Of a DNA stretch of 64,000 bases, positions 1-64,000 are shown piece by piece; position 1 is the stretch's first letter, and every line of letters starts with the position of its first letter. A model generated the notes under the pieces. It saw nothing but the letters and a program-made list of their open reading frames with translations, did no database searches and was not told where the DNA came from. A program made the position numbers and the translations under genes. This DNA is from Pectobacterium polonicum. GTDB taxonomy: Bacteria; Pseudomonadota; Gammaproteobacteria; Enterobacterales; Enterobacteriaceae. The stretch lies in assembly GCF_005497185.1 (NCBI RefSeq), contig NZ_RJTN01000007.1, positions 62,001 through 126,000 of the forward strand, read 5' to 3'.

Positions 1-428
1 CACTGGCGCAAGGGACATCGGCAAAACAGGACACCACACAAGGCGAGCCCCCAGCCGTCCCTTACTTGCTGTATGTCGCTCACGACACCAATATCGCGTA
101 TCTGCGTACACTGTTGCAGTTTCACTGGCAGCTACCCGGCGATACCGCCGATAACATTCCGCCCGCGGGCAGTCTGGTATTCGAACGCTGGCACGATATC
201 ACGACGCAGCAGCGTTTTTTGCGTATCTATTTCCAGACGCAGTCGTTGGATCAGATTCGTTCACTGACGCCGCTAGGCGAGCAACAGCCATTACTGAAAG
301 AAGAGTTTACGTCTCAGGGCTGCCAGCAGACAGAACAAGGCACGCTATGTCCTTTTGATACCACGCTGGAATCAATGCGAGAAAGTATCGATAGCAGCGC
401 GCTAGCGCCAGTGCATTACGCGCTGTAG
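1..428 (+). CDS. Histidine-type acid phosphatase, 3' end only
   Basis: C-terminal part of a periplasmic histidine acid phosphatase (AppA/Agp family), which removes phosphate from phosphomonoesters such as phytate or sugar phosphates. The reading frame is open from base 3 to the TAG at 426-428, so the N-terminal half with the RHGxRxP motif lies outside the window. The visible part has the second catalytic motif HDTN (bases 87-98), which supplies the proton-donor aspartate, followed by the family pattern PPAGSLVFERW and two late cysteines (GCQQ, LCPF) that probably form a disulfide. HDTN and the spacing look closer to AppA-type phytases than to Agp (HDSN), but the choice is not firm from this fragment. 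Confidence 0.85.
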   Translation, partial: LAQGTSAKQDTTQGEPPAVPYLLYVAHDTNIAYLRTLLQFHWQLPGDTADNIPPAGSLVFERWHDITTQQRFLRIYFQTQSLDQIRSLTPLGEQQPLLKEEFTSQGCQQTEQGTLCPFDTTLESMRESIDSSALAPVHYAL

Positions 429-512
429 CACGCTATATCGCAGGGAACCACAACGCCTTGTCGGGTTGATAAATCTGGCAAGGCTTTCGCCAGAGAAGGT
501 AAATTGCAGACG

Positions 513-544
513 AAAAAAAAGCACATCTTTCGATGTGCTTTTTC
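513..544. terminator. Bidirectional rho-independent terminator
   Basis: Stem agcacatc/gatgtgct (520-527 with 532-539) with loop tttc, flanked by an A-tract on the left and a T-tract on the right. It can end the leftward tRNA operon and the rightward phosphatase gene. Confidence 0.85.
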
Positions 545-551
545 TTATAAT

Positions 552-628
552 TGGTCGGCGAGAGAGGATTCGAACCTCCGACCCACTGGTCCCAAACCAG
601 TTGCGCTACCAAGCTGCGCTACTCGCCG
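552..628 (-). tRNA. proM: tRNA-Pro (anticodon TGG)
   Basis: A 77-nt tRNA on the minus strand with encoded CCA end (tgg at 552-554 on plus). The anticodon loop reads TTTGGGA, giving TGG. Fourth and last gene of the argX-hisR-leuT-proM order known from E. coli. Confidence 0.95.
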
Positions 629-670
629 AATTTACTGCTTTTTTGAACATCACTGATGTTCTCGTTTGTG

Positions 671-757
671 TGGTGCGAAGAGAGGGACTTGAACCCTCAC
701 GTCCGTAAGAACACTAACACCTGAAGCTAGCGCGTCTACCAATTCCGCCACCTTCGC
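671..757 (-). tRNA. leuT: tRNA-Leu (anticodon CAG)
   Basis: An 87-nt class II tRNA with long variable arm and encoded CCA; acceptor GCGAAGG at 751-757 (minus). The anticodon loop gives CAG. Third gene of the tRNA operon. Confidence 0.95.
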
Positions 758-809
758 ATAACTCACAAACTATTTTATTAACGAAAAATCGCTAATTTAC
801 TGCTAAATC

Positions 810-886
810 TGGGGTGGCTAATGGGACTCGAACCCACGACAACTGGAATCACAATCCAGGGCTCTACCAACTGAGCTATAGCCACC
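810..886 (-). tRNA. hisR: tRNA-His (anticodon GTG)
   Basis: A 77-nt tRNA with encoded CCA and the extra 5' G typical of tRNA-His (acceptor GGTGGCT). The anticodon is GTG. Second gene of the operon. Confidence 0.95.
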
Positions 887-1002
887 ATCACCACACGTTA
901 CATCTTATTACGTGGTACTTCCTTTTTACGGGATACTTTCTTTACGAAGAAAAGTGTACCACCGCAGCTCTTGCACACAACATACTCGTTTACACAATAT
1001 AA

Positions 1003-1079
<77 letters not shown>

Positions 1080-1100
1080 TTAGCGCCGTTGCGGGACGGG

Positions 1101-1129
1101 ATATTACGGACTTAGCGACTGGCTGTCTA
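1101..1129 (-). promoter_or_regulatory. Promoter of the argX-hisR-leuT-proM operon
   Basis: On the minus strand TAGACA (-35, 1124-1129) and TAATAT (-10, 1101-1106) are separated by 17 bases. The -10 is followed by a GC-rich discriminator (cccgtcccg), the usual sign of a stringently controlled stable-RNA promoter. argX starts about 22 bases downstream. Confidence 0.75.
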
Positions 1130-1218
1130 GTGCTTTTTTATCGAAATGATGCGTTTGCTTATGCTTTGTTCATTTCAAGCTAAATAACATACAAATCCGT
1201 CCTTCCCGCCCCCAACTA

Positions 1219-2610
1219 CTACGATTTACCCCCTGCCAGCGACGTTTTTTTGCCCAGTCCCAGTGCAAAATAACACAGGCTTACCACGGCTAGAAAGGCG
1301 ATACCGACCAATAAAGACATCCGCGTATCGATATTTATATACATTCCCACCAACACACACAGCAAAAATGCCATCGTCAGGTAGTTTACCCACGGGAACA
1401 GTATCGATTTAAACGGATGTGCGGCCAGCGCAGCACGATGCTGATCGCGAAAACGCAGTTGGCTGATCAACACCACAAACCACGGCACCATGCCCGGCAG
1501 CACGCTGGCGCTATACACATAAACAAAGACTTTTTCCGGGTTAGGGATGACGTAATTCAAGAGCGACCCAGCCACCAGGCAAAGAATAGAAACCATGACG
1601 CCTGCCGCCGGTACACCACTGGCCGTCACTTTACCTAGCCAGGCGGGAAGCTGCCGGTTATTAGCCAGCGAATACAACATGCGACCACAGCTATACATGC
1701 CGCTGTTACAGCCGGACAACGCGGCCGTCAGCACCACAAAGTTGATGATACCCGCCGCCGCAGTGATACCGATTTTGGCAAACGTCAATACGAACGGGCT
1801 GCCAGACGTACCGATTTCATTCCAGGGGAAAATTGTGACGATAACGAAGATCGCGCCCACATAGAAAATCAGGATGCGCCACAGAATGTTATTGATCGCA
1901 CGCTTCAGCGTCACCTGCGGATTTTTCGCTTCGCCAGCGGTAATGCCCACCAGCTCAACCCCCTGATAGGATGCCACCACCAGACAGAGGGCAAACAGCA
2001 GTCCTTTCCAGCCTCCGGCCAGGAAACCACCGTGCTCAGTCAGGTTACTGAATCCCGTCGCCTGACCGTGGTTACCAAAGCCAAAGAAAATAATACCGAC
2101 ACCGACCACGATCATTACAACAATGGTGGTGATTTTAATCATCGCAAACCAGAACTCGATTTCGCCATACAGCCTTACTGCCGCAAGGTTTGCGCCTGCA
2201 ACCAGCGCAACTGCGGCAATAGCCGGTATCCACTGCGGTAAATCGGGGAACCAATACTGAACATACACGCCAATGGCGGTAATTTCCGAAATTCCGACCG
2301 CCATCCACATAAACCAATAGCCCCACGCGGTGAGGTAACCGAAAAAGGGATGCATGTATTTATGCGCGTAGACGGCAAACGATCCCGCAACTGGCTCCAG
2401 ATAAAGCATCTCGCCCATTGAGCGCATGATGAAGAACACGAAAATCCCGGCAACAATATAGGCCAGCAATACTGATGGCCCCGCCCACTTCAGCGCGCTG
2501 GCCGCGCCCATAAATAGCCCGACACCGATTGTGCCACCCAGCGCAATCAGCTCAATATGTCGGGCTTCCAACCCTCGATGGAGTTTTTCCTGCTTTACAT
2601 CTTCTGCCAT
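1219..2610 (-). CDS. thrP: Amino-acid permease YifK (threonine/serine transporter ThrP)
   Basis: A 463-residue inner-membrane transporter of the APC amino-acid permease family. The N-terminus carries the family signature [16 protein letters not shown] (residues 18-33) in TM1, about 12 hydrophobic segments follow, and the conserved motif [18 protein letters not shown] lies between middle TMs. In E. coli yifK (renamed thrP for threonine/serine uptake) sits between the ECA operon and the argX tRNA operon, exactly as here, so both similarity and synteny support the name. It is read in the same direction as wecG but is separated from it by 317 bases, so it probably has its own promoter. The substrate is carried over from E. 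coli, not shown by the sequence. Confidence 0.9.
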
Positions 2611-2895
2611 ATATCCTCTGTCTTTATGTTGTGTTTATCCCGGCTATTGCCAGTTATTGTTCTTATTTCAGAAATGCGATCTATCTATTAGAAAAAATGT
2701 TCCTCGCCTCAAATTGGCGGCCATGAAAATACCGTAATGTGGGCGTGAATAACACATCAGGGACGACGAATACGTCAAAGATAGAATTCTGTCTTTCTGA
2801 TTGTTTGGCAAACAGACAATTGAAGTCGAATAGGGATGAAAGATCAGGGTTATCTACTGTAGAAAACGGCGGCGAGGGAAGGTAATGTGAGACAG
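2611..2895. other. Intergenic region wecG-yifK, no gene
   Basis: AT-rich stretch between the end of wecG and the start of yifK; no plausible coding sequence on either strand. It should hold the yifK promoter, but no confident -35/-10 pair was picked out. Confidence 0.5.
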
Positions 2896-2918
2896 ATTGG
2901 CGCGTTTACCGCGCCAAT
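2896..2918 (-). terminator. Hairpin at the end of the ECA operon
   Basis: Perfect 9-bp stem attggcgcg/cgcgccaat with a 5-nt loop, starting 10 bases past the wecG stop. No T-tract follows on the minus strand, so it may act as an mRNA 3'-end or partial terminator rather than a classical one. Confidence 0.55.
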
Positions 2919-2927
2919 TCAGCCCAC

Positions 2928-3677
2928 CTATAGGCGACCGCTATAGTGGTAGGCAACGTATTTCAACAGCCTAAACTGCCGAAAAATACGGCTCGGCTGG
3001 GACAACAAGCGATAGAGCCATTCCAGCCCTAGGTTTTGCCACACGAGCGGGGCGCGTTTCACATGCCCGGTAAAGACATCGTATGTTCCACCGACGCCCA
3101 TATACAGCGCATCAGGATAGTGGTGGCGACAATCGCGCATCAGCATTTCCTGTCGTGGCGATCCCATCGCGACGGTGACAATTTGTGCGCCGCTGGCACG
3201 AATACGTTCGAACAGCGCATCACGCTGCTCCGGCGCAAAATAGCCATCCTGACTGCCGACAATATTGACGTTCCACTGCGCCCGCAGCTTCGCTTCCGTT
3301 TGTGCCAGCACATCGGGTTTGCCGCCCACCAGAAAAACCGGCGTGCCTAATTTGCCTGCCCGCTCCATTAGCGCTTCCCACAGATCAGCACCCGCAATAC
3401 GTGTGACGTCAGCCTCTGGATATTTGCGTCGAATGGAACGTACAATGCTGATGCCGTCCGCATATTTATACTCTGCACGATCGAGCAACGTACGCAGCGC
3501 CACATCTTTTTCCGCCGTTAGCACTTTCTCAGCGTTAATCGCCACGAGCGTGCCCGTTTCAACCCGCTCGCCCGCAAACAGGTAATCAACAAACTGCGCC
3601 CTATTACGAAAACCGTGAATGGGCAAACCACGAATGGTATACAGAGGAATGGTCTCTGTGGTTTTTAACGCTGTCAT
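2928..3677 (-). CDS. wecG: UDP-ManNAcA transferase WecG (lipid II synthesis)
   Basis: Transfers N-acetyl-mannosaminuronic acid from UDP-ManNAcA to GlcNAc-PP-undecaprenol (lipid I), giving ECA lipid II at the inner face of the inner membrane. The 249-residue product belongs to the WecG/TagA/CpsF glycosyltransferase family; diagnostic pieces are [33 protein letters not shown] and [12 protein letters not shown] longer upstream reading frame exists, but ATG at 3677 is preferred: it overlaps the wzyE stop as ATGA, has GGAG upstream and gives the usual length (246 in E. coli). It is the last gene of the ECA operon. Confidence 0.93.
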
Positions 3678-5065
3678 ACCTGCTCCTTTATCACAGTATC
3701 CTGTACGGCGCTGGGTGTCGGCGCGATCGGTGTGGTACGCACGCGCATCAGACGCTGCCGGATGAGTCCGGCGCTTTCCAACAGCCAGTAAAGCAACTTC
3801 GCCACGAGCAGGCACAGGCCAAAGATCAGACAGAAAAATACCACGCGTGAAACGAAGGCGTCGACACCTTCACGCGCCAGAACGATGATATTGAATACTG
3901 CACCGAAGCAGAACGCCTGCAAGATAGCGGCCTTATAGCGATTGCTATCGTTCTTCCCTAGCTCGTACACCCAATCAAACCACTTGATAACCAGCCCCAC
4001 TGCGATCGCCCCCAACGGGATAAACAGCACGCCGCCCATTACCACCAGCGAGCCCAACAGCGTGGGGGATATCGCTAGCCCTGAATGGTTATTCAATACT
4101 TCCCAAGTGAAATAGTTTGCACTGTTTAACACCAGATTCGGCCGATCGGGCCATAGCCAGGAGGGAATAAAGACGTAGAAATCACGGGCAATCGGTGCCA
4201 GCCCCTGAAATTCAATCTTGTCATAGTTCTGCCACAACAGCGCCAGATTTTCCCAGGGCGAGAAGGTATCGCGGGTTAAATAGAGGAAGGTATAAAAGGC
4301 GTAATCGCCACTGACATCCAGCCCATAGCGCTTCAGCGCCAGCCAGAACATCCCGATAACCCCAAACACGCCAGCCGCGACTAACATCCAGAGTGTAATC
4401 CAGCCGCGCACGATACCAATGAACAAAAACAGAGCGAAGGCAATGATCAGATTCGCACGCGTACCGCCGACAATCACATACGTCAGCATCCCAAAAGCGA
4501 CTGTTCCAATGAGGAACAGTAGCCACGCCCGCTGCGTCTGACGCAGGAAATACACCACCAGCATTGCGGGAATGAAGAAGTAGAAAAAGCGTTTCAACGC
4601 CACGCCAGACACATCGCTGGAGAATATCTGGCTATAAGAACGCAGTTTAAATAGCAAGAAGCCATTGTTGAGGAAGAAAATACCGACGGTCGCTACCGCA
4701 ATCAACGCCAGCAGCAGCCAGGTCAGATTGGCTTCAACTCGGTTCACCGTCAGGAGTGGCGCACGCGGCACAGCGATTTTCTGGCGCAGCCGCGTCTTAT
4801 AGCTGACGTAATAGATGGCATAAAATGCCGTCGCGGACAGCATCGCCTGAAGCAGGTACTGCACGGGGACGACGTCAACGCCAAACCGGAACACCAGCAC
4901 GCAGGTAAACGGAAAACCAAAATAGAACGTCAATAAATAGAGCAGGGAAAACAGTACGTTAAAATTAAAACGTACCCGGCGAAACTCCATCCAGGTCAGG
5001 CTCAGGATAAAGATGACGGAAATCAGGTAGACGACAAACAGCCCGCCAAATTGTCCCAGCGTCAT
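3674..5065 (-). CDS. wzyE: ECA polymerase WzyE
   Basis: Polytopic inner-membrane protein of 463 residues (about 450 in E. coli) that polymerises the ECA trisaccharide repeat on the periplasmic side. The sequence is almost entirely hydrophobic segments, with a large periplasmic loop around residues 235-315 ([30 protein letters not shown]) as in other WzyE proteins. Its start overlaps the wecF stop by 4 bases and its stop overlaps the wecG start, so translation is probably coupled along wzxE-wecF-wzyE-wecG. Confidence 0.92.
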
Positions 5066-6147
5066 GTCGGTTCTCCCGCAGCCAACGCCAGCGCATCCCG
5101 CCAGCCTTGCAGATAATTGGGATTGAAGAACGCAATCTGGTGCTTATCGACCGATGCCAGTTGGCGCTGCGCCTCGCGCACCAACGCTTCATCCATCTGG
5201 TCACCGTAAAACAGTACGGGTAGACCTTGTTCCGTCAGATCCTGCCAGAACGGGTTTTGCCGACTGATCACGAACGGCACACCAAACTGAATCAGCAGGC
5301 ATAGCGTCCCAATCCCCTGCTGGCGATCGAAAATAAAATAGCCCACATCACAGGTGCGTAGCATGTTGAGGTAATCATCAAACGCCAGTTGCTCTTTCAG
5401 CAGTTGGAAATTTTTCACACCGAACAGCGCCAAACCGTCCTTTTCCACCTGTGCGATGTAAGACGCGTTGTTCGCAGGGTAGCCCATTGGCACAATCACC
5501 CGCACATTGCTCCCGAACTGTTTGTGAATCGCCTGCAACGCTTCCTGATGACGATTGGTGCGATCGCCAGAATTACCGACCAAAATCGTCATCGGCCCTG
5601 CCAGTGGTTTATCCACCTGCATGCCCGTTAGCGCCGGATTCATTCGCGTTGGGAAGTACAGCAACGACGTCGGCACCCGCGGTGAACGTTGCTGATACCA
5701 CGCCAGATCGCCACGCGTGGCAAACACATGTCCAACACGCTTTTGCGCCATACGTCGCAGCAGATAAAACAGGCGGTACTTCAGGCTGCTCGCCTCTTCA
5801 TACAAATCTGCGCCCCAAACGTGCCAGTAAGCCTGCTCAGGTTTGATTTTCCCGCTCAGCAGCGCCAGCCACAGCGTGGGATTAAACTGCCCATGCAGGA
5901 AAAAACGCGTCTTACGGTTCGCTTTGGCTCTGGCGATAACCGCTTCAGCTAGCGTCTTTTTATTCACACAGGTTTCAATACGCAGCGCGGGGAAATCGGC
6001 CGATGAAATGCCGTCGTGAGAAGCCACGATAAAGTGCCGAATCTGCTGTTCGGGGAGTTCCGTCGCCAGTACGTCGTTAAAAAAACGTAAAACGGTCTGG
6101 TTATGATGCGGGATGTCAGATCCCAATACATGAATCAGTGTCGTCAT
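5062..6147 (-). CDS. wecF: TDP-Fuc4NAc:lipid II transferase WecF
   Basis: Adds 4-acetamido-4,6-dideoxygalactose (Fuc4NAc) from its TDP donor to lipid II, completing the ECA repeat unit (lipid III). The 361-residue protein (359 in E. coli) has the family N-terminus [19 protein letters not shown], the donor-domain motif [13 protein letters not shown] and the C-terminal stretch [13 protein letters not shown]. It overlaps wzxE upstream and wzyE downstream by 4 bases each (ATGA), evidence of translational coupling. Cytoplasmic and peripheral to the membrane by family knowledge. Confidence 0.93.
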
Positions 6148-7394
6148 GCTCGCCTACGGTAAATAATGAATACGCAACAACAAAGCAAAAAATAGACCAG
6201 ATAAGTTGCCATATAAGCCTGCGCTGCGCCTTGTGCGCCATAAAGCGGAATCAACCAGTGAGAAAAACCGGTTAACAGGAGAAACTGGCTGACTTCCGTG
6301 AGCAGATAAAAGCGCAGCGCCGCTTTCGCAATGACCAGATAGCCAAAGACGTAAGCGCCCACTTTCATTACATCGCCTACCAATTGCCAAACGAAGAGAT
6401 CTCGCATTGCCGTGAACTGGCTGGAGAACAGCAGCCAGATGGCAACATCGCGCAGCAGCCACACACAAAAGCTGACACCCGCCACGACGGGCAGTACAAA
6501 CTTCAGCGAGCGTACAATTTCCTGCGCCAGCGCAGCCTTGTCCGTCAGGCGCGAGAGCGTTGGCAACAGATAAACGGTAAAGGAAGCGGTAATAAATTGT
6601 AGGTAAGCATCGGAAATACTGCTGACACCCTGCCAAATACCCACGTCATCCCAGCTGTAATGCGCCGCCAGCAGGTTACGCATCATGATGTACGCAACGG
6701 GCAGCGTCACCGCCGTCATCAACGCCATCAGCGTGAACTTGCCCAACTGACCCGCGATGGCACGATCCCACGCCGGTTTTAGCGACGCCAGCGACAGCGG
6801 TGTACGCCGCAATAGCATGATGCCCGCGGGAATCACCAGCAGCGCAGGCACCAGCGCCAGCCCTGCCAGAGCGCCGACGTAGCCACCCAGTTGCAGACAG
6901 AGCCAAAAGGCCGCCAGCCCAATCAGGCTACCGCCGATAACGGCCAGCGCGTTGCCTATCGCATCCCGATAGCCTTTGAGGATCGCCAGACATAGGTTGG
7001 CGTAGGCGATACCCATTTGGATAAACGCCAGCGCGCGCACCACGTCGCGATAGTCGTCATGCCCAAATAGCAGATTAGCGATAGGCGTTGCGGCCGCCAA
7101 AAAGAGAATCGCCAGCAGCGTGGAGAAGCCCAGCACCAGCGTGACAGACGTACCGAGCAGCGGCCTCAGTCGTTCCGGCTGTTGCTGGTACTCCGCCACG
7201 TATTTGGTGACGCCGTTGAAGATCCCGGCACCGGCTAGTACGCCCAACACCGTAATTAACTGGCGGAAATTCCCTGCCATCCCTACACCGCTGGGGCCAA
7301 ACGTAACCGCCAGCAGTTTGACGACAACCAGCCCCGCGCCGATTTTTATCAGCGTGGAGCCTGCCGTCCATATCGATGCTTTCGCCAACGACAT
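6144..7394 (-). CDS. wzxE: ECA lipid III flippase WzxE
   Basis: A 416-residue polytopic membrane protein of the MOP/polysaccharide-translocase family that moves undecaprenyl-PP-linked ECA units (lipid III) across the inner membrane. The N-terminus [19 protein letters not shown] and the pairs of hydrophobic helices running to the end match WzxE in length and order. It begins one base after the wecE stop and ends in a 4-base overlap with wecF. Confidence 0.93.
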
Positions 7395-7395
7395 A

Positions 7396-8526
7396 TCAGG
7401 AAAAGAAGCTCAGAATGGTATTGATAACGGTCCGCTGATTGACGTCCGACAGGTTGTAAAACAGCGGTAAACGCACCAGCCGTTCGCTTTCCTGCGTGGT
7501 GTAGCGATCGTCACCGAAGAAACGACCAAAGTTCAGACCCGCCGGGCAGCTATGTAGCGGGATATAATGAAAGACCGTCATGATCTCGGCTTCTTTCATG
7601 TAATTGATAAACGCACTGCGGTCGTCCTGATCGCGCAGTTTGATATAAAACATGTGCGCGTTATGAATCCCATTGGCAGGTACGGTCGGCAGGGTAAGTC
7701 GCCCGGCATCAGCCAACGATTTAAAGGCGGCGTAGTAGTTCTGCCACAGTTTCAGACGGCGTTCGTTAATCGGCCGCGCCGCTTCCAGCTGCGCCCAAAG
7801 GTAGGCAGCCTGGATATCTGCCATTAGATAACTTGAGCCAATGTCACGCCAGGTGTATTTGTCCACCTGTCCACGGAAGAACTGGCTACGATTGGTGCCT
7901 TTTTCACGAACGATTTCCGCCCGTTCCACCAGTCTGGCGTCATTAATCAGCGTGGCTCCGCCCTCACCGCCCGAGGTGTAGTTCTTGGTTTCGTGAAAGC
8001 TGAAACAGCCGATATGGCCGATGGAGCCAAGAACGCGGCCTTTGTAGCTGGACATCACGCCCTGCGCGGCATCTTCCACAACATATAAATCGTATTTTTT
8101 CGCCAGTGCCATAATCGCGTCCATCTCGCAGGCTACGCCCGCGTAGTGAACCGGCACGATAATGCGCGTTTTTTCCGTAATTGCCGCTTCGATCTTCGTT
8201 TCGTCAATGTTCATGGTATCCGGGCGGATATCGACAAACACGATCTTTGCCCCGCGCAGCACAAAGGCGTTGGCGGTAGAAACAAAGGTATAGCTCGGCA
8301 TGATCACTTCATCACCGGGCTTAACGTCGAGCAGTATCGCAGCCATTTCCAGCGACGCGGTGCAGGAAGGCGTGAGCAGGACTTTTTTGCTGCCGGAATA
8401 ATGTTCCAGCCACTGCTGACAACGGCGGGTAAACCCGCCATCACCGCACAATTTGCCGCTGCTCATAGCAGCCTGCATATAATCCAGTTCCGTACCGACA
8501 ACCGGTGGCGCATTAAATGGAATCAT
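7396..8526 (-). CDS. wecE: TDP-4-oxo-6-deoxyglucose aminotransferase WecE
   Basis: PLP-dependent sugar aminotransferase (DegT/DnrJ/EryC1 family) that makes TDP-4-amino-4,6-dideoxygalactose for Fuc4NAc synthesis. The product is 376 residues. The PLP-binding lysine is K181 in the motif SFHETKNYTSGGEGG, and EDAAQG at 151-156 gives the cofactor-binding aspartate. ATG at 8526 (MIPFNAPP) is chosen over an in-frame upstream start because it gives the family N-terminus and lies 4 bases after the wecD stop. Confidence 0.93.
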   Translation of the reverse strand: MIPFNAPPVVGTELDYMQAAMSSGKLCGDGGFTRRCQQWLEHYSGSKKVLLTPSCTASLEMAAILLDVKPGDEVIMPSYTFVSTANAFVLRGAKIVFVDIRPDTMNIDETKIEAAITEKTRIIVPVHYAGVACEMDAIMALAKKYDLYVVEDAAQGVMSSYKGRVLGSIGHIGCFSFHETKNYTSGGEGGATLINDARLVERAEIVREKGTNRSQFFRGQVDKYTWRDIGSSYLMADIQAAYLWAQLEAARPINERRLKLWQNYYAAFKSLADAGRLTLPTVPANGIHNAHMFYIKLRDQDDRSAFINYMKEAEIMTVFHYIPLHSCPAGLNFGRFFGDDRYTTQESERLVRLPLFYNLSDVNQRTVINTILSFFS

Positions 8527-8530
8527 GTGA

Positions 8531-9262
8531 TCACCTGTATAACCAATACGCCGTGCTCTCAATCGTAGCACCACGGCGAAGATAAAGACGAAGAGCCGCC
8601 ACGTTGCCAACCTGCGTTGCGACCCGAAGGCGTATCAGCCCTTGCTGTCGGCACCACATTTCCGCCAGCGCCATCAGCTGTGAACCAATGCCCCGTACCG
8701 TAACGTCTGGCCAAACGCCGAGTAACCCGATACGTGCATCCCTGCCATCCACTCTGCGCAGCGTAACCCACCCTTGCGGATTACCCGCTGCATCTTCCGC
8801 CAGTAAACAGCAGTGGTCGAACGTACCGAGCACGGCGTTTTCAATCCACTGCGCATAGAAACGTCCGCTATCTTCCGGCTGATACCACGGAGAACGAAAA
8901 CGGCTCAGCGCAAAAACGCGTGATGCCGCGTCCCTCAGCACAGGAATATCGTCGGGTGTGGCTTCACGCCAGCGCGGTAGCGACGTAACAGCGGTAGCAG
9001 GATGCAGCGACAGACTGAGATCGACTTCACCCTCCACCAAACGAAACCCGAGATCGGCCAGCGCATCCGCCAACGCCAGATTGTCTGCCGCGATTTTGGC
9101 CTGCGTCAGCGCAAATGCGCTAAGCGCATCACACGTCAACGCGGGCGCAGAAGGCGAAAAACTCAGCTTACCGCTGTCAAGCTGGAAGAATTCGCTCTCC
9201 CAACCCAGCGGTTCAACTGTGGCGCGAATGTCTACCTGTCCTGCTAATGTCGGATAGGTCAT
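8531..9262 (-). CDS. wecD: TDP-fucosamine acetyltransferase WecD
   Basis: GNAT-family N-acetyltransferase that acetylates TDP-4-amino-4,6-dideoxygalactose with acetyl-CoA, giving TDP-Fuc4NAc. The product is 243 residues from ATG 9262, which has AAGGGG upstream; an earlier in-frame ATG at 9295 has no such site. The acetyl-CoA loop is visible as VRGIGSQLM about two thirds of the way along, followed by LRVATQVGNVAALRLYLRRG. The C-terminal ESTAYWLYR is identical in form to E. coli WecD. It directly follows rffG; the rffH gene found at this spot in E. coli is missing. Confidence 0.9.
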   Translation of the reverse strand: MTYPTLAGQVDIRATVEPLGWESEFFQLDSGKLSFSPSAPALTCDALSAFALTQAKIAADNLALADALADLGFRLVEGEVDLSLSLHPATAVTSLPRWREATPDDIPVLRDAASRVFALSRFRSPWYQPEDSGRFYAQWIENAVLGTFDHCCLLAEDAAGNPQGWVTLRRVDGRDARIGLLGVWPDVTVRGIGSQLMALAEMWCRQQGLIRLRVATQVGNVAALRLYLRRGATIESTAYWLYR

Positions 9263-9300
9263 CGTTTCGCCCCTTTCTTTTCTGCCATATGACACGAAGC

Positions 9301-10374
9301 TTAGTCGTTCAGCCCTAAACGCTCACCGGTATAGGAACCGTCCTGCACGCTGCGCCACCATTTTTCGTTATTCAGATACCAACTGACCGTTTTCTTCATG
9401 CCTGTCTCAAACGTTTCTTCTGGACGCCAGCCCAGTTCACGTTCAATTTTCCCAGCATCGATCGCATAGCGCATATCGTGACCTGGGCGGTCTTTCACAT
9501 AGGTAATGAGATCGCGATAATGCGCCACGCCAGCAGGCTTATTCGGTGCCAGCTCTTCCAGCAGTTCGCAAATCGTCTGCACCACTTCAATGTTTTTACG
9601 TTCGTTGTGGCCACCGATGTTATACGTCTCGCCGATTTCGCCTTCCGTCACTACTTTGTACAGCGCACGAGCGTGGTCTTCCACAAACAGCCAGTCACGA
9701 ATTTGTGCGCCGTCACCGTAAACCGGTAACGGTTTGCCCGCGACCGCATTCAGGATGACCAGCGGGATCAGCTTCTCTGGAAAGTGGTAAGGGCCGTAGT
9801 TATTCGAGCAGTTGGTGATAACCGTCGGGAGCCCATAAGTGCGCAGCCAGGCGCGAACAAGGTGGTCGCTGGACGCTTTCGAGGCCGAATAAGGGCTGCT
9901 CGGCGCATAAGACGAGGTTTCGGTAAACAGATCGTCCGTCCCATGCAGGTCACCAAACACTTCATCGGTAGAAATATGGTGAAAACGGAACGCGCTTTTG
10001 TCCGCATCAGCCAGGTTCTGCCAGTAGTGACGTGCCGCTTCCAGCATGGTATAGGTGCCGACAATGTTGGTTTCGATAAACGCTGCGGGGCCGTCGATAG
10101 AGCGATCGACGTGGCTTTCTGCCGCCAGATGCATCACCAGCGCAGGCTGGTAGGTCTTGAAGACACGGTCCAATTCAGCACGATCGCAGATATCCACCTG
10201 CTCGAACGCGAAGCGTGAACTATCAGCAACGGGAGCCAGCGAAGACAGGTTGCCCGCATAAGTCAGTTTATCGACAACAACGACACTGTCCTGCGTTTCA
10301 GTCAGAATGTATCTGACCAATGCTGAACCAATAAACCCGGCACCACCGGTAATTAAAATACGTTTCAACGCCAT
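9301..10374 (-). CDS. rffG: dTDP-glucose 4,6-dehydratase RffG
   Basis: Short-chain dehydrogenase/reductase-type NAD+ enzyme converting dTDP-glucose to dTDP-4-keto-6-deoxyglucose, the precursor for Fuc4NAc. 357 residues (355 in E. coli). The NAD motif is GGAGFIG (10-16), the catalytic triad region is STDEVFGD (135-142) with Tyr162 and Lys166 in YSASK. It overlaps the end of wecC by 10 bases. Its substrate dTDP-glucose must come from a thymidylyltransferase coded elsewhere, because rffH is not in this operon. Confidence 0.95.
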
Positions 10375-11627
10375 ACTCCTTTGGTATCAATGACCCACTG
10401 TTGTTTCACATCTTCTGGGTTAATCGCTTTAAACTGACGGTGGTCTACCAGCATCACAAGCACATCAGCTTCTTTTAATGCGTCGAGGGTATCGACCAGT
10501 TTTACCTGCCCGGCCAACACGGACGGCAGGTGTTTGACATTCGGTTCAACGACTAACGTCGCGCCGGTATTCCATTGTGCAATCATCGACGCAATCCCTA
10601 CAGCAGGGCTCTCGCGCAAATCGTCGATATCAGGCTTGAACGCCAGCCCAAAGCAGGCCACCGTAACCTCGCTCGCGCGTTTATCCGTCTGTATCAGGTA
10701 ATCCGCCACGGCCGCTTTTACACGATCGACCACCCAAAGCGGCTTACCATCGTTCACCAGCCTGGCAGTGTGAATCAACCGCGCCTGCTGCGGATTCTGC
10801 GACACAATAAACCAAGGGTCGACCGCAATACAGTGCCCGCCAACGCCGGGGCCGGGTTGCAGGATATTGACGCGGGGATGGCGATTTGCCAATCGGATAA
10901 GTTCCCATACGTTAATGTTTTGTTCGGCACAAATCAGCGAGAGTTCATTGGCAAAAGCGATGTTAACGTCGCGGAAACTGTTTTCGGTCAGCTTACACAT
11001 TTCGGCGGTGCGGGAGTTAGTAACCACACACTCACCTTCCAGAAAGATGTTGTACAGTTCGCTAGCGCGGGCAGAACACACGGGAGTCATACCGCCAATA
11101 ACGCGATCGTTCTTAATCAGCTCCACCACAACCTGACCGGGTAATACGCGTTCAGGGCAATAGGCAATATTGATATCTGCCGTTTCCCCGACCTGCTGCG
11201 GAAACGTCAAATCCGCTCGCGCATCAGCAAGCCACTCGGCCATTTGCTCTGTCGCTCCCACAGGGGAAGTCGATTCCAGAATCACCAGATCGCCTTTCTT
11301 CAGAACAGGTGCGATGGAGGCTGCCGCCGCCTGAACGTAGGCCAGATCGGGCTCGTGATCGCCTTTGAAAGGCGTCGGAACGGCAATGAGAAAGGCATCG
11401 GCCGGTACAGGCTTCGTCATCGCCTGAAGGTAACCATTTTCTACCGCGACCTTGACCAACGTATCCAAATCAGGTTCGACAATATGGATTTCACCGCGAT
11501 TAATCGTTTCGACTGCCAGTTTGTTCACATCGACACCGATGACTTTTTTCTGGCGTGACGCAAAGGCAGCCGCAGTCGGCAAACCGATGTAGCCCAAACC
11601 GATGACGGAAATGGTAGTAAAGCTCAT
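10365..11627 (-). CDS. wecC: UDP-ManNAc dehydrogenase WecC
   Basis: Oxidises UDP-ManNAc to UDP-ManNAcA with two NAD+, the donor for WecG. 420 residues, as in E. coli. N-terminal Rossmann motif GLGYIGLP (10-17), central CPER (157-160), and catalytic Cys266 in [13 protein letters not shown]; a C-terminal UDP-binding domain carries [17 protein letters not shown] 11627 ([10 protein letters not shown]) is preferred to an upstream in-frame start that would add 13 untypical residues. The upstream gap to wecB holds a duplicated hairpin (11666-11770). Confidence 0.95.
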
Positions 11628-11665
11628 AGTATCACCATAATTTTTATGTCTGCCGCCGCAAGGCA

Positions 11666-11770
11666 ACGTTTAAAATCGCGCCTGGCGATTTTTTATGTCG
11701 GGCTATCCCTGCCCGACACCCTTCGGGCCGTCGCATAGCGACGTTTAAAATCGCTCCTGGCGATTTTTTA
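11666..11770. repeat. 30-bp direct repeat with hairpins at the wecB/wecC junction
   Basis: A 30-bp unit occurs at 11666-11695 and 11741-11770 with one mismatch. The second copy is the 3' end of wecB including its stop; the first is an untranslated duplicate between wecB and wecC. Each unit can fold as aaaatcgc/gcgatttt. Between them lie two further short inverted repeats (gtcggg/cccgac and gtcgc/gcgac). Confidence 0.85.
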
Positions 11771-12875
11771 AAGCATCAACAATGCGTTGACAGGCTTGGC
11801 CATCACCAAAGGGGTTATGAGCGCGGCTCATTGCCTGATATGCCTCTTCGTCCGTCAACAGCATAGACACCGCATCGACAATGCTCGCCACTTCCGTACC
11901 GACCAGTTTGACAGTACCTGCTTCCACCGCCTCCGGTCGTTCCGTCGTATCGCGCATCACTAATACCGGCTTGCCTAACGATGGGGCTTCTTCCTGAATG
12001 CCACCCGAGTCGGTCAAAATCATATAAGATCGATTCATCAAATACACGAAAGGCAGATAGTCCTGTGGTGCAATCAGCATTACATTATCAATACCGCTCA
12101 GGATACGATTCACCGGTTCGCTAACGTTAGGGTTCAGGTGAACGGGGTACACGATCTGCACTTCAGGGTGTCGCCGGGCAATATCTGCCAGCGCGCTACA
12201 AATGCGCTCAAAACCCCCGCCAAAACTCTCACGCCGATGCCCGGTAACCAGAATCAGCTTTCTATCGTCGTCCAAAAAGGCATATTTTTCATCGAGACTG
12301 CGGCGTAACGTAGCATTGCCGACGATCCGGTCACGTACCCAAAACAGCGCATCAATCACCGTATTGCCCGTGACAAAAATATGTCGATCGGACAAATGCT
12401 CACGCAACAAATTTTGTCGGGAATTCTCCGTCGGAGCAAAATGGTACATCGCCAAGTGCCCCGTCAGCTTACGGTTGGCTTCTTCCGGCCAAGGCGAATA
12501 CAGGTTGCCAGTACGCAAACCCGCTTCCACGTGACCGACCGGTATACGTTGATAAAAAGCCGCCAGACTGGTTGCCAACGTCGTGGTGGTATCGCCATGT
12601 ACCAACACCAAGTCCGGTTTGAACGCTTCCATAACGGGCTCAAGCCCCGATAAAATCCGGCAGGATATCTCACTGAGTCCCTGTCCCGGCCGCATAATAT
12701 CCAGATCGTAATCCGGCGTAATATCGAACAAACGCAGCACCTGATCCAGCATTTCCCGATGCTGGGCTGTTACGCAAATTCTCGATTCAAAGGCTCCATC
12801 CTGAGCCAAGGCATGAACCAGCGGTGCCATTTTAATGGCCTCCGGCCGGGTGCCGAAAACAGTCAACACTTTCAC
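11745..12875 (-). CDS. wecB: UDP-GlcNAc 2-epimerase WecB
   Basis: Non-hydrolysing epimerase converting UDP-GlcNAc to UDP-ManNAc, the first step toward ManNAcA. 376 residues, the same as E. coli. The catalytic residues known for the family are in place: Asp95 in HGDTTTT, Glu117 in HVEAGLRTG, Glu131 in WPEE and His213 in TGHRRES. The C-terminal codons lie inside the direct repeat described at 11666-11770, so the extreme C-terminus may have been reshaped by that duplication. Confidence 0.96.
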
Positions 12876-12942
12876 ATTGAATCTCTTTAATCAGGTTAGA
12901 CGCAGATGCTCACTGAGCATCAAACGCAAAGCAGCAAGCCAG

Positions 12943-13989
12943 TTAGCGTGGACGGCGAGTCAAGGCAATACCCGCTCCGATAAGCGCACCAATCGCCCCC
13001 CACATCACCATCAGAAATGCCCGGCGCGGGCTGTCACGCTTCACCGGTTCTTCCGGCGTCCGCAAATAACGATACGTCTGGAAACTGGCTTCGAGCGTTG
13101 GCCCAACGTTCAGCGTTGCCAACATCGCACGGTTTTGATCGTAATCCAGTTCGTAGTGAGGGCCGCTGGTCTGTAACGTCTCCAGTCGGGCTTGGAGCAT
13201 CGGTCTACCAAGCAGGAACATTTCCGATGCGGGGATTTCATCAGCCGGTGTATCCGTCTGACTACGGCTAATACCTTGTTGTTGTGCGATCTTCAGCGCC
13301 AGCTCAACGCTGCGCACCTCACGATCGTAAATCGCTTTTGCTACCGCTTCCTGACGCTTGATCTGCGACTTCATGAAAATGGTTCTGGCAGCCCAAGCTC
13401 CTTTAATCTCTTCATTCAGGTGGCTGGCAGCACGCAGGCTGGCAAAAGCCACATACTGGCGAAGCAACGTATTCGCATCCGCAGAAGTTTCAGCCACTAA
13501 CTTAACGGAATCATTGGTTTTTTTCCCATCATCACGCGCCGTAAACTGAATATTGTTGACCATTTCATCTAGCAGGGCTGCATCAGCCTTAGCATCGCCT
13601 TCCAGACGTTGCTTGTAATAGTTGGTCTGCAACCAGAAATCACGGCGAGTGTCATAGGCCGCTAATTGCATGATGAACTCACCATAAGCATCTGCCGAAA
13701 TAGGTGGTTGTTCAGGCGGAGGGGTGGAAAAAGATCGAGCGTCGAGGTTACGCAGGAATTGCTGCTGCGAATAATACCCTCCTAACATATTAACCGTTGG
13801 TTTATCGGTAATCGCTGTCGCACTCCACTCCTGTTTCACAAGATACGAGTAGCCTAACGCAACGATGGCAAAAAGCAGACCAATCGCTATCGGCCAGATT
13901 TTCCCTCGCCACAACTGGCGAAATAAACCACGGACATCCAGTTCATTATCAATCAACGCATTCCCAGTAGACAAGTTCTCTGATTTCAT
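12943..13989 (-). CDS. wzzE: ECA chain-length regulator WzzE
   Basis: Polysaccharide co-polymerase that sets ECA chain length with WzyE. 348 residues with the Wzz plan: N-terminal cytoplasmic tail, TM1 around 34-54 (IWPIAIGLLFAIVALGYSYL), a long periplasmic coiled-coil domain, and TM2 near 328-343 preceded by the proline-rich TPEEPVKRDSPRRAF. It lies between wecA and wecB as in E. coli, with short gaps on both sides. Confidence 0.93.
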   Translation of the reverse strand: MKSENLSTGNALIDNELDVRGLFRQLWRGKIWPIAIGLLFAIVALGYSYLVKQEWSATAITDKPTVNMLGGYYSQQQFLRNLDARSFSTPPPEQPPISADAYGEFIMQLAAYDTRRDFWLQTNYYKQRLEGDAKADAALLDEMVNNIQFTARDDGKKTNDSVKLVAETSADANTLLRQYVAFASLRAASHLNEEIKGAWAARTIFMKSQIKRQEAVAKAIYDREVRSVELALKIAQQQGISRSQTDTPADEIPASEMFLLGRPMLQARLETLQTSGPHYELDYDQNRAMLATLNVGPTLEASFQTYRYLRTPEEPVKRDSPRRAFLMVMWGAIGALIGAGIALTRRPR

Positions 13990-14010
13990 TACTTCCCCAA
14001 AGTTATTTGG

Positions 14011-15108
14011 TCAGGATGACTGCTTTTGCTCATCAGAATGCCGCATACGACGTTTGACTCGCTTGATAAAACGGGCGACCCGCCATGCTCGTTTCAGGCA
14101 GTAGCCATACAGTAAAAAAACAAGCAAGAATAATGCCAACATGACCCACTCAGGTACGAAAAAGAAATATTCTCCCAAGACGCCGACTACCGCCAACAAG
14201 GCGGCAGCAAACGTAATCAGCACAAACGCCTGACGGGAAGAAAAACCAGCTCGCATCATTAAATGATGAATATGCTGTCGGTCAGGCGAGAACGGGCTCA
14301 TTCCCTTACGCAAACGTCGATACATAATGGCGATCATATCGATCAGCGGGATAGCGATAATCCACAGCGCGGTAACGGGATTAATCGGATGCTGTGGGCC
14401 TTGCGTCGTCTGAATCAGGAGCCAGATGGCCGTAAAGCCAATCATCGTGCTACCCGCATCGCCCATGAAGACCTTATAACGTCGTCCAAACATGCCAAGA
14501 TTAAGCAGAATATAAGGCAACGTCGCCGCGATCATGGCAAAACACCACAATGCCAGATTCGTATGGCCGCTCAGATACAACAAAATACCCATCGCCCCGA
14601 AGGAGACACTGGATAATCCACCGAGCAGCCCATCGATCCCATCGACCATGTTGAACGCATTGATCGCAGCCCAAACGGCAAACAGCGTAACCAAATAGCC
14701 AAACGGTCCCAGCCCCATCTGCCATGGGCCGAAAATGTGCCCTAGATTGTGTATCGTCAAGCCAGCAAAGGCCATCATCACTACCGCGACAAACGCCTGC
14801 ACAACGGCACGAATTTTCACGCTGATATCAAAACGATCGTCCAACATGCCGACAAACACCAGCACACCTGCGCATAGCAGATAAAGACGGAAGTTGAGGA
14901 TGTATTGATCGGTAATAAAGTAGGTAAAGCAGATACCCGCATACACGGAAATGCCGCCGACCAGAGGCACAAGACCCCGATGGCGTTTACGGTAATTGGG
15001 ACGATCGACAAGCCCTATTTTACCCGCGATGCTGCGAGCAAAAAAAAGAAAGCCCAGAGAAAACAAGAAAATAAATAGTAATTCGGTACTCATAGTGAGT
15101 AAGTTCAC
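14011..15108 (-). CDS. wecA: UDP-GlcNAc:undecaprenyl-phosphate GlcNAc-1-P transferase WecA
   Basis: Integral membrane enzyme that makes GlcNAc-PP-undecaprenol (lipid I), the first lipid intermediate of ECA and often of O antigen; the known target of tunicamycin. 365 residues with about 11 TM segments. Family motifs: Asp90-Asp91 in LDDRFD, NAFNMVDGIDG, GDAGST and the cytoplasmic HIHH loop in SPFSPDRQHIHH. The start MNLLTMSTEL matches E. coli WecA. First gene of the ECA operon. Confidence 0.96.
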   Translation of the reverse strand: MNLLTMSTELLFIFLFSLGFLFFARSIAGKIGLVDRPNYRKRHRGLVPLVGGISVYAGICFTYFITDQYILNFRLYLLCAGVLVFVGMLDDRFDISVKIRAVVQAFVAVVMMAFAGLTIHNLGHIFGPWQMGLGPFGYLVTLFAVWAAINAFNMVDGIDGLLGGLSSVSFGAMGILLYLSGHTNLALWCFAMIAATLPYILLNLGMFGRRYKVFMGDAGSTMIGFTAIWLLIQTTQGPQHPINPVTALWIIAIPLIDMIAIMYRRLRKGMSPFSPDRQHIHHLMMRAGFSSRQAFVLITFAAALLAVVGVLGEYFFFVPEWVMLALFLLVFLLYGYCLKRAWRVARFIKRVKRRMRHSDEQKQSS

Positions 15109-15252
15109 CGTTAACAGCTGCGCTGTAGCTGTTCAGTATAGACTCGGTTTACGCCTTATATCCTATCGCCCATGTTGATCGCCAGTACAAATTGAAGTGG
15201 TAACCGCACCTTTCTCGCAGAAAACACATTCACAGCCGATTAATTGAGGGAT
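15109..15252. other. Upstream region of wecA
   Basis: No gene. It must hold the ECA operon promoter; a TATACT on the minus strand with no good -35 was noted, and a hairpin aacagct/agctgtt lies in the leader near 15113-15133. Not firm enough to call. Confidence 0.4.
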
Positions 15253-15281
15253 AAAAAAACGCCACGACCCAGCGTGGCGTT
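15253..15281 (-). terminator. Rho-independent terminator of rho
   Basis: Stem aacgccacg/cgtggcgtt (258-266 with 273-281 of the 15 kb block), loop of 6, followed on the minus strand by seven T residues. About 170 bases past the rho stop, with the repeat element 15301-15434 in between. Confidence 0.85.
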
Positions 15282-15300
15282 CCCCGAGTTATCCGTAATG

Positions 15301-15434
15301 TACCCGTCATACTTCAAGCCGCATGTGCGTTGGCAATACTCGGCTCATCTCTGAACCTCACCCTGAGGGGCCAACGCTGTGCGTTGTTCAAAACGCTAGC
15401 GTTTTGTCCTGCAACTCGAATTATTTAGGGTATA
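15301..15434 (-). repeat. Dispersed palindromic repeat, copy 1
   Basis: 134-bp element whose ends read tacccgtcatacttcaag and aattatttagggtata. Reverse-complemented, both ends match copy 2 at 40708-40834; the right end and the nearby cgttttg also match copy 3 at 63743-63912. It contains the perfect 18-bp palindrome at 15389-15406. It lies between the rho stop and the rho terminator, so it is transcribed with rho. Confidence 0.8.
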
Positions 15435-15453
15435 TATAGATGAACGCCCGGAT

Positions 15454-16713
15454 TTATGAACGTTTCATCATATCGAAGAATTCGTCGTTGGTTTTTGTCA
15501 TCGCCAACTTGTTGATGAGGAATTCCATCGCATCGATCTCACCCATTGGGTGGATGATTTTGCGTAGAATCCACATCTTCTGCAATTCTTCAGAGGTAGT
15601 AAGTAACTCTTCTTTACGCGTACCGGAGCGGTTGTAATCAATCGCTGGGAACACGCGTTTTTCTGCGATTTTACGCGCCAGGTGCAGTTCCATATTACCT
15701 GTACCTTTAAATTCTTCGTAAATCACTTCGTCCATCTTAGAACCGGTATCAACCAGCGCGGTGGCGATGATGGTCAGGCTACCGCCTTCCTCAACGTTAC
15801 GCGCCGCACCGAAGAAACGCTTCGGACGATGCAGGGCGTTAGCATCCACACCACCGGTCAACACTTTGCCCGACGCCGGAACCACGGTGTTATAAGCACG
15901 TGCCAGACGGGTAATGGAGTCCAGCAGGATGATAACGTCTTTCTTATGTTCAACCAGACGCTTCGCTTTTTCGATCACCATTTCAGCAACCTGAACGTGA
16001 CGGGAAGCCGGTTCGTCAAACGTTGACGCAACCACTTCACCTTTCACCAGACGCTGCATCTCGGTCACTTCTTCTGGGCGTTCGTCAATCAGCAGCACCA
16101 TCAGCACACAGTCAGGATGGTTGTAAGCAATACTCTGCGCAATATTCTGCAGCAGCATAGTTTTACCTGCTTTCGGCGGCGCAACGATCAGACCACGTTG
16201 CCCACGACCAATTGGCGAAGCCAGATCCAGTACACGCGCCGTCAGATCTTCTGTCGAACCGTTACCACGCTCCATACGCAAACGAGAGTTTGCATGCAGT
16301 GGTGTTAAGTTTTCGAACAGGATTTTGTTGCGGGCATTTTCAGGTCTGTCGTAGTTAACTTCGTTAACTTTCAGCAGGGCAAAATAGCGCTCACCTTCTT
16401 TCGGCGGGCGAATCTTGCCAGAAATGGTGTCACCAGTGCGGAGGTTGAAACGGCGGATTTGGCTGGGAGAAACGTAGATATCATCGGGGCCTGCGAGGTA
16501 GGAGCTGTCTGCGGAGCGGAGAAAGCCGAAGCCATCCTGCAATATCTCCAGCACGCCATCGCCGAAAATATCCTCGCCGCTTTTGGCATGCTGCTTCAGA
16601 ATCGCGAAGATAATATCCTGTTTACGCATGCGGGCCTGGTTTTCCAGTCCCATATTTTCGCCAAGAGTAATTAACTCAGAAACTGGCGTATTCTTTAATT
16701 CGGTAAGATTCAT
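15454..16713 (-). CDS. rho: Transcription termination factor Rho
   Basis: Hexameric RNA-dependent ATPase that ends transcription at C-rich, unstructured RNA. 419 residues, as in E. coli. The N-terminal domain (1-47) and cold-shock-like RNA-binding domain (48-118, with GFGFLRS) are followed by the motor: Walker A APPKAGKT at 178-185, Walker [10 protein letters not shown], the Q-loop region and R-loop near [11 protein letters not shown] 16713 ([10 protein letters not shown]) is the standard start; an in-frame extension upstream to 16827 is not supported by the family. The long leader is probably used for autoregulation, as known for rho in E. coli. Confidence 0.97.
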
Positions 16714-17205
16714 AGTGGTGGGTTCTTTAACTCGGGGTAAATCTCGAACTAGTAACGTGAATGGTATGGCAGGATCATCCGTGCCTCTATAACAGCCTTC
16801 AACCACCGGATTCCTGTCTGGTTTCACACCTGAAGCGCATTAAATCCGCGCAAAACGACATCCGCATAAACGATATCCGCATAAATCAACGGCAGGAGAT
16901 CGAAGACACATAAAACCAATTATTGTAAAACTCGTAGACTGCCCAAATCGGATCACAAACGCGTTGTAAAACAATTGTTTTTCAAAAAAGACTTTGTAAA
17001 ACAATGTTCTTTCGATTTCGACACAGAATAATGCTTTAGACTCTAACTTTTAGGCTTAAGCCTAAGGGCTTAAACATAGGCAAGTACGATATGCAGTGAT
17101 GAAGAATCTAACACGCTTCCCGACGAGCGGCAAGCAGTCAATATGAGAATTGCATATTGACCGATCGCGCCCGTCGGCAACTCCCTTTCCAGGGGGTCAA
17201 GCTAC
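16714..17205. other. rho leader and promoter region
   Basis: 492 bases with no clear gene. Reading toward rho it contains three copies of TTGTAAAAC on the plus strand (16923, 16964, 16994), a doubled atccgcataaa near 16850-16890, a perfect 16-bp palindrome at 17050-17065, and near trxA the structured stretch 17120-17177. A 13-codon minus-strand frame (16799-16840) occupies the place of the E. coli rhoL leader peptide but shows only the first two residues in common; it is not called. Confidence 0.6.
17120..17177 (-). other. Nested hairpin downstream of trxA
   Basis: Perfect 9-bp stem gtcaatatg/catattgac (17137-17145 with 17153-17161) inside an outer ccgacg/cgtcgg pairing. It starts about 28 bases past the trxA stop. 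No T-tract follows, so it is a 3' mRNA structure or weak terminator rather than a standard one. Confidence 0.5.
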
Positions 17206-17532
17206 TTACAGATTTGCCGTCAGGAACTCTTTCAGTTGCCCTTTGGACAGTGCGCCGACTTTGGTCGCCGCGACTTCGCCGTTTTTAAACAACAGCAGCG
17301 TAGGAATGCCACGGATACCATATTTCGGTGCAGTTGCAGGATTTTCATCAATGTTCAGCTTGGTCACCGTCAGTTTACCTTCAAACTCTTCGGCAATTTC
17401 ATCCAGAATAGGAGCGATCATTTTACAAGGACCACACCACTCAGCCCAGAAATCAACCAAGATAGCGCCATCAGCCTGCAATACTTTCGTACCAAAGCTG
17501 TCATCAGTCAGGTGAATTATTTTATCGCTCAT
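17206..17532 (-). CDS. trxA: Thioredoxin 1
   Basis: Small cytoplasmic disulfide reductase supplying electrons to ribonucleotide reductase, methionine sulfoxide reductase and PAPS reductase. 108 residues with the active site WCGPC (Cys33, Cys36), buried Asp27 in VDFWAEW, and cis-Pro77 in RGIPTLL. The neighbours rho and rhlB are the same as in E. coli; rhlB starts 119 bases away in the opposite direction. Confidence 0.98.
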
Positions 17533-17650
17533 ATTTTACTCCACAGGATTATTTCTAGCTTGTTGGTGTAGCATTAACCAACAATGGCTTGACTTTATTT
17601 CACCGGATACGCTTTCGTAAAGCAATAGTTAGCTGATATTCTACCACACT

Positions 17651-18943
17651 ATGAGCAAAACACACTTAACTGAACAGAAGTTTTCCGACTTCGCCCTGCA
17701 CCCGCAGGTTATCGAAGCCCTTGAAAGTAAAGGGTTTCATAACTGTACGCCTATTCAGGCGTTAGCTCTGCCATTAGCTTTGTCAGGGCGTGATGTTGCG
17801 GGTCAGGCGCAAACCGGTACCGGCAAGACGCTGGCTTTTCTCGCGTCTACTTTCCATTATTTGCTTTCACACCCTGCAAATGCAGAGCGTCAAACCAATC
17901 AACCACGTGCCTTAATTATGGCACCAACTCGTGAACTGGCTGTCCAGATTCACTCTGACGCAGAAGCGCTGTCTCACATGACTGGGCTAAAACTGGGTTT
18001 AGCCTACGGTGGCGACGGCTACGACAAGCAGCTTAAAGTGCTGGAAAGCGGCGTTGATATTTTGATCGGCACCACGGGTCGCCTGATCGACTATGCCAAA
18101 CAAAACCATATTAATCTGGGCGCGATTCAGGTCGTCGTGCTTGACGAAGCGGATCGCATGTACGATCTCGGCTTCATCAAAGATATCCGCTGGTTGTTCC
18201 GTCGCATGCCGGCCACGTCACAGCGCCTGAACATGCTTTTTTCCGCTACGCTCTCCTACCGGGTGCGTGAACTCGCGTTTGAACAGATGAATAACGCAGA
18301 GTACGTGGAAGTTGAACCGGAACAGAAAACCGGTCATCGCATTAAAGAAGAGTTATTTTATCCATCCAACGAAGAGAAAATGCGCCTGCTCCAGACGCTG
18401 TTGGAAGAAGAATGGCCGGATCGCTGCATTATTTTCGCGAATACCAAGCATCGCTGTGAAGATATCTGGGGTCACCTGGCTGCCGACGGCCATCGTGTTG
18501 GGCTGCTGACGGGCGACGTCGCGCAGAAAAAACGCCTGCGTATTCTGGAAGAATTTACTCAAGGTAATCTGGATATTCTGGTGGCAACGGACGTTGCAGC
18601 ACGCGGTTTGCATATTCCTTCTGTGACCCATGTTTTCAACTACGACCTGCCAGATGACTGCGAAGACTACGTTCACCGCATTGGCCGTACTGGTCGTGCA
18701 GGACAAAGCGGATTTTCTATCAGTCTGGCCTGCGAAGAGTATGCATTGAATCTCCCGGCTATCGAAACCTACATCGGTCACGGTATCCCGGTCAGTAAAT
18801 ACAACAGTGACGCGCTAATGAGCGATTTACCTGCGCCGAAGCGTTTAACACGCCCACCGCGTTCTAATAATGGCCCGCGCCGACATAGTAATGCGCCACG
18901 CCGCAGCGGAGCGCCCCGTAATAATCGTAAACGAGCGGACTAA
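17651..18943 (+). CDS. rhlB: ATP-dependent RNA helicase RhlB
   Basis: DEAD-box helicase that unwinds structured RNA for RNase E in the degradosome. 430 residues (421 in E. coli). Q motif near FHNCTPIQ (29-36), motif I AQTGTGKT (53-60), DEAD 165-168, SAT 198-200, and the C-terminal domain motif [13 protein letters not shown]. The tail after residue 400 is rich in Arg, Pro and Asn ([18 protein letters not shown]), as is usual for RhlB RNA contacts. gppA starts 6 bases after the stop, so the two are co-transcribed. Confidence 0.97.
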
Positions 18944-18949
18944 CCGTTG

Positions 18950-20446
18950 ATGCTGAGCTCTTCTTCACTTTACGCTGCCATCGATCTCGGATCGAACAGC
19001 TTCCATATGCTGGTCACACGGGAAACCGCAGGCAGCATTCAGACGTTGGCGAAAATAAAGCGTAAGGTCCGCCTTGCGGCAGGGCTGGATAAGCAGAGTC
19101 GGCTCTCGCAGGAAGCGATGCAGCGTGGTTGGCAGTGTCTACAACTGTTCTCCGAACGGTTGCAGGACATTCCGCAGGATCAGGTACGTGTCGTCGCGAC
19201 CGCAACCTTACGGCTGGCAACGAACGCTGACGACTTTCTGCAACGGGCTCAGGAAATTCTGGGCTTGCCGATTCAGGTTATCAGCGGTGAAGAAGAAGCA
19301 CGCTTGATTTATCAAGGTGTAGCACATACCACGGGCGGCCCGGATGCGCGTCTTGTCGTAGATATTGGCGGTGGCAGTACCGAACTGGCAACAGGCGTCG
19401 GTGCAAAAACGACGCAGTTGATCAGCCTCCCGATGGGATGCGTCACGTGGTTGGATCGCTATTTCAGCGACCGCAACCTCGAAGCAGGTAACTTTGAACG
19501 CGCTGAACACGCGGCGCGTGAAATGCTGCGCCCTGTCGCGGCTTCCCTGCGCGAACAAGGATGGCAAATCTGCGTCGGCGCTTCCGGCACAGTACAAGCA
19601 CTACAGGAAATTATGGTCGCGCAGGGAATGGATGAATACATTACTCTGCCGAAGCTCAGACAGCTTAAAGAGCATGCGATTCAGTGCGATAAGCTAGAAG
19701 AGTTAGAAATTGAAGGCCTGACGCTAGAACGCGCGCTGGTTTTCCCCAGTGGGCTCGCCATTCTATTGGCGATCTTCCAAGAGCTCGACATCAAAACCAT
19801 GACGCTGGCCGGAGGCGCGCTGCGTGAAGGGCTGGTCTATGGCATGTTGAATTTGCCCGTCGATCAGGATATCCGCCACCGCACACTGGAGACGCTACAA
19901 CGCCGTTATCTGCTGGATACCGAGCAGGCTAAACGTGTCAGTACGCTGGCAGACAACTTTCTGCAACAAGTTGCCCGTGACTGGCAGTTAGATAGCCGAT
20001 GTCGTGAGTTACTGCGCAGCGCCTGTCTGGTGCACGAAATCGGTTTGAGCATTGATTTTCGCCAGTCACCTCAGCATGCAGCCTATTTGATTCGCCATAG
20101 CGATCTCCCCGGCTTTACGCCAGCCCAGAAGAAACTGTTAGCCACACTCCTGCAAAACCAGATTAACCCCGTCGATTTGATGCCGCTCAGTCAGCAGAAT
20201 GCGCTACCGGTCAGTCAGGCACAGCGCCTGTGCCGCCTGTTGCGTCTGGCAATTATTTTTGCCAGCCGCCGTCGCGATGACACGTTGCCGGCAGTGCGGT
20301 TACGCGTAGAAGGTGAAGCATTGCGTTTGATTCTGCCTACAGGCTGGCTGGCTCAGCACCCGCTACGAGCAGAAATGCTGGAACAGGAAAGCCGCTGGCA
20401 GAGTTACGTGCACTGGCCGCTGATGTTGGAAGAAACGACAATTTAA
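18950..20446 (+). CDS. gppA: pppGpp 5'-phosphohydrolase GppA
   Basis: Converts pppGpp to ppGpp and can hydrolyse polyphosphate ends; member of the Ppx/GppA branch of the actin-like ATPase fold. 498 residues from ATG 18950; a TTG three bases earlier is also in frame. Motifs: [13 protein letters not shown] near residue 10, [22 protein letters not shown] and [11 protein letters not shown], with a C-terminal HD-like domain ([10 protein letters not shown]). Cotranscribed with rhlB. Its 3' end faces rep. Confidence 0.96.
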
Positions 20447-20455
20447 CAGTTAGTT

Positions 20456-20478
20456 AAGGGGGAATGTTATTCCCCTTT
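20456..20478. terminator. Hairpin between convergent gppA and rep
   Basis: A 10-bp stem (aagggggaat against attcccctt, with one G-T pair) and a 3-nt loop, sitting on the 20-base gap and the last codons of rep. It can serve both converging transcripts, though the T-tract is short. Confidence 0.65.
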
Positions 20479-22488
20479 AGCCTTCGCCAACATCGCCCGA
20501 ATATTGGCAACGTTCGTCTGGCCTTTCTGCATACGCTCTTGTGCGCTAACCACTTTTCTTTCCGTTTCCCACACCACATCATCTTGCGGCAGTTCAAGCA
20601 AGAAGCGGCTCGGTTCTGGACGCACTAGCTCGCCATACTGGCGGCGTTCTTTACACAGCGTGAAGAACAGCTCGCGTTGGGCGCGTGTAATCCCCACGTA
20701 TGCCAGACGGCGCTCTTCGTCGACGTTGTCTTCATCAATGCTGCTCTGGTGCGGCAACAGACCTTCTTCCATCCCAACCAAAAAGACGTACGGGAATTCG
20801 AGGCCTTTGGACGCATGTAGCGTCATCAGTTGCACCTGATCCAGTTCCTCTTCACTCTCTCCACGTTCCATCATGTCCCGCAGCGTGAAGCGCGTCACCA
20901 CTTGCGTCAGCGTCATGGGTTCATCCAGTTCGGAGCCTTCCAGCATTTCAGTCATCCAACTGAATAGCTGATTGACGTTCTTCATTCGCATTTCTGCGGC
21001 TTTTGGGCTGGGTGAGGTTTCATACAGCCAGCTTTCGTAGTCCAACCCATGAATCAGGTCGCGCACGGCTGCCACAGGTTCACGCTCCGCCAGACGGGCA
21101 ATCTCCGCCAGCCACTGGGTAAACCGTTGCAGGGATTCCAGCCCACGCCCAGTCAGAGACTGGCTCAGTCCAAGATCAAAACTCGCGCTGAACAGACCCT
21201 TATTGCGTTGCCCTGCCCACTCGCCCAGCTTCTTCATCGTCGCCGGGCCAATCTCACGCTTAGGCGTGTTCACAATGCGTAAGAACGCGCTGTCATCGTC
21301 CGGGTTAGTCAATACACGCAGGTAAGCCAGTAAATCTTTGATTTCAGGTCGAGAGAAAAAAGACGTGCCACCGGAGATACGATAAGGAATACGGTTCTTC
21401 ATCAGCATCTTTTCAAACAAACGCGACTGATGGTTACCACGATACAGAATGGCATAGTCGCCGTACTGGGTCTTTTTAATAAAGTGATGGGCAATCAGTT
21501 CGCCAACGACCCGCTCGGCCTCGTGATCTTCGTTGTTGGCGGTAATCACTTTGAGCTCATCACCATAACCCAGTTCCGAGAACAGCCGCTTTTCAAAAAC
21601 GTGCGGGTTATTAGCGATGAGAATATTGGCAGCTTTCAGAATACGCCCGGATGAACGGTAGTTTTGTTCCAGTTTTATCACATCAAGCGCCGGGAAATCC
21701 TGCTGTAATAACACCAGATTCTGTGGCCGTGCGCCACGCCAGGAGTAAATAGACTGATCGTCATCTCCGACGACAGTAAAACGCGCACGGGTGCCGACCA
21801 GCAGCTTAACCAGCTCGTACTGACTGGTGTTGGTATCCTGATATTCATCCACCAGCAGGTAGCGTAAGCGGTTCTGCCAGCGTTCACGCACCTCAGCGTT
21901 CTGCTTCAGCAACAGCGTGGGCAGCAAAATCAGATCGTCGAAGTCCAGTACGTTACAGGCACGCAGGTGGTCGTGATAAAGCGAGTAGCAATGTACAAAC
22001 AGCTTGTCGCGTTCGGTTCGCGCGATCGCCGCTGCACCGGCTGGATCGATCAGATCGTTTTTCCAGTTTGAGATCGTCGAGATCAGCTGTTGCAGCAGAA
22101 CTTTATCGTTTTCCAGCCACTGCTCCGTCAGCTCTTTCAGCAGCGCCATCTGATCCTGATCGTCAAACAGGGAGAAATTGGATTTCATACCCAGCGCGGC
22201 GTATTCACGCTTGATGATCTCTAACCCCAGCGTATGGAAGGTCGCAATCATCAGCCCACGCGTTTCTTTACGCCCCAGCGTTTGTGCCACACGTTCCTTC
22301 ATTTCACGCGCCGCTTTGTTGGTAAACGTCACAGCAGCAATGTGCCGAGCCTGATAACCACACTGGCGAATCAGGTGCGCAATTTTGTTGGTGATAACGC
22401 GGGTCTTGCCTGAGCCTGCGCCCGCCAGAACCAGACAAGGTCCGGTGACGAATTCGACGGCGTGTTGTTGGCTGGGGTTTAAGCGCAT
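20467..22488 (-). CDS. rep: ATP-dependent DNA helicase Rep
   Basis: 3'-5' superfamily 1 helicase that helps the replisome through bound proteins. 673 residues, exactly the E. coli length, if ATG 22488 (MRLNPSQQ) is used; a GTG five codons upstream is in frame but no clear ribosome site favours it. Motif I GAGSGKTR (23-30), motif [10 protein letters not shown], motif [17 protein letters not shown], motif [14 protein letters not shown], motif [16 protein letters not shown] and motif [13 protein letters not shown] are all present. Confidence 0.97.
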
Positions 22489-22648
22489 AACGATCTTGCT
22501 CACTGATAAAACGGAAGGCGATTGTAGCAGAAAGCCGTATCGATCTTGACCGAGGATTTGTTATTAAGGAAAGCACGTCGCAGTCCACATCTTGCATTGC
22601 AAATGTTACATTGCGCGCCGGAATCTCTTTTGCAAAAAAGGTAATAAC

Positions 22649-22930
22649 ATGGCAAATACCGCAGCAGCCCTACATATCCTAGTCGATACCGAGCAACTGG
22701 CTAACGACATTCTGGCTCAATTAGAAAAAGGTGCCGATTTCCAGAAACTGGCGCAAAAACACTCAACCTGCCCATCAAAACGTAACGGCGGCGATTTGGG
22801 TGAGTTTCGTAAAGGCGACATGGTGCCAGCTTTCGATAAGGCGGTGTTTTCCTGCGAATTGCTGAAACCGTTCGGTCCGGTGAAAACCCAGTTTGGTTAC
22901 CATGTGATCAAAGTGCTGTACCGCAACTAA
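22649..22930 (+). CDS. ppiC: Peptidyl-prolyl cis-trans isomerase C (parvulin)
   Basis: Cytoplasmic parvulin catalysing prolyl isomerisation. 93 residues, the compact single-domain form, with no signal peptide. ATG 22649 ([12 protein letters not shown]) has AAAGG upstream and the standard length; the open frame begins earlier at 22592 without support. Visible motifs are the [16 protein letters not shown] block and C-terminal [12 protein letters not shown]. It lies divergent from rep as in E. coli. Confidence 0.95.
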
Positions 22931-22956
22931 GCCATTACGCCAACGCTCCTGAACAT

Positions 22957-22993
22957 AAAAGCGCGCCTAGCTTACGGTTTGGCGCGCTTTTTC
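22957..22993. terminator. Terminator between ppiC and putA
   Basis: Stem agcgcgcc/ggcgcgct (960-967 with 981-988 of the 22 kb block), 13-nt loop, A-tract before and T-tract after, so it can work in both directions for the convergent ppiC and putA. Confidence 0.85.
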
Positions 22994-23007
22994 TATTGAA
23001 TGCCTTA

Positions 23008-26000
23008 TTAACCTATCGCCATCAGGCTGGCGTTACCGCCTGCGGCGGCGGTATTGATACTCAGGGAACGTTCGGTCAGCAATTGCTCCAGTTGAACGTG
23101 GGTATCACCCTGCGTATAGCCTAACAGCAGGACAATCGGGCCATCACGTTCCGCAAGCGCTTCGCTGATCTGCCGTAACCGATCGGCATCGCCATGATAA
23201 ATTACGCCGTGAAAAGACACCTCATCATGACGTTGCCAGTCATGTACAAGCTGAATACGCGACTGCACTTTCTGCGGTAAACATTCATAGAGCGTTCTCT
23301 CCTGTTCACCTTCAGGCCACAGGAGTTTTCCGCCCGTTGCCAGCACCGCTGCCGCCTGAATCAAACGGTCTTCTTCATTATCTGCCAGGCATAGAATCCG
23401 CTCACGTGGCGACAACGTATACGTATTACTTTCCCCTGTCGGGCCAGACAACTGTAGCGCTGTTCCGCTAACACTATGCTCTTTATAGCGCTGACACAGC
23501 GCCGCCAGATCGTGACGTTCGCCGCTAATCGCCCAGTCTTCCAACGCCTGTAGTCCCGCCAGCAGCGATGTTCGGGCAGAAGTATCCGGTGCTTGCTCAC
23601 GATTCTGTCTGGCGAGTACTGCTGCGAACGCGTTGTCCGGTCGATGCGCCAGTAAGCGGTATAGATAAAGCGGTCCGCCTGCCTTTGGCCCGTTTCCTGA
23701 TAAGCCTTCTCCGCCAAACGGTTGAACGCCGACAACGGCTCCCACCATATTGCGGTTCACGTACTGGTTACCCACCTTTGCCCTGTTCGTCACACGCTGG
23801 ATTGTTTCATCAATGCGCGTATGTACGCCCAGCGTCAGGCCATAACCCGCCGCATTGATCTGATTAATCACGGAATCCAACTGCTGGCTTTGATAGCGAA
23901 TGACGTGTAAAACTGGACCAAAAACCTCTTTTTTCAGCTCGTCTATCTTGCCCAGTTCGATCAGGGTCGGCTTCACAAACGTCCCGTGCCGCCATGTCTC
24001 CTCATCCTGCGGACGCGCAGCCTGAAATACGGTATGACCTTTCGCCCGCATCGTCTGAATATGCTGATCCACATTCTCTTTCGCTTCGGCGTCAATCAGC
24101 GGGCCGATGTCGGTCGATAGCCGTTCAGGATTCCCCATGCGACACTCCGCCATCGCGCCACGCAGCATAGCCAGCGTGCGATCCGCGATATCTTCTTGCA
24201 GGCACAGCAGGCGCAGCGCCGAGCAACGCTGTCCGGCGCTGTCGAACGCAGAGGCAATAACGTCATTCACCACCTGTTCCGTTAGTGCAGATGAGTCGAC
24301 AATCATGGCATTCAGGCCACCCGTTTCGGCAATCAGCGGCGTCAAGCGCCCCTGTGGATCGAGTCTGCCTGCGATGCTACGTTGCAGGGTTTTGGCTACG
24401 GCCGTCGAACCGGTAAACACCACGCCACGTACTCGCTCGTCGTTCACCAATGCACTACCGATGGTTTCCCCCTGCCCCGGCAGCAGTTGCAATACGCCCA
24501 AGGGGATTCCCGCTTCATGCAGAATACGTACCGCCTGCGCCGCAATCAGGGGGGTTTGTTCAGCCGGTTTCGCCAATACGCTGTTGCCTGCCGCCAGTGC
24601 AGCAGAAATTTGTCCGGTAAAGATTGCCAGCGGGAAATTCCACGGACTAATACAAACGACGGGTCCCAGAGGGCGATGGGTATCGTTGGTGAAGGTGTCT
24701 CGCACCTGACTCGCGTAATAGCGCAAGAAGTCCACCGCTTCGCGCACTTCTGCAATCGCGTTACTGAAGGATTTCCCCGCCTCCCGAACCAGCAGCCCCA
24801 GCAGGCTTTGCAACTGCTCTTCCATCAGCGAAGCGGCCTGATTCAATATCGCGGCTCGCTCAGCGGGCGGCGTCGCAAACCAGATGGCACTGGCCCGCAC
24901 TGCGGCATCGATTGCCCGTTCAACATCCGCTACGGAGGCATCACGAACATAGCCCACCACATCGTGCATATCGGCGGGATTTACCACAGGCTTTTCTTCG
25001 CTTGCCTCGCTTTCCCCCTCAATCATTGGCGCGGCATACCACAGCTGTGACGCGTGATTCAGCAACGCGCTGGAGAGCGAGGCCAACCGATGCTCATTCG
25101 AGAGATCCAGCCCGCTCGAATTTTGCCGCTCTCGACCATATAGCTGACGCGGCAGAGGAATACGTGGATGCGGTGCGCCCATACTCCATTCCACTTTTGC
25201 CAGCGCCTCTACGCCGCTAACCGGATCGGCAATCAGCGTTTCCAGCGCCATAGAAGTATCCGCAATGCGGTTAACAAACGAGGTATTCGCGCCGTTTTCC
25301 AGCAGGCGTCGCACCAGATAAGCCAGTAGCGTTTCATGGGTTCCGACCGGGGCATAAATGCGGCACGGTCGGTTCAATTTACCGTCCACAACCGCACCAA
25401 CCACCTGATCATAGAGCGGTTCCCCCATGCCGTGCAGGCACTGGAATTCATATTGACCGGGATAATAATTGTTGCCCGCCATGTGGTAGATCGCACTTAG
25501 CGTCTGTGCGTTGTGGGTGGCGAACTGCGGGTAAATCAGATTCGGTACGGCCAGTAGCTTGCGGGCGCACGCCAGATAAGACACATCGGTATAGACCTTG
25601 CGCGTGTAGACCGGGTAGCCTTCCAGCCCGTCAACCTGCGCCCGTTTGATTTCACTATCCCAGTACGCCCCTTTCACCAGACGAATCATCAGCCGGCGGC
25701 GGCTACGTTGTGCCAGTTCAATCAGCGCGTCTATCACATACGAGCAGCGTTTCTGATAAGCCTGAATGACAAACCCGATACCGTTCCACCCCGCCAACGC
25801 CGGTTCCATACAGAGTTTTTCCAGCAGATCGAGTGAGATCTCCAGTCGATCGGCTTCTTCTGCATCGATATTAATCCCGATATCGTACTGCCGCGCCAGT
25901 AGCGTCAGCATCAACAAACGTGGATAAAGCTCTTCCATCACACGATCATACTGCGCACGGCTATAGCGCGGATGCAGCGCAGACAGCTTGATGGAGATGC

Positions 26001-26979
26001 CCGGCCCTTCGTAAATCCCGCGCCCGTTCGAGGCTTTGCCGATAGCATGAATCGCCTGCTGATAAGCCGCCAGATAGGCAGCAGCATCGTGCTCCGTCAG
26101 CGCCGCTTCACCTAACATATCGTAAGAATAACGGAAGCCTTTGCCCTCCCGCTCACGGGCATTCGCCAGCGCTTCACCGATGGTTTCCCCCGTGACAAAC
26201 TGCTCCCCCATCAGCCGCATAGCCATATCGACACCTTTACGGACAAGCGGCTCACCGCTTTTCCCGATGATGCGGTTCAGCGAATTCGAGAGGTTCACTT
26301 CATTGTGTGTCGCCACCAGCTTTCCGGTAAACAGCAGTCCCCAGGTTGCGGCATTCACGAAAAGCGATGGGCTGTGGCCGAGGTGCGCCTGCCAGTTTCC
26401 CCGACTGATCTTGTCGCGGATCAGCGCATCGCGTGTAGATTTATCAGGAATACGCAGCAGCGCTTCGGCTAAACACATTAGCGCCACGCCTTCCTGAGAA
26501 GAAAGTGAGAATTCCTGTAGCAGTCCTTGCACAATACCCGCACGCCCGCTTCCGGCTTTCTGGCTGCGTAATTTCGCTGCCAATCGATAAGCCAGCTTCT
26601 GCGTTAATTGCGACAATTCATCGGTAAGTCTTGCCTGTTCCAGCAAGATAGGCACCAGTTCACTTTCGGGGCGGCGATAAGCGGAAGTCATGGCAGCGCG
26701 GATAACGGACTGAGGAAGTACCTGCTCGGCGAAATCAAGAAAGGGTTGGTGGGTTTCTTCTTCTCGAGATTGCGGCATAATCTCTTCCGCTTCAATGTGG
26801 CTGATGTTCGCCCATTGCGGTGTTTCAGGAGTGTCGAGGCCACTTTCGAGGCGTTCGAGGTAATGGAAAATAGCCTGTTTGATCAGCCAGTGCGGTGTAC
26901 GATCAATACGCTGTGCTGCCGCCTTGATACGCTCACGTGTTTCCTCATCGAGTTTTACACCCATCGTGGTAAAGCCCAT
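23008..26979 (-). CDS. putA: Trifunctional proline utilisation protein PutA
   Basis: Oxidises proline to glutamate in two steps (FAD-dependent proline dehydrogenase, then NAD+ P5C dehydrogenase) and represses the put genes when proline is absent. 1323 residues (1320 in E. coli). The first 47 residues form the ribbon-helix-helix DNA-binding domain (MGVKLDEETRERIK). The PRODH barrel spans about 260-615, with EADRLEISLDLLE and the RLVKGAYWDSE motif; the aldehyde dehydrogenase domain runs about 650-1130 with ISPWNFPLAIFTGQ, ETGG and the catalytic cysteine in SAGQRCSALR. ATG 26979 is chosen over GTG 27009 because AGGAG lies 8 bases before it. The upstream operators are annotated separately. Confidence 0.97.
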   Translation of the reverse strand: MGFTTMGVKLDEETRERIKAAAQRIDRTPHWLIKQAIFHYLERLESGLDTPETPQWANISHIEAEEIMPQSREEETHQPFLDFAEQVLPQSVIRAAMTSAYRRPESELVPILLEQARLTDELSQLTQKLAYRLAAKLRSQKAGSGRAGIVQGLLQEFSLSSQEGVALMCLAEALLRIPDKSTRDALIRDKISRGNWQAHLGHSPSLFVNAATWGLLFTGKLVATHNEVNLSNSLNRIIGKSGEPLVRKGVDMAMRLMGEQFVTGETIGEALANAREREGKGFRYSYDMLGEAALTEHDAAAYLAAYQQAIHAIGKASNGRGIYEGPGISIKLSALHPRYSRAQYDRVMEELYPRLLMLTLLARQYDIGINIDAEEADRLEISLDLLEKLCMEPALAGWNGIGFVIQAYQKRCSYVIDALIELAQRSRRRLMIRLVKGAYWDSEIKRAQVDGLEGYPVYTRKVYTDVSYLACARKLLAVPNLIYPQFATHNAQTLSAIYHMAGNNYYPGQYEFQCLHGMGEPLYDQVVGAVVDGKLNRPCRIYAPVGTHETLLAYLVRRLLENGANTSFVNRIADTSMALETLIADPVSGVEALAKVEWSMGAPHPRIPLPRQLYGRERQNSSGLDLSNEHRLASLSSALLNHASQLWYAAPMIEGESEASEEKPVVNPADMHDVVGYVRDASVADVERAIDAAVRASAIWFATPPAERAAILNQAASLMEEQLQSLLGLLVREAGKSFSNAIAEVREAVDFLRYYASQVRDTFTNDTHRPLGPVVCISPWNFPLAIFTGQISAALAAGNSVLAKPAEQTPLIAAQAVRILHEAGIPLGVLQLLPGQGETIGSALVNDERVRGVVFTGSTAVAKTLQRSIAGRLDPQGRLTPLIAETGGLNAMIVDSSALTEQVVNDVIASAFDSAGQRCSALRLLCLQEDIADRTLAMLRGAMAECRMGNPERLSTDIGPLIDAEAKENVDQHIQTMRAKGHTVFQAARPQDEETWRHGTFVKPTLIELGKIDELKKEVFGPVLHVIRYQSQQLDSVINQINAAGYGLTLGVHTRIDETIQRVTNRAKVGNQYVNRNMVGAVVGVQPFGGEGLSGNGPKAGGPLYLYRLLAHRPDNAFAAVLARQNREQAPDTSARTSLLAGLQALEDWAISGERHDLAALCQRYKEHSVSGTALQLSGPTGESNTYTLSPRERILCLADNEEDRLIQAAAVLATGGKLLWPEGEQERTLYECLPQKVQSRIQLVHDWQRHDEVSFHGVIYHGDADRLRQISEALAERDGPIVLLLGYTQGDTHVQLEQLLTERSLSINTAAAGGNASLMAIG

Positions 26980-27035
26980 AGCGTCCACTCCTGTGATTAG
27001 AAGATGCACATCGGGATAACGCCAATATCAACCAT

Positions 27036-27078
27036 GTTGCAACTTTGTGCAACCTTGTTAACAAATGGAACGGTTGCT
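27036..27078. promoter_or_regulatory. PutA operator boxes in the putA-putP control region
   Basis: PutA is known to bind GTTGCA. GTTGCA is present at 27036-27041 on plus and, inverted as TGCAAC, at 27048-27053; a one-mismatch copy GTTGCT is at 27073-27078. All lie in the 196-base divergent gap between putA and putP, so autorepression of both genes is expected. Confidence 0.75.
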
Positions 27079-27175
27079 GCCCATCATCACCTTCAGGTCT
27101 CGTTCCGGCCTGAGTGATTACGATAAAACACAGCGTCGCCGCGACAGCGGCACGAAAAAGAATGTGGAGAGTTGA

Positions 27176-28660
27176 ATGACAATAAGCACACCCATGCTGG
27201 TGACGTTTCTGGTGTATATTTTCGGGATGGTCCTCATCGGCCTGTTTGCCTACCGCGCCACCAATAACTTTGGCGATTACATTCTGGGTGGACGTCGGAT
27301 GGGAAGCGTGGTCACGGCACTGTCGGCTGGCGCTTCCGATATGAGCGGCTGGCTGCTAATGGGATTGCCGGGCGCCATCTTCATTTCCGGTATTTCTGAA
27401 AGCTGGATCGCTATCGGCCTAACGTTAGGCGCCTACCTGAACTGGAAATGGGTCGCCGGACGCCTGCGCGTCCACACTGAAGTCAACCACAACGCACTCA
27501 CGCTGCCTGACTATTTCACCCACCGCTTTGAAGATAACAGTAAATTACTGCGTGTAATTTCCGCGTTAGTGATCCTGGTTTTCTTCACCATTTATTGTGC
27601 ATCGGGCGTGGTAGCGGGGGCGCGTTTGTTTGAAAGCACCTTTGGTATGAGCTACGGCACCGCGTTATGGGCAGGGGCAGCAGCCACCATCGCCTATACC
27701 TTTATTGGCGGCTTTCTGGCTGTAAGCTGGACGGATACCGTTCAGGCCAGCCTAATGATTTTCGCCCTGATTCTGACGCCGGTGATGGTCGTTTTATCAC
27801 TGGGAGGAATAGACACCTCACTCATGGTGATTGAAGCGAAAAACCCGGCCAATTTGGATATGTTCAAAGGGCTCAATTTTGTCGCCATTATCTCGCTGAT
27901 GGGCTGGGGTCTGGGCTATTTCGGCCAACCGCACATTCTGGCGCGCTTTATGGCGGCGGATTCACACCACACGATCCACAGTGCGCGCCGTATCAGTATG
28001 ACCTGGATGATTCTTTGTCTGGCCGGTGCCGTGACGGTGGGCTTCTTCGGCATCGCCTACTTTAACAATAACCCGGATCAGGCAGGCAACGTGGCGCAAA
28101 ACAGCGAGCGCGTCTTTATCGAGCTATCCATGCTGCTGTTCAATCCGTGGATTGCTGGCGTGCTGCTGTCTGCGATTCTCGCGGCCGTGATGAGCACACT
28201 GAGCTGCCAGCTGCTGGTGTGTTCCAGCGCCATCACCGAAGATTTATACAAGCCCTTCCTGCGCAAAAATGCCAGTCAGAAAGAGTTGGTCTGGGTGGGT
28301 CGCGGCATGGTGCTACTCGTCGCAATCATTGCTATCGCGCTGTCGCTCAACCCTGAAAACCGCGTACTCGGTCTGGTGAGCTATGCCTGGGCAGGGTTCG
28401 GTGCCGCCTTCGGACCGGTGATTTTGATTTCTCTGCTGTGGCCGCGTATGACGCGCAACGGCGCACTGCTCGGCATGATCGTGGGGGCAGCAACGGTACT
28501 GATCTGGAAGCAGTATGCCTGGCTGGGTCTGTATGAAATCATCCCCGGATTTATCTTCAACAGCCTGACCATTTTCATCGTCAGCCTGCTGGGTAAAGCG
28601 CCGTCAAAAGCGATTACCGACCGCTTCAAGCAGGCAGAGGCGGAATACCAGTCCGTTTAG
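27176..28660 (+). CDS. putP: Sodium/proline symporter PutP
   Basis: High-affinity Na+-coupled proline importer of the solute:sodium symporter family. 494 residues with about 13 hydrophobic segments. Family signatures: GDYILGGRRMGSVVTALSAGASDMSGWLLMG in the first third (including the Na+-site region around ASDMSGW) and GWGLGYFGQPHILARFMA in the middle. The gene is divergent from putA, and together they make a complete proline catabolic unit. Confidence 0.97.
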   Translation: MTISTPMLVTFLVYIFGMVLIGLFAYRATNNFGDYILGGRRMGSVVTALSAGASDMSGWLLMGLPGAIFISGISESWIAIGLTLGAYLNWKWVAGRLRVHTEVNHNALTLPDYFTHRFEDNSKLLRVISALVILVFFTIYCASGVVAGARLFESTFGMSYGTALWAGAAATIAYTFIGGFLAVSWTDTVQASLMIFALILTPVMVVLSLGGIDTSLMVIEAKNPANLDMFKGLNFVAIISLMGWGLGYFGQPHILARFMAADSHHTIHSARRISMTWMILCLAGAVTVGFFGIAYFNNNPDQAGNVAQNSERVFIELSMLLFNPWIAGVLLSAILAAVMSTLSCQLLVCSSAITEDLYKPFLRKNASQKELVWVGRGMVLLVAIIAIALSLNPENRVLGLVSYAWAGFGAAFGPVILISLLWPRMTRNGALLGMIVGAATVLIWKQYAWLGLYEIIPGFIFNSLTIFIVSLLGKAPSKAITDRFKQAEAEYQSV

Positions 28661-28667
28661 TCATAGC

Positions 28668-28697
28668 GCCCGTGGCATCGTTCCCTGTGCCACGGGC
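28668..28697. terminator. Terminator hairpin between putP and the LysR gene
   Basis: Perfect 10-bp stem gcccgtggca/tgccacgggc with a 10-nt loop, 8 bases past the putP stop and followed by a T-rich stretch. Shared by the convergent LysR gene. Confidence 0.75.
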
Positions 28698-28703
28698 TTA
28701 CCT

Positions 28704-29591
28704 TTATCCGAAATGGGATCTGACTGCATCGACAAAGGTTTTAACTTTAACCGCCGCCCGCCGTCCCACCGGCACCATGACATGAACTGGGCGAGCAGGC
28801 CCATTATAGTCAGACAGCACCTGCACCAGACGCCCACGGTCAATTTCCTTACGTAACACGACCTCCGGCCCAAGCGTGATACCATATCCCTCTATCGCAG
28901 CATGCAGCAGCGCATTCCAGTCATTAGCAAAAAGCCTACCTTCCGGGTTGATTTCTTCCGTCTTACCGTCTTTCTGAAATACCCACCGACAAGACGTAGC
29001 AGCGGTGCGCACACCATAAATAAGACACGCGTGACGTGCGAGACTCGATGGCGTATCTGGCACGCCTTCACGCGCCAGATAGTCAGGCGATGCGCAAGCG
29101 ATCAATGAGTAAGGCTGAAGTGGCCAAGCCACCATTGAACTATCTGCCAATTCACCGATGCGAATGATAACTTCAAACCCCTCTTCTATCGGGTCAACCA
29201 TACGATCGTTCAGCGTCAGCGCAATTTGCGTGTCGGGATAGCGTGCGAGATAGTGCGTGATAAACGGCGCGAGCAGATGCGATCCCCAGGTAACGGGCGC
29301 GTTAACCTGAATAATTCCCGAAGGTGTCACCTGCATTTCACGGGCAACGGCATCAGCATCTTCCGCTTCGGCAAGCACAACCTTACAACGCTCATAATAG
29401 CGCAGACCAATATCCGTCAGGCTTTGCCTCCGCGTAGTACGGTTCAGCAACCGAACGCCAAGCCTCGCTTCGAGCCACGCCACCTGCTTCGCTACCATCT
29501 GAGGTGAGGTGCCCAGCACCTCTGCCGCGGCGGCAAACGACCCCAACTCCGACGCTTTGACAAAGATGTTCATGCTGGTCAGCCGATCCAT
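28704..29591 (-). CDS. LysR-family transcriptional regulator
   Basis: 295-residue LysR regulator of the AaeR/DsdC-like subgroup commonly called 'LysR substrate-binding, group 8'. N-terminal winged helix: MNIFVKASELGSFAAAAEVLGTSPQMVAKQ (7-36) and LNRTTRRQSLT; the inducer-binding domain follows from about residue 90. Divergent from the NAD(P)-binding reductase gene at 29693, with a 101-base gap, the usual arrangement of a LysR regulator and its target. The ligand cannot be told from sequence. Confidence 0.85.
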   Translation of the reverse strand: MDRLTSMNIFVKASELGSFAAAAEVLGTSPQMVAKQVAWLEARLGVRLLNRTTRRQSLTDIGLRYYERCKVVLAEAEDADAVAREMQVTPSGIIQVNAPVTWGSHLLAPFITHYLARYPDTQIALTLNDRMVDPIEEGFEVIIRIGELADSSMVAWPLQPYSLIACASPDYLAREGVPDTPSSLARHACLIYGVRTAATSCRWVFQKDGKTEEINPEGRLFANDWNALLHAAIEGYGITLGPEVVLRKEIDRGRLVQVLSDYNGPARPVHVMVPVGRRAAVKVKTFVDAVRSHFG

Positions 29592-29692
29592 GATTCACTC
29601 ATATTTGTTGTTTGTTTTCACTTAAAAGCACAATTTATCTTCAAATTGTAGGCAATTAAGATTCTCTTCTCAAAAGCATTCAGGAGAAAAAG

Positions 29693-30346
29693 ATGAAAAT
29701 TGGCATTATTGGTGCGGGCTTCGTTGGGCGGGCAATCGCTAAATTAGCGCTTCAGAACGGTCATCAGGTCATGCTTAGCAACTCGCGCGCTCCCCAGTCA
29801 CTGTTCAGTCTCCGTCCCATGATCGGCTGCGATATCGGCACCGCCACTCAGGCTGCGCGCTTTGGCGATATTATCGTTATCGCCGTTCCCTTTACCGCCA
29901 TCGATAAACTCCCTGTACAGGCTTTACAGGAAAAATCCGTCATCGATGCCGTCAACTACTATACCGAGCGAGATGGCAAGGTAGCCGCACTTGATACGCG
30001 CACCACCACCACCAGCGAACTACTGGCTCGTTATGTACCAGGTGCAAAGATTACCAAAGCGTTCAATGCCATCCCCATGACGCAGCTTGAAAGTGATGGT
30101 TTACCTGCGGGTTCTGCCAATCGCCGCGCGCTACCGCTCGCGGGTGACAACGAGCAAGAAAAAGCCATTGTGGCCGAACTCTATGATGCCTTCGGGTTTG
30201 ATGTCGTCGATGCGGGAAAATTGTCTGAAGGATGGCGTTTTGAAAGGAACATGCCGTCTTACTGTGTACGGATGACAAAAGCTGAATTAACCGCTGCGCT
30301 GGCGCTGGCCTCACGTGAAAGCACCGTCGATATGCAACAGAGATAA
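29693..30346 (+). CDS. NAD(P)-binding oxidoreductase of the F420-dependent reductase-like family
   Basis: 217-residue protein with an N-terminal Rossmann fold, MKIGIIGAGFVGRAIAKLAL, followed by HQVMLSNSR, where a serine and an arginine sit at the usual NADP-phosphate-binding place, and by DIIVIAVPF and AFNAIPMTQLE, all typical of the 'NADPH-dependent F420 reductase' superfamily (YfhB/FNO-like, also called predicted dinucleotide-binding enzymes). Enterobacteria do not make F420, so it most likely reduces another substrate; that substrate is unknown. Good ribosome site (AGGAG) 8 bases before ATG. Probably controlled by the divergent LysR. Confidence 0.8.
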   Translation: MKIGIIGAGFVGRAIAKLALQNGHQVMLSNSRAPQSLFSLRPMIGCDIGTATQAARFGDIIVIAVPFTAIDKLPVQALQEKSVIDAVNYYTERDGKVAALDTRTTTTSELLARYVPGAKITKAFNAIPMTQLESDGLPAGSANRRALPLAGDNEQEKAIVAELYDAFGFDVVDAGKLSEGWRFERNMPSYCVRMTKAELTAALALASRESTVDMQQR

Positions 30347-30371
30347 CACAAGCGGCGGGATAACCGCGGAT

Positions 30372-30402
30372 AAAAAAATGCTGCTCCCAGAGGGAGCAGC
30401 AT
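30372..30402 (-). terminator. Rho-independent terminator of ilvC
   Basis: Perfect 11-bp stem atgctgctccc/gggagcagcat with a 3-nt loop; seven A residues on the plus strand give the T-tract for the leftward ilvC transcript. Confidence 0.9.
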
Positions 30403-30439
30403 AGACATTATCGCGTTTCGCTAAACGTAGAAGCGAATA

Positions 30440-31918
30440 TTAACCTGCAACAGCGATACGCTTCATGTCTTTCATGTAGCCGCGCAGCGTATGGCCTACG
30501 GTTTCGATTGGGTGGTTACGGATGGCTTCGTTAACATCACGCAGCTGCGCGTTGTCCACTTCGGTGCCTGCTACTGCTTTGCCCAGATCGCCCGGTTGCA
30601 GTGAATCCATGAAATCACCTTTCAGCAACGGAACGGCTGCGTTGGCAAACAGGTAGTTACCGTATTCTGCGGTATCAGAGATAACCACGTTCATTTCATA
30701 CAGACGCTTACGCGCGATGGTGTTGGCGATCAGCGGCAGCTCATGCAGTGATTCGTAGTAAGCTGATTCTTCGATGATGCCAGAGCTGACCATGGTTTCA
30801 AACGCCAGCTCAACGCCCGCTTTCACCATCGCAACCATCAGCACGCCGTTATCAAAGTATTCCTGCTCAGCAATTTTACCGTCGAACTGCGGGGCATTTT
30901 CGAACGCCGTTTTACCGGTCTCTTCACGCCAGGTCAGCAGTTTCACGTCATCGTTCGCCCAGTCAGCCATCATGCCGCTAGAGAATTCGCCGGAGATGAT
31001 GTCATCCATGTGCTTCTGGAACAGCGGAGCCATAATGCCTTTCAGTTGCTCAGACAGTGCGTAAGCGCGCAGTTTCGCCGGGTTAGACAGGCGATCCATC
31101 ATCAGCGTAATCCCGCCTTGCTTCAGCGCTTCGGTGATGGTTTCCCAGCCGAACTGAATCAGTTTTTCTGCATAGGCAGGATCGGTGCCTTCAGCAACCA
31201 GTTTGTCGAAGCCCAGCAGAGAACCAGCCTGCAACATACCACACAGAATAGTCTGCTCACCCATCAGGTCAGATTTCACTTCTGCAACGAAAGAAGATTG
31301 CAGAACGCCAGCACGGTGGCCGCCAGTTGCCGCCGCCCAGGCTTTGGCGATGGCCATGCCTTCGCCTTTTGGATCGTTTTCAGGGTGAACCGCGATCAGC
31401 GTCGGTACGCCGAAACCACGTTTGTATTCTTCACGCACTTCCGTACCTGGGCACTTCGGCGCCACCATCACGACGGTGATGTCTTTACGGATTTGCTCGC
31501 CCACTTCAACGATGTTGAAGCCGTGAGAGTAGCCCAGCGCTGCGCCCTGTTTCATCAGTGGCTGTACCGCCTGAACCACGGCAGAGTGCTGTTTGTCTGG
31601 CGTCAGGTTAACGATCAGATCGGCCTGCGGGATCAGATCTTCGTAGGTGCCAACGGTGAAGCCGTTTTCGGTCGCTTTGCGCCATGATGCACGTTTTTCC
31701 GCAATCGCTTCAGCACGCAGGGCATAAGCGATATCCAGACCAGAATCGCGCATGTTCAGACCCTGATTCAGACCCTGAGCACCACAACCGACGATCACCA
31801 CTTTTTTCCCTTTCAGGTAGCTCGCCTCATCGGCAAATTCATCGCGCCCCATAAAGCGGCACTTGCCCAATTGATCCAGCTGCTGACGCAGGTTTAATGT
31901 GTTGAAATAGTTAGCCAT
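30440..31918 (-). CDS. ilvC: Ketol-acid reductoisomerase (class II)
   Basis: Mg2+- and NADPH-dependent enzyme making dihydroxy-isovalerate and dihydroxy-methylvalerate in valine and isoleucine synthesis. 492 residues, the long class II form (491 in E. coli) with a duplicated C-terminal knotted domain. NADP-binding motif [13 protein letters not shown] (41-53), then [23 protein letters not shown]; metal ligands lie in [12 protein letters not shown]. Divergent from its regulator ilvY and ended by a strong terminator. Confidence 0.97.
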
Positions 31919-32013
31919 GTCGTGCTCCGTATACGGTTTTGTTTGTCTATTATTCGAGAAAGGATTCCCGCCAGATGGGAATTCACTATGTCCCCATCAT
32001 ATGACAGGAATTG

Positions 32014-32041
32014 CGTTGCTTAAATTGATATATTAGCAACG
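32014..32041. promoter_or_regulatory. Candidate IlvY operator
   Basis: Perfect inverted repeat cgttgct/agcaacg with 14 AT-rich bases between, in the 203-base ilvC-ilvY gap. LysR proteins usually bind such dyads, and IlvY is known to bind two sites here in E. coli. Inference from position and symmetry only. Confidence 0.55.
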
Positions 32042-32055
32042 TCATATTGCACTAT

Positions 32056-32109
32056 CTGCAAGATAAAAAGCGGCTGCAAGATAAAAAACGGCTGTAACAT
32101 AAAAAACGA
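32056..32109 (+). repeat. Three 18-bp tandem repeats before ilvY
   Basis: Units ctgcaagataaaaagcgg, ctgcaagataaaaaacgg and ctgtaacataaaaaacga follow one another directly, ending 12 bases before the ilvY ATG. They fall where the ilvY leader and ribosome site should be. Confidence 0.85.
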
Positions 32110-32121
32110 GGCCTGCATCGC

Positions 32122-33012
32122 ATGGATTTACGTGATCTCAAGTTATTCCTTCATCTGGCAGAAAGCCGACACTTTGGCCGTACTGCCAAGGCGATGCACA
32201 TCAGCCCATCCACGCTATCGCGGCAAATTCAGCGGTTGGAAGAGGATTTAGGGCAGACGCTGTTCCTGCGCGATAACCGTACCGTGCAGCTCACCGATGC
32301 TGGAGATCACCTCAAGCTATTCGCTCAACAAACACTGCTGCAATACCAGCAGCTACGCCACACGATAGACCAGCACGGGCCGTCATTAAGCGGAGAACTG
32401 CGGATCTTCTGCTCCGTCACCGCCGCTTACAGCCACCTGCCACCGATTCTGGATCGCTTCAGGGCGTTGCATCCGCTGGTGGAAATCAAGCTGACAACCG
32501 GCGATGCCGCCGATGCCGTTGAGAAAATTCAGTCGAACGATGGAGATTTAGGGATTGCAGGACGCCCGGAAGCGCTGCCTGCGAGCGTTGACTTCATGCC
32601 GCTCGATGAATTGCCTCTCGCGCTGATTATCCCAGCGCTTCCCTGCCCGGTTCAGTCGCTGGTACGCCAATCTGAACCGGACTGGTCGCAGATTCCCTTT
32701 ATTCTGCCGGAACACGGCCCGGTGCGTAAGCGCATCGATCAGTGGTTCCGCCGTAATCACATTACCAACCCACAGATTTATGCCACCATCTCCGGGCATG
32801 AAGCGATGGTCTCAATGGTTGCGCTAGGCTGTGGCATTGCGCTGATTCCCAACGTGGTACTGGAAAACAGCCCGGAGCCAGTACGCAACCGTGTTTCTGT
32901 CTTTGTTGAACAGGTGATGGAACCGCTTGAACTGGGCGTTTGCGTACAGAAAAAACGGCTTGGCGAACCGCTGATTGCCGCCTTTTGGGACATATTACAG
33001 GACACACCATGA
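32122..33012 (+). CDS. ilvY: LysR-family activator of ilvC, IlvY
   Basis: Activates ilvC when acetolactate or acetohydroxybutyrate binds, and represses itself. 296 residues. The helix-turn-helix is LKLFLHLAESRHFGRTAKAM followed by HISPSTLSRQIQRLE; the co-inducer domain follows from about residue 90. Divergent from ilvC. The stop overlaps the start of the next gene (ATGA). Confidence 0.95.
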   Translation: MDLRDLKLFLHLAESRHFGRTAKAMHISPSTLSRQIQRLEEDLGQTLFLRDNRTVQLTDAGDHLKLFAQQTLLQYQQLRHTIDQHGPSLSGELRIFCSVTAAYSHLPPILDRFRALHPLVEIKLTTGDAADAVEKIQSNDGDLGIAGRPEALPASVDFMPLDELPLALIIPALPCPVQSLVRQSEPDWSQIPFILPEHGPVRKRIDQWFRRNHITNPQIYATISGHEAMVSMVALGCGIALIPNVVLENSPEPVRNRVSVFVEQVMEPLELGVCVQKKRLGEPLIAAFWDILQDTP

Positions 33013-33794
33013 AGATAACCTTTACTGCCCTCATCGCCGCCGGAGTGACGTTGCTTTCCCTCAGCCACAGCGCCCAAGCCGCCAGTTTCCCCTGCGACAA
33101 AGCTGCCTCGACGCAGGAAAAACTGATTTGTGCCAACCCGCTGCTTGGACAACTAGATGAAGAGCTGGCGCAGGTATGGAAAACATCCCGCACGTTTCTG
33201 ACAACCAATCGTAACAGCGCACCGTGGGAAAAAACGCTCAACCAGTTTCAGCGCAGCTGGTTGACCACACGCGACCAGTGTCAAGACGAAGACTGCCTGC
33301 GTCAGCGCTACCAGCAACAGTTAAATCGGCTACGCTACCTGAATGACATCGCGCAGCACGCGCTACCGTCGCCGATTACTCCCGTGAAAAATACTTCCTG
33401 CTTTCACGGTTCATTCAGCTATAAGTATGTGATGTCAGGGCTTTCCGCCGAGGAGTACCGCGATCTGGGGGATTATTTTCGGGAAATGTATGACCAGAAA
33501 GCCCCCTATAATGCTGTTAGCCTGACCATGACCACCCAACGCGGCAAAATTGAGGGCGGCGCGTCCATTGCACTCCGTTACGGTAACAAGCTGGATGATT
33601 CCACCTTCACCGCCCGTCAGATGAGCGATATCCAAGCCATTGGCAAAGGCGAAAGCAGCTTCGGTCGGCAGGTGAAAATACTGCTCACCTGCATTGACGA
33701 CGATCATCTGCAAATCGTCACCTTCGGCAGAAATCAGGAAGAAGGTTACCTGTTTAATTACTTACTGGAACGAGAGAAAACGCAGGAACGCTAA
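33009..33794 (+). CDS. Secreted protein with LprI-like (DUF1311) N-terminal domain
   Basis: 261-residue exported protein. ATG 33009 opens a clean signal peptide (MKITFTALIAAGVTLLSLSHSAQA, cut before SFPC). Residues about 25-110 form an LprI/DUF1311 domain with its four-cysteine pattern: FPCDKA, LICANPLL, DQCQDEDC. Some LprI-family proteins inhibit host lysozyme, but the family is broad. The C-terminal half (about 120-261) is not recognised; it has two more cysteines (TSCFHG, LTCIDD). The start overlaps the ilvY stop by 4 bases, so translation is coupled with the regulator although no functional link is evident. Confidence 0.8.
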   Translation: MKITFTALIAAGVTLLSLSHSAQAASFPCDKAASTQEKLICANPLLGQLDEELAQVWKTSRTFLTTNRNSAPWEKTLNQFQRSWLTTRDQCQDEDCLRQRYQQQLNRLRYLNDIAQHALPSPITPVKNTSCFHGSFSYKYVMSGLSAEEYRDLGDYFREMYDQKAPYNAVSLTMTTQRGKIEGGASIALRYGNKLDDSTFTARQMSDIQAIGKGESSFGRQVKILLTCIDDDHLQIVTFGRNQEEGYLFNYLLEREKTQER

Positions 33795-33797
33795 TCT

Positions 33798-34541
33798 CTA
33801 CCGTTCAAACCACTTATCCGCCGAAAAAGCTCGCGTAGTGGACTCCGTTTCCTGCGCGGCTTTTTTCATGGTTTCGATATTCATCAGGTAATGATAGAGC
33901 GGCTCAAGCTGGGTAAATCCGCGAGCTAACACCGTCACCAGATCGCCGGAAAACAGTGCGTCCATATCCTGCCGGGTAGATATCGCGGCAAATGATTTAC
34001 GGTTATACCAGTTCGCCAGTTCCGGTTCCTGATCTTTAATCAGCGGGCGTTTGTAGCTGTCCCCTTCCAGAGTGAAGGTATTCCCCAGACAGCTCGCCAC
34101 CTCAAGGAACTGTGACGGATTACCACGCAGCGTCTGACGGAACAGATCCATCGTATTGCGCGTCGCGCTGTAATAGCCCAGCCCATAGCGCCAGGTATCC
34201 GGCGTGATTTCAAAGAAATACACCGGCGCATCCGTCCAATCTTTGCGGGTACGCTTGAAAGTGAGCCACATATGGCTGCGATAGCGTGATTTATCATGGG
34301 AAAAACGCGTATCGCGATGAATACGGGAGAGGGTCTTGCCGATGGCAGGGCGAGTTTCAAAGTGGTCGTCAATCTGCAACATGGTCAGGCTGAGCTCATC
34401 CACCAGCGTGCGAAAGGGGGCAACCAATTGCTCATCGTAAATGGATCGATGCTCGTCAAACCACGCTTTATCGTTGTTCTGCCGCACCTGCTGAAGAAAC
34501 GTCAAACCCGCTTGAGAAAAACCCGTGAACTGCGTTGCCAT
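33798..34541 (-). CDS. DUF2461 family protein
   Basis: 247-residue cytoplasmic protein of the DUF2461 (TIGR02453) family, whose role is not established. Visible family motifs: FLQQVRQNNDKAWFDEHR (15-32), the block TLSRIHRDTRFSHDKSRYRSHM and YFFEITPD. No signal peptide or membrane segment. The 3' end lies 3 bases from the stop of the LprI-like gene on the other strand; the upstream region is a 401-base gap. Confidence 0.85.
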   Translation of the reverse strand: MATQFTGFSQAGLTFLQQVRQNNDKAWFDEHRSIYDEQLVAPFRTLVDELSLTMLQIDDHFETRPAIGKTLSRIHRDTRFSHDKSRYRSHMWLTFKRTRKDWTDAPVYFFEITPDTWRYGLGYYSATRNTMDLFRQTLRGNPSQFLEVASCLGNTFTLEGDSYKRPLIKDQEPELANWYNRKSFAAISTRQDMDALFSGDLVTVLARGFTQLEPLYHYLMNIETMKKAAQETESTTRAFSADKWFER

Positions 34542-34942
34542 AGAGAAATGTCATCCCTGTTGCTGTCAGATGGCATAAAGATAACGCCGTCAGTAGCGAA
34601 ACGCCATCGTCAGCGGAAAGGTCACCTCATCGCCCAAACCCATATTCCTCTTAGTTTCCCAAAAAACATGAATGATTTTTACCGCTACCCTTTTTCTTCC
34701 TAACCAGCCCTGAAATCATCCATTTATATTCATAATCCCATGAGCAACAGCAGATAATATTACCTTCACGCCAGTATTTGTGGAAATCAAAGCATCGTAA
34801 TTTCTATATAAGAATTTACAGATAAATAGCTACAGGATTTTACTTAATTTAGAACATGCCTCTATAACTGATATGTTAGCATTATTGCGATTTAAGCCAG
34901 GTAATTATTAACAACAAAATCCTTTAATGAGGGAATTATATA
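34542..34942. other. Intergenic region, AT-rich
   Basis: No gene seen on either strand. It separates the divergent DUF2461 and lipoprotein genes and becomes strongly AT-rich toward 34942, where GAGGGAAT gives the ribosome site of the lipoprotein. Confidence 0.5.
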
Positions 34943-35836
34943 ATGAAGGAAGCATTAAAACTGGGGATAATGGGGTTCGTTGCACTGTCTGTTTCGGCCT
35001 GTGATAGTTTAGATCCGAGCAGTCAGAAAGGCGTATTTTATTACAGCAACCCGACTGCAAGTAATATTACCTTCAAGGTTGATGGACAAAGTTATGACAT
35101 TTTACCGAACCATAGCGACAAAATTAAACTTTCACCCGGTAAGCACCTATTAGAAAATAATAAAGGTGAGAGTTTTTCATTCATGGTTTTTGATAATAAC
35201 AACGGCGGAATTATCAACCCGAACAACCAGGTTTATTATACGCTATCCGAAGTTTATGCCGTTGAAGGAAAAGGAAAAGGGTTTAAGCCGACGACCTACG
35301 AGGTGATGATTAATGGTCATCAGATAGAAATGGCCGTCAGAAGCGCTAACGCGTCGGTCATTGATGCCAACATGTTTAAATGTACCTACCAATTAGGTGA
35401 AGCATTCCCTGATTCCATCACCACCCGTGATAAAACATCAAATGGTAACATCAAGTCTAAATGTTTTGATAAGCCAGAGCTCGTTCAATACATTGCAGAT
35501 GTCTATGGTGAAAATCTTGCCGCCGACGCTAGCGAAGATAAAAATAAAGATTCAGTCAACATGCAATTTAATTATGACCTCCCTGCTACCAGTGGTCTTC
35601 ATCCTAAAATCCAGGAATCAGCAGAAAAAATAGTCGACCTGTTAAAGACGTTGCAGACAACGGATGACAGCGATATTCATGAAAAACTGAACAAACAATA
35701 TTTTCAGCTGAGCACTGATTTCACCCAAGCCTATGTCAGTAACACATCTACTCATACTGCTGAACAGCATAAGCAACACGGCGATTTCGTTAAGCAATCA
35801 GGGTATTTGTTCAGCTACGGTATTTTAGCTAAATAG
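34943..35836 (+). CDS. Putative lipoprotein of unknown function
   Basis: 297 residues; family not recognised. The N-terminus is a lipoprotein signal, KEALKLGIMGFVALSVSAC, with the lipobox VSAC so that Cys20 would be lipidated; Asp21 follows, which in E. coli tends to keep lipoproteins in the inner membrane. The mature part starts with a small beta-rich region (FYYSNPTASNITFKVDGQSY, then ILPNHSDKIKLSPGKHLL), resembling domains that coat or display short repeats, then a central Cys pair (KCTYQ, SKCFD) and a helical C-terminus. Base composition is clearly more AT-rich than the flanking genes, a sign of possible transfer. Confidence 0.7.
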   Translation: MKEALKLGIMGFVALSVSACDSLDPSSQKGVFYYSNPTASNITFKVDGQSYDILPNHSDKIKLSPGKHLLENNKGESFSFMVFDNNNGGIINPNNQVYYTLSEVYAVEGKGKGFKPTTYEVMINGHQIEMAVRSANASVIDANMFKCTYQLGEAFPDSITTRDKTSNGNIKSKCFDKPELVQYIADVYGENLAADASEDKNKDSVNMQFNYDLPATSGLHPKIQESAEKIVDLLKTLQTTDDSDIHEKLNKQYFQLSTDFTQAYVSNTSTHTAEQHKQHGDFVKQSGYLFSYGILAK

Positions 35837-35881
35837 CGCTACCCGACATCATTCAAGATACGTGGCAACACGTTAGCCCGT

Positions 35882-35911
35882 CAGAGCGGCACTCGCCAGT
35901 GTGCTGCTCTG
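35882..35911. terminator. Hairpin between convergent lipoprotein and ABC ATPase genes
   Basis: Stem cagagcggcac/gtgctgctctg (882-892 with 901-911 of the 35 kb block; one G-T pair) and an 8-nt loop, placed between two converging genes. No long T-tract. Confidence 0.55.
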
Positions 35912-35926
35912 GCGTGTTCCCAACGG

Positions 35927-36670
35927 TTAAGCCTGATGCAGTGCCTGACTAACCGCTTGCCGTTGTTCCAATAACGCGGTGCTGGTTCGGTCGCGAGGAT
36001 AAGCCAGATTGACCGGCAGAATCGCACTAATCCGCCCCGGCCGGGGTGACATCACCACCACCCTATCGGCCAGAAAAACGGCTTCTTCCACGTCATGCGT
36101 CACCAGCAATATCGTTAAATCCGTTTGTCGGCGAATCTCCGCCAGACGCTCCTGCAACTGCTGTTTGGTCAGCGCATCAAGCGCGCCAAAAGGTTCATCC
36201 AGCAAGAGAATACGTGGCGTCGATACCAGCCCACGAGCGATCGCCACACGCTGCGCCATCCCGCCCGATAGCTGATGCGGCCACGCATCGGCAAAGCCTT
36301 CCAGCCCCATCATCTGAAGATAGTGTGTAATACGGTGCGCCGCGTCCGCAGCGGACAGGTTGAGGTTGAGCATGCCGAGGCGGATATTGTCCGTCACGGT
36401 GAGCCACGGAAACAGGCGCGGTTCCTGAAACACCAGGCTGACATCGTCGGGAATACCGCGCACAGACCGATCGCCAATCAGAATGCGCCCACGTTCAGTG
36501 GTATCAATCCCAGCCGCTAAGCGCAGCAGCGTCGATTTACCGCAGCCGCTGGCTCCGATGACCGCAACCAGTTCGCCCGCGTGCAGCGACAGATCGATGT
36601 CCTGTAACACCGTCAGCGGTGCGCCGTTGACGGTAAAATACTTGGTAATGTGCTGAAAATGCAGGGACAT
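35927..36670 (-). CDS. ABC importer ATPase (SsuB/TauB/NrtD-type)
   Basis: 247-residue ATP-binding subunit of a sulfonate/nitrate/taurine-type importer. Walker A GASGCGKST (39-47), signature LSGGMAQ (134-140), Walker B ILLLDEP (154-160), H-loop His192 in LVTHDVEEAV. ATG 36670 is chosen because GGAGA lies just upstream; a GTG at 36691 overlaps the permease stop. It lies 17 bases after the fused permease gene, and belongs to the transcript tonB-exbB-exbD-permease-ATPase. The matching binding protein is on the other side of the divergent region (40867). Confidence 0.9.
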   Translation of the reverse strand: MSLHFQHITKYFTVNGAPLTVLQDIDLSLHAGELVAVIGASGCGKSTLLRLAAGIDTTERGRILIGDRSVRGIPDDVSLVFQEPRLFPWLTVTDNIRLGMLNLNLSAADAAHRITHYLQMMGLEGFADAWPHQLSGGMAQRVAIARGLVSTPRILLLDEPFGALDALTKQQLQERLAEIRRQTDLTILLVTHDVEEAVFLADRVVVMSPRPGRISAILPVNLAYPRDRTSTALLEQRQAVSQALHQA

Positions 36671-36687
36671 AGATTCTCCGTTAACGG

Positions 36688-38295
36688 TCACGCAAAGCGC
36701 CAGCGGGTCAACCGCCGTTCAGATAAGGTCATCAAGCGGGAAAAGAGCGCGGCGACGATCGCAATCAGCACGACCCCGGCCATGATGCGATCGGATTCAA
36801 GCAGTTGCTGTGCGCGAATCATCATGCCGCCCAGCCCCTCTCCCGACGGCATGAAATACTCTGCGCCAATTGCTCCGGTCCACGCATGCATCAACGCCAG
36901 CCGTAAACCGGAAAAAAGTGGCGGTAATACGCTGGGAAACACCAGCGTGCGCAGCGCTTGCATGGGCGTAAGGCGCAAAACCTGAGCCACTTCCAACAGC
37001 GCAGGGGGAAGTTGGGCAATGCCCTGACGGGTTGCCAGCATCACGGGAAAGAACGCGGCCACGGCGATAAACACAATTTTGGCGCTCTCCCCTAAACCGA
37101 ACCAGGCCGTGATCAGCGGCAGCCAGGCGAATAGCGCCACACAGCGCAGTGCAGACAGTGCCGGATTAAACAGCCTGTCGGCGATACGCCAGCCGCCGAG
37201 CACCGCACCGACCAGCACGCCGACTCCGCTCCCCAGCAAAAAGCCCTGTAGCGCACGCAGCAGGCTGGCATTCAGGTCGGCCAACAGCCCTCCCTGAGCC
37301 AAACCCGACCACAGCGCATCAATCACACCGCTTGGTGCAGGAAGAAAAGCCACGTTCACCCACTCGCGCGTACTGCTAACCTGCCACAACGCAACCAGAG
37401 CCAATGGCGCGAGCCAAGGCGTCAGCGATAGACCCGGCAGCGCAGAGCTCAGGCTATCGCGACCCAGCACCAGCGCAGGCCAGTGAATCCAACGACGCTC
37501 CAGCTTCAGCAGCACGCGTTCCCCGGAAAATCCCAGTATCCCGATGATCAAAATGCAGACAAACACCAGATCTAGCATGAACAGTTGGCGGCTTTGTACC
37601 AGCAGGTAGCCCAGCCCTTCGCTGGATGCCAGTAACTCAACCGCAATCAACGCCACCCATCCGGTGGAAAACGCCAGCCGCACCCCCGTCATGACATACG
37701 GCGACATCGCGGGCAGAATCAGGTAACGCAGGAAAGCAACAGGCGGTAAACGCAGGCTACGTGCCATTTCATGCAACTTTTGTGGCGTCTGTTGAATACC
37801 GGCGCAGGTGTAAAGCGTCACCGGCACCGTCACTGATTTCACCAACACCACCAGTTTCAGCGCTTCACCAATCCCTAATGACAGCATCAAAAGCGGTATC
37901 CAGGCTAACGTCGGAATCTGTGCGATGACGGTGAAGAGTGGCATAAACAGCGCATTCAGGCGTCGATTCAGGCCGAACAAACTACCCAGTATCAGGCCCA
38001 GCGCGATGCCGCCGCTAAAACCAATCGCAAGCCGCATCAGACTAATAGGCAACTGGTGAATCAGTTCTTCGGGAATAAAATCCCGCGCGCTATCAATAAC
38101 CGCCAGCGGAGAAGGCAGTATCTGCTCAGACATCCATCCATGCCGACTGGCAAGCCACCAGCCAGCGAGAACCAGCAGCGGCACGACGAGCGACACAATC
38201 AATGAAATGACCAATGCGGAATACCCCGCCGACAGCGTAGCGATCAGCGAAGCATCAGAAGCGGAACGTATTCGCAGTGCGTATTTGGGCATCAT
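36688..38295 (-). CDS. ABC importer permease, two fused permease modules
   Basis: 535 residues, twice the usual size of an SsuC/TauC permease. Two homologous modules are visible: about 30-270 and 290-530. Each carries an EAA-type cytoplasmic loop for the ATPase, ARSLRLPPVAFLRYLILP (178-195) and AQVLRLTPMQALRTLVFP (437-454), and each ends with a similar motif (AVELLASSEGLGYLL, GAEYFMPSGEGLGGMM). The protein thus supplies both halves of the channel in one chain. It starts 21 bases after exbD. A second in-frame ATG follows at once (MM), so the start may be one codon later. Confidence 0.88.
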   Translation of the reverse strand: MMPKYALRIRSASDASLIATLSAGYSALVISLIVSLVVPLLVLAGWWLASRHGWMSEQILPSPLAVIDSARDFIPEELIHQLPISLMRLAIGFSGGIALGLILGSLFGLNRRLNALFMPLFTVIAQIPTLAWIPLLMLSLGIGEALKLVVLVKSVTVPVTLYTCAGIQQTPQKLHEMARSLRLPPVAFLRYLILPAMSPYVMTGVRLAFSTGWVALIAVELLASSEGLGYLLVQSRQLFMLDLVFVCILIIGILGFSGERVLLKLERRWIHWPALVLGRDSLSSALPGLSLTPWLAPLALVALWQVSSTREWVNVAFLPAPSGVIDALWSGLAQGGLLADLNASLLRALQGFLLGSGVGVLVGAVLGGWRIADRLFNPALSALRCVALFAWLPLITAWFGLGESAKIVFIAVAAFFPVMLATRQGIAQLPPALLEVAQVLRLTPMQALRTLVFPSVLPPLFSGLRLALMHAWTGAIGAEYFMPSGEGLGGMMIRAQQLLESDRIMAGVVLIAIVAALFSRLMTLSERRLTRWRFA

Positions 38296-38316
38296 GTTCG
38301 TCGATATCCGGCTAGG

Positions 38317-38718
38317 TTATTTTTGCGTCAGCAGAGATAAACGCGTAATCCCCGCCTGCTCGACATCAGCCAGCAGCGCCGCTACCGCGCCGTAATTGGC
38401 CTCTTTGTCCGCTTGTACCTGCACCACCAAATCGGTATTACCCGCTTTCGCCTGCTGCAAGCGCGGCACCAGTTGCTCGCGTGCCAGGTTCTCTTTATTG
38501 ATGAAGACGCGCTGCTCGGCATCAATACTAATAACAATCGGATCGGCACGATCGACCGGGGCTACTGCTGCCGTTTTCGGTAGCTGAATAGGAATGGCAT
38601 TGGTCAGCATCGGCGCAGTAACGATGAACACCACCAACAATACCAACATGACATCCACGAGCGGCGTGATATTCATTTCACTCATGACGTCGTCATCATT
38701 ACGCGAGGTAAATGCCAT
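38317..38718 (-). CDS. exbD: ExbD/TolR family proton-channel subunit
   Basis: 133-residue inner-membrane protein that, with ExbB, uses the proton gradient to power TonB. Short cytoplasmic N-terminus (MAFTSRNDDDVMSEMNITPL), one TM at about 20-38 containing the essential aspartate (Asp22 in LVDVMLVLLVVF), then a periplasmic domain ending in LADVEQAGITRLSLLTQK. It begins one base after the exbB stop. The name follows family membership; this is a locus-specific copy, probably distinct from the housekeeping exbD. Confidence 0.88.
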   Translation of the reverse strand: MAFTSRNDDDVMSEMNITPLVDVMLVLLVVFIVTAPMLTNAIPIQLPKTAAVAPVDRADPIVISIDAEQRVFINKENLAREQLVPRLQQAKAGNTDLVVQVQADKEANYGAVAALLADVEQAGITRLSLLTQK

Positions 38719-38719
38719 C

Positions 38720-39436
38720 TCACACCACCTCTCTCAGATTCTTTACGGAGAAAGCCGCAGAGGATGACTCTGTGCTGGCCTGAAACGTACCGACGTGAAA
38801 ATCGTTCGCCTGCATCACGCTGTAGACATCATGGGCGAAGTCATCCATATCCGCGACAGCCAGCTTGAGGCGGCGTAAAAAGTAGTTGTAGATCAGCACG
38901 GCAGGAACCGCGACCGCAATCCCGATTCCGGTGGCGATCAGCGCGTTGCCAATCGGCCCCGCAACCGTGTCGAGACTGGCAGAACCAGAGAGCCCAATCT
39001 CCTGCAACGCCGCCATAATGCCCCACACGGTGCCAAACAGGCCGATAAACGGCGATGTGCTGCCAATACTGGCCAACACCGCCAGCCCGCTTTCCAGCGA
39101 GCGGCGTTCACGCTGAATCTGCTGTTGCAGCGCGCGCTCAACCCGATCGGGAAGATGAATATTCAAAGCAAGCTGACCGCTAATCCGCTCCGGCGCTTTA
39201 ACGGCAGCCAGTGCCAGATTAGCCAGCGAACCGGGCTGTTTAGCGCTGGTTTCTAACGTTTGACTGACATCATCCTGCTGCCAGAAAGCCGCACGGAAAC
39301 GCCGATCGCGCCGTTGTGCCAGCCGGTATTGGACAAACTTCAACAACCCCAGCCCCCAGGTGACGAGAGAAAACAGCAGCAGCAGCAGAACCACGGCACC
39401 TTCTGCAGAAAAGAGTTCAATGTGTCCAAGCGTCAT
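38720..39436 (-). CDS. exbB: ExbB/TolQ/MotA family proton-channel subunit
   Basis: 238-residue inner-membrane protein with three TMs in the ExbB pattern: TM1 about 15-35, a large cytoplasmic loop, then TM2-TM3 with IGSTSPFIGLFGTVWGIM and the region AGPIGNALIATGIGIAVAVPAVLIYN carrying the conserved threonine. ATG 39436 has TGAGG 8 bases upstream and is preferred to a TTG two codons earlier. Gap to tonB is 10 bases. Confidence 0.88.
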   Translation of the reverse strand: MTLGHIELFSAEGAVVLLLLLFSLVTWGLGLLKFVQYRLAQRRDRRFRAAFWQQDDVSQTLETSAKQPGSLANLALAAVKAPERISGQLALNIHLPDRVERALQQQIQRERRSLESGLAVLASIGSTSPFIGLFGTVWGIMAALQEIGLSGSASLDTVAGPIGNALIATGIGIAVAVPAVLIYNYFLRRLKLAVADMDDFAHDVYSVMQANDFHVGTFQASTESSSAAFSVKNLREVV

Positions 39437-39446
39437 AACCAATACC

Positions 39447-40295
39447 TCATGAATTCAACGAAAAATCGACAGGAACCACTACCCAGCCGCTAACTGGCTG
39501 ATTGCCGCGCCGTGCCGGAACGAAAGACCAGCGCACCACCGTGTCTCTGGCAGCCTCGTCCAGTGACGGGTAGCCGCTTGATTGATGAATACGAATGGTT
39601 TGCACCTTGCCGTCGGCGCGTACCTGCACATTTAGCAGCACCGTGCCTTCATAACCGCGGCTAATCGCCACGTCGGGATAAGACGGCGAAGGGTTATGCA
39701 GGTAGTCAGCATTGGCCAGCGGCGGCGTTAACGGCGCGTCGACAGGCTGTACCGGCGCAGGCGTTGTTGGAGCAACTGTCGATGCGGTTTCCGTCTGGGG
39801 TTGCGGCGTCGGTTTAGGCGCGGGAGCGCTCTTTTTCACCGGTGTCTTTTTCGGTACAGGTTCAGGTTTTTTCTCCGGCACTTTTTTTTCCGGTGCAGGA
39901 GGCAGTAATGCACTTTCATCCACGAGCGGCTCGGTTATCGTTGGCTCTTCTAGCGGTTGTGGCGTCGGTGTCTCAGGTTCGGCAACCGGAACGACCTCTT
40001 GCACCACAGGTTCTGTTACCGTAGAAACCAGTTCAACGCTGACAGGCTGCGGCCGAGCAGGCACCGTAACGGGCGGTGTCGACGCGCTGTTGAATAACGC
40101 CAGCACTGCCGCATGCAATAGCAACGTCGCTACCACGGCCAGCCAGCGCTCCGGCCGGGATGACACCGTCGTATTTAGCTGCGGTAAACGCAACTGCACC
40201 GCACCGCTCACCCGCTGCGTGTTAGCCTGCGGCGTTGGCTCCGGTGAATAGGATCGGGATATCGGCGCGGCTCCCGCATAGAGTAATTCCGTCAT
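39447..40295 (-). CDS. tonB: TonB energy transducer
   Basis: 282-residue TonB protein. A short cytoplasmic stretch is followed by a TM at about 50-69 with the functional histidine (His61 in ATLLLHAAVLAL), then a long Pro/Glu/Lys-rich periplasmic linker with repeats such as PEKKVPEKKPEPVPKK, and the C-terminal TonB domain from about residue 195 (SPSYPDVAISRGYEGTVLL, VRADGKVQTI, SSGYPSLDEAA). Ribosome site AGGAG 9 bases upstream. First gene of an operon that continues through exbB, exbD and an ABC importer, unlike the stand-alone housekeeping tonB. Confidence 0.92.
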   Translation of the reverse strand: MTELLYAGAAPISRSYSPEPTPQANTQRVSGAVQLRLPQLNTTVSSRPERWLAVVATLLLHAAVLALFNSASTPPVTVPARPQPVSVELVSTVTEPVVQEVVPVAEPETPTPQPLEEPTITEPLVDESALLPPAPEKKVPEKKPEPVPKKTPVKKSAPAPKPTPQPQTETASTVAPTTPAPVQPVDAPLTPPLANADYLHNPSPSYPDVAISRGYEGTVLLNVQVRADGKVQTIRIHQSSGYPSLDEAARDTVVRWSFVPARRGNQPVSGWVVVPVDFSLNS

Positions 40296-40866
<571 letters not shown>

Positions 40867-41874
40867 ATGACGACATCAGGACGAAAATGGTTAGTGACCA
40901 GCATATTGGCAATGGGTATGGCCTGGTCAGGCATCACCTCCGCAATCACTGAAATTCGTATTGCCGCACCAGACATTGGCGCGGGTACAAAACCCAGCGG
41001 CGGTGGCCTGCTCGATGTCATCCACAGTCAGAAACTGCTGGAGCGCGAGTTTAGCAAAGATGGGATCAGTGTGCGCTGGACGTTCATCAAAGGCGCTGGC
41101 CCCGTCATTAATGAAGCATTTGGCAACCATCAGGTCGATGTAGCCTATCTGGGCGATTTAGCCAGCATTATCGGCCGTTCGCGCGGTCTGGATACCCGAG
41201 TGATCGCCGTAGCGTCACGCGGCATCAATCACTATCTGGCCGTGGCAAAAGGCTCTGGTATTGAGAAAATTGCCGACCTAAAAGGAAAACGCATCGGGAT
41301 CTTTCGTGGAACAGCAGGGGAACTTTCCTTCGTCAGCGCGCTTGATTCGCAAGGCCTGAAACCGTCTGACGTTAAGCTGATTAATCTCGATTTTGCCGCC
41401 GCCAGTGCGGCGTTAGCGGCCGGGCAGATCGATGCCACCTGGGGCGGTAGCAATACGCTATCATTGCGGGATAAAGGGCTGGCAGATATTCCACTCTCCA
41501 GCCGCGACCTGAACGGAGCGGGCCAGCTCAGCGGCTTCCTGTTGGTGGATGAGAAATTCGCCAAAGGCAACGAAGATATTCTTCGCCGCTTAGTCAAGGT
41601 TCAGCGGGAAGCGGCAAACTGGGCTAGCGACAATAAAAACAAGGATGAATTTATTCAGCTATTAGCGACCCAGTCAGGCTACCCGGAAAATATATTACGC
41701 GTCGAGTGGGATACATTACCGCCATTAACTGAGCGTCTTTCGCCAGAATTGGATACCGCTTTCGTGGAAAAATTAAAACGTGCCGTCACATTGGCCGATG
41801 AATCGCGTCTTATTCGGCAACCGTTTGATGTCGATAAATGGCTGGATGATTCTTATCTAAAAGCAACACAGTAA
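40867..41874 (+). CDS. ABC importer periplasmic substrate-binding protein (SsuA/NMT1-type)
   Basis: 335-residue exported binding protein. ATG 40867 opens a signal peptide (TTSGRKWLVTSILAMGMAWS, cut near TSA/IT); the open frame upstream runs into repeat copy 2 and is not expected to be coding. The mature protein has the SsuA/TauA-like fold signs: EIRIAAPDIGAG, then GAGPVINEAFGNHQVDVAYLG, HYLAVAKGSGI, DLKGKRIGIFRGTAGE and INLDFAAASAALAAGQIDATWGG. It should deliver ligand to the permease and ATPase coded on the other strand (35927-38295). Ligand class in the family is sulfonates, nitrate, thiamine precursor or aromatic acids; not assignable here. Confidence 0.88.
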   Translation: MTTSGRKWLVTSILAMGMAWSGITSAITEIRIAAPDIGAGTKPSGGGLLDVIHSQKLLEREFSKDGISVRWTFIKGAGPVINEAFGNHQVDVAYLGDLASIIGRSRGLDTRVIAVASRGINHYLAVAKGSGIEKIADLKGKRIGIFRGTAGELSFVSALDSQGLKPSDVKLINLDFAAASAALAAGQIDATWGGSNTLSLRDKGLADIPLSSRDLNGAGQLSGFLLVDEKFAKGNEDILRRLVKVQREAANWASDNKNKDEFIQLLATQSGYPENILRVEWDTLPPLTERLSPELDTAFVEKLKRAVTLADESRLIRQPFDVDKWLDDSYLKATQ

Positions 41875-41901
41875 TTTACCCCCCCAAATTATAACTCGTG
41901 T

Positions 41902-41924
41902 ATTGCCGTGACATTCACGGCAAT
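41902..41924 (+). other. Hairpin between binding-protein and receptor genes
   Basis: Perfect 10-bp stem attgccgtga/tcacggcaat, 3-nt loop, without a T-tract. It may trim or attenuate the transcript between the abundant binding protein and the receptor. Confidence 0.55.
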
Positions 41925-41956
41925 CGGCAGCCTATTGACTCAATTCGGAAAACGCT

Positions 41957-44227
41957 ATGTATTTAAAAAAACACCAACAGTATTTAAAAAAACACCAGCG
42001 CAGCATAACGTCAGGCATTGTAATGAGCTGCGTCTTAACGCTCCCCGCTATGGCGCGAGCTGCCGACCCGCAGATCGCAACGGATAATGCGCCCCGCACG
42101 GAAGCCACAACCGCCGCCCCCGTCCAACTGAAACGTGTGAAAGTTAACGCCCAGCGCGCGCCTGTTCAGCCGCCGACCACGCTGGCATCGGTGATCGACG
42201 GCAAAACGCTCGAAGAAGAACGGCTCTACCGCTTTGAGGAATTGTCACAGCTGGTGACGGGTCTGGATGTCGATACCGTAGATGTGATGGATACGACCGT
42301 AACCATTCGTGGGATTGGCGATGGTGGCGAGAGCGGCACCAACATCGGTATGCCGGGCAGCGTGGGGCTGTTTGTCGATGGCGTCTACTTATCCCGCCCC
42401 GGTGTCATCTCTAACGATTTGCTGGATATCGACAGCACCCGCGTGCTGAAAGGTGCACAGGGCGCCGCTTATGGCTTTAATACTACCGGCGGCGCGATTG
42501 ATATTCGCACCCGCAAACCCACCTTCACACCCGAATATTCACTGGAGCAATCGTTCGGACAACGCGGCTACCTGCAATCCAAACTGATGGCTTCCGGGCC
42601 ACTCAGCGACCATTGGGCAGGCCGTATCAACCTGTCCCGTACCGAACGCGGCGGAAACGTCACGAATATCGAAAACGGCCATAAGCTCGGAGGCAGCACC
42701 AATAACGGCGTGCGCGGCCAGTTGCTGTATCAGCCCAATGACAGTTTTAGCCTCAGAATCACCGGCGACTACAGCGATTCTACTCAGCGCCCCGTTTCGG
42801 TTCTGGTGAGCGCAACCGACGCCTTTCGCACTCGCGCCGAACAAACTGGCCTCAAGGTCGTGGGCGGTCGTCAGGTCGCCATGGATGACGAGAACGTCAT
42901 TCGTGTTGCGCAAGGCGGCGGCTCGGTCGAGGCCAACTGGAAACTGAAGAGTGGATTTAGCCTGAATTCTCTCTCCTCATTGCGCTATTTCCGCGTCTTG
43001 CCCAGCACAGCGGATAACTGGAACATTCCGCTCTATAGCGACAGCGGCGCTGACGTGCGCGATCGCGTCTGGTCGCAAAGTTTTTGGCTGGATTCACCCA
43101 AAGGCAATAAGGTCGATTACTCACTCGGCGTCGATTACTGGGGAGAGAACCTCGATACCGAGGCAAACAGTCGCTACTACAACGACAATCGCGTACGGAC
43201 ATGGGTAGGCAATGGCTATCAGGGCATTAACGTTCAGCGCTTTGGTACGTTAGATGACACCGTTTATTCCGTCTATGGCCGCGGAACCTGGCACGCCGCC
43301 GATAAGCTGGATGTCATTGTCGGCCTGCGCCAGACCTACGAGAAAAAAGAGGGAACGTTTGTTCGCAGGAACCGCGCAACCTTTGATTCTGGCCCGCTCT
43401 CGCAAACCAACCGCCTGCCTTCTGGCTCCGTCAGCCTAAACTGGTTCGCGGCACCGAACGTCACCCCTTACCTCACGCTGGGCTACGGGGAGAAATCCGG
43501 CGGCCTGAACGTGTCATCTGGGGCGGCAAGGCAACTGGGGATCGACTCGCTGTACGTCGATCCAGAGAAAACTCGCTCGGCGGAGCTGGGGGTTAAAACT
43601 CACTGGCTACAGCGCAAAGTGGAATGGAATACCGCGCTGTTCTGGAGCGTTGTCGAAGATTTCCAGAATAACGCCTATGACGAAGAAACGGATACCAGCT
43701 ACCTGATTAATGCCGGGAAATTCCGCTCACGTGGCGGGGAATCTCAGTTGACGCTGCGCCCGCTTGATGGCCTGAGCATCAGTCTGGCCGGTACGCTGTT
43801 GGATGCCAGTTATCTGAACTTCCCTAACGCCCGCTGCCCGGCAGAAATTTCCGCCGTCTCGTGCGATATGTCAGGAAAACGCGTCTTCAAATCCCCCACG
43901 TTGAGCTACAACACGCGCGTGCGTTATCAGTGGGATACGCCAAACAATCTGCAAGCCTCAGTTTCCGGGCAATGGTCATGGCGGAGCTGGGCCTATGGCA
44001 CGCTCGATGATTCCGAGAGCAACCGTATTCCGGCTTATGGCGTGCTAAACCTGTCTAGCGGGCTGAGCGGCAAGCAAGGCGACAACCGTTGGAACGTGTC
44101 GCTGTGGGTGAAAAATGCGCTGGATAAGAACTACTACCGCTCTGTCAGAGGCTCTAGCGCCACAACGGGCGTGATTGGCGAACCGCGCATGGTCGGCATC
44201 TCCGTGGGCTACGACTTCAAGGGCTAA
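41957..44227 (+). CDS. TonB-dependent outer-membrane receptor
   Basis: 756-residue receptor that should bring a specific ligand through the outer membrane with TonB energy. The signal peptide ends at MARA/ADPQ (near 36) after an unusually long basic start that contains a 7-residue tandem duplication (YLKKHQQ YLKKHQR). A TonB-box-like stretch, RVKVNAQ, follows near 60. The plug spans about 75-190 (TLEEERLYRFEELSQL, VTIRGIGDGG, GLFVDGVYLSRPG, RVLKGAQGAAYGFNTTGGAI). The rest is a 22-strand-type barrel ending in GEPRMVGISVGYDFKG with a C-terminal aromatic near the end. Gene order with the binding protein, the lyase and the dedicated TonB points to one uptake pathway. Confidence 0.92.
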   Translation: MYLKKHQQYLKKHQRSITSGIVMSCVLTLPAMARAADPQIATDNAPRTEATTAAPVQLKRVKVNAQRAPVQPPTTLASVIDGKTLEEERLYRFEELSQLVTGLDVDTVDVMDTTVTIRGIGDGGESGTNIGMPGSVGLFVDGVYLSRPGVISNDLLDIDSTRVLKGAQGAAYGFNTTGGAIDIRTRKPTFTPEYSLEQSFGQRGYLQSKLMASGPLSDHWAGRINLSRTERGGNVTNIENGHKLGGSTNNGVRGQLLYQPNDSFSLRITGDYSDSTQRPVSVLVSATDAFRTRAEQTGLKVVGGRQVAMDDENVIRVAQGGGSVEANWKLKSGFSLNSLSSLRYFRVLPSTADNWNIPLYSDSGADVRDRVWSQSFWLDSPKGNKVDYSLGVDYWGENLDTEANSRYYNDNRVRTWVGNGYQGINVQRFGTLDDTVYSVYGRGTWHAADKLDVIVGLRQTYEKKEGTFVRRNRATFDSGPLSQTNRLPSGSVSLNWFAAPNVTPYLTLGYGEKSGGLNVSSGAARQLGIDSLYVDPEKTRSAELGVKTHWLQRKVEWNTALFWSVVEDFQNNAYDEETDTSYLINAGKFRSRGGESQLTLRPLDGLSISLAGTLLDASYLNFPNARCPAEISAVSCDMSGKRVFKSPTLSYNTRVRYQWDTPNNLQASVSGQWSWRSWAYGTLDDSESNRIPAYGVLNLSSGLSGKQGDNRWNVSLWVKNALDKNYYRSVRGSSATTGVIGEPRMVGISVGYDFKG

Positions 44228-44231
44228 TGTC

Positions 44232-47003
44232 ATGAGTAAGAGGACGTATTCACGCCGACGCTTCCTGCGTGACAGTACCTTGCTGGCGCTGTCGGCACCG
44301 TTCTGGAGCTCTGCCGCTGTGCCTTTGGCAGCGGCTTCCAACCGCGCTGGCAAAGACACACCGCAGGTCAGCCTGCGCTGGCTGGACGGGCAGATCCCCC
44401 GTTCGTTTACGGGCGTCTCCTGGGGCGCTCCCTGGCCGCAGGGGGCGGTACGCAGCGACAGTGGTTTCCAGTTGCATGATGCGCAACAACGAACTTATGA
44501 CCTGCAAAGCTGGCCGCTGGCTCGCTGGCCAGACGGTTCGATTAAATGGTCGGCGCATGCGCTGGGCGGCGATACCGCGCCGGAAGACGGCCTGACGCTG
44601 CGGCCGATTCCCGTTAAGGACATACCGGCGGGGTCAGAGATGGTTAGCGAGCACGCGCGCGGCTGGACAATCGATACCGGCCATATTCGCTGCGTCATTC
44701 CACGTTCAGGCTCTCGCTTGATCGAAGAAATCTGGCGGGATAATCGGCTGGCGTTAACCAATGGCAGGCTGGTGCTGCGTATGCAGCGTGGGACGGAAAC
44801 GGACAGCACGCTGACGCAGGACGCGTATCAGGGTGAGATCGACACGGTCACCGTAGAGCAAAGCGGGCCGCAGCGCACGGTGATTGCGCTGCGCGGTACG
44901 CACCATGCGCAACAGCCGGGGGTTAAGCGCATCCCCTTTATTATTCGGCTGTATAGCTATGCAAATACCGATTCGCTGCGCGTGGTACATACCCTTGTCT
45001 ATGACAACGGCGACGATCAACTTAGCCTAAAAGGGCTTGGGCTGGCGTTCGATGTGCCGCTACAGGGGGAACTGCACGATCGCCATGTACGCTTCGTTTC
45101 CGATCAAGGTGGACTTTTTCGTGAAGCGGTACGCGGTCTGAGCGGATTACGCCGCGATCCCGGTGCAGCCGTTATCGCGGCGCAGCTCGCCGGAAAAGCA
45201 ACACCGCCGATCGCCGATTTTTCACCGGAGGTTGGCAAACGTCTGGATTACATTCCCGCGTTTGGCAGCTACCGCCTGACCCAACACCATCCCGACGGTT
45301 TTCAGATCCATAAACGCACCGAGGCCGGACGGGGCTGGCTGCTTTCCGCCACGGGCGAACGGGCAGCAGGCGTCGGCTATCTGGGTACGCCAACCGGCGG
45401 CGTAGCGTTCGGCCTGCGTAATTTCTGGCAGAGCTACCCCGCCAGTCTGGAAATCAACAATGCCCACACCGACGTGGCAACCGTCACACTCTGGCTATGG
45501 TCACCGTGGGCAGAACCGATGGATATGCGCTTTTATCATGACGGTTTGGGTCAGGATACCCATGACAAACAGCGTGAAGGGTTAGCAATCACGTATGAAG
45601 ATTACGAACCGGGCTTCGGCTCGGCGGTCGGCGTGGCACGCACCAGCGAACTGTTTATCGATGTGCTGCCCGCGACGCCCGATGCGGAAAATCTGGTGAC
45701 GCGAGCACGGCGTATGCAGCAACCGCCGCTGCTGGTAGCGAACTCACCGGATTTGTACCGCGCACAGGCATTTGGATCGATGTGGGCGCCCGCCTCCGCA
45801 GCCACACCAGCCCGAACCCGGTTAGAGAAGCAGTTGGGCGCGTATTTCGATGCCTACCAGCAGGAGGTCGAGCAGCGCAAATGGTACGGCTTCTGGGATT
45901 TCGGCGACGTCATGCATACCTATGACAGCGACCGTCACGTCTGGCGCTACGATGTGGGTGGCTATGCGTGGGATAACTCGGAGTTGAGTACCGATCTGTG
46001 GCTCTGGTATTACTTCCTGCACAGCGGGCGCGCCGACGTGTTTCGTATGGCGGAAGCCATGACGCGCCACACCGGTGAAGTTGACGTGCACCATTTGGGG
46101 CAATTTAGCCCACTGGGGTCACGGCACAATGTTCGCCATTGGGGCGACAGCGCCAAACAGTTGCGTATTTCTACCGTCGCTAACCGACGTTTTCTCTACT
46201 ACCTCACCGCCGATGAGCGCATCGGTGAACTGATGGATGAGCAGGTTGAAGCACTGCGCACGCTAAACGCGGTGCTGCCCGGCCGCAAAATCGGCCAGAC
46301 ACATCCTGCCAGTCCAAATCATATCAGCCTGGGTTTCGGCACCGACTGGGGGGCCGTCTCCGCAGCCTGGCTCACGGCCTGGGAACGCTACGGCGATCCA
46401 GCAATGCGTGAACGGTTGCTCAACAGCATGCAAACGCTAGCCGCCCAGCCACACGGCTTTTTCACCGGCAGCGCCGCCATCGACCCCGACACTGGCAGAT
46501 TCCTCCCCGCACCTGAGGATCAGGTAGAGATTTCGCATTTGAGCGCGGTATTTGGTCTGACAGAAATCTGTAGCGAGCTGGTTGAGGTACTGCCCGATCC
46601 GGCCTTTACGCGCGCGTGGCTCGACTACTGTCAGTTCTATAACGACCCCGTTACGTTAAGCGCACGGGTCGGCAAGACGGTGAAGAAACTTAATTTAGCG
46701 CAAGGCCATGCACGGCTGACCGCTTTTGCCGCGCGGCAACTGAATGATCCCACGTTGGCACAGCGTGCCTGGGCAGAATTTAACGCAGGCAGCGGCGGCA
46801 TTGCTAACCCAACGCTCACGCAGCGACGCCTGACACCGCCTGACGTGCTCTACCCCATCAACGAACCGGTGATCAATTCCACCATTGATAAACATTCCGG
46901 TAGTACCGCGGCAACCAATCTGGCGACCAACGCCGTCGCTCAATGGGGATTAACCGCCATCGCCCTGCTGGCCTTGCTGGATGACATCCCCGCTTCTTCT
47001 TAA
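44232..47003 (+). CDS. Tat-exported protein of the exo-rhamnogalacturonan lyase (PL26/YetA)-like family
   Basis: 923 residues. ATG 44232, 4 bases after the receptor stop, opens a twin-arginine signal, YSRRRFLRDSTLLALSAPFW, so the folded protein should be exported by Tat to the periplasm. The mature N-terminus reads LRWLDGQIPRSFTGVSWGAP and then SWPLARWPDGSIKWSAHAL, the start pattern I recall for the YetA/PcRGLX group of exo-rhamnogalacturonan lyases. Further conserved-looking blocks are FWDFGDVMHTYD, WDNSELSTDLWLWYY, HHLGQFSPLGSRHNVRHWG and GTDWGAVSAAWL, rich in His, Asp and Trp, as expected of an (alpha/alpha) catalytic barrel. The function is inferred from family resemblance only. Confidence 0.75.
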   Translation: MSKRTYSRRRFLRDSTLLALSAPFWSSAAVPLAAASNRAGKDTPQVSLRWLDGQIPRSFTGVSWGAPWPQGAVRSDSGFQLHDAQQRTYDLQSWPLARWPDGSIKWSAHALGGDTAPEDGLTLRPIPVKDIPAGSEMVSEHARGWTIDTGHIRCVIPRSGSRLIEEIWRDNRLALTNGRLVLRMQRGTETDSTLTQDAYQGEIDTVTVEQSGPQRTVIALRGTHHAQQPGVKRIPFIIRLYSYANTDSLRVVHTLVYDNGDDQLSLKGLGLAFDVPLQGELHDRHVRFVSDQGGLFREAVRGLSGLRRDPGAAVIAAQLAGKATPPIADFSPEVGKRLDYIPAFGSYRLTQHHPDGFQIHKRTEAGRGWLLSATGERAAGVGYLGTPTGGVAFGLRNFWQSYPASLEINNAHTDVATVTLWLWSPWAEPMDMRFYHDGLGQDTHDKQREGLAITYEDYEPGFGSAVGVARTSELFIDVLPATPDAENLVTRARRMQQPPLLVANSPDLYRAQAFGSMWAPASAATPARTRLEKQLGAYFDAYQQEVEQRKWYGFWDFGDVMHTYDSDRHVWRYDVGGYAWDNSELSTDLWLWYYFLHSGRADVFRMAEAMTRHTGEVDVHHLGQFSPLGSRHNVRHWGDSAKQLRISTVANRRFLYYLTADERIGELMDEQVEALRTLNAVLPGRKIGQTHPASPNHISLGFGTDWGAVSAAWLTAWERYGDPAMRERLLNSMQTLAAQPHGFFTGSAAIDPDTGRFLPAPEDQVEISHLSAVFGLTEICSELVEVLPDPAFTRAWLDYCQFYNDPVTLSARVGKTVKKLNLAQGHARLTAFAARQLNDPTLAQRAWAEFNAGSGGIANPTLTQRRLTPPDVLYPINEPVINSTIDKHSGSTAATNLATNAVAQWGLTAIALLALLDDIPASS

Positions 47004-47021
47004 TGCCGCCATCCGGCGGCA
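47004..47021 (+). other. Intercistronic hairpin before the DUF6250-like gene
   Basis: Stem tgccgcc/ggcggca with loop atcc, starting at the lyase stop codon and ending 17 bases before the next ATG. Could protect or delay the downstream message. Confidence 0.55.
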
Positions 47022-47038
47022 CGTTACAGGACATCACC

Positions 47039-47731
47039 ATGATTGACCCTAGCTGTACTGAAAACACGCTCCTCCTGTCGCCACAGACAAGCGACACACG
47101 TAACATTATCGATTCCCCCCACCGTGCGGCGCTTATCTGGTCCACCGATTCAGACGGTCAGCCGCTACGCTGGCAGGTGGAGCAAGAAGACCCTGACCGC
47201 ACCACGATCCAGACCACGCCTGAGCGCCTGACGCTGGAGAGCGCGGCCGGGCTGACGATCTGGCTGGATGCGCCGCTCTCAGGCACCTATCGCATCGCCT
47301 TTACGCGGGAGCTTTTGGTCACGGATCGCCCTCACGACCGCGTGTCCGACCTCAATCAGTTCTGGGCCGCGCGCGATCTGCATAATCCGAACCTGTTTAC
47401 CCGGCACGGCAAGCTCAACGAATACGACAGCCTGAATCTGTACTATGTCGGCATGGGCGGCAACTGGAACAGCACCACGCGCTTTCGTTACTACGACGGT
47501 CACGGCGAGCGCCTGCTACTGGGTGAATACACCGATGCCACGCATCTGCTGCGCCCTCATCATCGCTATCGTATCGTGATTGAAGTGGATCGGCGGGAAA
47601 CGCGTTTTTGGGTTGATGACGTGCTCTATTTCCGCGCCAGCTACCCGAACACGCCCGCTCCGGGCTATTTCGGCTTTCGGACGGTATTTTCACGTCAGGA
47701 AATCAGCGAGTTCAGCATTACCCCGCTGTAA
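47039..47731 (+). CDS. DUF6250-like protein (concanavalin-type beta-sandwich expected)
   Basis: 230 residues from ATG 47039, which has AGGA 7 bases upstream; an ATG overlapping the lyase stop (TAATG, 47003) is also in frame but lacks a ribosome site. No signal peptide is seen. Family-like pieces: YRIAFTRELLVTD, SDLNQFWAARDLHNPN, YYVGMGGNWNSTTRFRYYDG, HRYRIVIEVDRRETRFWVDD, APGYFGFRTVFSRQEIS, which resemble DUF6250 domains attached to carbohydrate-active proteins. It directly follows the lyase-like gene and its 3' end overlaps the LysR gene by 14 bases. If it is cytoplasmic it may handle the imported product; an undetected export route is the alternative. Confidence 0.7.
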   Translation: MIDPSCTENTLLLSPQTSDTRNIIDSPHRAALIWSTDSDGQPLRWQVEQEDPDRTTIQTTPERLTLESAAGLTIWLDAPLSGTYRIAFTRELLVTDRPHDRVSDLNQFWAARDLHNPNLFTRHGKLNEYDSLNLYYVGMGGNWNSTTRFRYYDGHGERLLLGEYTDATHLLRPHHRYRIVIEVDRRETRFWVDDVLYFRASYPNTPAPGYFGFRTVFSRQEISEFSITPL

Positions 47732-48647
47732 GCGACACAGGCACACCGTGCAGGTCGCCATCGACCTGCACGAAGGTGTCGATCAGCTTACGCGCCAGCA
47801 GGGACAGGCGGGCGTCCGCCAGATAAATGATGCCGTAATGGGTATAGAATTCGTCGGTGTTATCGTCCAGACCCGCAACCTTCAACATATGCAGGCCGTA
47901 CCGTTCGGGCTCATTGAAATGATTGGTCGTGCCGATGGCATCTGAATGGCGTACCACATCTAGCAGACTGTAGCCATTTTCACACTCAATGCTGGTGCGA
48001 ATATCCAGTTTACCGCTCAGTTGCACCAGCGCACGGTGCAGGTTGGGCGGGCGGATCGTTGCCGCCAGCGGGTAGGAGAAGAATTGCTCGACGGTAATCG
48101 CTTCCTGTGCCGCCAGCGGGTGCCCGCTGCGGCAGCAAAAACCCCAGCGATGCTGGCTCAACGGCTGTACCCGATAGCGGGTATCAAATTCAAAGTTACG
48201 CATATCCGCCACAATGAAATCCAGTTCTTCGGCCATGAGCCGATGGCCCAGCGCCTGCCAGTTATCAACGCGAAAGACCATCCGCACCTTGGGATACAGC
48301 CGGGAGAACGCTCCGATCACCTGCGGCATCAGCCAGGCGGCGGGAGCAGGGCCGCAGCCAAAATTCACTTCGCCCGCCTCTTTCTCATTGAACTGCTGGA
48401 TATCGTTAAACAGATCGTGCGTCTGATTAATCAGGCGACGCGCGTGTTCCAGCACCACCAGCCCTTTCGGCGTCGGCTCCAGTTGGTTCATGCGATCGAT
48501 TAAACGCGTGCCAATGGTCTGTTCCAGAGACTGGATGCTACGGCTGAAAGCGGATTGGGATAGCTTCATCGCCTGTGCCGCCGACGTAAAATTGCGATGC
48601 TCAATCAGGGCAATAAAGTGACGCAGTTGGCGAAGATCGATATTCAT
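47718..48647 (-). CDS. LysR-family regulator, probable controller of the uptake locus
   Basis: LysR regulator, 309 residues from ATG 48647 (MNIDLRQLRHFIALIEH); an in-frame ATG five codons upstream cannot be excluded. Helix-turn-helix: RNFTSAAQAMKLSQSAFSRS (23-42 from the upstream start), then LEQTIGTRLIDR. The effector domain has FGCGPAPAAWLMPQVIGAF and other typical blocks. Convergent with the DUF6250-like gene, overlapping it by 14 bases. Position at the end of the locus suggests it senses the imported compound; no divergent target lies next to it. Confidence 0.85.
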   Translation of the reverse strand: MNIDLRQLRHFIALIEHRNFTSAAQAMKLSQSAFSRSIQSLEQTIGTRLIDRMNQLEPTPKGLVVLEHARRLINQTHDLFNDIQQFNEKEAGEVNFGCGPAPAAWLMPQVIGAFSRLYPKVRMVFRVDNWQALGHRLMAEELDFIVADMRNFEFDTRYRVQPLSQHRWGFCCRSGHPLAAQEAITVEQFFSYPLAATIRPPNLHRALVQLSGKLDIRTSIECENGYSLLDVVRHSDAIGTTNHFNEPERYGLHMLKVAGLDDNTDEFYTHYGIIYLADARLSLLARKLIDTFVQVDGDLHGVPVSLTAG

Positions 48648-48662
48648 AGCGCGGCGAGTCAT

Positions 48663-49050
48663 CAGGACGGAAGGAATTTTCAGGCTAACAGGTCTGGCCG
48701 TACAGAAAAAATAATAAAACCGATGTTTATATTCTTACCGGTTATATATGCAGCGCGGTCTCTTATACGCCAATCCAGAGGCATCGCGAGTTTTGCCGTT
48801 ATCCGGCGTAAAAAATTATGCTGAGGAGATAGCGGGCTTAGGATGAGCCGCAGGGACGCGGCTCAAGCTTGCGCCACGTAGGGAACGTGTCGCAAGCGGT
48901 CCGTTAAGCCAGATACCGACGAAGGCACCGCGTAGCGGCATAATTCGCGCCAAAAGCCAAGGGGTCACGGGGCGAGCGGCGCTTAAGCCGCCCCGTGTCG
49001 GGCGCGTGCTACGAGGTAGCATGAAAATAACGACATTACCGCGCACGAAA
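48663..49050. other. Intergenic region with GC-rich repeat
   Basis: No real gene seen. The left part (48663-48815) is AT-rich and is the LysR promoter side. The right part is the repeat at 48822-49046. Confidence 0.5.
48822..49046 (-). repeat. GC-rich palindromic repeat element with a pseudo-coding frame
   Basis: About 220 bp built of many inverted repeats (for example gccgcag/gcggct, ggcgcaag/cttgcgcc, cggggcg/cgccccg, gctac/gtagc). On the minus strand it gives an open frame of 76 codons with Arg/Pro-rich sequence (PRSTRPTRGGLSAARP, GALFVGIWLNGP-type pattern) that I think recurs in soft-rot genomes and is better viewed as a repeat than a gene. Confidence 0.6.
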
Positions 49051-49087
49051 CCGTCTCAGCGTCCGCATAAAATGGACTAAGAGACGG
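49051..49087 (-). terminator. Terminator hairpin of pfkA
   Basis: Outer stem ccgtctc/gagacgg with an inner gtcc/ggac pairing, 13 bases past the pfkA stop and followed on the minus strand by TTTCG. Weak T-tract. Confidence 0.6.
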
Positions 49088-49100
49088 AGGATCAGATTTC

Positions 49101-50063
49101 TTAGAACAGCTTTTTCGCTGTCTCCAGCCAGTCGCCTTTGAACGGACGCTTCATGTTCTCGATAGCATCAACGATATCGTGATGCACCATTTTCTCATTC
49201 TGGATACCGACACAGCGGCCGCCGTAGCCCTGCTGTAGCAGTTCAATAGAATACGCGCCCATGCGAGAAGCCAGAATGCGGTCATACGCAACCGGAGAAC
49301 CACCGCGCTGAATGTGGCCAAGTACGGTGGCACGGGTTTCGCGACCCGTTTCTTTTTCAATGTATTTCGCCAGTTCATCGACGTCACACACCAGCTCGGT
49401 AATCGCCACAATCGCGTGCTTTTTGCCTTTCTCGATGCCCGCTTTGATTTCGCAAACCAGATCTTCCGGGCTAAACGGCACTTCAGGCAGGACAATGAAT
49501 TCACAGCCGCCGGCAATCGCTGCCGCCAGTGTCAGGTCACCGCAGTGGCGTCCCATGACTTCGACAATGGAAATACGTTGGTGAGAAGAAGAGGTGTCGC
49601 GCAGGCGGTCAATCGCTTCCAGCACGGTTTCCAGCGCGGTAAAGTAACCAATGGTGTAGTCCGTTCCCGCTACGTCGTTATCAATCGTGCCGGGCAAGCC
49701 GATACAGGGAAAACCCATTTCCGTCAGACGCTTGGCTCCCATGTAGGAACCGTCACCGCCGATAACGACCAGCGCATCCAGACCACGTCTTTTCATGTTT
49801 TCCACACACACCTGACGCACTGCTTCGTCACGGAACTGCGGGAAACGTGCTGAACCGAGGAACGTACCGCCACGGTTAATCACATCCGATACGCTGTAGC
49901 GATCCAACTGCTCCATGCGATCTTCGTACAAGCCCTGATAGCCATCATAAATGCCGTAGATTTCCAGCCCTTCCGACAGTGCAGCACGAACCACACCCCG
50001 GATTGCCGCATTCATACCTGGTGCATCGCCACCGCTCGTCAACACTCCGATTCTTCTAATCAT
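49101..50063 (-). CDS. pfkA: 6-phosphofructokinase I
   Basis: ATP-dependent phosphofructokinase, the main committed step of glycolysis. 320 residues, as in E. coli. ATP site [14 protein letters not shown] (6-19), GGDGSYMGA (102-110), substrate and catalytic TIDND (126-130, Asp128 as base), and the effector-site region in [11 protein letters not shown]. Beside fieF as in E. coli, with a 207-base gap that holds its promoter. Confidence 0.97.
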
Positions 50064-50270
50064 GACAACCTCTGGACTTGTAGATGTAATTTTGCAGGAT
50101 TCTTCTATCGTAAATTCACCGCCGCTGTTACGCAGGCAGCAACGCCTTGTTCTTTTATTAGCATATTATAACAAACACCCGAAGCTGAATTGATTCAGGT
50201 CAGGCTACATTGTGCATAAATTTTCATGGCCTATCACGTTTTTAACACTAAATGCTGAAAATACCGTCGC

Positions 50271-51176
50271 CTACATCGCCAACCTGCCACGCTGGTTTTC
50301 CGGCACGGCGGAAACCGGGTCCTGATGGATCATAATGTCGGCCCCCGGAAACTGTTTGCGTAACGCCTGCTCCAGATCGTCCGCAATCTGGTGTGCCTCA
50401 ACCAGCGGCAGGGCGTCATCCATTTCCAGATGTAGCTGAATAAAGCGCGTTGGCCCGGAACGTCGGGTGCGCAATGCATGTGCGCCACGAATACCCGGCC
50501 AGTTCACAATCACCTCAGCAATAGCACGATGTTCGTCCTCCGGCAGCGCGCGATCCAGCAGCGACTGCACCGCGTCATATCCCATACGTAACGCGCTATA
50601 TAAAATATAGCCGCCAATCCCCAACGCAAACAGGGAATCGGCACGCGTCACGCCCTTCCAACTGAGTGCCAATGCCAGCAGAATCGCACCGTTCATCAGC
50701 AAATCGGACTGATAATGCAGCATGTCCGCCCGCACCGCCTGACTATGCGTACGTTTAACCACCCAGCGCTGGAACGAGACCAGCAGCAGCGTAGCCAACA
50801 GTGCAATGAGCGTCACCCACATGCCGACTTCCGGCGCGTGCAACACCTGCGGCTCCAGAGAATGTTGCAGCCCCGTCAGGATCAGGAACAGCGCCGAACC
50901 GGAAATAAACATGCTCTGCGCCAGCGCAGCCAGCGATTCGGCCTTGCCGTGGCCGAACGCGTGCTCGGAATCCGCTGGCTGCAACGAATAGCGCACGACT
51001 AGCAGGTTCACCAGCGATGCGGCGATATCCACCAGCGAATCGACCAGCGACGCCAGCAGGCTCACCGAACCGGTATGCCACCAGGCGAACACTTTCATCA
51101 CAAACAGCACCAGCGCCACGGCCGTCGCGCTCACCGCCGCCAGCGTCACCAAACGTGCATAGTGTGGATTCATCAT
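50271..51176 (-). CDS. fieF: Ferrous-iron/zinc efflux pump FieF
   Basis: Cation-diffusion-facilitator family exporter of Fe2+ and Zn2+ driven by proton exchange. 301 residues (300 in E. coli) with six TMs. Metal site A residues are in [13 protein letters not shown] and [13 protein letters not shown]; the [12 protein letters not shown] loop and the C-terminal cytoplasmic domain ([28 protein letters not shown]) are typical. The start is MM, so it may be one codon shorter. The cpxP gene that adjoins fieF in E. coli is not here. Confidence 0.95.
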
Positions 51177-51204
51177 GCCCTCACAGAAGGTCTGCTGCCC
51201 GAAT

Positions 51205-52392
51205 TCAGCTCGTTAATGACGTTTTTAACACACGGGAATAGCGAACAAACGTGAAAATACAGCACATCGTCGCCAACACCGCCATCGCAGCCCCCATGTA
51301 GCCGATATCGGGCAGGCCAAGATGGATAATGACCTGATTACCGAGCAGCGCACCGCCGCCGATCCCAATATTATAAATCCCCGAATAGAGCGCCATCGCC
51401 ACGTCGGTTGCGTCCGATGCCAACGTCAACACCTTGACCTGCATACCCAAACTCAGCGCCATAATGGCGATCCCCCAGACGATACACAGCGTCGACAGGC
51501 TCCAGCCGCTGAATGACAGCGGTAGCAATAGCAATAAACACACCGCCAGAAACGCGAACGAGACAATCAGGAAGCCTGCCGGATACTTGCTGCTGTAGCG
51601 GCTGAACAACATGCTGCCAATGATTCCGGCACCGCCAAAAATCAACAGCAGAATGGTCGTGAAGTTTTCACTCAACAACGCCACTTTCTGGATAAACGGC
51701 TCGATGTAACTGTAGGCGGTAAAGTGCGCCGTTACGATCATGACCGTCAGGCCGTATACACACAGCAGCGCAGGGCGCTTCAGCAGGAGAGGCAAGCTTT
51801 TTAGCGAACCGGAATTGCTGCTCGGCAACACGGGCAGGAGCTTCATCAGACCCAGCATAATCACTGCGGCGATCAGGCCAATAAGGACAAACGTTACGCG
51901 CCAGCCCAGATACTGCCCGACCACACGCCCTAGCGGTAACCCCAGCACCAGTGCCAGCGCCGTCCCGGTCGCCAGCAGGCTCAACGCCTGCGCTTTTTTA
52001 TCCGCAGGCGCCAGACGTACCACCAACGATGCCGTAATCGACCAGAACACCGCATGGGACAGCGCTACGCCAATACGGGCCATGACCAACACCCAATAAT
52101 TCCAGGCCAGGCCGGATAGCACGTTACTGATGGCGAACAGGATAAAGATTTTGATCAGCAGGCTGCGTCGTTCCATATCGCTGGACAACAGCATGCAGGG
52201 CAACGACATCAACCCAACCACCCAGGCGTAAATCGTAATGATCAGCCCAACCTGTGCGGCGCTCATGGAGAAGCTGGCGGCGATGTCTGACAGCAGTGCG
52301 ACAGGAGCAAACTCGGCGGTGTTAAAAATGAATGCCGCCAGAGAAAGGCTGACGACGCGTAACCAGGCGGTCGAACGGGGAGAACGGGTCAT
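51205..52392 (-). CDS. sotB: Sugar efflux transporter SotB
   Basis: Major-facilitator sugar efflux pump of 395 residues with 12 TMs. The sequence runs parallel to E. coli SotB (YdeA): [67 protein letters not shown] and [16 protein letters not shown]. Family role: export of arabinose, lactose and IPTG, thought to relieve sugar stress; the family was first studied in soft-rot Erwinia. It ends 28 bases before fieF in the same direction, so partial read-through is possible. About 290 bases upstream hold no gene, only a hairpin near 52575-52598. Confidence 0.93.
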
Positions 52393-52684
52393 GGTATTGA
52401 TATCAAAAGTTAAAATAAAAGAATGCGCCCCCTGTCACGGCAGAGGCTAACGCGATGGAGCAATGGTACAGGGAAAGTATGACATCGCCATGTAATAGCG
52501 AGCGGCCAACGATGTTTCAGCGTGCTTTTATGAGGATGTCAGCCAAAAGCCTGAAGACAGGTAAGGGAACATTCATGAGCATCATTTTTGGTGCTCATAT
52601 TCTACGCGTTACCACTCCCTTACGCTGTCTTTTTTCGTGCCTTTCTTGTCCTATTTTTATTCTGCTTCCGACGGGAAAAAAGCG

Positions 52685-54757
52685 TTACGCGGATGAAGCG
52701 TGGCGTAGCACAATCGGTAAGCTGTTTTGCAAACGCTGAAACCTGTCGCAAAGAAAGACGACCCGCAGCAGACTATCAACCTCAGGTTGGGGCTGCGCGA
52801 TATAATGCGACAATGCACGTTCAACAAGCGTTAGGCCCAGCTCATTGGCGGTTTTCATGGCGTGTTGCAACTGCTCTCTTTGCGTTGTGGTTAACTGCCG
52901 ACGCCCCGTGCAGGCCTGTGCGTCCAACACATCCAGGATCGGTTGGCAAATCCGCTGTGCCAGCGTCAGCGGTGGACGCTGTACCGTTTTTCTCTGCTTC
53001 TTCTCAGCCAGCATCGTTTGAATATAGCTAATAAAACCCTGCGCTTTCTTCTCGCTTTTGATGGTCTGAAAGTCCAGACTGAACGCCTTCACCGTGCCGC
53101 CCTCTCTTACCAACAGAGAATAGGGCTGTAAGTCAATATCATTCCCACGCCGACGGGGTTGCACCAGCACTGCCACAATCGCCCACTTTTGTTGTGTGGC
53201 CTGTTTGAGCCTGTCTATCCGTTGGTGCTGTGCCTTTTTCCAGTTGAGGCTCAGGTACAGGGCATTATCCGCGTCGTCAAAAACTGGCCAGACGATACGC
53301 TGCTCCACCTCATGCCAGACCACGGGTTCATAGCGATGCACATGCAGCAGCAGAGGCTGTGGGTAGTCCTGATTCTCTTGTTCAAAGTAGCGAAACAGCT
53401 GCGACCAATCGGCAATTCCCCCCGTCGACTTACACTGCTCATATGACGCGACAGGCCACGGCTGACCATCAAGATTTGCGTAACTCTCACCGCCAGCGGC
53501 CAATCTCCCGTCATCAGAAAAACGCGGATGGTGCAGCGTAAACGGGGCACGCATGATCTGCTCGCCCAGCTGTTTCCACATGGCCTGCCCCTGCCACACA
53601 CTCTGCTGGCTGAACGTCACATCATGACGATCGGCCCGCGCTTGCGTGCAATGCAGTAATTGCTGGTTTTCACTCTCCCAAAACGAAAAGGTCGCACCGC
53701 GCACACCGCCTTCTGTCACCCACCACTGCGCCCCCAACGGCACAAGCGATAGCGCCTCAGGCTGTTGTTGATACTGCCGCCGCACCTGCCCACGCAGCAG
53801 CAGCAAGCGTTCAGGGCTAGCCTGCTCAAGCTGGTATAAATACGCCGACAGGCGGGCAATAAATAGCAGGACATCACGTTCTTCCAGGCTGTAATGCCTG
53901 TCCGCTAATAAGCTGACCTGCCCGCTCAGCGTGCGCAGGTAGCCCGCCAATCGCGGCAATCCTTCTGCACGGGCGGACATATTCAGCAAATGAAGCTGCC
54001 GCGCACTGCTTTTACTGATGTGCGACAGCCCCTGATTCAGGACGTCATGGATAAACGCCTTCAGCAGAGCAATCAGCGCTTGCTCATCCGCATTTAACGG
54101 CCTTTCATTCGATTCCTGAGCGAAACACTCCGCTGGCCACGGCCAGACGCGTTGATTTTCGGCAAAGAGGCGGGCAATGGCAGCAAGATGCAAGGCAGGC
54201 TGCTTATCCCGCAAGAAATCCGACAACATGCCGGTCAACCCCGTTCCGGCCAGATAGATCACGGGGCTTTCCAGCGTTGGCAGGTAAATTTTAAGCTGGT
54301 TTGGCAGCGGTTCCGTTCTCACCGACTCTTCCGCCCACATTTGTACAAATCGCGCCGCATGCCGCGTTTGCACTTTGCCGACCTGCTTCATTAAGACAGC
54401 AGGATCGAGCTGTAAGATCTCGGCAAGCACGTCTATCGGTGGTGCTACCGTTTCCTCAGAGAGGGCAGCTGTTTGATCCGCATCCCGTTCAGCATGGGTT
54501 TGTAGCCACAGCACCGCCGCCAAAATGTGCTTACAGCAGCCGGTAGCCGGGCAATCGCACCGTGCAGTGTGTATCCCCTGCGCATCAAGCACCACTTTCT
54601 GACCATCGCTGGCAAAATGCCCTTCTTGCCCGGCATCAGTCACCAACGTCACCTTATCACCCGCCAGATCTTTTTTGGCTCGGCGCAGTAAACCAACATT
54701 GGCAAAAACGCTCAGCGCGTCTTCATCATAATTCAGGTAGAGGCGTTGCCAGCTCAT
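52685..54757 (-). CDS. yehQ: SWIM zinc-finger protein (YehQ-like)
   Basis: 690 residues. A SWIM zinc finger lies near the N-terminus: CDC (67-69) and CCKH (74-77), preserving CxCx(5)CxH, which usually contacts DNA or protein. The long rest is not recognised; it is alpha-helical and has Trp-rich blocks (WWVTEGGVRGATFSFWESEN, WSQLFRYFEQENQDY). ATG 54757 follows GGAGG by 7 bases and overlaps the VWA stop as ATGA, so the two are translationally coupled. Last gene of the yeh-type cluster. Confidence 0.85.
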   Translation of the reverse strand: MSWQRLYLNYDEDALSVFANVGLLRRAKKDLAGDKVTLVTDAGQEGHFASDGQKVVLDAQGIHTARCDCPATGCCKHILAAVLWLQTHAERDADQTAALSEETVAPPIDVLAEILQLDPAVLMKQVGKVQTRHAARFVQMWAEESVRTEPLPNQLKIYLPTLESPVIYLAGTGLTGMLSDFLRDKQPALHLAAIARLFAENQRVWPWPAECFAQESNERPLNADEQALIALLKAFIHDVLNQGLSHISKSSARQLHLLNMSARAEGLPRLAGYLRTLSGQVSLLADRHYSLEERDVLLFIARLSAYLYQLEQASPERLLLLRGQVRRQYQQQPEALSLVPLGAQWWVTEGGVRGATFSFWESENQQLLHCTQARADRHDVTFSQQSVWQGQAMWKQLGEQIMRAPFTLHHPRFSDDGRLAAGGESYANLDGQPWPVASYEQCKSTGGIADWSQLFRYFEQENQDYPQPLLLHVHRYEPVVWHEVEQRIVWPVFDDADNALYLSLNWKKAQHQRIDRLKQATQQKWAIVAVLVQPRRRGNDIDLQPYSLLVREGGTVKAFSLDFQTIKSEKKAQGFISYIQTMLAEKKQRKTVQRPPLTLAQRICQPILDVLDAQACTGRRQLTTTQREQLQHAMKTANELGLTLVERALSHYIAQPQPEVDSLLRVVFLCDRFQRLQNSLPIVLRHASSA

Positions 54758-55893
54758 CGCATCACCTCCGCCAGCCACTGTGCAAAATGCTCCGGTGTTA
54801 ACGCGGCAACCTGCATACCGCGATCGGCCAATTTTTGCCCGATGGCGGCGTCGTAGACTGGGTGTGCCGCGTCATCCAGTGCCGCCAGCCCTAACAGCGT
54901 GATTTGCTGGCTGTGCATACGCTGCACGCAGCTGAGCAGGTGACTCAGTGCGCCACCTTCTTCAAAATCACTGATTAACGCCACGATAGTACGTTTCGGG
55001 TTTTGTACGCGCTGTTCGCAATACTGCATGGCCTTCGCAATATTCGTCCCGCCCCCGAGTTGAACCGTCATCAGCACCTCGACCGGATCGTGGGCAAGGT
55101 GCGACAAATCCACCACCTGTGTATCAAACACAATCAAAGAAACCCGCACCGCAGGCAACGTCGCCAGAATGCTGGCGCAGACCGCCGCGTACATCACCGA
55201 ACTGGACATCGACGCGCTTTGGTCAACGCACAGAATCACATCCCACGGCATATGTCGTTGCATACGTGAATTAAAATGCGGTGTTTCGATGACCAGGCGA
55301 TTTTTATCACGATCAAAATGCTTGAGATTGGCCGCAATCGTGGCACGCCAGTCGAAATTTTGACTACTGGCGATCGGCGAACGTCGGAAGCGATTACGAC
55401 GACCGGTAAGCGCGTTCGTAAAGGTCGGCCTCAGCGTGCGTAATATCTCATCCACCACCTTACGAATAACGTCGCGTACCGCTTCACGCGTCTGTTCATT
55501 CATCCGGCCACGCAAACTCAGTAACGCCTTAGCTAACGCTGGCGTGGGTTCCATCGCTTGCAGAGCCTGCGGGTCATTAAATAAATGTGTTATTTCATAG
55601 CGTTCAATCGCCTGCGATTGCATCCGTTCAAACGTGCTGCTGGGGAATAATTTACGCGCCTGATTCAGCCAGTTCACCGCCGTCAGCTGAGATTGATCCA
55701 GAGAGCCGTGGCGTCCGCCTTCCTGTTTGAGGCCACGGCGCTGATATTCACGGCGATAGAGATAATCCAGCGTGCGTTCCACCTTCAGATCCTGCGCATC
55801 AAACGCTGCCTGACCTAATGCCTCATCGGCATAGTGGCCCAGAATCAAGCGCCAGCGTTTGCCCTTTTTTTCTTTATCATCATCGGCACTCAT
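54754..55893 (-). CDS. yehP: VWA-domain protein (YehP-like)
   Basis: 379 residues. A helical N-terminal part (1-210) precedes a von Willebrand A domain with a complete metal-ion site: DQSAS at 224-228, Thr283 in GGGTN, Asp309 in ISDFEEGG. VWA proteins of this kind pair with MoxR AAA+ ATPases, which is present two genes upstream. ATG 55893 overlaps the DUF5682 stop; a longer in-frame extension upstream runs inside the previous gene and is rejected. Order and length match E. coli YehP (378). Confidence 0.9.
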   Translation of the reverse strand: MSADDDKEKKGKRWRLILGHYADEALGQAAFDAQDLKVERTLDYLYRREYQRRGLKQEGGRHGSLDQSQLTAVNWLNQARKLFPSSTFERMQSQAIERYEITHLFNDPQALQAMEPTPALAKALLSLRGRMNEQTREAVRDVIRKVVDEILRTLRPTFTNALTGRRNRFRRSPIASSQNFDWRATIAANLKHFDRDKNRLVIETPHFNSRMQRHMPWDVILCVDQSASMSSSVMYAAVCASILATLPAVRVSLIVFDTQVVDLSHLAHDPVEVLMTVQLGGGTNIAKAMQYCEQRVQNPKRTIVALISDFEEGGALSHLLSCVQRMHSQQITLLGLAALDDAAHPVYDAAIGQKLADRGMQVAALTPEHFAQWLAEVMR

Positions 55894-58454
55894 CGGGCTG
55901 ACCCCTTCTCGGTTTCGTACCATGACAGGAGTTCGTTTTCCGCCAGCTGTTGTTGCAGCTGTTGATTTAACTGCATCGTCTGTAGCATCTCCCGCTCCGT
56001 GAAATCCGCTTGCCAAAGGTGCATGTCCGGCTCGGAGAAACCGCATTGCTCGGCAATATAGCTCGCTAACGTCGCATTCTGCTTCGGGGTAAGTTGGCTG
56101 AAGGCAAAGCGCAGGTCGGGCAACACATGCAGGAAACGGTCGTCATCCCACTGCGAAATCAGCGTATTTAGTTTATCGGCCAAGCGCGGGGTCTTGATGA
56201 TTAGCTCAGGAGCCGCACGCATTAACCCCACAAAATAGCGCACCGCTTGTTCAGGATCGCTCCCCTGACTAAAGACGCACGATAGGTTGTCATCAAGGGC
56301 GTGCTCATCAATGTCACCACCGAGATAACGCAGCGCATCAACCGCCCCTTTTAATAACGGCACGTCCTTTAACGCTGGGGCGATCTGCTGCAATTGGGGG
56401 TAAAAATCACGGCTGGCGGTACTGGAAGGGTCGATCGTAGGCATAAACTCAATCAACTCACGCAAGCCAAGCAGTGCCGTAAAATGCGTTTCCTGCTGGG
56501 ATTCATCGCCTGCCGTGATGGTCGGTAAACAAAACAGCGCCTGTGGAACCAGTTTAAGCAAGAGTTGCGTTAATTCAGGCTGATGGCGTAAGCCAAGAAA
56601 ATCACGCCCACGCCAGAGATGAATCAGACGATGCCCGCATTCAACGAGTGAATCTAAGCGGAAATCGTTGTGTATATCATCATGTAATAAACGAAATAGC
56701 CCGGCTAAACGCGACTGTAGCCCTAATAGCGCTGCCTGAATCAGCACATGCACCGCATTTTTACTCGACCGATTCTGCCCCTGTTCCTCTAACTGCTTTT
56801 CCAGATAGACTAATTTATCGATAGCAATCGCTTCGAGCTGGCTTCCTTTCTCCGAGAGCGCAATCAATCGCCCTTCGGTCGAGGGAGTCCACGCATAGTG
56901 CCACTCTTCAAATAGCAGATCGAGATGATGACCGCCCAAAAAATCAGGGCCGTTACTGCGCGTCGCGAAGCCGACTTCAAGGAAGCTCAGCAGATGGAGA
57001 AAACGGCTACGTGCGCGATGCTGCGGGTTGCGATAGATATCCAGGCGGCTTAGTTTGACGAGCGTGTCATCGAGTTTAAAACGATGATATTTCGCTAACC
57101 GATAGGTTTCAGCAACCAGCGGTGGCGTCGCACTGCCTGCCGGAATTTGTCCTAGCGTATGACCAGAAAATGTTTTTTGAATCTCAAGCCACAGTTCACT
57201 CTGCGCATCATCAATACTGCCTTTGATAAAACTACTCTGTAGCCCATCCAGCAGATCGTAACGACCAGGGCCGTCATGCCCGCGCAATGCCGCAAGCTGA
57301 ACACACTGCTCTACCGCATTTTTTACCGTGATATAGCTGGGGGGATCGTCAAACGCTTTAGCCCGGAGCATGCTGGCAACCTCAGACAAAAAACGCATCC
57401 CCATGTTATTGCGGTATTCCTGAGTCGTGAGCGGCGGCAACGCCTTTTCCGCCCGCCGATCGCCCCGCTGCGTCATAAGCATTTGCCAGCTTCGCTGGTA
57501 GTAAGCTGGCGCAGGCATGCCGGAGGCATAGCCATTGAGCGCATCTAATCTGTCAAAGCTATAGCGAATCAGCCACGCACTATCTTTTTCTGCCTGTTTA
57601 AGCTGTTTTTGGTACTGCTTTTGCGCGGCATCCGTGAAGGCATTGAGTGATTTACCATCGTGAGACAGCCCTTCGAGCAGCGCCAGAGAATGAAAACCCC
57701 CGGTCACCACCAGAACTTTCCCCGTTGGATTTTCAGCTCGAACCTGCATGATAGCAGCAAGCATATGCGCCTCACGCTGCGCAGAACCCTCTGCCTCCAA
57801 AACCTGAGGCTCATAATCCAGTCGCGCCAACGCACACCAGACCAGCGTGTCGCGGAACAGCGCTTGCCAGTCGCTCAGCGCCTCAATCGAGCGCAATTCG
57901 AATAAATGCTCCCATAAATCATCGTGATCGCGGCAGTAGCATTTCTTGGCGAGTGCCGAAATAAACTGGCTGTGGGCGAGATAGCGTTCTGCTTGCAGGC
58001 TTTGGCTAACATCATCCTGCCGTTCCTCAATCGCGATTTGCTCAACCCACGGCAAATCAATAAAGCGCAATGCCGCACCGTGTTGATGCCCGGCGTGCAG
58101 AGCCACCCATTCCGGCGAGTAGTCACAAAAAGGGAAAAAAGCGCTACGCGTAGCCGTTTGCGGCGCGTCACCGTCTTGCGGCTCACGGGATTGAACGTCG
58201 GCCTGTCCCATCACCGCGATAGGGGGCTTCGCGTCAGGGTGAAGCAAATCAGGCAACAGGTGATTAAAACTGACCGGTGCCTCGATCAGGATGTGATCGG
58301 GATGGATATCTTCAATCAATGACAACAGGCCATAGGCACAAGCGGGGCTATGGTGGCGCACCGGCGCGAAATAGATCTGCTGCGACTGCAAAAAATCCCA
58401 TGTTGCCAGCGCCTGTTTCATCCGTGCGGGCAGTACGATGTTCGAGAGACTCAC
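55890..58454 (-). CDS. yehM: DUF5682 protein (YehM-like)
   Basis: 854 residues, larger than E. coli YehM (759). The N-terminus shows the DUF5682 hallmarks: YFAPVRHHSPACAYGLLSL with PDHILIEAPVSF, and later LRFIDLPW and VLVVTGGFHSLALLEGL. These RHH/EAP/GGFH patterns resemble the erythromycin-esterase/TraB-like haem-binding fold, but no activity is known. The C-terminal half is helical. Coupled to the VWA gene by ATGA overlap; separated from the MoxR gene by 166 bases that contain a palindromic element. Confidence 0.85.
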   Translation of the reverse strand: MSLSNIVLPARMKQALATWDFLQSQQIYFAPVRHHSPACAYGLLSLIEDIHPDHILIEAPVSFNHLLPDLLHPDAKPPIAVMGQADVQSREPQDGDAPQTATRSAFFPFCDYSPEWVALHAGHQHGAALRFIDLPWVEQIAIEERQDDVSQSLQAERYLAHSQFISALAKKCYCRDHDDLWEHLFELRSIEALSDWQALFRDTLVWCALARLDYEPQVLEAEGSAQREAHMLAAIMQVRAENPTGKVLVVTGGFHSLALLEGLSHDGKSLNAFTDAAQKQYQKQLKQAEKDSAWLIRYSFDRLDALNGYASGMPAPAYYQRSWQMLMTQRGDRRAEKALPPLTTQEYRNNMGMRFLSEVASMLRAKAFDDPPSYITVKNAVEQCVQLAALRGHDGPGRYDLLDGLQSSFIKGSIDDAQSELWLEIQKTFSGHTLGQIPAGSATPPLVAETYRLAKYHRFKLDDTLVKLSRLDIYRNPQHRARSRFLHLLSFLEVGFATRSNGPDFLGGHHLDLLFEEWHYAWTPSTEGRLIALSEKGSQLEAIAIDKLVYLEKQLEEQGQNRSSKNAVHVLIQAALLGLQSRLAGLFRLLHDDIHNDFRLDSLVECGHRLIHLWRGRDFLGLRHQPELTQLLLKLVPQALFCLPTITAGDESQQETHFTALLGLRELIEFMPTIDPSSTASRDFYPQLQQIAPALKDVPLLKGAVDALRYLGGDIDEHALDDNLSCVFSQGSDPEQAVRYFVGLMRAAPELIIKTPRLADKLNTLISQWDDDRFLHVLPDLRFAFSQLTPKQNATLASYIAEQCGFSEPDMHLWQADFTEREMLQTMQLNQQLQQQLAENELLSWYETEKGSAR

Positions 58455-58510
58455 TGGCGCGTTTCCTCATGAAAAAGAGTCCGTGAAGTAATCAGTAACA
58501 ATGGACTACA

Positions 58511-58613
58511 GCCTAATGCCGATCGTTTAAGAACCGAGATACACGGAGAGACCACAGGGCGAGGTGTCCCTGTGTTTCTCCTAATATGGGGTTAAGAGTG
58601 ACTAGCATTAGGC
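58511..58613. repeat. 103-bp palindromic element inside the yeh-type operon
   Basis: Ends are a perfect 9-bp inverted repeat gcctaatgc/gcattaggc (511-519 and 605-613 of the 58 kb block). Inside is a second hairpin, ggaga-(3)-cacaggg with ccctgtg-(2)-tctcc (545-581). No coding potential. The form is that of a small mobile palindrome or repeat sequence. Confidence 0.75.
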
Positions 58614-58620
58614 CACGGCC

Positions 58621-59730
58621 TTACTTCCAAAACTGTCGCGAGGCATCATAAAACGCTTTCCAGTCATCGCTGCTTTTTGCCCGTTCCCGCGCCACGTTAT
58701 CCACGTAGTAACGCATACGTTTCGCATCGTCAGGGTTATCTTTTAATACCACACCGATAATCTGGCGTGCGATGGCGCCCGCATTCAGCGTGTTGTCGCC
58801 CAGATAATGCGCCTCAAGCGCGGAGGCATAGGCAATATTGACGGCTTCCGCACTCGACATCACCGCATCCGGCGTTTTGATGCTGCCACCGTCGCGCGTA
58901 TTGCCGGAGCGCAGTTCCTGAAATGTGGTCACCAGCAGTTCAATGACGCTCGGTGGTACGGTGACCAGCGCAGCCAGCTCGCCCAGTTCACGCGTGAGCT
59001 GCGTTTGAATCAGCTCGATCTCGAATTCAGGGTCTTGAATCGGCCTCACGGTTTCAAAGTTAAAGCGCCGTTTTAATGCCGCTGACATTTCATGTACGCC
59101 GCGATCGCGCAAGTTCGCCGTGCCAATCAGGTTAAAACCGGGTTTGGCACTGATCCGTCCTTGTTCACCCATTTCAGGGATCATCAGCTGTTTTTCAGAC
59201 ATCAACGAAACCAGGACATCTTGTATTTCCGGCGGGCAGCGGGTGATTTCCTCAAAACGGACAATCCTGCCCTGCATCATCCCCTGATAGAGCGGTGAAC
59301 CGATAAGCGCCCGCTCAGTGGGGCCTTCAGCAAGCAACAGCGCATAGTTCCATGAATACTTGATATGGTCTTCGGTCGTTCCCGCGGTGCCTTGAATCGT
59401 CAGGCCGGAATCACCCGAGATAGCCGCTGCAAACAGCTCAGACAGCATGGATTTTGCCGTGCCGGGTTCACCAACCAGCATCAATCCCTGTTTCCCCAGC
59501 AGCGTCACAATCGCACGATCGACCAGCGCATTATCACCAAAAAATTTTGCGGAAATCCCTAAGGCCTCGTCACCTAAAATAAACTGCCGCACCGCACGGG
59601 GTGAGCGCAGCCAGCCCTGCGGCTTAGGGTTATTTTCGTCCGCTTGAGTCAGGCGCACTAATTCATCCGCAAAGCGAATTTCAGCATGTTGACGCAGCAC
59701 ATTGCTGGCCGTCGAGGGGTGTTTTTCCAT
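58621..59730 (-). CDS. yehL: MoxR-family AAA+ ATPase (YehL-like)
   Basis: 369-residue AAA+ ATPase. Walker A GEPGTAKS (87-94), a Walker B-like RIVRFEEI (155-162) in which Glu takes the usual Asp place, sensor 1 in GFNLIGTANLRDRG, arginine-finger region at ALKRRFNFE. MoxR proteins act as chaperone-like remodelers together with VWA partners; the VWA gene is two genes downstream. ATG 59730 (MEKHPSTAS) is preferred to a GTG at 59751, but neither has a strong ribosome site. Same order as in E. coli. Confidence 0.9.
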   Translation of the reverse strand: MEKHPSTASNVLRQHAEIRFADELVRLTQADENNPKPQGWLRSPRAVRQFILGDEALGISAKFFGDNALVDRAIVTLLGKQGLMLVGEPGTAKSMLSELFAAAISGDSGLTIQGTAGTTEDHIKYSWNYALLLAEGPTERALIGSPLYQGMMQGRIVRFEEITRCPPEIQDVLVSLMSEKQLMIPEMGEQGRISAKPGFNLIGTANLRDRGVHEMSAALKRRFNFETVRPIQDPEFEIELIQTQLTRELGELAALVTVPPSVIELLVTTFQELRSGNTRDGGSIKTPDAVMSSAEAVNIAYASALEAHYLGDNTLNAGAIARQIIGVVLKDNPDDAKRMRYYVDNVARERAKSSDDWKAFYDASRQFWK

Positions 59731-59799
59731 GTTCGTGTCTCTGTTCGCCACAAAATAATGAACGAAGCCGGCACAGTGTGTACCGGCTCCATAAGCGGA

Positions 59800-62700
59800 T
59801 TACCAAGGCGTTTTGTTTTCCCAGTCGGCATCGTATCCCGAGCAGGCCTGTGCGACTTTCAGATAATCGGCGTAGCTTTCTGCCAATAAGATGGGCGGAA
59901 CGTCCCGCAATGTCAGATTATTGCGATCCCAGTAATTTTGCTGATTTTTCTCAAAGCTCAAATCAAACAATACCGCCGGAATATTTTCTTCTGGCACGTA
60001 GCTGCCGCTAAATCCAATATTCACGTACAAATCCAGGCTACTGAAATGTTTGTAATAGTGGCTAAACGACCCGCCATCTTCCGCTGGCGCACGCTGGTAT
60101 CCCATTTTGGTTAAGACGCCGCGCAGCGTGAACGTATCGGTCAACCACCCTTTTCTATCCTCAATTTCAACCTGTTTGAGATCGCGTTCTGGTACGGTAT
60201 GTACCATCTGTGAGAATAAAAATGCCACTTTATAGTCGTTAAAATGCGCAAGCCAGGCTTCACGCGTCTCGTTATCGACAATGGCGGCATGCGCAAGCTG
60301 AATCATCGTGCCGTCCGATAATTCCACTTCATCATCTTCAAGATTAATTAAGCAGCCGTCATCCGTTGGCCTGAAGGTATTGAGCACGTGCTCCCCCTTT
60401 ACTTCTTGCCACACTAAGCGCTCAATCAGCGGTCGCATCACCGGATGAATCATGATGTACGTCTGCCAGTCCTCACTCGACCATTGGCGCTGGGCGCACA
60501 TCGATTCATACAAACGTGCAGTTTGCAGGTCGATCACCTGCTTCAACTCTTTTTTACTCGACGAGAACAGCTTTTTCGCTTCTTTTATCTGCTCTTCATT
60601 ATCCGTTTTACGTGCGGCAGGCAGGGCTTTAATTTCTTTCCCTTCTGGGTTCAGGAGCACCAAGCGTTGCTTACTGTCCATGCGAGCGGTAAAGGTCCTC
60701 TCGCCGTATTCCAGCACTAATGTTCCCGTCTCATCCATCCCAGCGGTGGGGATCGTGCGGTCAGCCAACTCGTCGGCAGTCCAGCCGTTACGTTCGGCAA
60801 TCTCTTTGACTAATTCACGCGCCTTATCCTGAATCGCCGCCGTACGGTAGCGACGTGACAGTGAGAGTAATAATTGAATAATGAGCGGATCGTCACTCAT
60901 CGCCATCGCGCTGATCATCGCTTCAATCTGTGAACGGCGCTGGTAATGATCGCGCATATAATTTCGTAATACCGAGACGGCAACATGGCCTTCAATATGG
61001 CTAGTCAACGCCAACATGCCTTTCTCACTGATTGCCGAGCCTAAATAGCGCCGCAAGACTTCCTGCTTTATTTCTTCTGTCGTCTGCTCCAGCGTGTAAT
61101 TCGCATACTTTTGGTAATACTCAGGGTAGAGTTCAAGATAACGTTGATAGTTTTTTAAACGTCCCGGTGCCTCTTTATGCGCTTCCAACATCGCTTCTTC
61201 CAGCGGTGGATTCTTCACATCCTGAGCAATAAACGTGTGTAAAATAAAATGACCGAGTTTCTGCTGGCTCTCTTTGGCTAATAAACCGACATAGCGCTGC
61301 AATAACGTATTACCCGCGGGCATTTTTAATTTTACCGCCAGGATTATCCACCATTTGATGATGTCAGTATCGACGGTCTTGCCGTTTTCCCATTTCAATG
61401 ACGGTATCGCGTTATAATCAAACCAGCTCATGCTTGCAGGTGGGTTCGCCTTCAACCCTTTCAACGCCTCTTCATGCAATATTTTTTCGGATAAATAAGG
61501 CGAAATATCTTCACCAAACTGCTCTAATGCCGCCAGCAATGCTGCACGAACCGTTTCTCTTTTCTCTTTTTTTAACAACGCATAGAGCGGAGCGATACTG
61601 TCTTTATTTTTTATACGCGCCAGCCATTCGATCGTTGTAATACGGATTTCTTGTTTCGCGGAATGCAAACTTTCCTGTGCATTCACATGCACATTCGGCA
61701 ACCTTTCCAGCAGCTTCTGCGCACTCACGCGGAAGGTTTTATTCTCGCCTAATGCCAGCTCCATAATACGTGGAATAAATTGTGCGGGGATAGCAGGGAA
61801 TTTACTAAGTAACTCAAAAGCATGGCTTAATTCAAATTGACTATATTGGCTTTTGCTCTTATTTGGCAACAGCCCCAATGCTTCGGCAATATACTCTGGA
61901 TATTGGGAGAAAAAAGGCCACAGCTGTTCCGGTTTAGGGAAGAGTTTCACCCCATCGTTATAGGATTCTAAGCAGAGTGAAGCGACGATTCGTGCGGGCT
62001 CACGGCACCCCAACTTTTGCAACACGCCTTCAATCTGTCGTAACTCCAATGCGGCGACAACATGCGCTGGCGCTTCATTTTCTATTCGAGCGGTGCTTAG
62101 ATTGAAGTTCGCATGTATGTTGCCAAAAATAACTCTCATCGCATGATAAAAAGTAAATTCAGGAAGAGAACTAAGGCGATTCTTATACTTGATGATGTTG
62201 ATATCTTCATTAGATAGTGGCTTCCCACTATTGCCCAGATTCAGTCTATCAACCAAACCATGACAATGCTCAACACTGACGGAGTTTATTTTTTTATAAT
62301 ATTCTTGCGCCCACTTATATTTGTTCACACTCTGTTTGTTCTCTGCGATTTCTTTTTCTGCGCTTATTTTTGCTTTTTCCAGCATTTCAGCCAGATTTTC
62401 TACCAGAATAATTTTTGCACTTTCAGGCAATGGCGTATCGGCAAGTAGCGTTAGCTCAGGTAAATCAGGGAGTTCAATATCTTGTGCCGTATCAACAACG
62501 GCAAAACGTGTAATGGCACTTTCGATACTTTTTATCACCGCCTTACTTTTTTCCAACTGCAACGCATGTTCTAAAATGTCTTTATTTTCGCCCTGACGAG
62601 CAAAGAGGTCGGCAGCTTGAGATCGCTGTTTTGGCGTTCCGTTAAACAGGATATCACTCAGGTGTGTTTTGACATCGCTAGCAGGGAGAATGTTCAGCAG

Positions 62701-63549
62701 CGGTTCCGCTTCATTACGTATCGTTTTTCGCTGATCGATAGCTGATTTAACAATCACATCCGAGAATAAAATACGTAATCCTTCACGATCGGATAAATAT
62801 TTCAGGAATTGAATGAGACCCGGTGCAGAAAGTTTTTCCACCAGTGTGGTACGGACAAATTGCGCATGTTCTTCGATATAGGTATGCAAATCAGGAAGTT
62901 CAAAGAAAATATTCAGTTGCGCACTATAATAGTCAGATATTTCCGCCCTATCAAAGATCGCAAATAAAATAGACTCGCCCTGATCATGACTCTGCTCACT
63001 AACAAGCAGATCGGCAAGAAGCTGAATACGCCACCCCGTTCGGTGCGTTAATTTTAACGTCTCATTGGAGGTGCTTTTTAACGTCGTAGATAGCGCATCA
63101 CACAGCAAGTAAATCATCCAGCTTGGCACTTCGCCCGTTATAATTTTTATATTTTTATTTTGGCATGCCGCAGATAAAACTTTAGCGAAGCGTATAACTT
63201 GTTCATTGGTGAGTGCTTTACCTACCTCAGAATAGAGCTTATAGCGTGAATTTCTCGCTTGTCTTATTATTTTATTATATTCACTAGAGTTAAAACTATT
63301 ATTTTGAACATACCACCAATCAACCGTACCGGGTTTATCCAAAAGTACCGTTACTTTATCGGAATCCAGCTGGTTTAAGGCATAAATCACCTCAGGTTCA
63401 GCGCCAGTCATAACATAATGGAACAATTTTTTTGGCAGCGTGTTATCAAGCTCTCCAAGCGGTAATAGAGACTCTTGCAACAATTTTTCCGTTGGTGAAA
63501 CATCCTTATTACCAAAAAATGGCAAAAGATCAAAAAATTTCTTTATCAT
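59800..63549 (-). CDS. yehI: DUF4132 protein (YehI/MolR-like)
   Basis: 1249 residues (about 1210 in E. coli YehI). The C-terminal quarter has the DUF4132 pattern: GWTADELADRTIPTAGMDET, LEYGERTFTARMD, SKKELKQVIDLQTARLYESM, WSSEDWQTYIMIHPVMRPLI; the N-terminal three quarters are helical, partly in HEAT-like repeats (LAALEQFGEDISPYLSEK and similar). No signal or TM segment. E. coli MolR and YehI belong to the family; function is unknown. The first half is much more AT-rich than the rest of the window. It is the first gene of the cluster, 69 bases before the MoxR ATG. Confidence 0.85.
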   Translation of the reverse strand: MIKKFFDLLPFFGNKDVSPTEKLLQESLLPLGELDNTLPKKLFHYVMTGAEPEVIYALNQLDSDKVTVLLDKPGTVDWWYVQNNSFNSSEYNKIIRQARNSRYKLYSEVGKALTNEQVIRFAKVLSAACQNKNIKIITGEVPSWMIYLLCDALSTTLKSTSNETLKLTHRTGWRIQLLADLLVSEQSHDQGESILFAIFDRAEISDYYSAQLNIFFELPDLHTYIEEHAQFVRTTLVEKLSAPGLIQFLKYLSDREGLRILFSDVIVKSAIDQRKTIRNEAEPLLNILPASDVKTHLSDILFNGTPKQRSQAADLFARQGENKDILEHALQLEKSKAVIKSIESAITRFAVVDTAQDIELPDLPELTLLADTPLPESAKIILVENLAEMLEKAKISAEKEIAENKQSVNKYKWAQEYYKKINSVSVEHCHGLVDRLNLGNSGKPLSNEDINIIKYKNRLSSLPEFTFYHAMRVIFGNIHANFNLSTARIENEAPAHVVAALELRQIEGVLQKLGCREPARIVASLCLESYNDGVKLFPKPEQLWPFFSQYPEYIAEALGLLPNKSKSQYSQFELSHAFELLSKFPAIPAQFIPRIMELALGENKTFRVSAQKLLERLPNVHVNAQESLHSAKQEIRITTIEWLARIKNKDSIAPLYALLKKEKRETVRAALLAALEQFGEDISPYLSEKILHEEALKGLKANPPASMSWFDYNAIPSLKWENGKTVDTDIIKWWIILAVKLKMPAGNTLLQRYVGLLAKESQQKLGHFILHTFIAQDVKNPPLEEAMLEAHKEAPGRLKNYQRYLELYPEYYQKYANYTLEQTTEEIKQEVLRRYLGSAISEKGMLALTSHIEGHVAVSVLRNYMRDHYQRRSQIEAMISAMAMSDDPLIIQLLLSLSRRYRTAAIQDKARELVKEIAERNGWTADELADRTIPTAGMDETGTLVLEYGERTFTARMDSKQRLVLLNPEGKEIKALPAARKTDNEEQIKEAKKLFSSSKKELKQVIDLQTARLYESMCAQRQWSSEDWQTYIMIHPVMRPLIERLVWQEVKGEHVLNTFRPTDDGCLINLEDDEVELSDGTMIQLAHAAIVDNETREAWLAHFNDYKVAFLFSQMVHTVPERDLKQVEIEDRKGWLTDTFTLRGVLTKMGYQRAPAEDGGSFSHYYKHFSSLDLYVNIGFSGSYVPEENIPAVLFDLSFEKNQQNYWDRNNLTLRDVPPILLAESYADYLKVAQACSGYDADWENKTPW

Positions 63550-63742
63550 GCCGACACCTAATTATGTATAGATAAACAGCAATTTTTTAACATGAATTGT
63601 GATTATTCTCAATTTTAAAATTCATATTTTTTCACCAACATTTATTTTGTTTATCATTACTTTTATAGCGAATAAAACCAATTAATCTAATTCTTATCCA
63701 AAATTTCAGGTGAAAATAGAATAGATTTAAAATAGCGCAATA
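63550..63742. other. Upstream region of the yeh-type cluster
   Basis: AT-rich promoter region with no gene; no -35/-10 pair was picked with confidence. Confidence 0.45.
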
Positions 63743-63912
63743 GACCCCCTCAATAATTCGGGTAGCTTGTGCGAGGGTTGCTCTGACTCTCCCATTCACT
63801 GACCCCAGTACGCTTCTGGGGATGCGCTCAGTTACCGCGTTACGCGGCTCTAAACGGTCAACACATCGCGTGGTTCAGCACGCTAACGTTTTGCGAATTA
63901 TTTAGGGTATAA
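63743..63912. repeat. Dispersed palindromic repeat, copy 3
   Basis: 170-bp element with ends gaccccctcaataattcg and cgaattatttagggtata, an imperfect inverted pair. The right end matches copy 1 (15301-15434), including the cgttttg just before it. The inside is different, with its own hairpins (ccccag/ctgggg). Confidence 0.7.
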
Positions 63913-64000
63913 GTTCACCTAATATCCACGCCGCTGTAATTAAATTTCACAAATTGCCAAGTCCGCATCAATGCAAGTACAAAGAATAGGGAGAAGAAAG
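63913..64000. other. Window end, no gene seen
   Basis: No start codon with ribosome site or open frame that can be supported; the final aggga could precede a gene that starts beyond the window. Confidence 0.4.

Follow-up and report, generated by a model that had tools for sequence, protein, structure and literature searches.

Ten genes fill positions 35927-48662 of the window, which is the whole 64,000-nucleotide stretch of Pectobacterium polonicum DNA analysed here, arranged as two divergent runs and a convergent LysR gene. The block is real and a unit, and since a pectin-looking receptor and lyase are joined in it to an importer of sulfate-ester lineage, we think it probable that the block serves as a dedicated route for a single acidic fragment of pectin. 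An earlier note had described a self-contained block of nine genes. The block is indeed contiguous, but it comprises ten genes, and the end given for it, 48647, falls 15 bases short of the LysR start. Besides the genes, the divergent gap holds a repeat of approx. 128 bases.

The minus-strand run consists of an ABC transporter ATPase, AtsC-like by its neighbourhood (35927-36691; ABC_tran, E 1.8e-32), an AtsB-like fused double permease with two BPD_transp_1 stretches, whose homologues adjoin sulfur-ester enzymes (36688-38295), ExbD (38317-38718; ExbD, E 2.3e-30), ExbB (38720-39442; MotA_ExbB, E 3e-34) and TonB (39447-40295; TonB_C, E 6.3e-23). The best NCBIfam matches of the ATPase were of the SaoA, SsuB and NtrCD types, every one under the curated cut-offs. 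The divergent promoter gap (40296-40866, 571 bases) separates tonB from the plus-strand run, which starts with a periplasmic binding protein of the AtsR/SsuA type, assigned by NMT1 (E 1.9e-21), the solved chain 3uif and its tree (40867-41874). It is followed by a TonB-dependent receptor that Pfam and tree place in a PL26-linked branch of SftP-type receptors (41957-44227), a PcRGLX-like PL26 lyase with an N-terminal SRRRFL Tat-type motif (44229-47003) and a DUF6250 protein (47003-47731; E 3.2e-60), which according to model, fold match and N-terminus is a lectin-like sandwich without signal peptide. The LysR-type regulator, identified by Pfam and SftR-like by tree and neighbourhood, lies on the minus strand (47718-48662). 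The genes are tightly packed: ATPase and permease overlap by 4 bases, PL26 and DUF6250 by 1 base, and the convergent DUF6250 and LysR genes by 14 bases, with gaps of 21 bases between permease and exbD, 1 base between exbD and exbB, 4 bases between exbB and tonB, 82 bases between binding protein and receptor, and 1 base between receptor and PL26. In 60 comparisons (ten genes in six Pectobacterium genomes) dN/dS ranged from 0.015 to 0.20, and all ten genes look to be under constraint. No SusD-type family was detected among the ten proteins (Pfam, E 0.001), so the SusD-like lipoprotein that stands by the receptor in SusCD-type loci is missing here. Rfam at gathering scores gave no match in 33000-52000, and promoter-like sites (8 vs 12.8) and terminator-like sites (15 vs 23.9) were fewer than in shuffled sequence.

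PL26 was encoded by 21 of the 25 genomes of the genus. The window and 20/20 other PL26-bearing Pectobacterium genomes shared all ten genes in a single order; several of the 20 are the same records as loci L011-L017 and L040. Frames were broken in two of the 20, in L193 with the LysR gene in two pieces, and in L204 (also L040; Pectobacterium sp. PL152), where the permease was in three pieces and PL26 in two; either case may reflect sequencing error or decay. The identical set and order was detected in Enterobacter sp. 10-1 (L018) and in genome G087 (L091) from another genus of the family, and the proposal that the genes form one conserved unit was thus borne out. As PL26 was present in only 2 of 149 genomes of the family, drawn one per genus and including the window's own, the ten-gene set is rare outside Pectobacterium. 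By the refuting condition set in the earlier note the outcome is mixed: the genes lie together within Pectobacterium, but elsewhere they were mostly found as two separate halves. Such separation in other genera would be expected if two unrelated modules were merely lying side by side, an explanation that we regard as very improbable: the order is shared by 21/21 PL26-bearing genomes of the genus and by two further genera, and the binding-protein gene lies 5' of, and co-stranded with, the genes for receptor, PL26 and DUF6250. It also fits poorly with G822, a genus member without PL26, in which, at the thresholds used, the receptor was not detected and the permease matches were limited to the other type, so that permease, receptor and lyase of the block are absent together.

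The enzyme that had been called lyase-like on first inspection could be assigned to PL26, as it matched all three PcRGLX domains (PF19501, PF21345 and PF21346) above their curated cut-offs, with a best E value of 1.7e-171. Solved PcRGLX chains matched its residues 47-907 (E 2.4e-221). The N-terminus reads SRRRFLRD, a Tat-type motif by the usual consensus. In the stretch shown, chain 5xqo has Phe in place of the Tyr that the other chains carry in the ITYED motif. The aligned position, Tyr456, is Tyr in 82/82 rows, and because this is the residue mutated in 5xqo, Tyr456 is predicted to be catalytic. PcRGLX itself is named as an exo-rhamnogalacturonan (RG) lyase of PL26 in the title of a reference-list entry.

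The DUF6250 model folds like YesU and CBM66. Its nearest solved fold was YesU (1oq1; identified as YesU in PMC6120924), at 18% identity over 175 aligned residues. The model was built from a 29-row alignment, since a single-sequence model was useless (pLDDT 34.7). In two Duganella loci DUF6250 is fused to PL26. An export signal was absent from 11/11 enterobacterial DUF6250 rows, which suggests co-export of the protein with the Tat-type lyase. Our literature search found no paper using the term DUF6250. The signal-less protein would be a testable case of a glycan-active partner that leaves the cell with a Tat enzyme.

A strong homologue of the window receptor was found beside PL26 in 15 of 80 named PL26 loci. 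The lyases of these 15, of the window and of L091 formed one clade of 17 with a support of 100 against 65 other rows (FastTree). The corresponding receptors likewise formed one clade (12 rows, 100/100), which falls within the sulfatase- and TauD-linked receptors; its stem is long, and so is the branch of the outgroup. The L036 receptor, which is in two frames, was omitted from the receptor trees, and the second of these also omitted two distant receptors (L022_17275 and L097_13944). Betaproteobacteria were split from enterobacteria in both lyase and receptor trees, and these topologies show co-inheritance of receptor and lyase across beta- and gammaproteobacteria.

Outside Pectobacterium we found eight receptor-PL26 loci, five of which have a PL4 or PL9-like neighbour. 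PL4 RG lyases were detected in L034 and L091 (Pfam) and in L036 and L037 (similarity to that of L034), KdgM adjoins PL4 in L091, and a PL9-like beta-helix protein lies near PL26 in L024. With the queries used, no PL4, PL9-like or KdgM gene was found near PL26 in L018, L020 and L022 or in the scanned surroundings of the Pectobacterium loci, and the same queries found no pectin gene in 12/12 ats-type loci. Six of the eight loci are betaproteobacterial, from Paraburkholderia, Duganella and Uliginosibacterium (L034, L036, L037, L020, L022 and L024). They have receptors and PL26 of the same clades as the window, with DUF6250 near or fused to PL26, and four of them have PL4 or PL9-like neighbours. 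They differ from the window in that the fused AtsB-type permease was not found there and in that their DUF6250 has a signal peptide or is fused. Receptor, PL26 and DUF6250 thus look like a rhamnogalacturonan (RG-I) half, for which neighbours and trees provide support. The target could instead be a different glycan containing a 4-linked uronate, for example a glucuronate-capped arabinogalactan or a glucuronide, if this PL26 branch had changed its substrate; to our knowledge nobody has assayed PL26 activity in this branch, and the three loci without a nearby pectin gene would agree with such a change. With pectin-type neighbours in five of the eight loci and the PcRGLX residues conserved, we consider a change of substrate improbable.

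In L037 (Paraburkholderia sp. BCC1886) the genes for PL26, receptor, DUF6250 and PL4 are found close to tonB-exbB-exbD and to a NitT/TauT-type importer that is accompanied by TauD and luciferase-like monooxygenase genes. The two halves may have met here a second time, separately, or the arrangement may be due to chance. As L034 and L036 are without sulfur genes, we did not treat those next to PL26 in L037 as strong evidence.

The pairing of a sugar lyase with a sulfonate/nitrate-type importer, to which the earlier note had drawn attention, is real. The fused permease was searched for in two genome sets, 369 from the class and 398 from the phylum, and the resulting neighbourhoods were scanned with four sulfur-enzyme queries, a sulfatase (L098), an arylsulfotransferase (L097), and a TauD and a luciferase-like monooxygenase (both L037). 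At least one match was present in 11/11 fused-permease loci without PL26: sulfatase in L098, L113, L114, L115 and L117, arylsulfotransferase in L097, L119, L120 and L121, and a TauD-like gene in L116 and L118. These 11 genomes come from only three families and two of them (L097 and L098) were query sources, which means that these loci are by no means independent. Of two unfused-permease loci, L122 had sulfur-type genes and L099 had none by the four queries. The arrangement in L114 resembles the atsACBR-sftR-atsK-sftP cluster described in PMC3596284. L098, with genes for sulfatase, binding protein, ATPase, permease, exbD, exbB, tonB and receptor, is the nearest in gene content among the loci without PL26.

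In the trees, binding proteins of the window and six partners grouped in a single clade (100/100) within the sulfatase- and TauD-linked rows. In the midpoint-rooted permease tree the PL26-linked rows stood beside the ats-type rows, not among them. The AtsR, AtsB (fused permease) and AtsC importer that characterises the ats/sft cluster was accordingly recognised from a binding protein nested among AtsR-type rows, a permease that is akin to the ats-type set without falling inside it, and the neighbourhoods. LysR grouped with the receptor-adjacent LysR of G775 and G798 (84/86), and by these trees it is a putative member of the SftR lineage; the receptor, which stands alone on a long branch, is a putative member of the SftP lineage. 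We know of no sugar carrier in this importer family.

The window's own genome has a second ats-type locus (L097, contig C70) with an arylsulfotransferase bearing a thioredoxin-like end, ATPase, fused permease, binding protein and LysR. For P. versatile, an SftR-annotated LysR is discussed in PMC7843439 with an operator in an atsR-atsBCA gap; we take this to be a candidate for the other, arylsulfotransferase-type locus. In L089 (Novosphingobium sp. PhB165) TauD-like and sulfatase genes (1398-4426) lie approx. 6 kb from PL26.

The importer's kinship with the sulfate-ester cluster opens a second reading, in which the block serves sulfur scavenging. The ligand would be a sulfate- or sulfonate-bearing pectic glycoconjugate, cut in the periplasm by PL26 and DUF6250; the AtsRBC-type importer would carry the sulfur-bearing piece inward under an SftR-like regulator, and enzymes encoded elsewhere would release the sulfur. 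We regard it as the main rival reading, possible but doubtful. It agrees with the sulfur enzymes in all 11 PL26-less fused-permease loci, as opposed to three matching loci (L082, L089 and the query source L037) among the 71 with PL26 that do not belong to the ten-gene set, and with the nesting of the binding protein among AtsR-type rows, of the LysR beside receptor-adjacent LysRs and of the receptors among sulfatase- and TauD-linked ones. The genome also has one TauD and a luciferase-like monooxygenase adjoining a binding protein. Arguing against it, the four queries found no sulfur-releasing gene in nine named ten-gene loci, nor is there one among the ten window genes; the literature search with the terms used found nothing on sulfated pectic RG; and the receptor-lyase pair occurs without this importer in the six betaproteobacterial loci, four of them near PL4 or PL9-like genes. 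A wider proposal seems unlikely to us and is offered as speculation: land plants would hold a sulfate- or sulfonate-bearing rhamnogalacturonan-type glycoconjugate harvested by soft-rot bacteria, from which a Tat-co-exported lyase and its lectin-like partner free an anionic sulfur-bearing sugar piece for the AtsRBC-type importer, merging pectin breakdown with sulfur scavenging.

The ligand site of the binding protein was compared with solved relatives, of which 3uif was the nearest chain (E 7.6e-38). Window residues G78 and G96 aligned with Gly68 and Gly86 of X. citri SsuA, and A150 with Ser141; Gln36 of SsuA lay outside the alignment. According to PMC3839906, sulfonate is bound via the backbone of Gly68 and Gly86. 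The same three residues were found in seven AtsR-type rows. Of 147 columns invariant in these seven rows, 92 are shared by all seven PL26-linked rows, in which 15 others are fixed to a different residue, including A100S, Q152E and L197T. By these alignments the anion site looks retained with more polar surroundings, which fits an acidic sugar or a sulfated one. Candidate genes for the further route of either ligand are present in the genome: there are three matches to the GH88 family, besides the TauD and luciferase-like monooxygenase mentioned above.

We lean, with moderate confidence, towards the reading that RG-I oligosaccharides are captured and trimmed and that the acidic product enters via a repurposed sulfate-ester importer. 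The oligosaccharides would be made outside the cell by RG lyases encoded elsewhere and would reach the periplasm via the receptor, powered by the block's own TonB-ExbB-ExbD. There the Tat-exported PL26 exo-lyase would trim them by beta-elimination, helped by the lectin-like DUF6250, which is probably exported via Tat in a complex with PL26. A small, anionic product would then be taken up by the binding protein and the fused-permease ABC importer, of sulfate-ester lineage but retuned, and the LysR of SftR lineage would control the divergent operons. Several findings count against an acidic-pectin product: the importer family is not known to include a sugar carrier, the block has no sugar-processing gene, PL4, PL9-like and KdgM genes were not found in the scanned Pectobacterium loci or in L018, L020 and L022, every PL26-less fused-permease relative adjoins sulfur enzymes, and the nesting of the receptor rests on a long-branched outgroup while the PL26-linked permeases fall outside the ats-type set. 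Should the importer carry an RG-I product, a sulfonate/sulfate-ester transporter lineage would have gained a sugar acid as substrate, and family-name annotation of these loci would be in error; a sulfated cargo would instead indicate a plant glycoconjugate that has gone unrecognised.

Known systems cover parts of the block. TonB-dependent carbohydrate utilisation loci of the Xanthomonas type combine receptor, degrading enzyme, inner-membrane transporter and regulator in one locus, as the block does, but the block differs by its sulfate-ester-type importer and private TonB-ExbB-ExbD. The yes/yet system of Bacillus subtilis belongs to a Gram-positive organism and has a sugar-type ABC importer. 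B. subtilis, whose yes/yet rhamnogalacturonan genes are tabulated in PMC2885750, has matches to PcRGLX_3rd in addition to YesU. The earlier note, which knew of no described system with this exact set, is not borne out as worded. LysR, binding protein, fused permease, ATPase and TonB-dependent receptor are of the same lineages as the non-enzyme genes of the pseudomonad sulfate-ester cluster (Pseudomonas sp. UW4; PMC3596284); compared with that cluster the block is without an arylsulfatase or AtsK-like gene and has PL26, DUF6250 and tonB-exbB-exbD added, the last an addition also seen in the ats-type locus L098 without PL26. Moreover, sftP, atsR, ExbB, ExbD and astB of Dickeya dadantii 3937 and P. 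carotovorum WPP14 are tabulated as predicted host-interaction factors in PMC4079955, whose main text does not contain the word sulfur. From the feature numbers ABF-0019115 to 0019125 in these tables we guess that D. dadantii 3937 carries PL26 and DUF6250. In PMC10580964, partner genes of TonB-dependent receptor matches, which may or may not correspond to this locus, are termed iron-type. No account of the combined system was found in the open-access literature.

The ExbB of the block is an extra copy, with five MotA/TolQ/ExbB matches in the own genome. ExbB trees, the second of which left out two junk rows and five near-duplicates, had little support and the AU test (p 0.154) decided nothing, so no conclusion was built on them.

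In an alignment of 10 Pectobacterium loci, blocks of the gap between tonB and the binding-protein gene were unchanged. Even with as many as 3 mismatches allowed, a 23-base invariant block of this gap had a single occurrence in the genome, and therefore no regulon was obtained from it. The repeat of approx. 128 bases (40708-40835), just 5' of the binding-protein gene, has 48 other matching stretches in the genome and is ERIC-like. By eye, a similar repeat was seen at a different spot of the same gap in P. aroidearum (L013), in an alignment that covers part of the gap and ends before the window's copy. On the ATPase side the block is flanked by a gene for a 297-residue protein without Pfam match (34943-35836).
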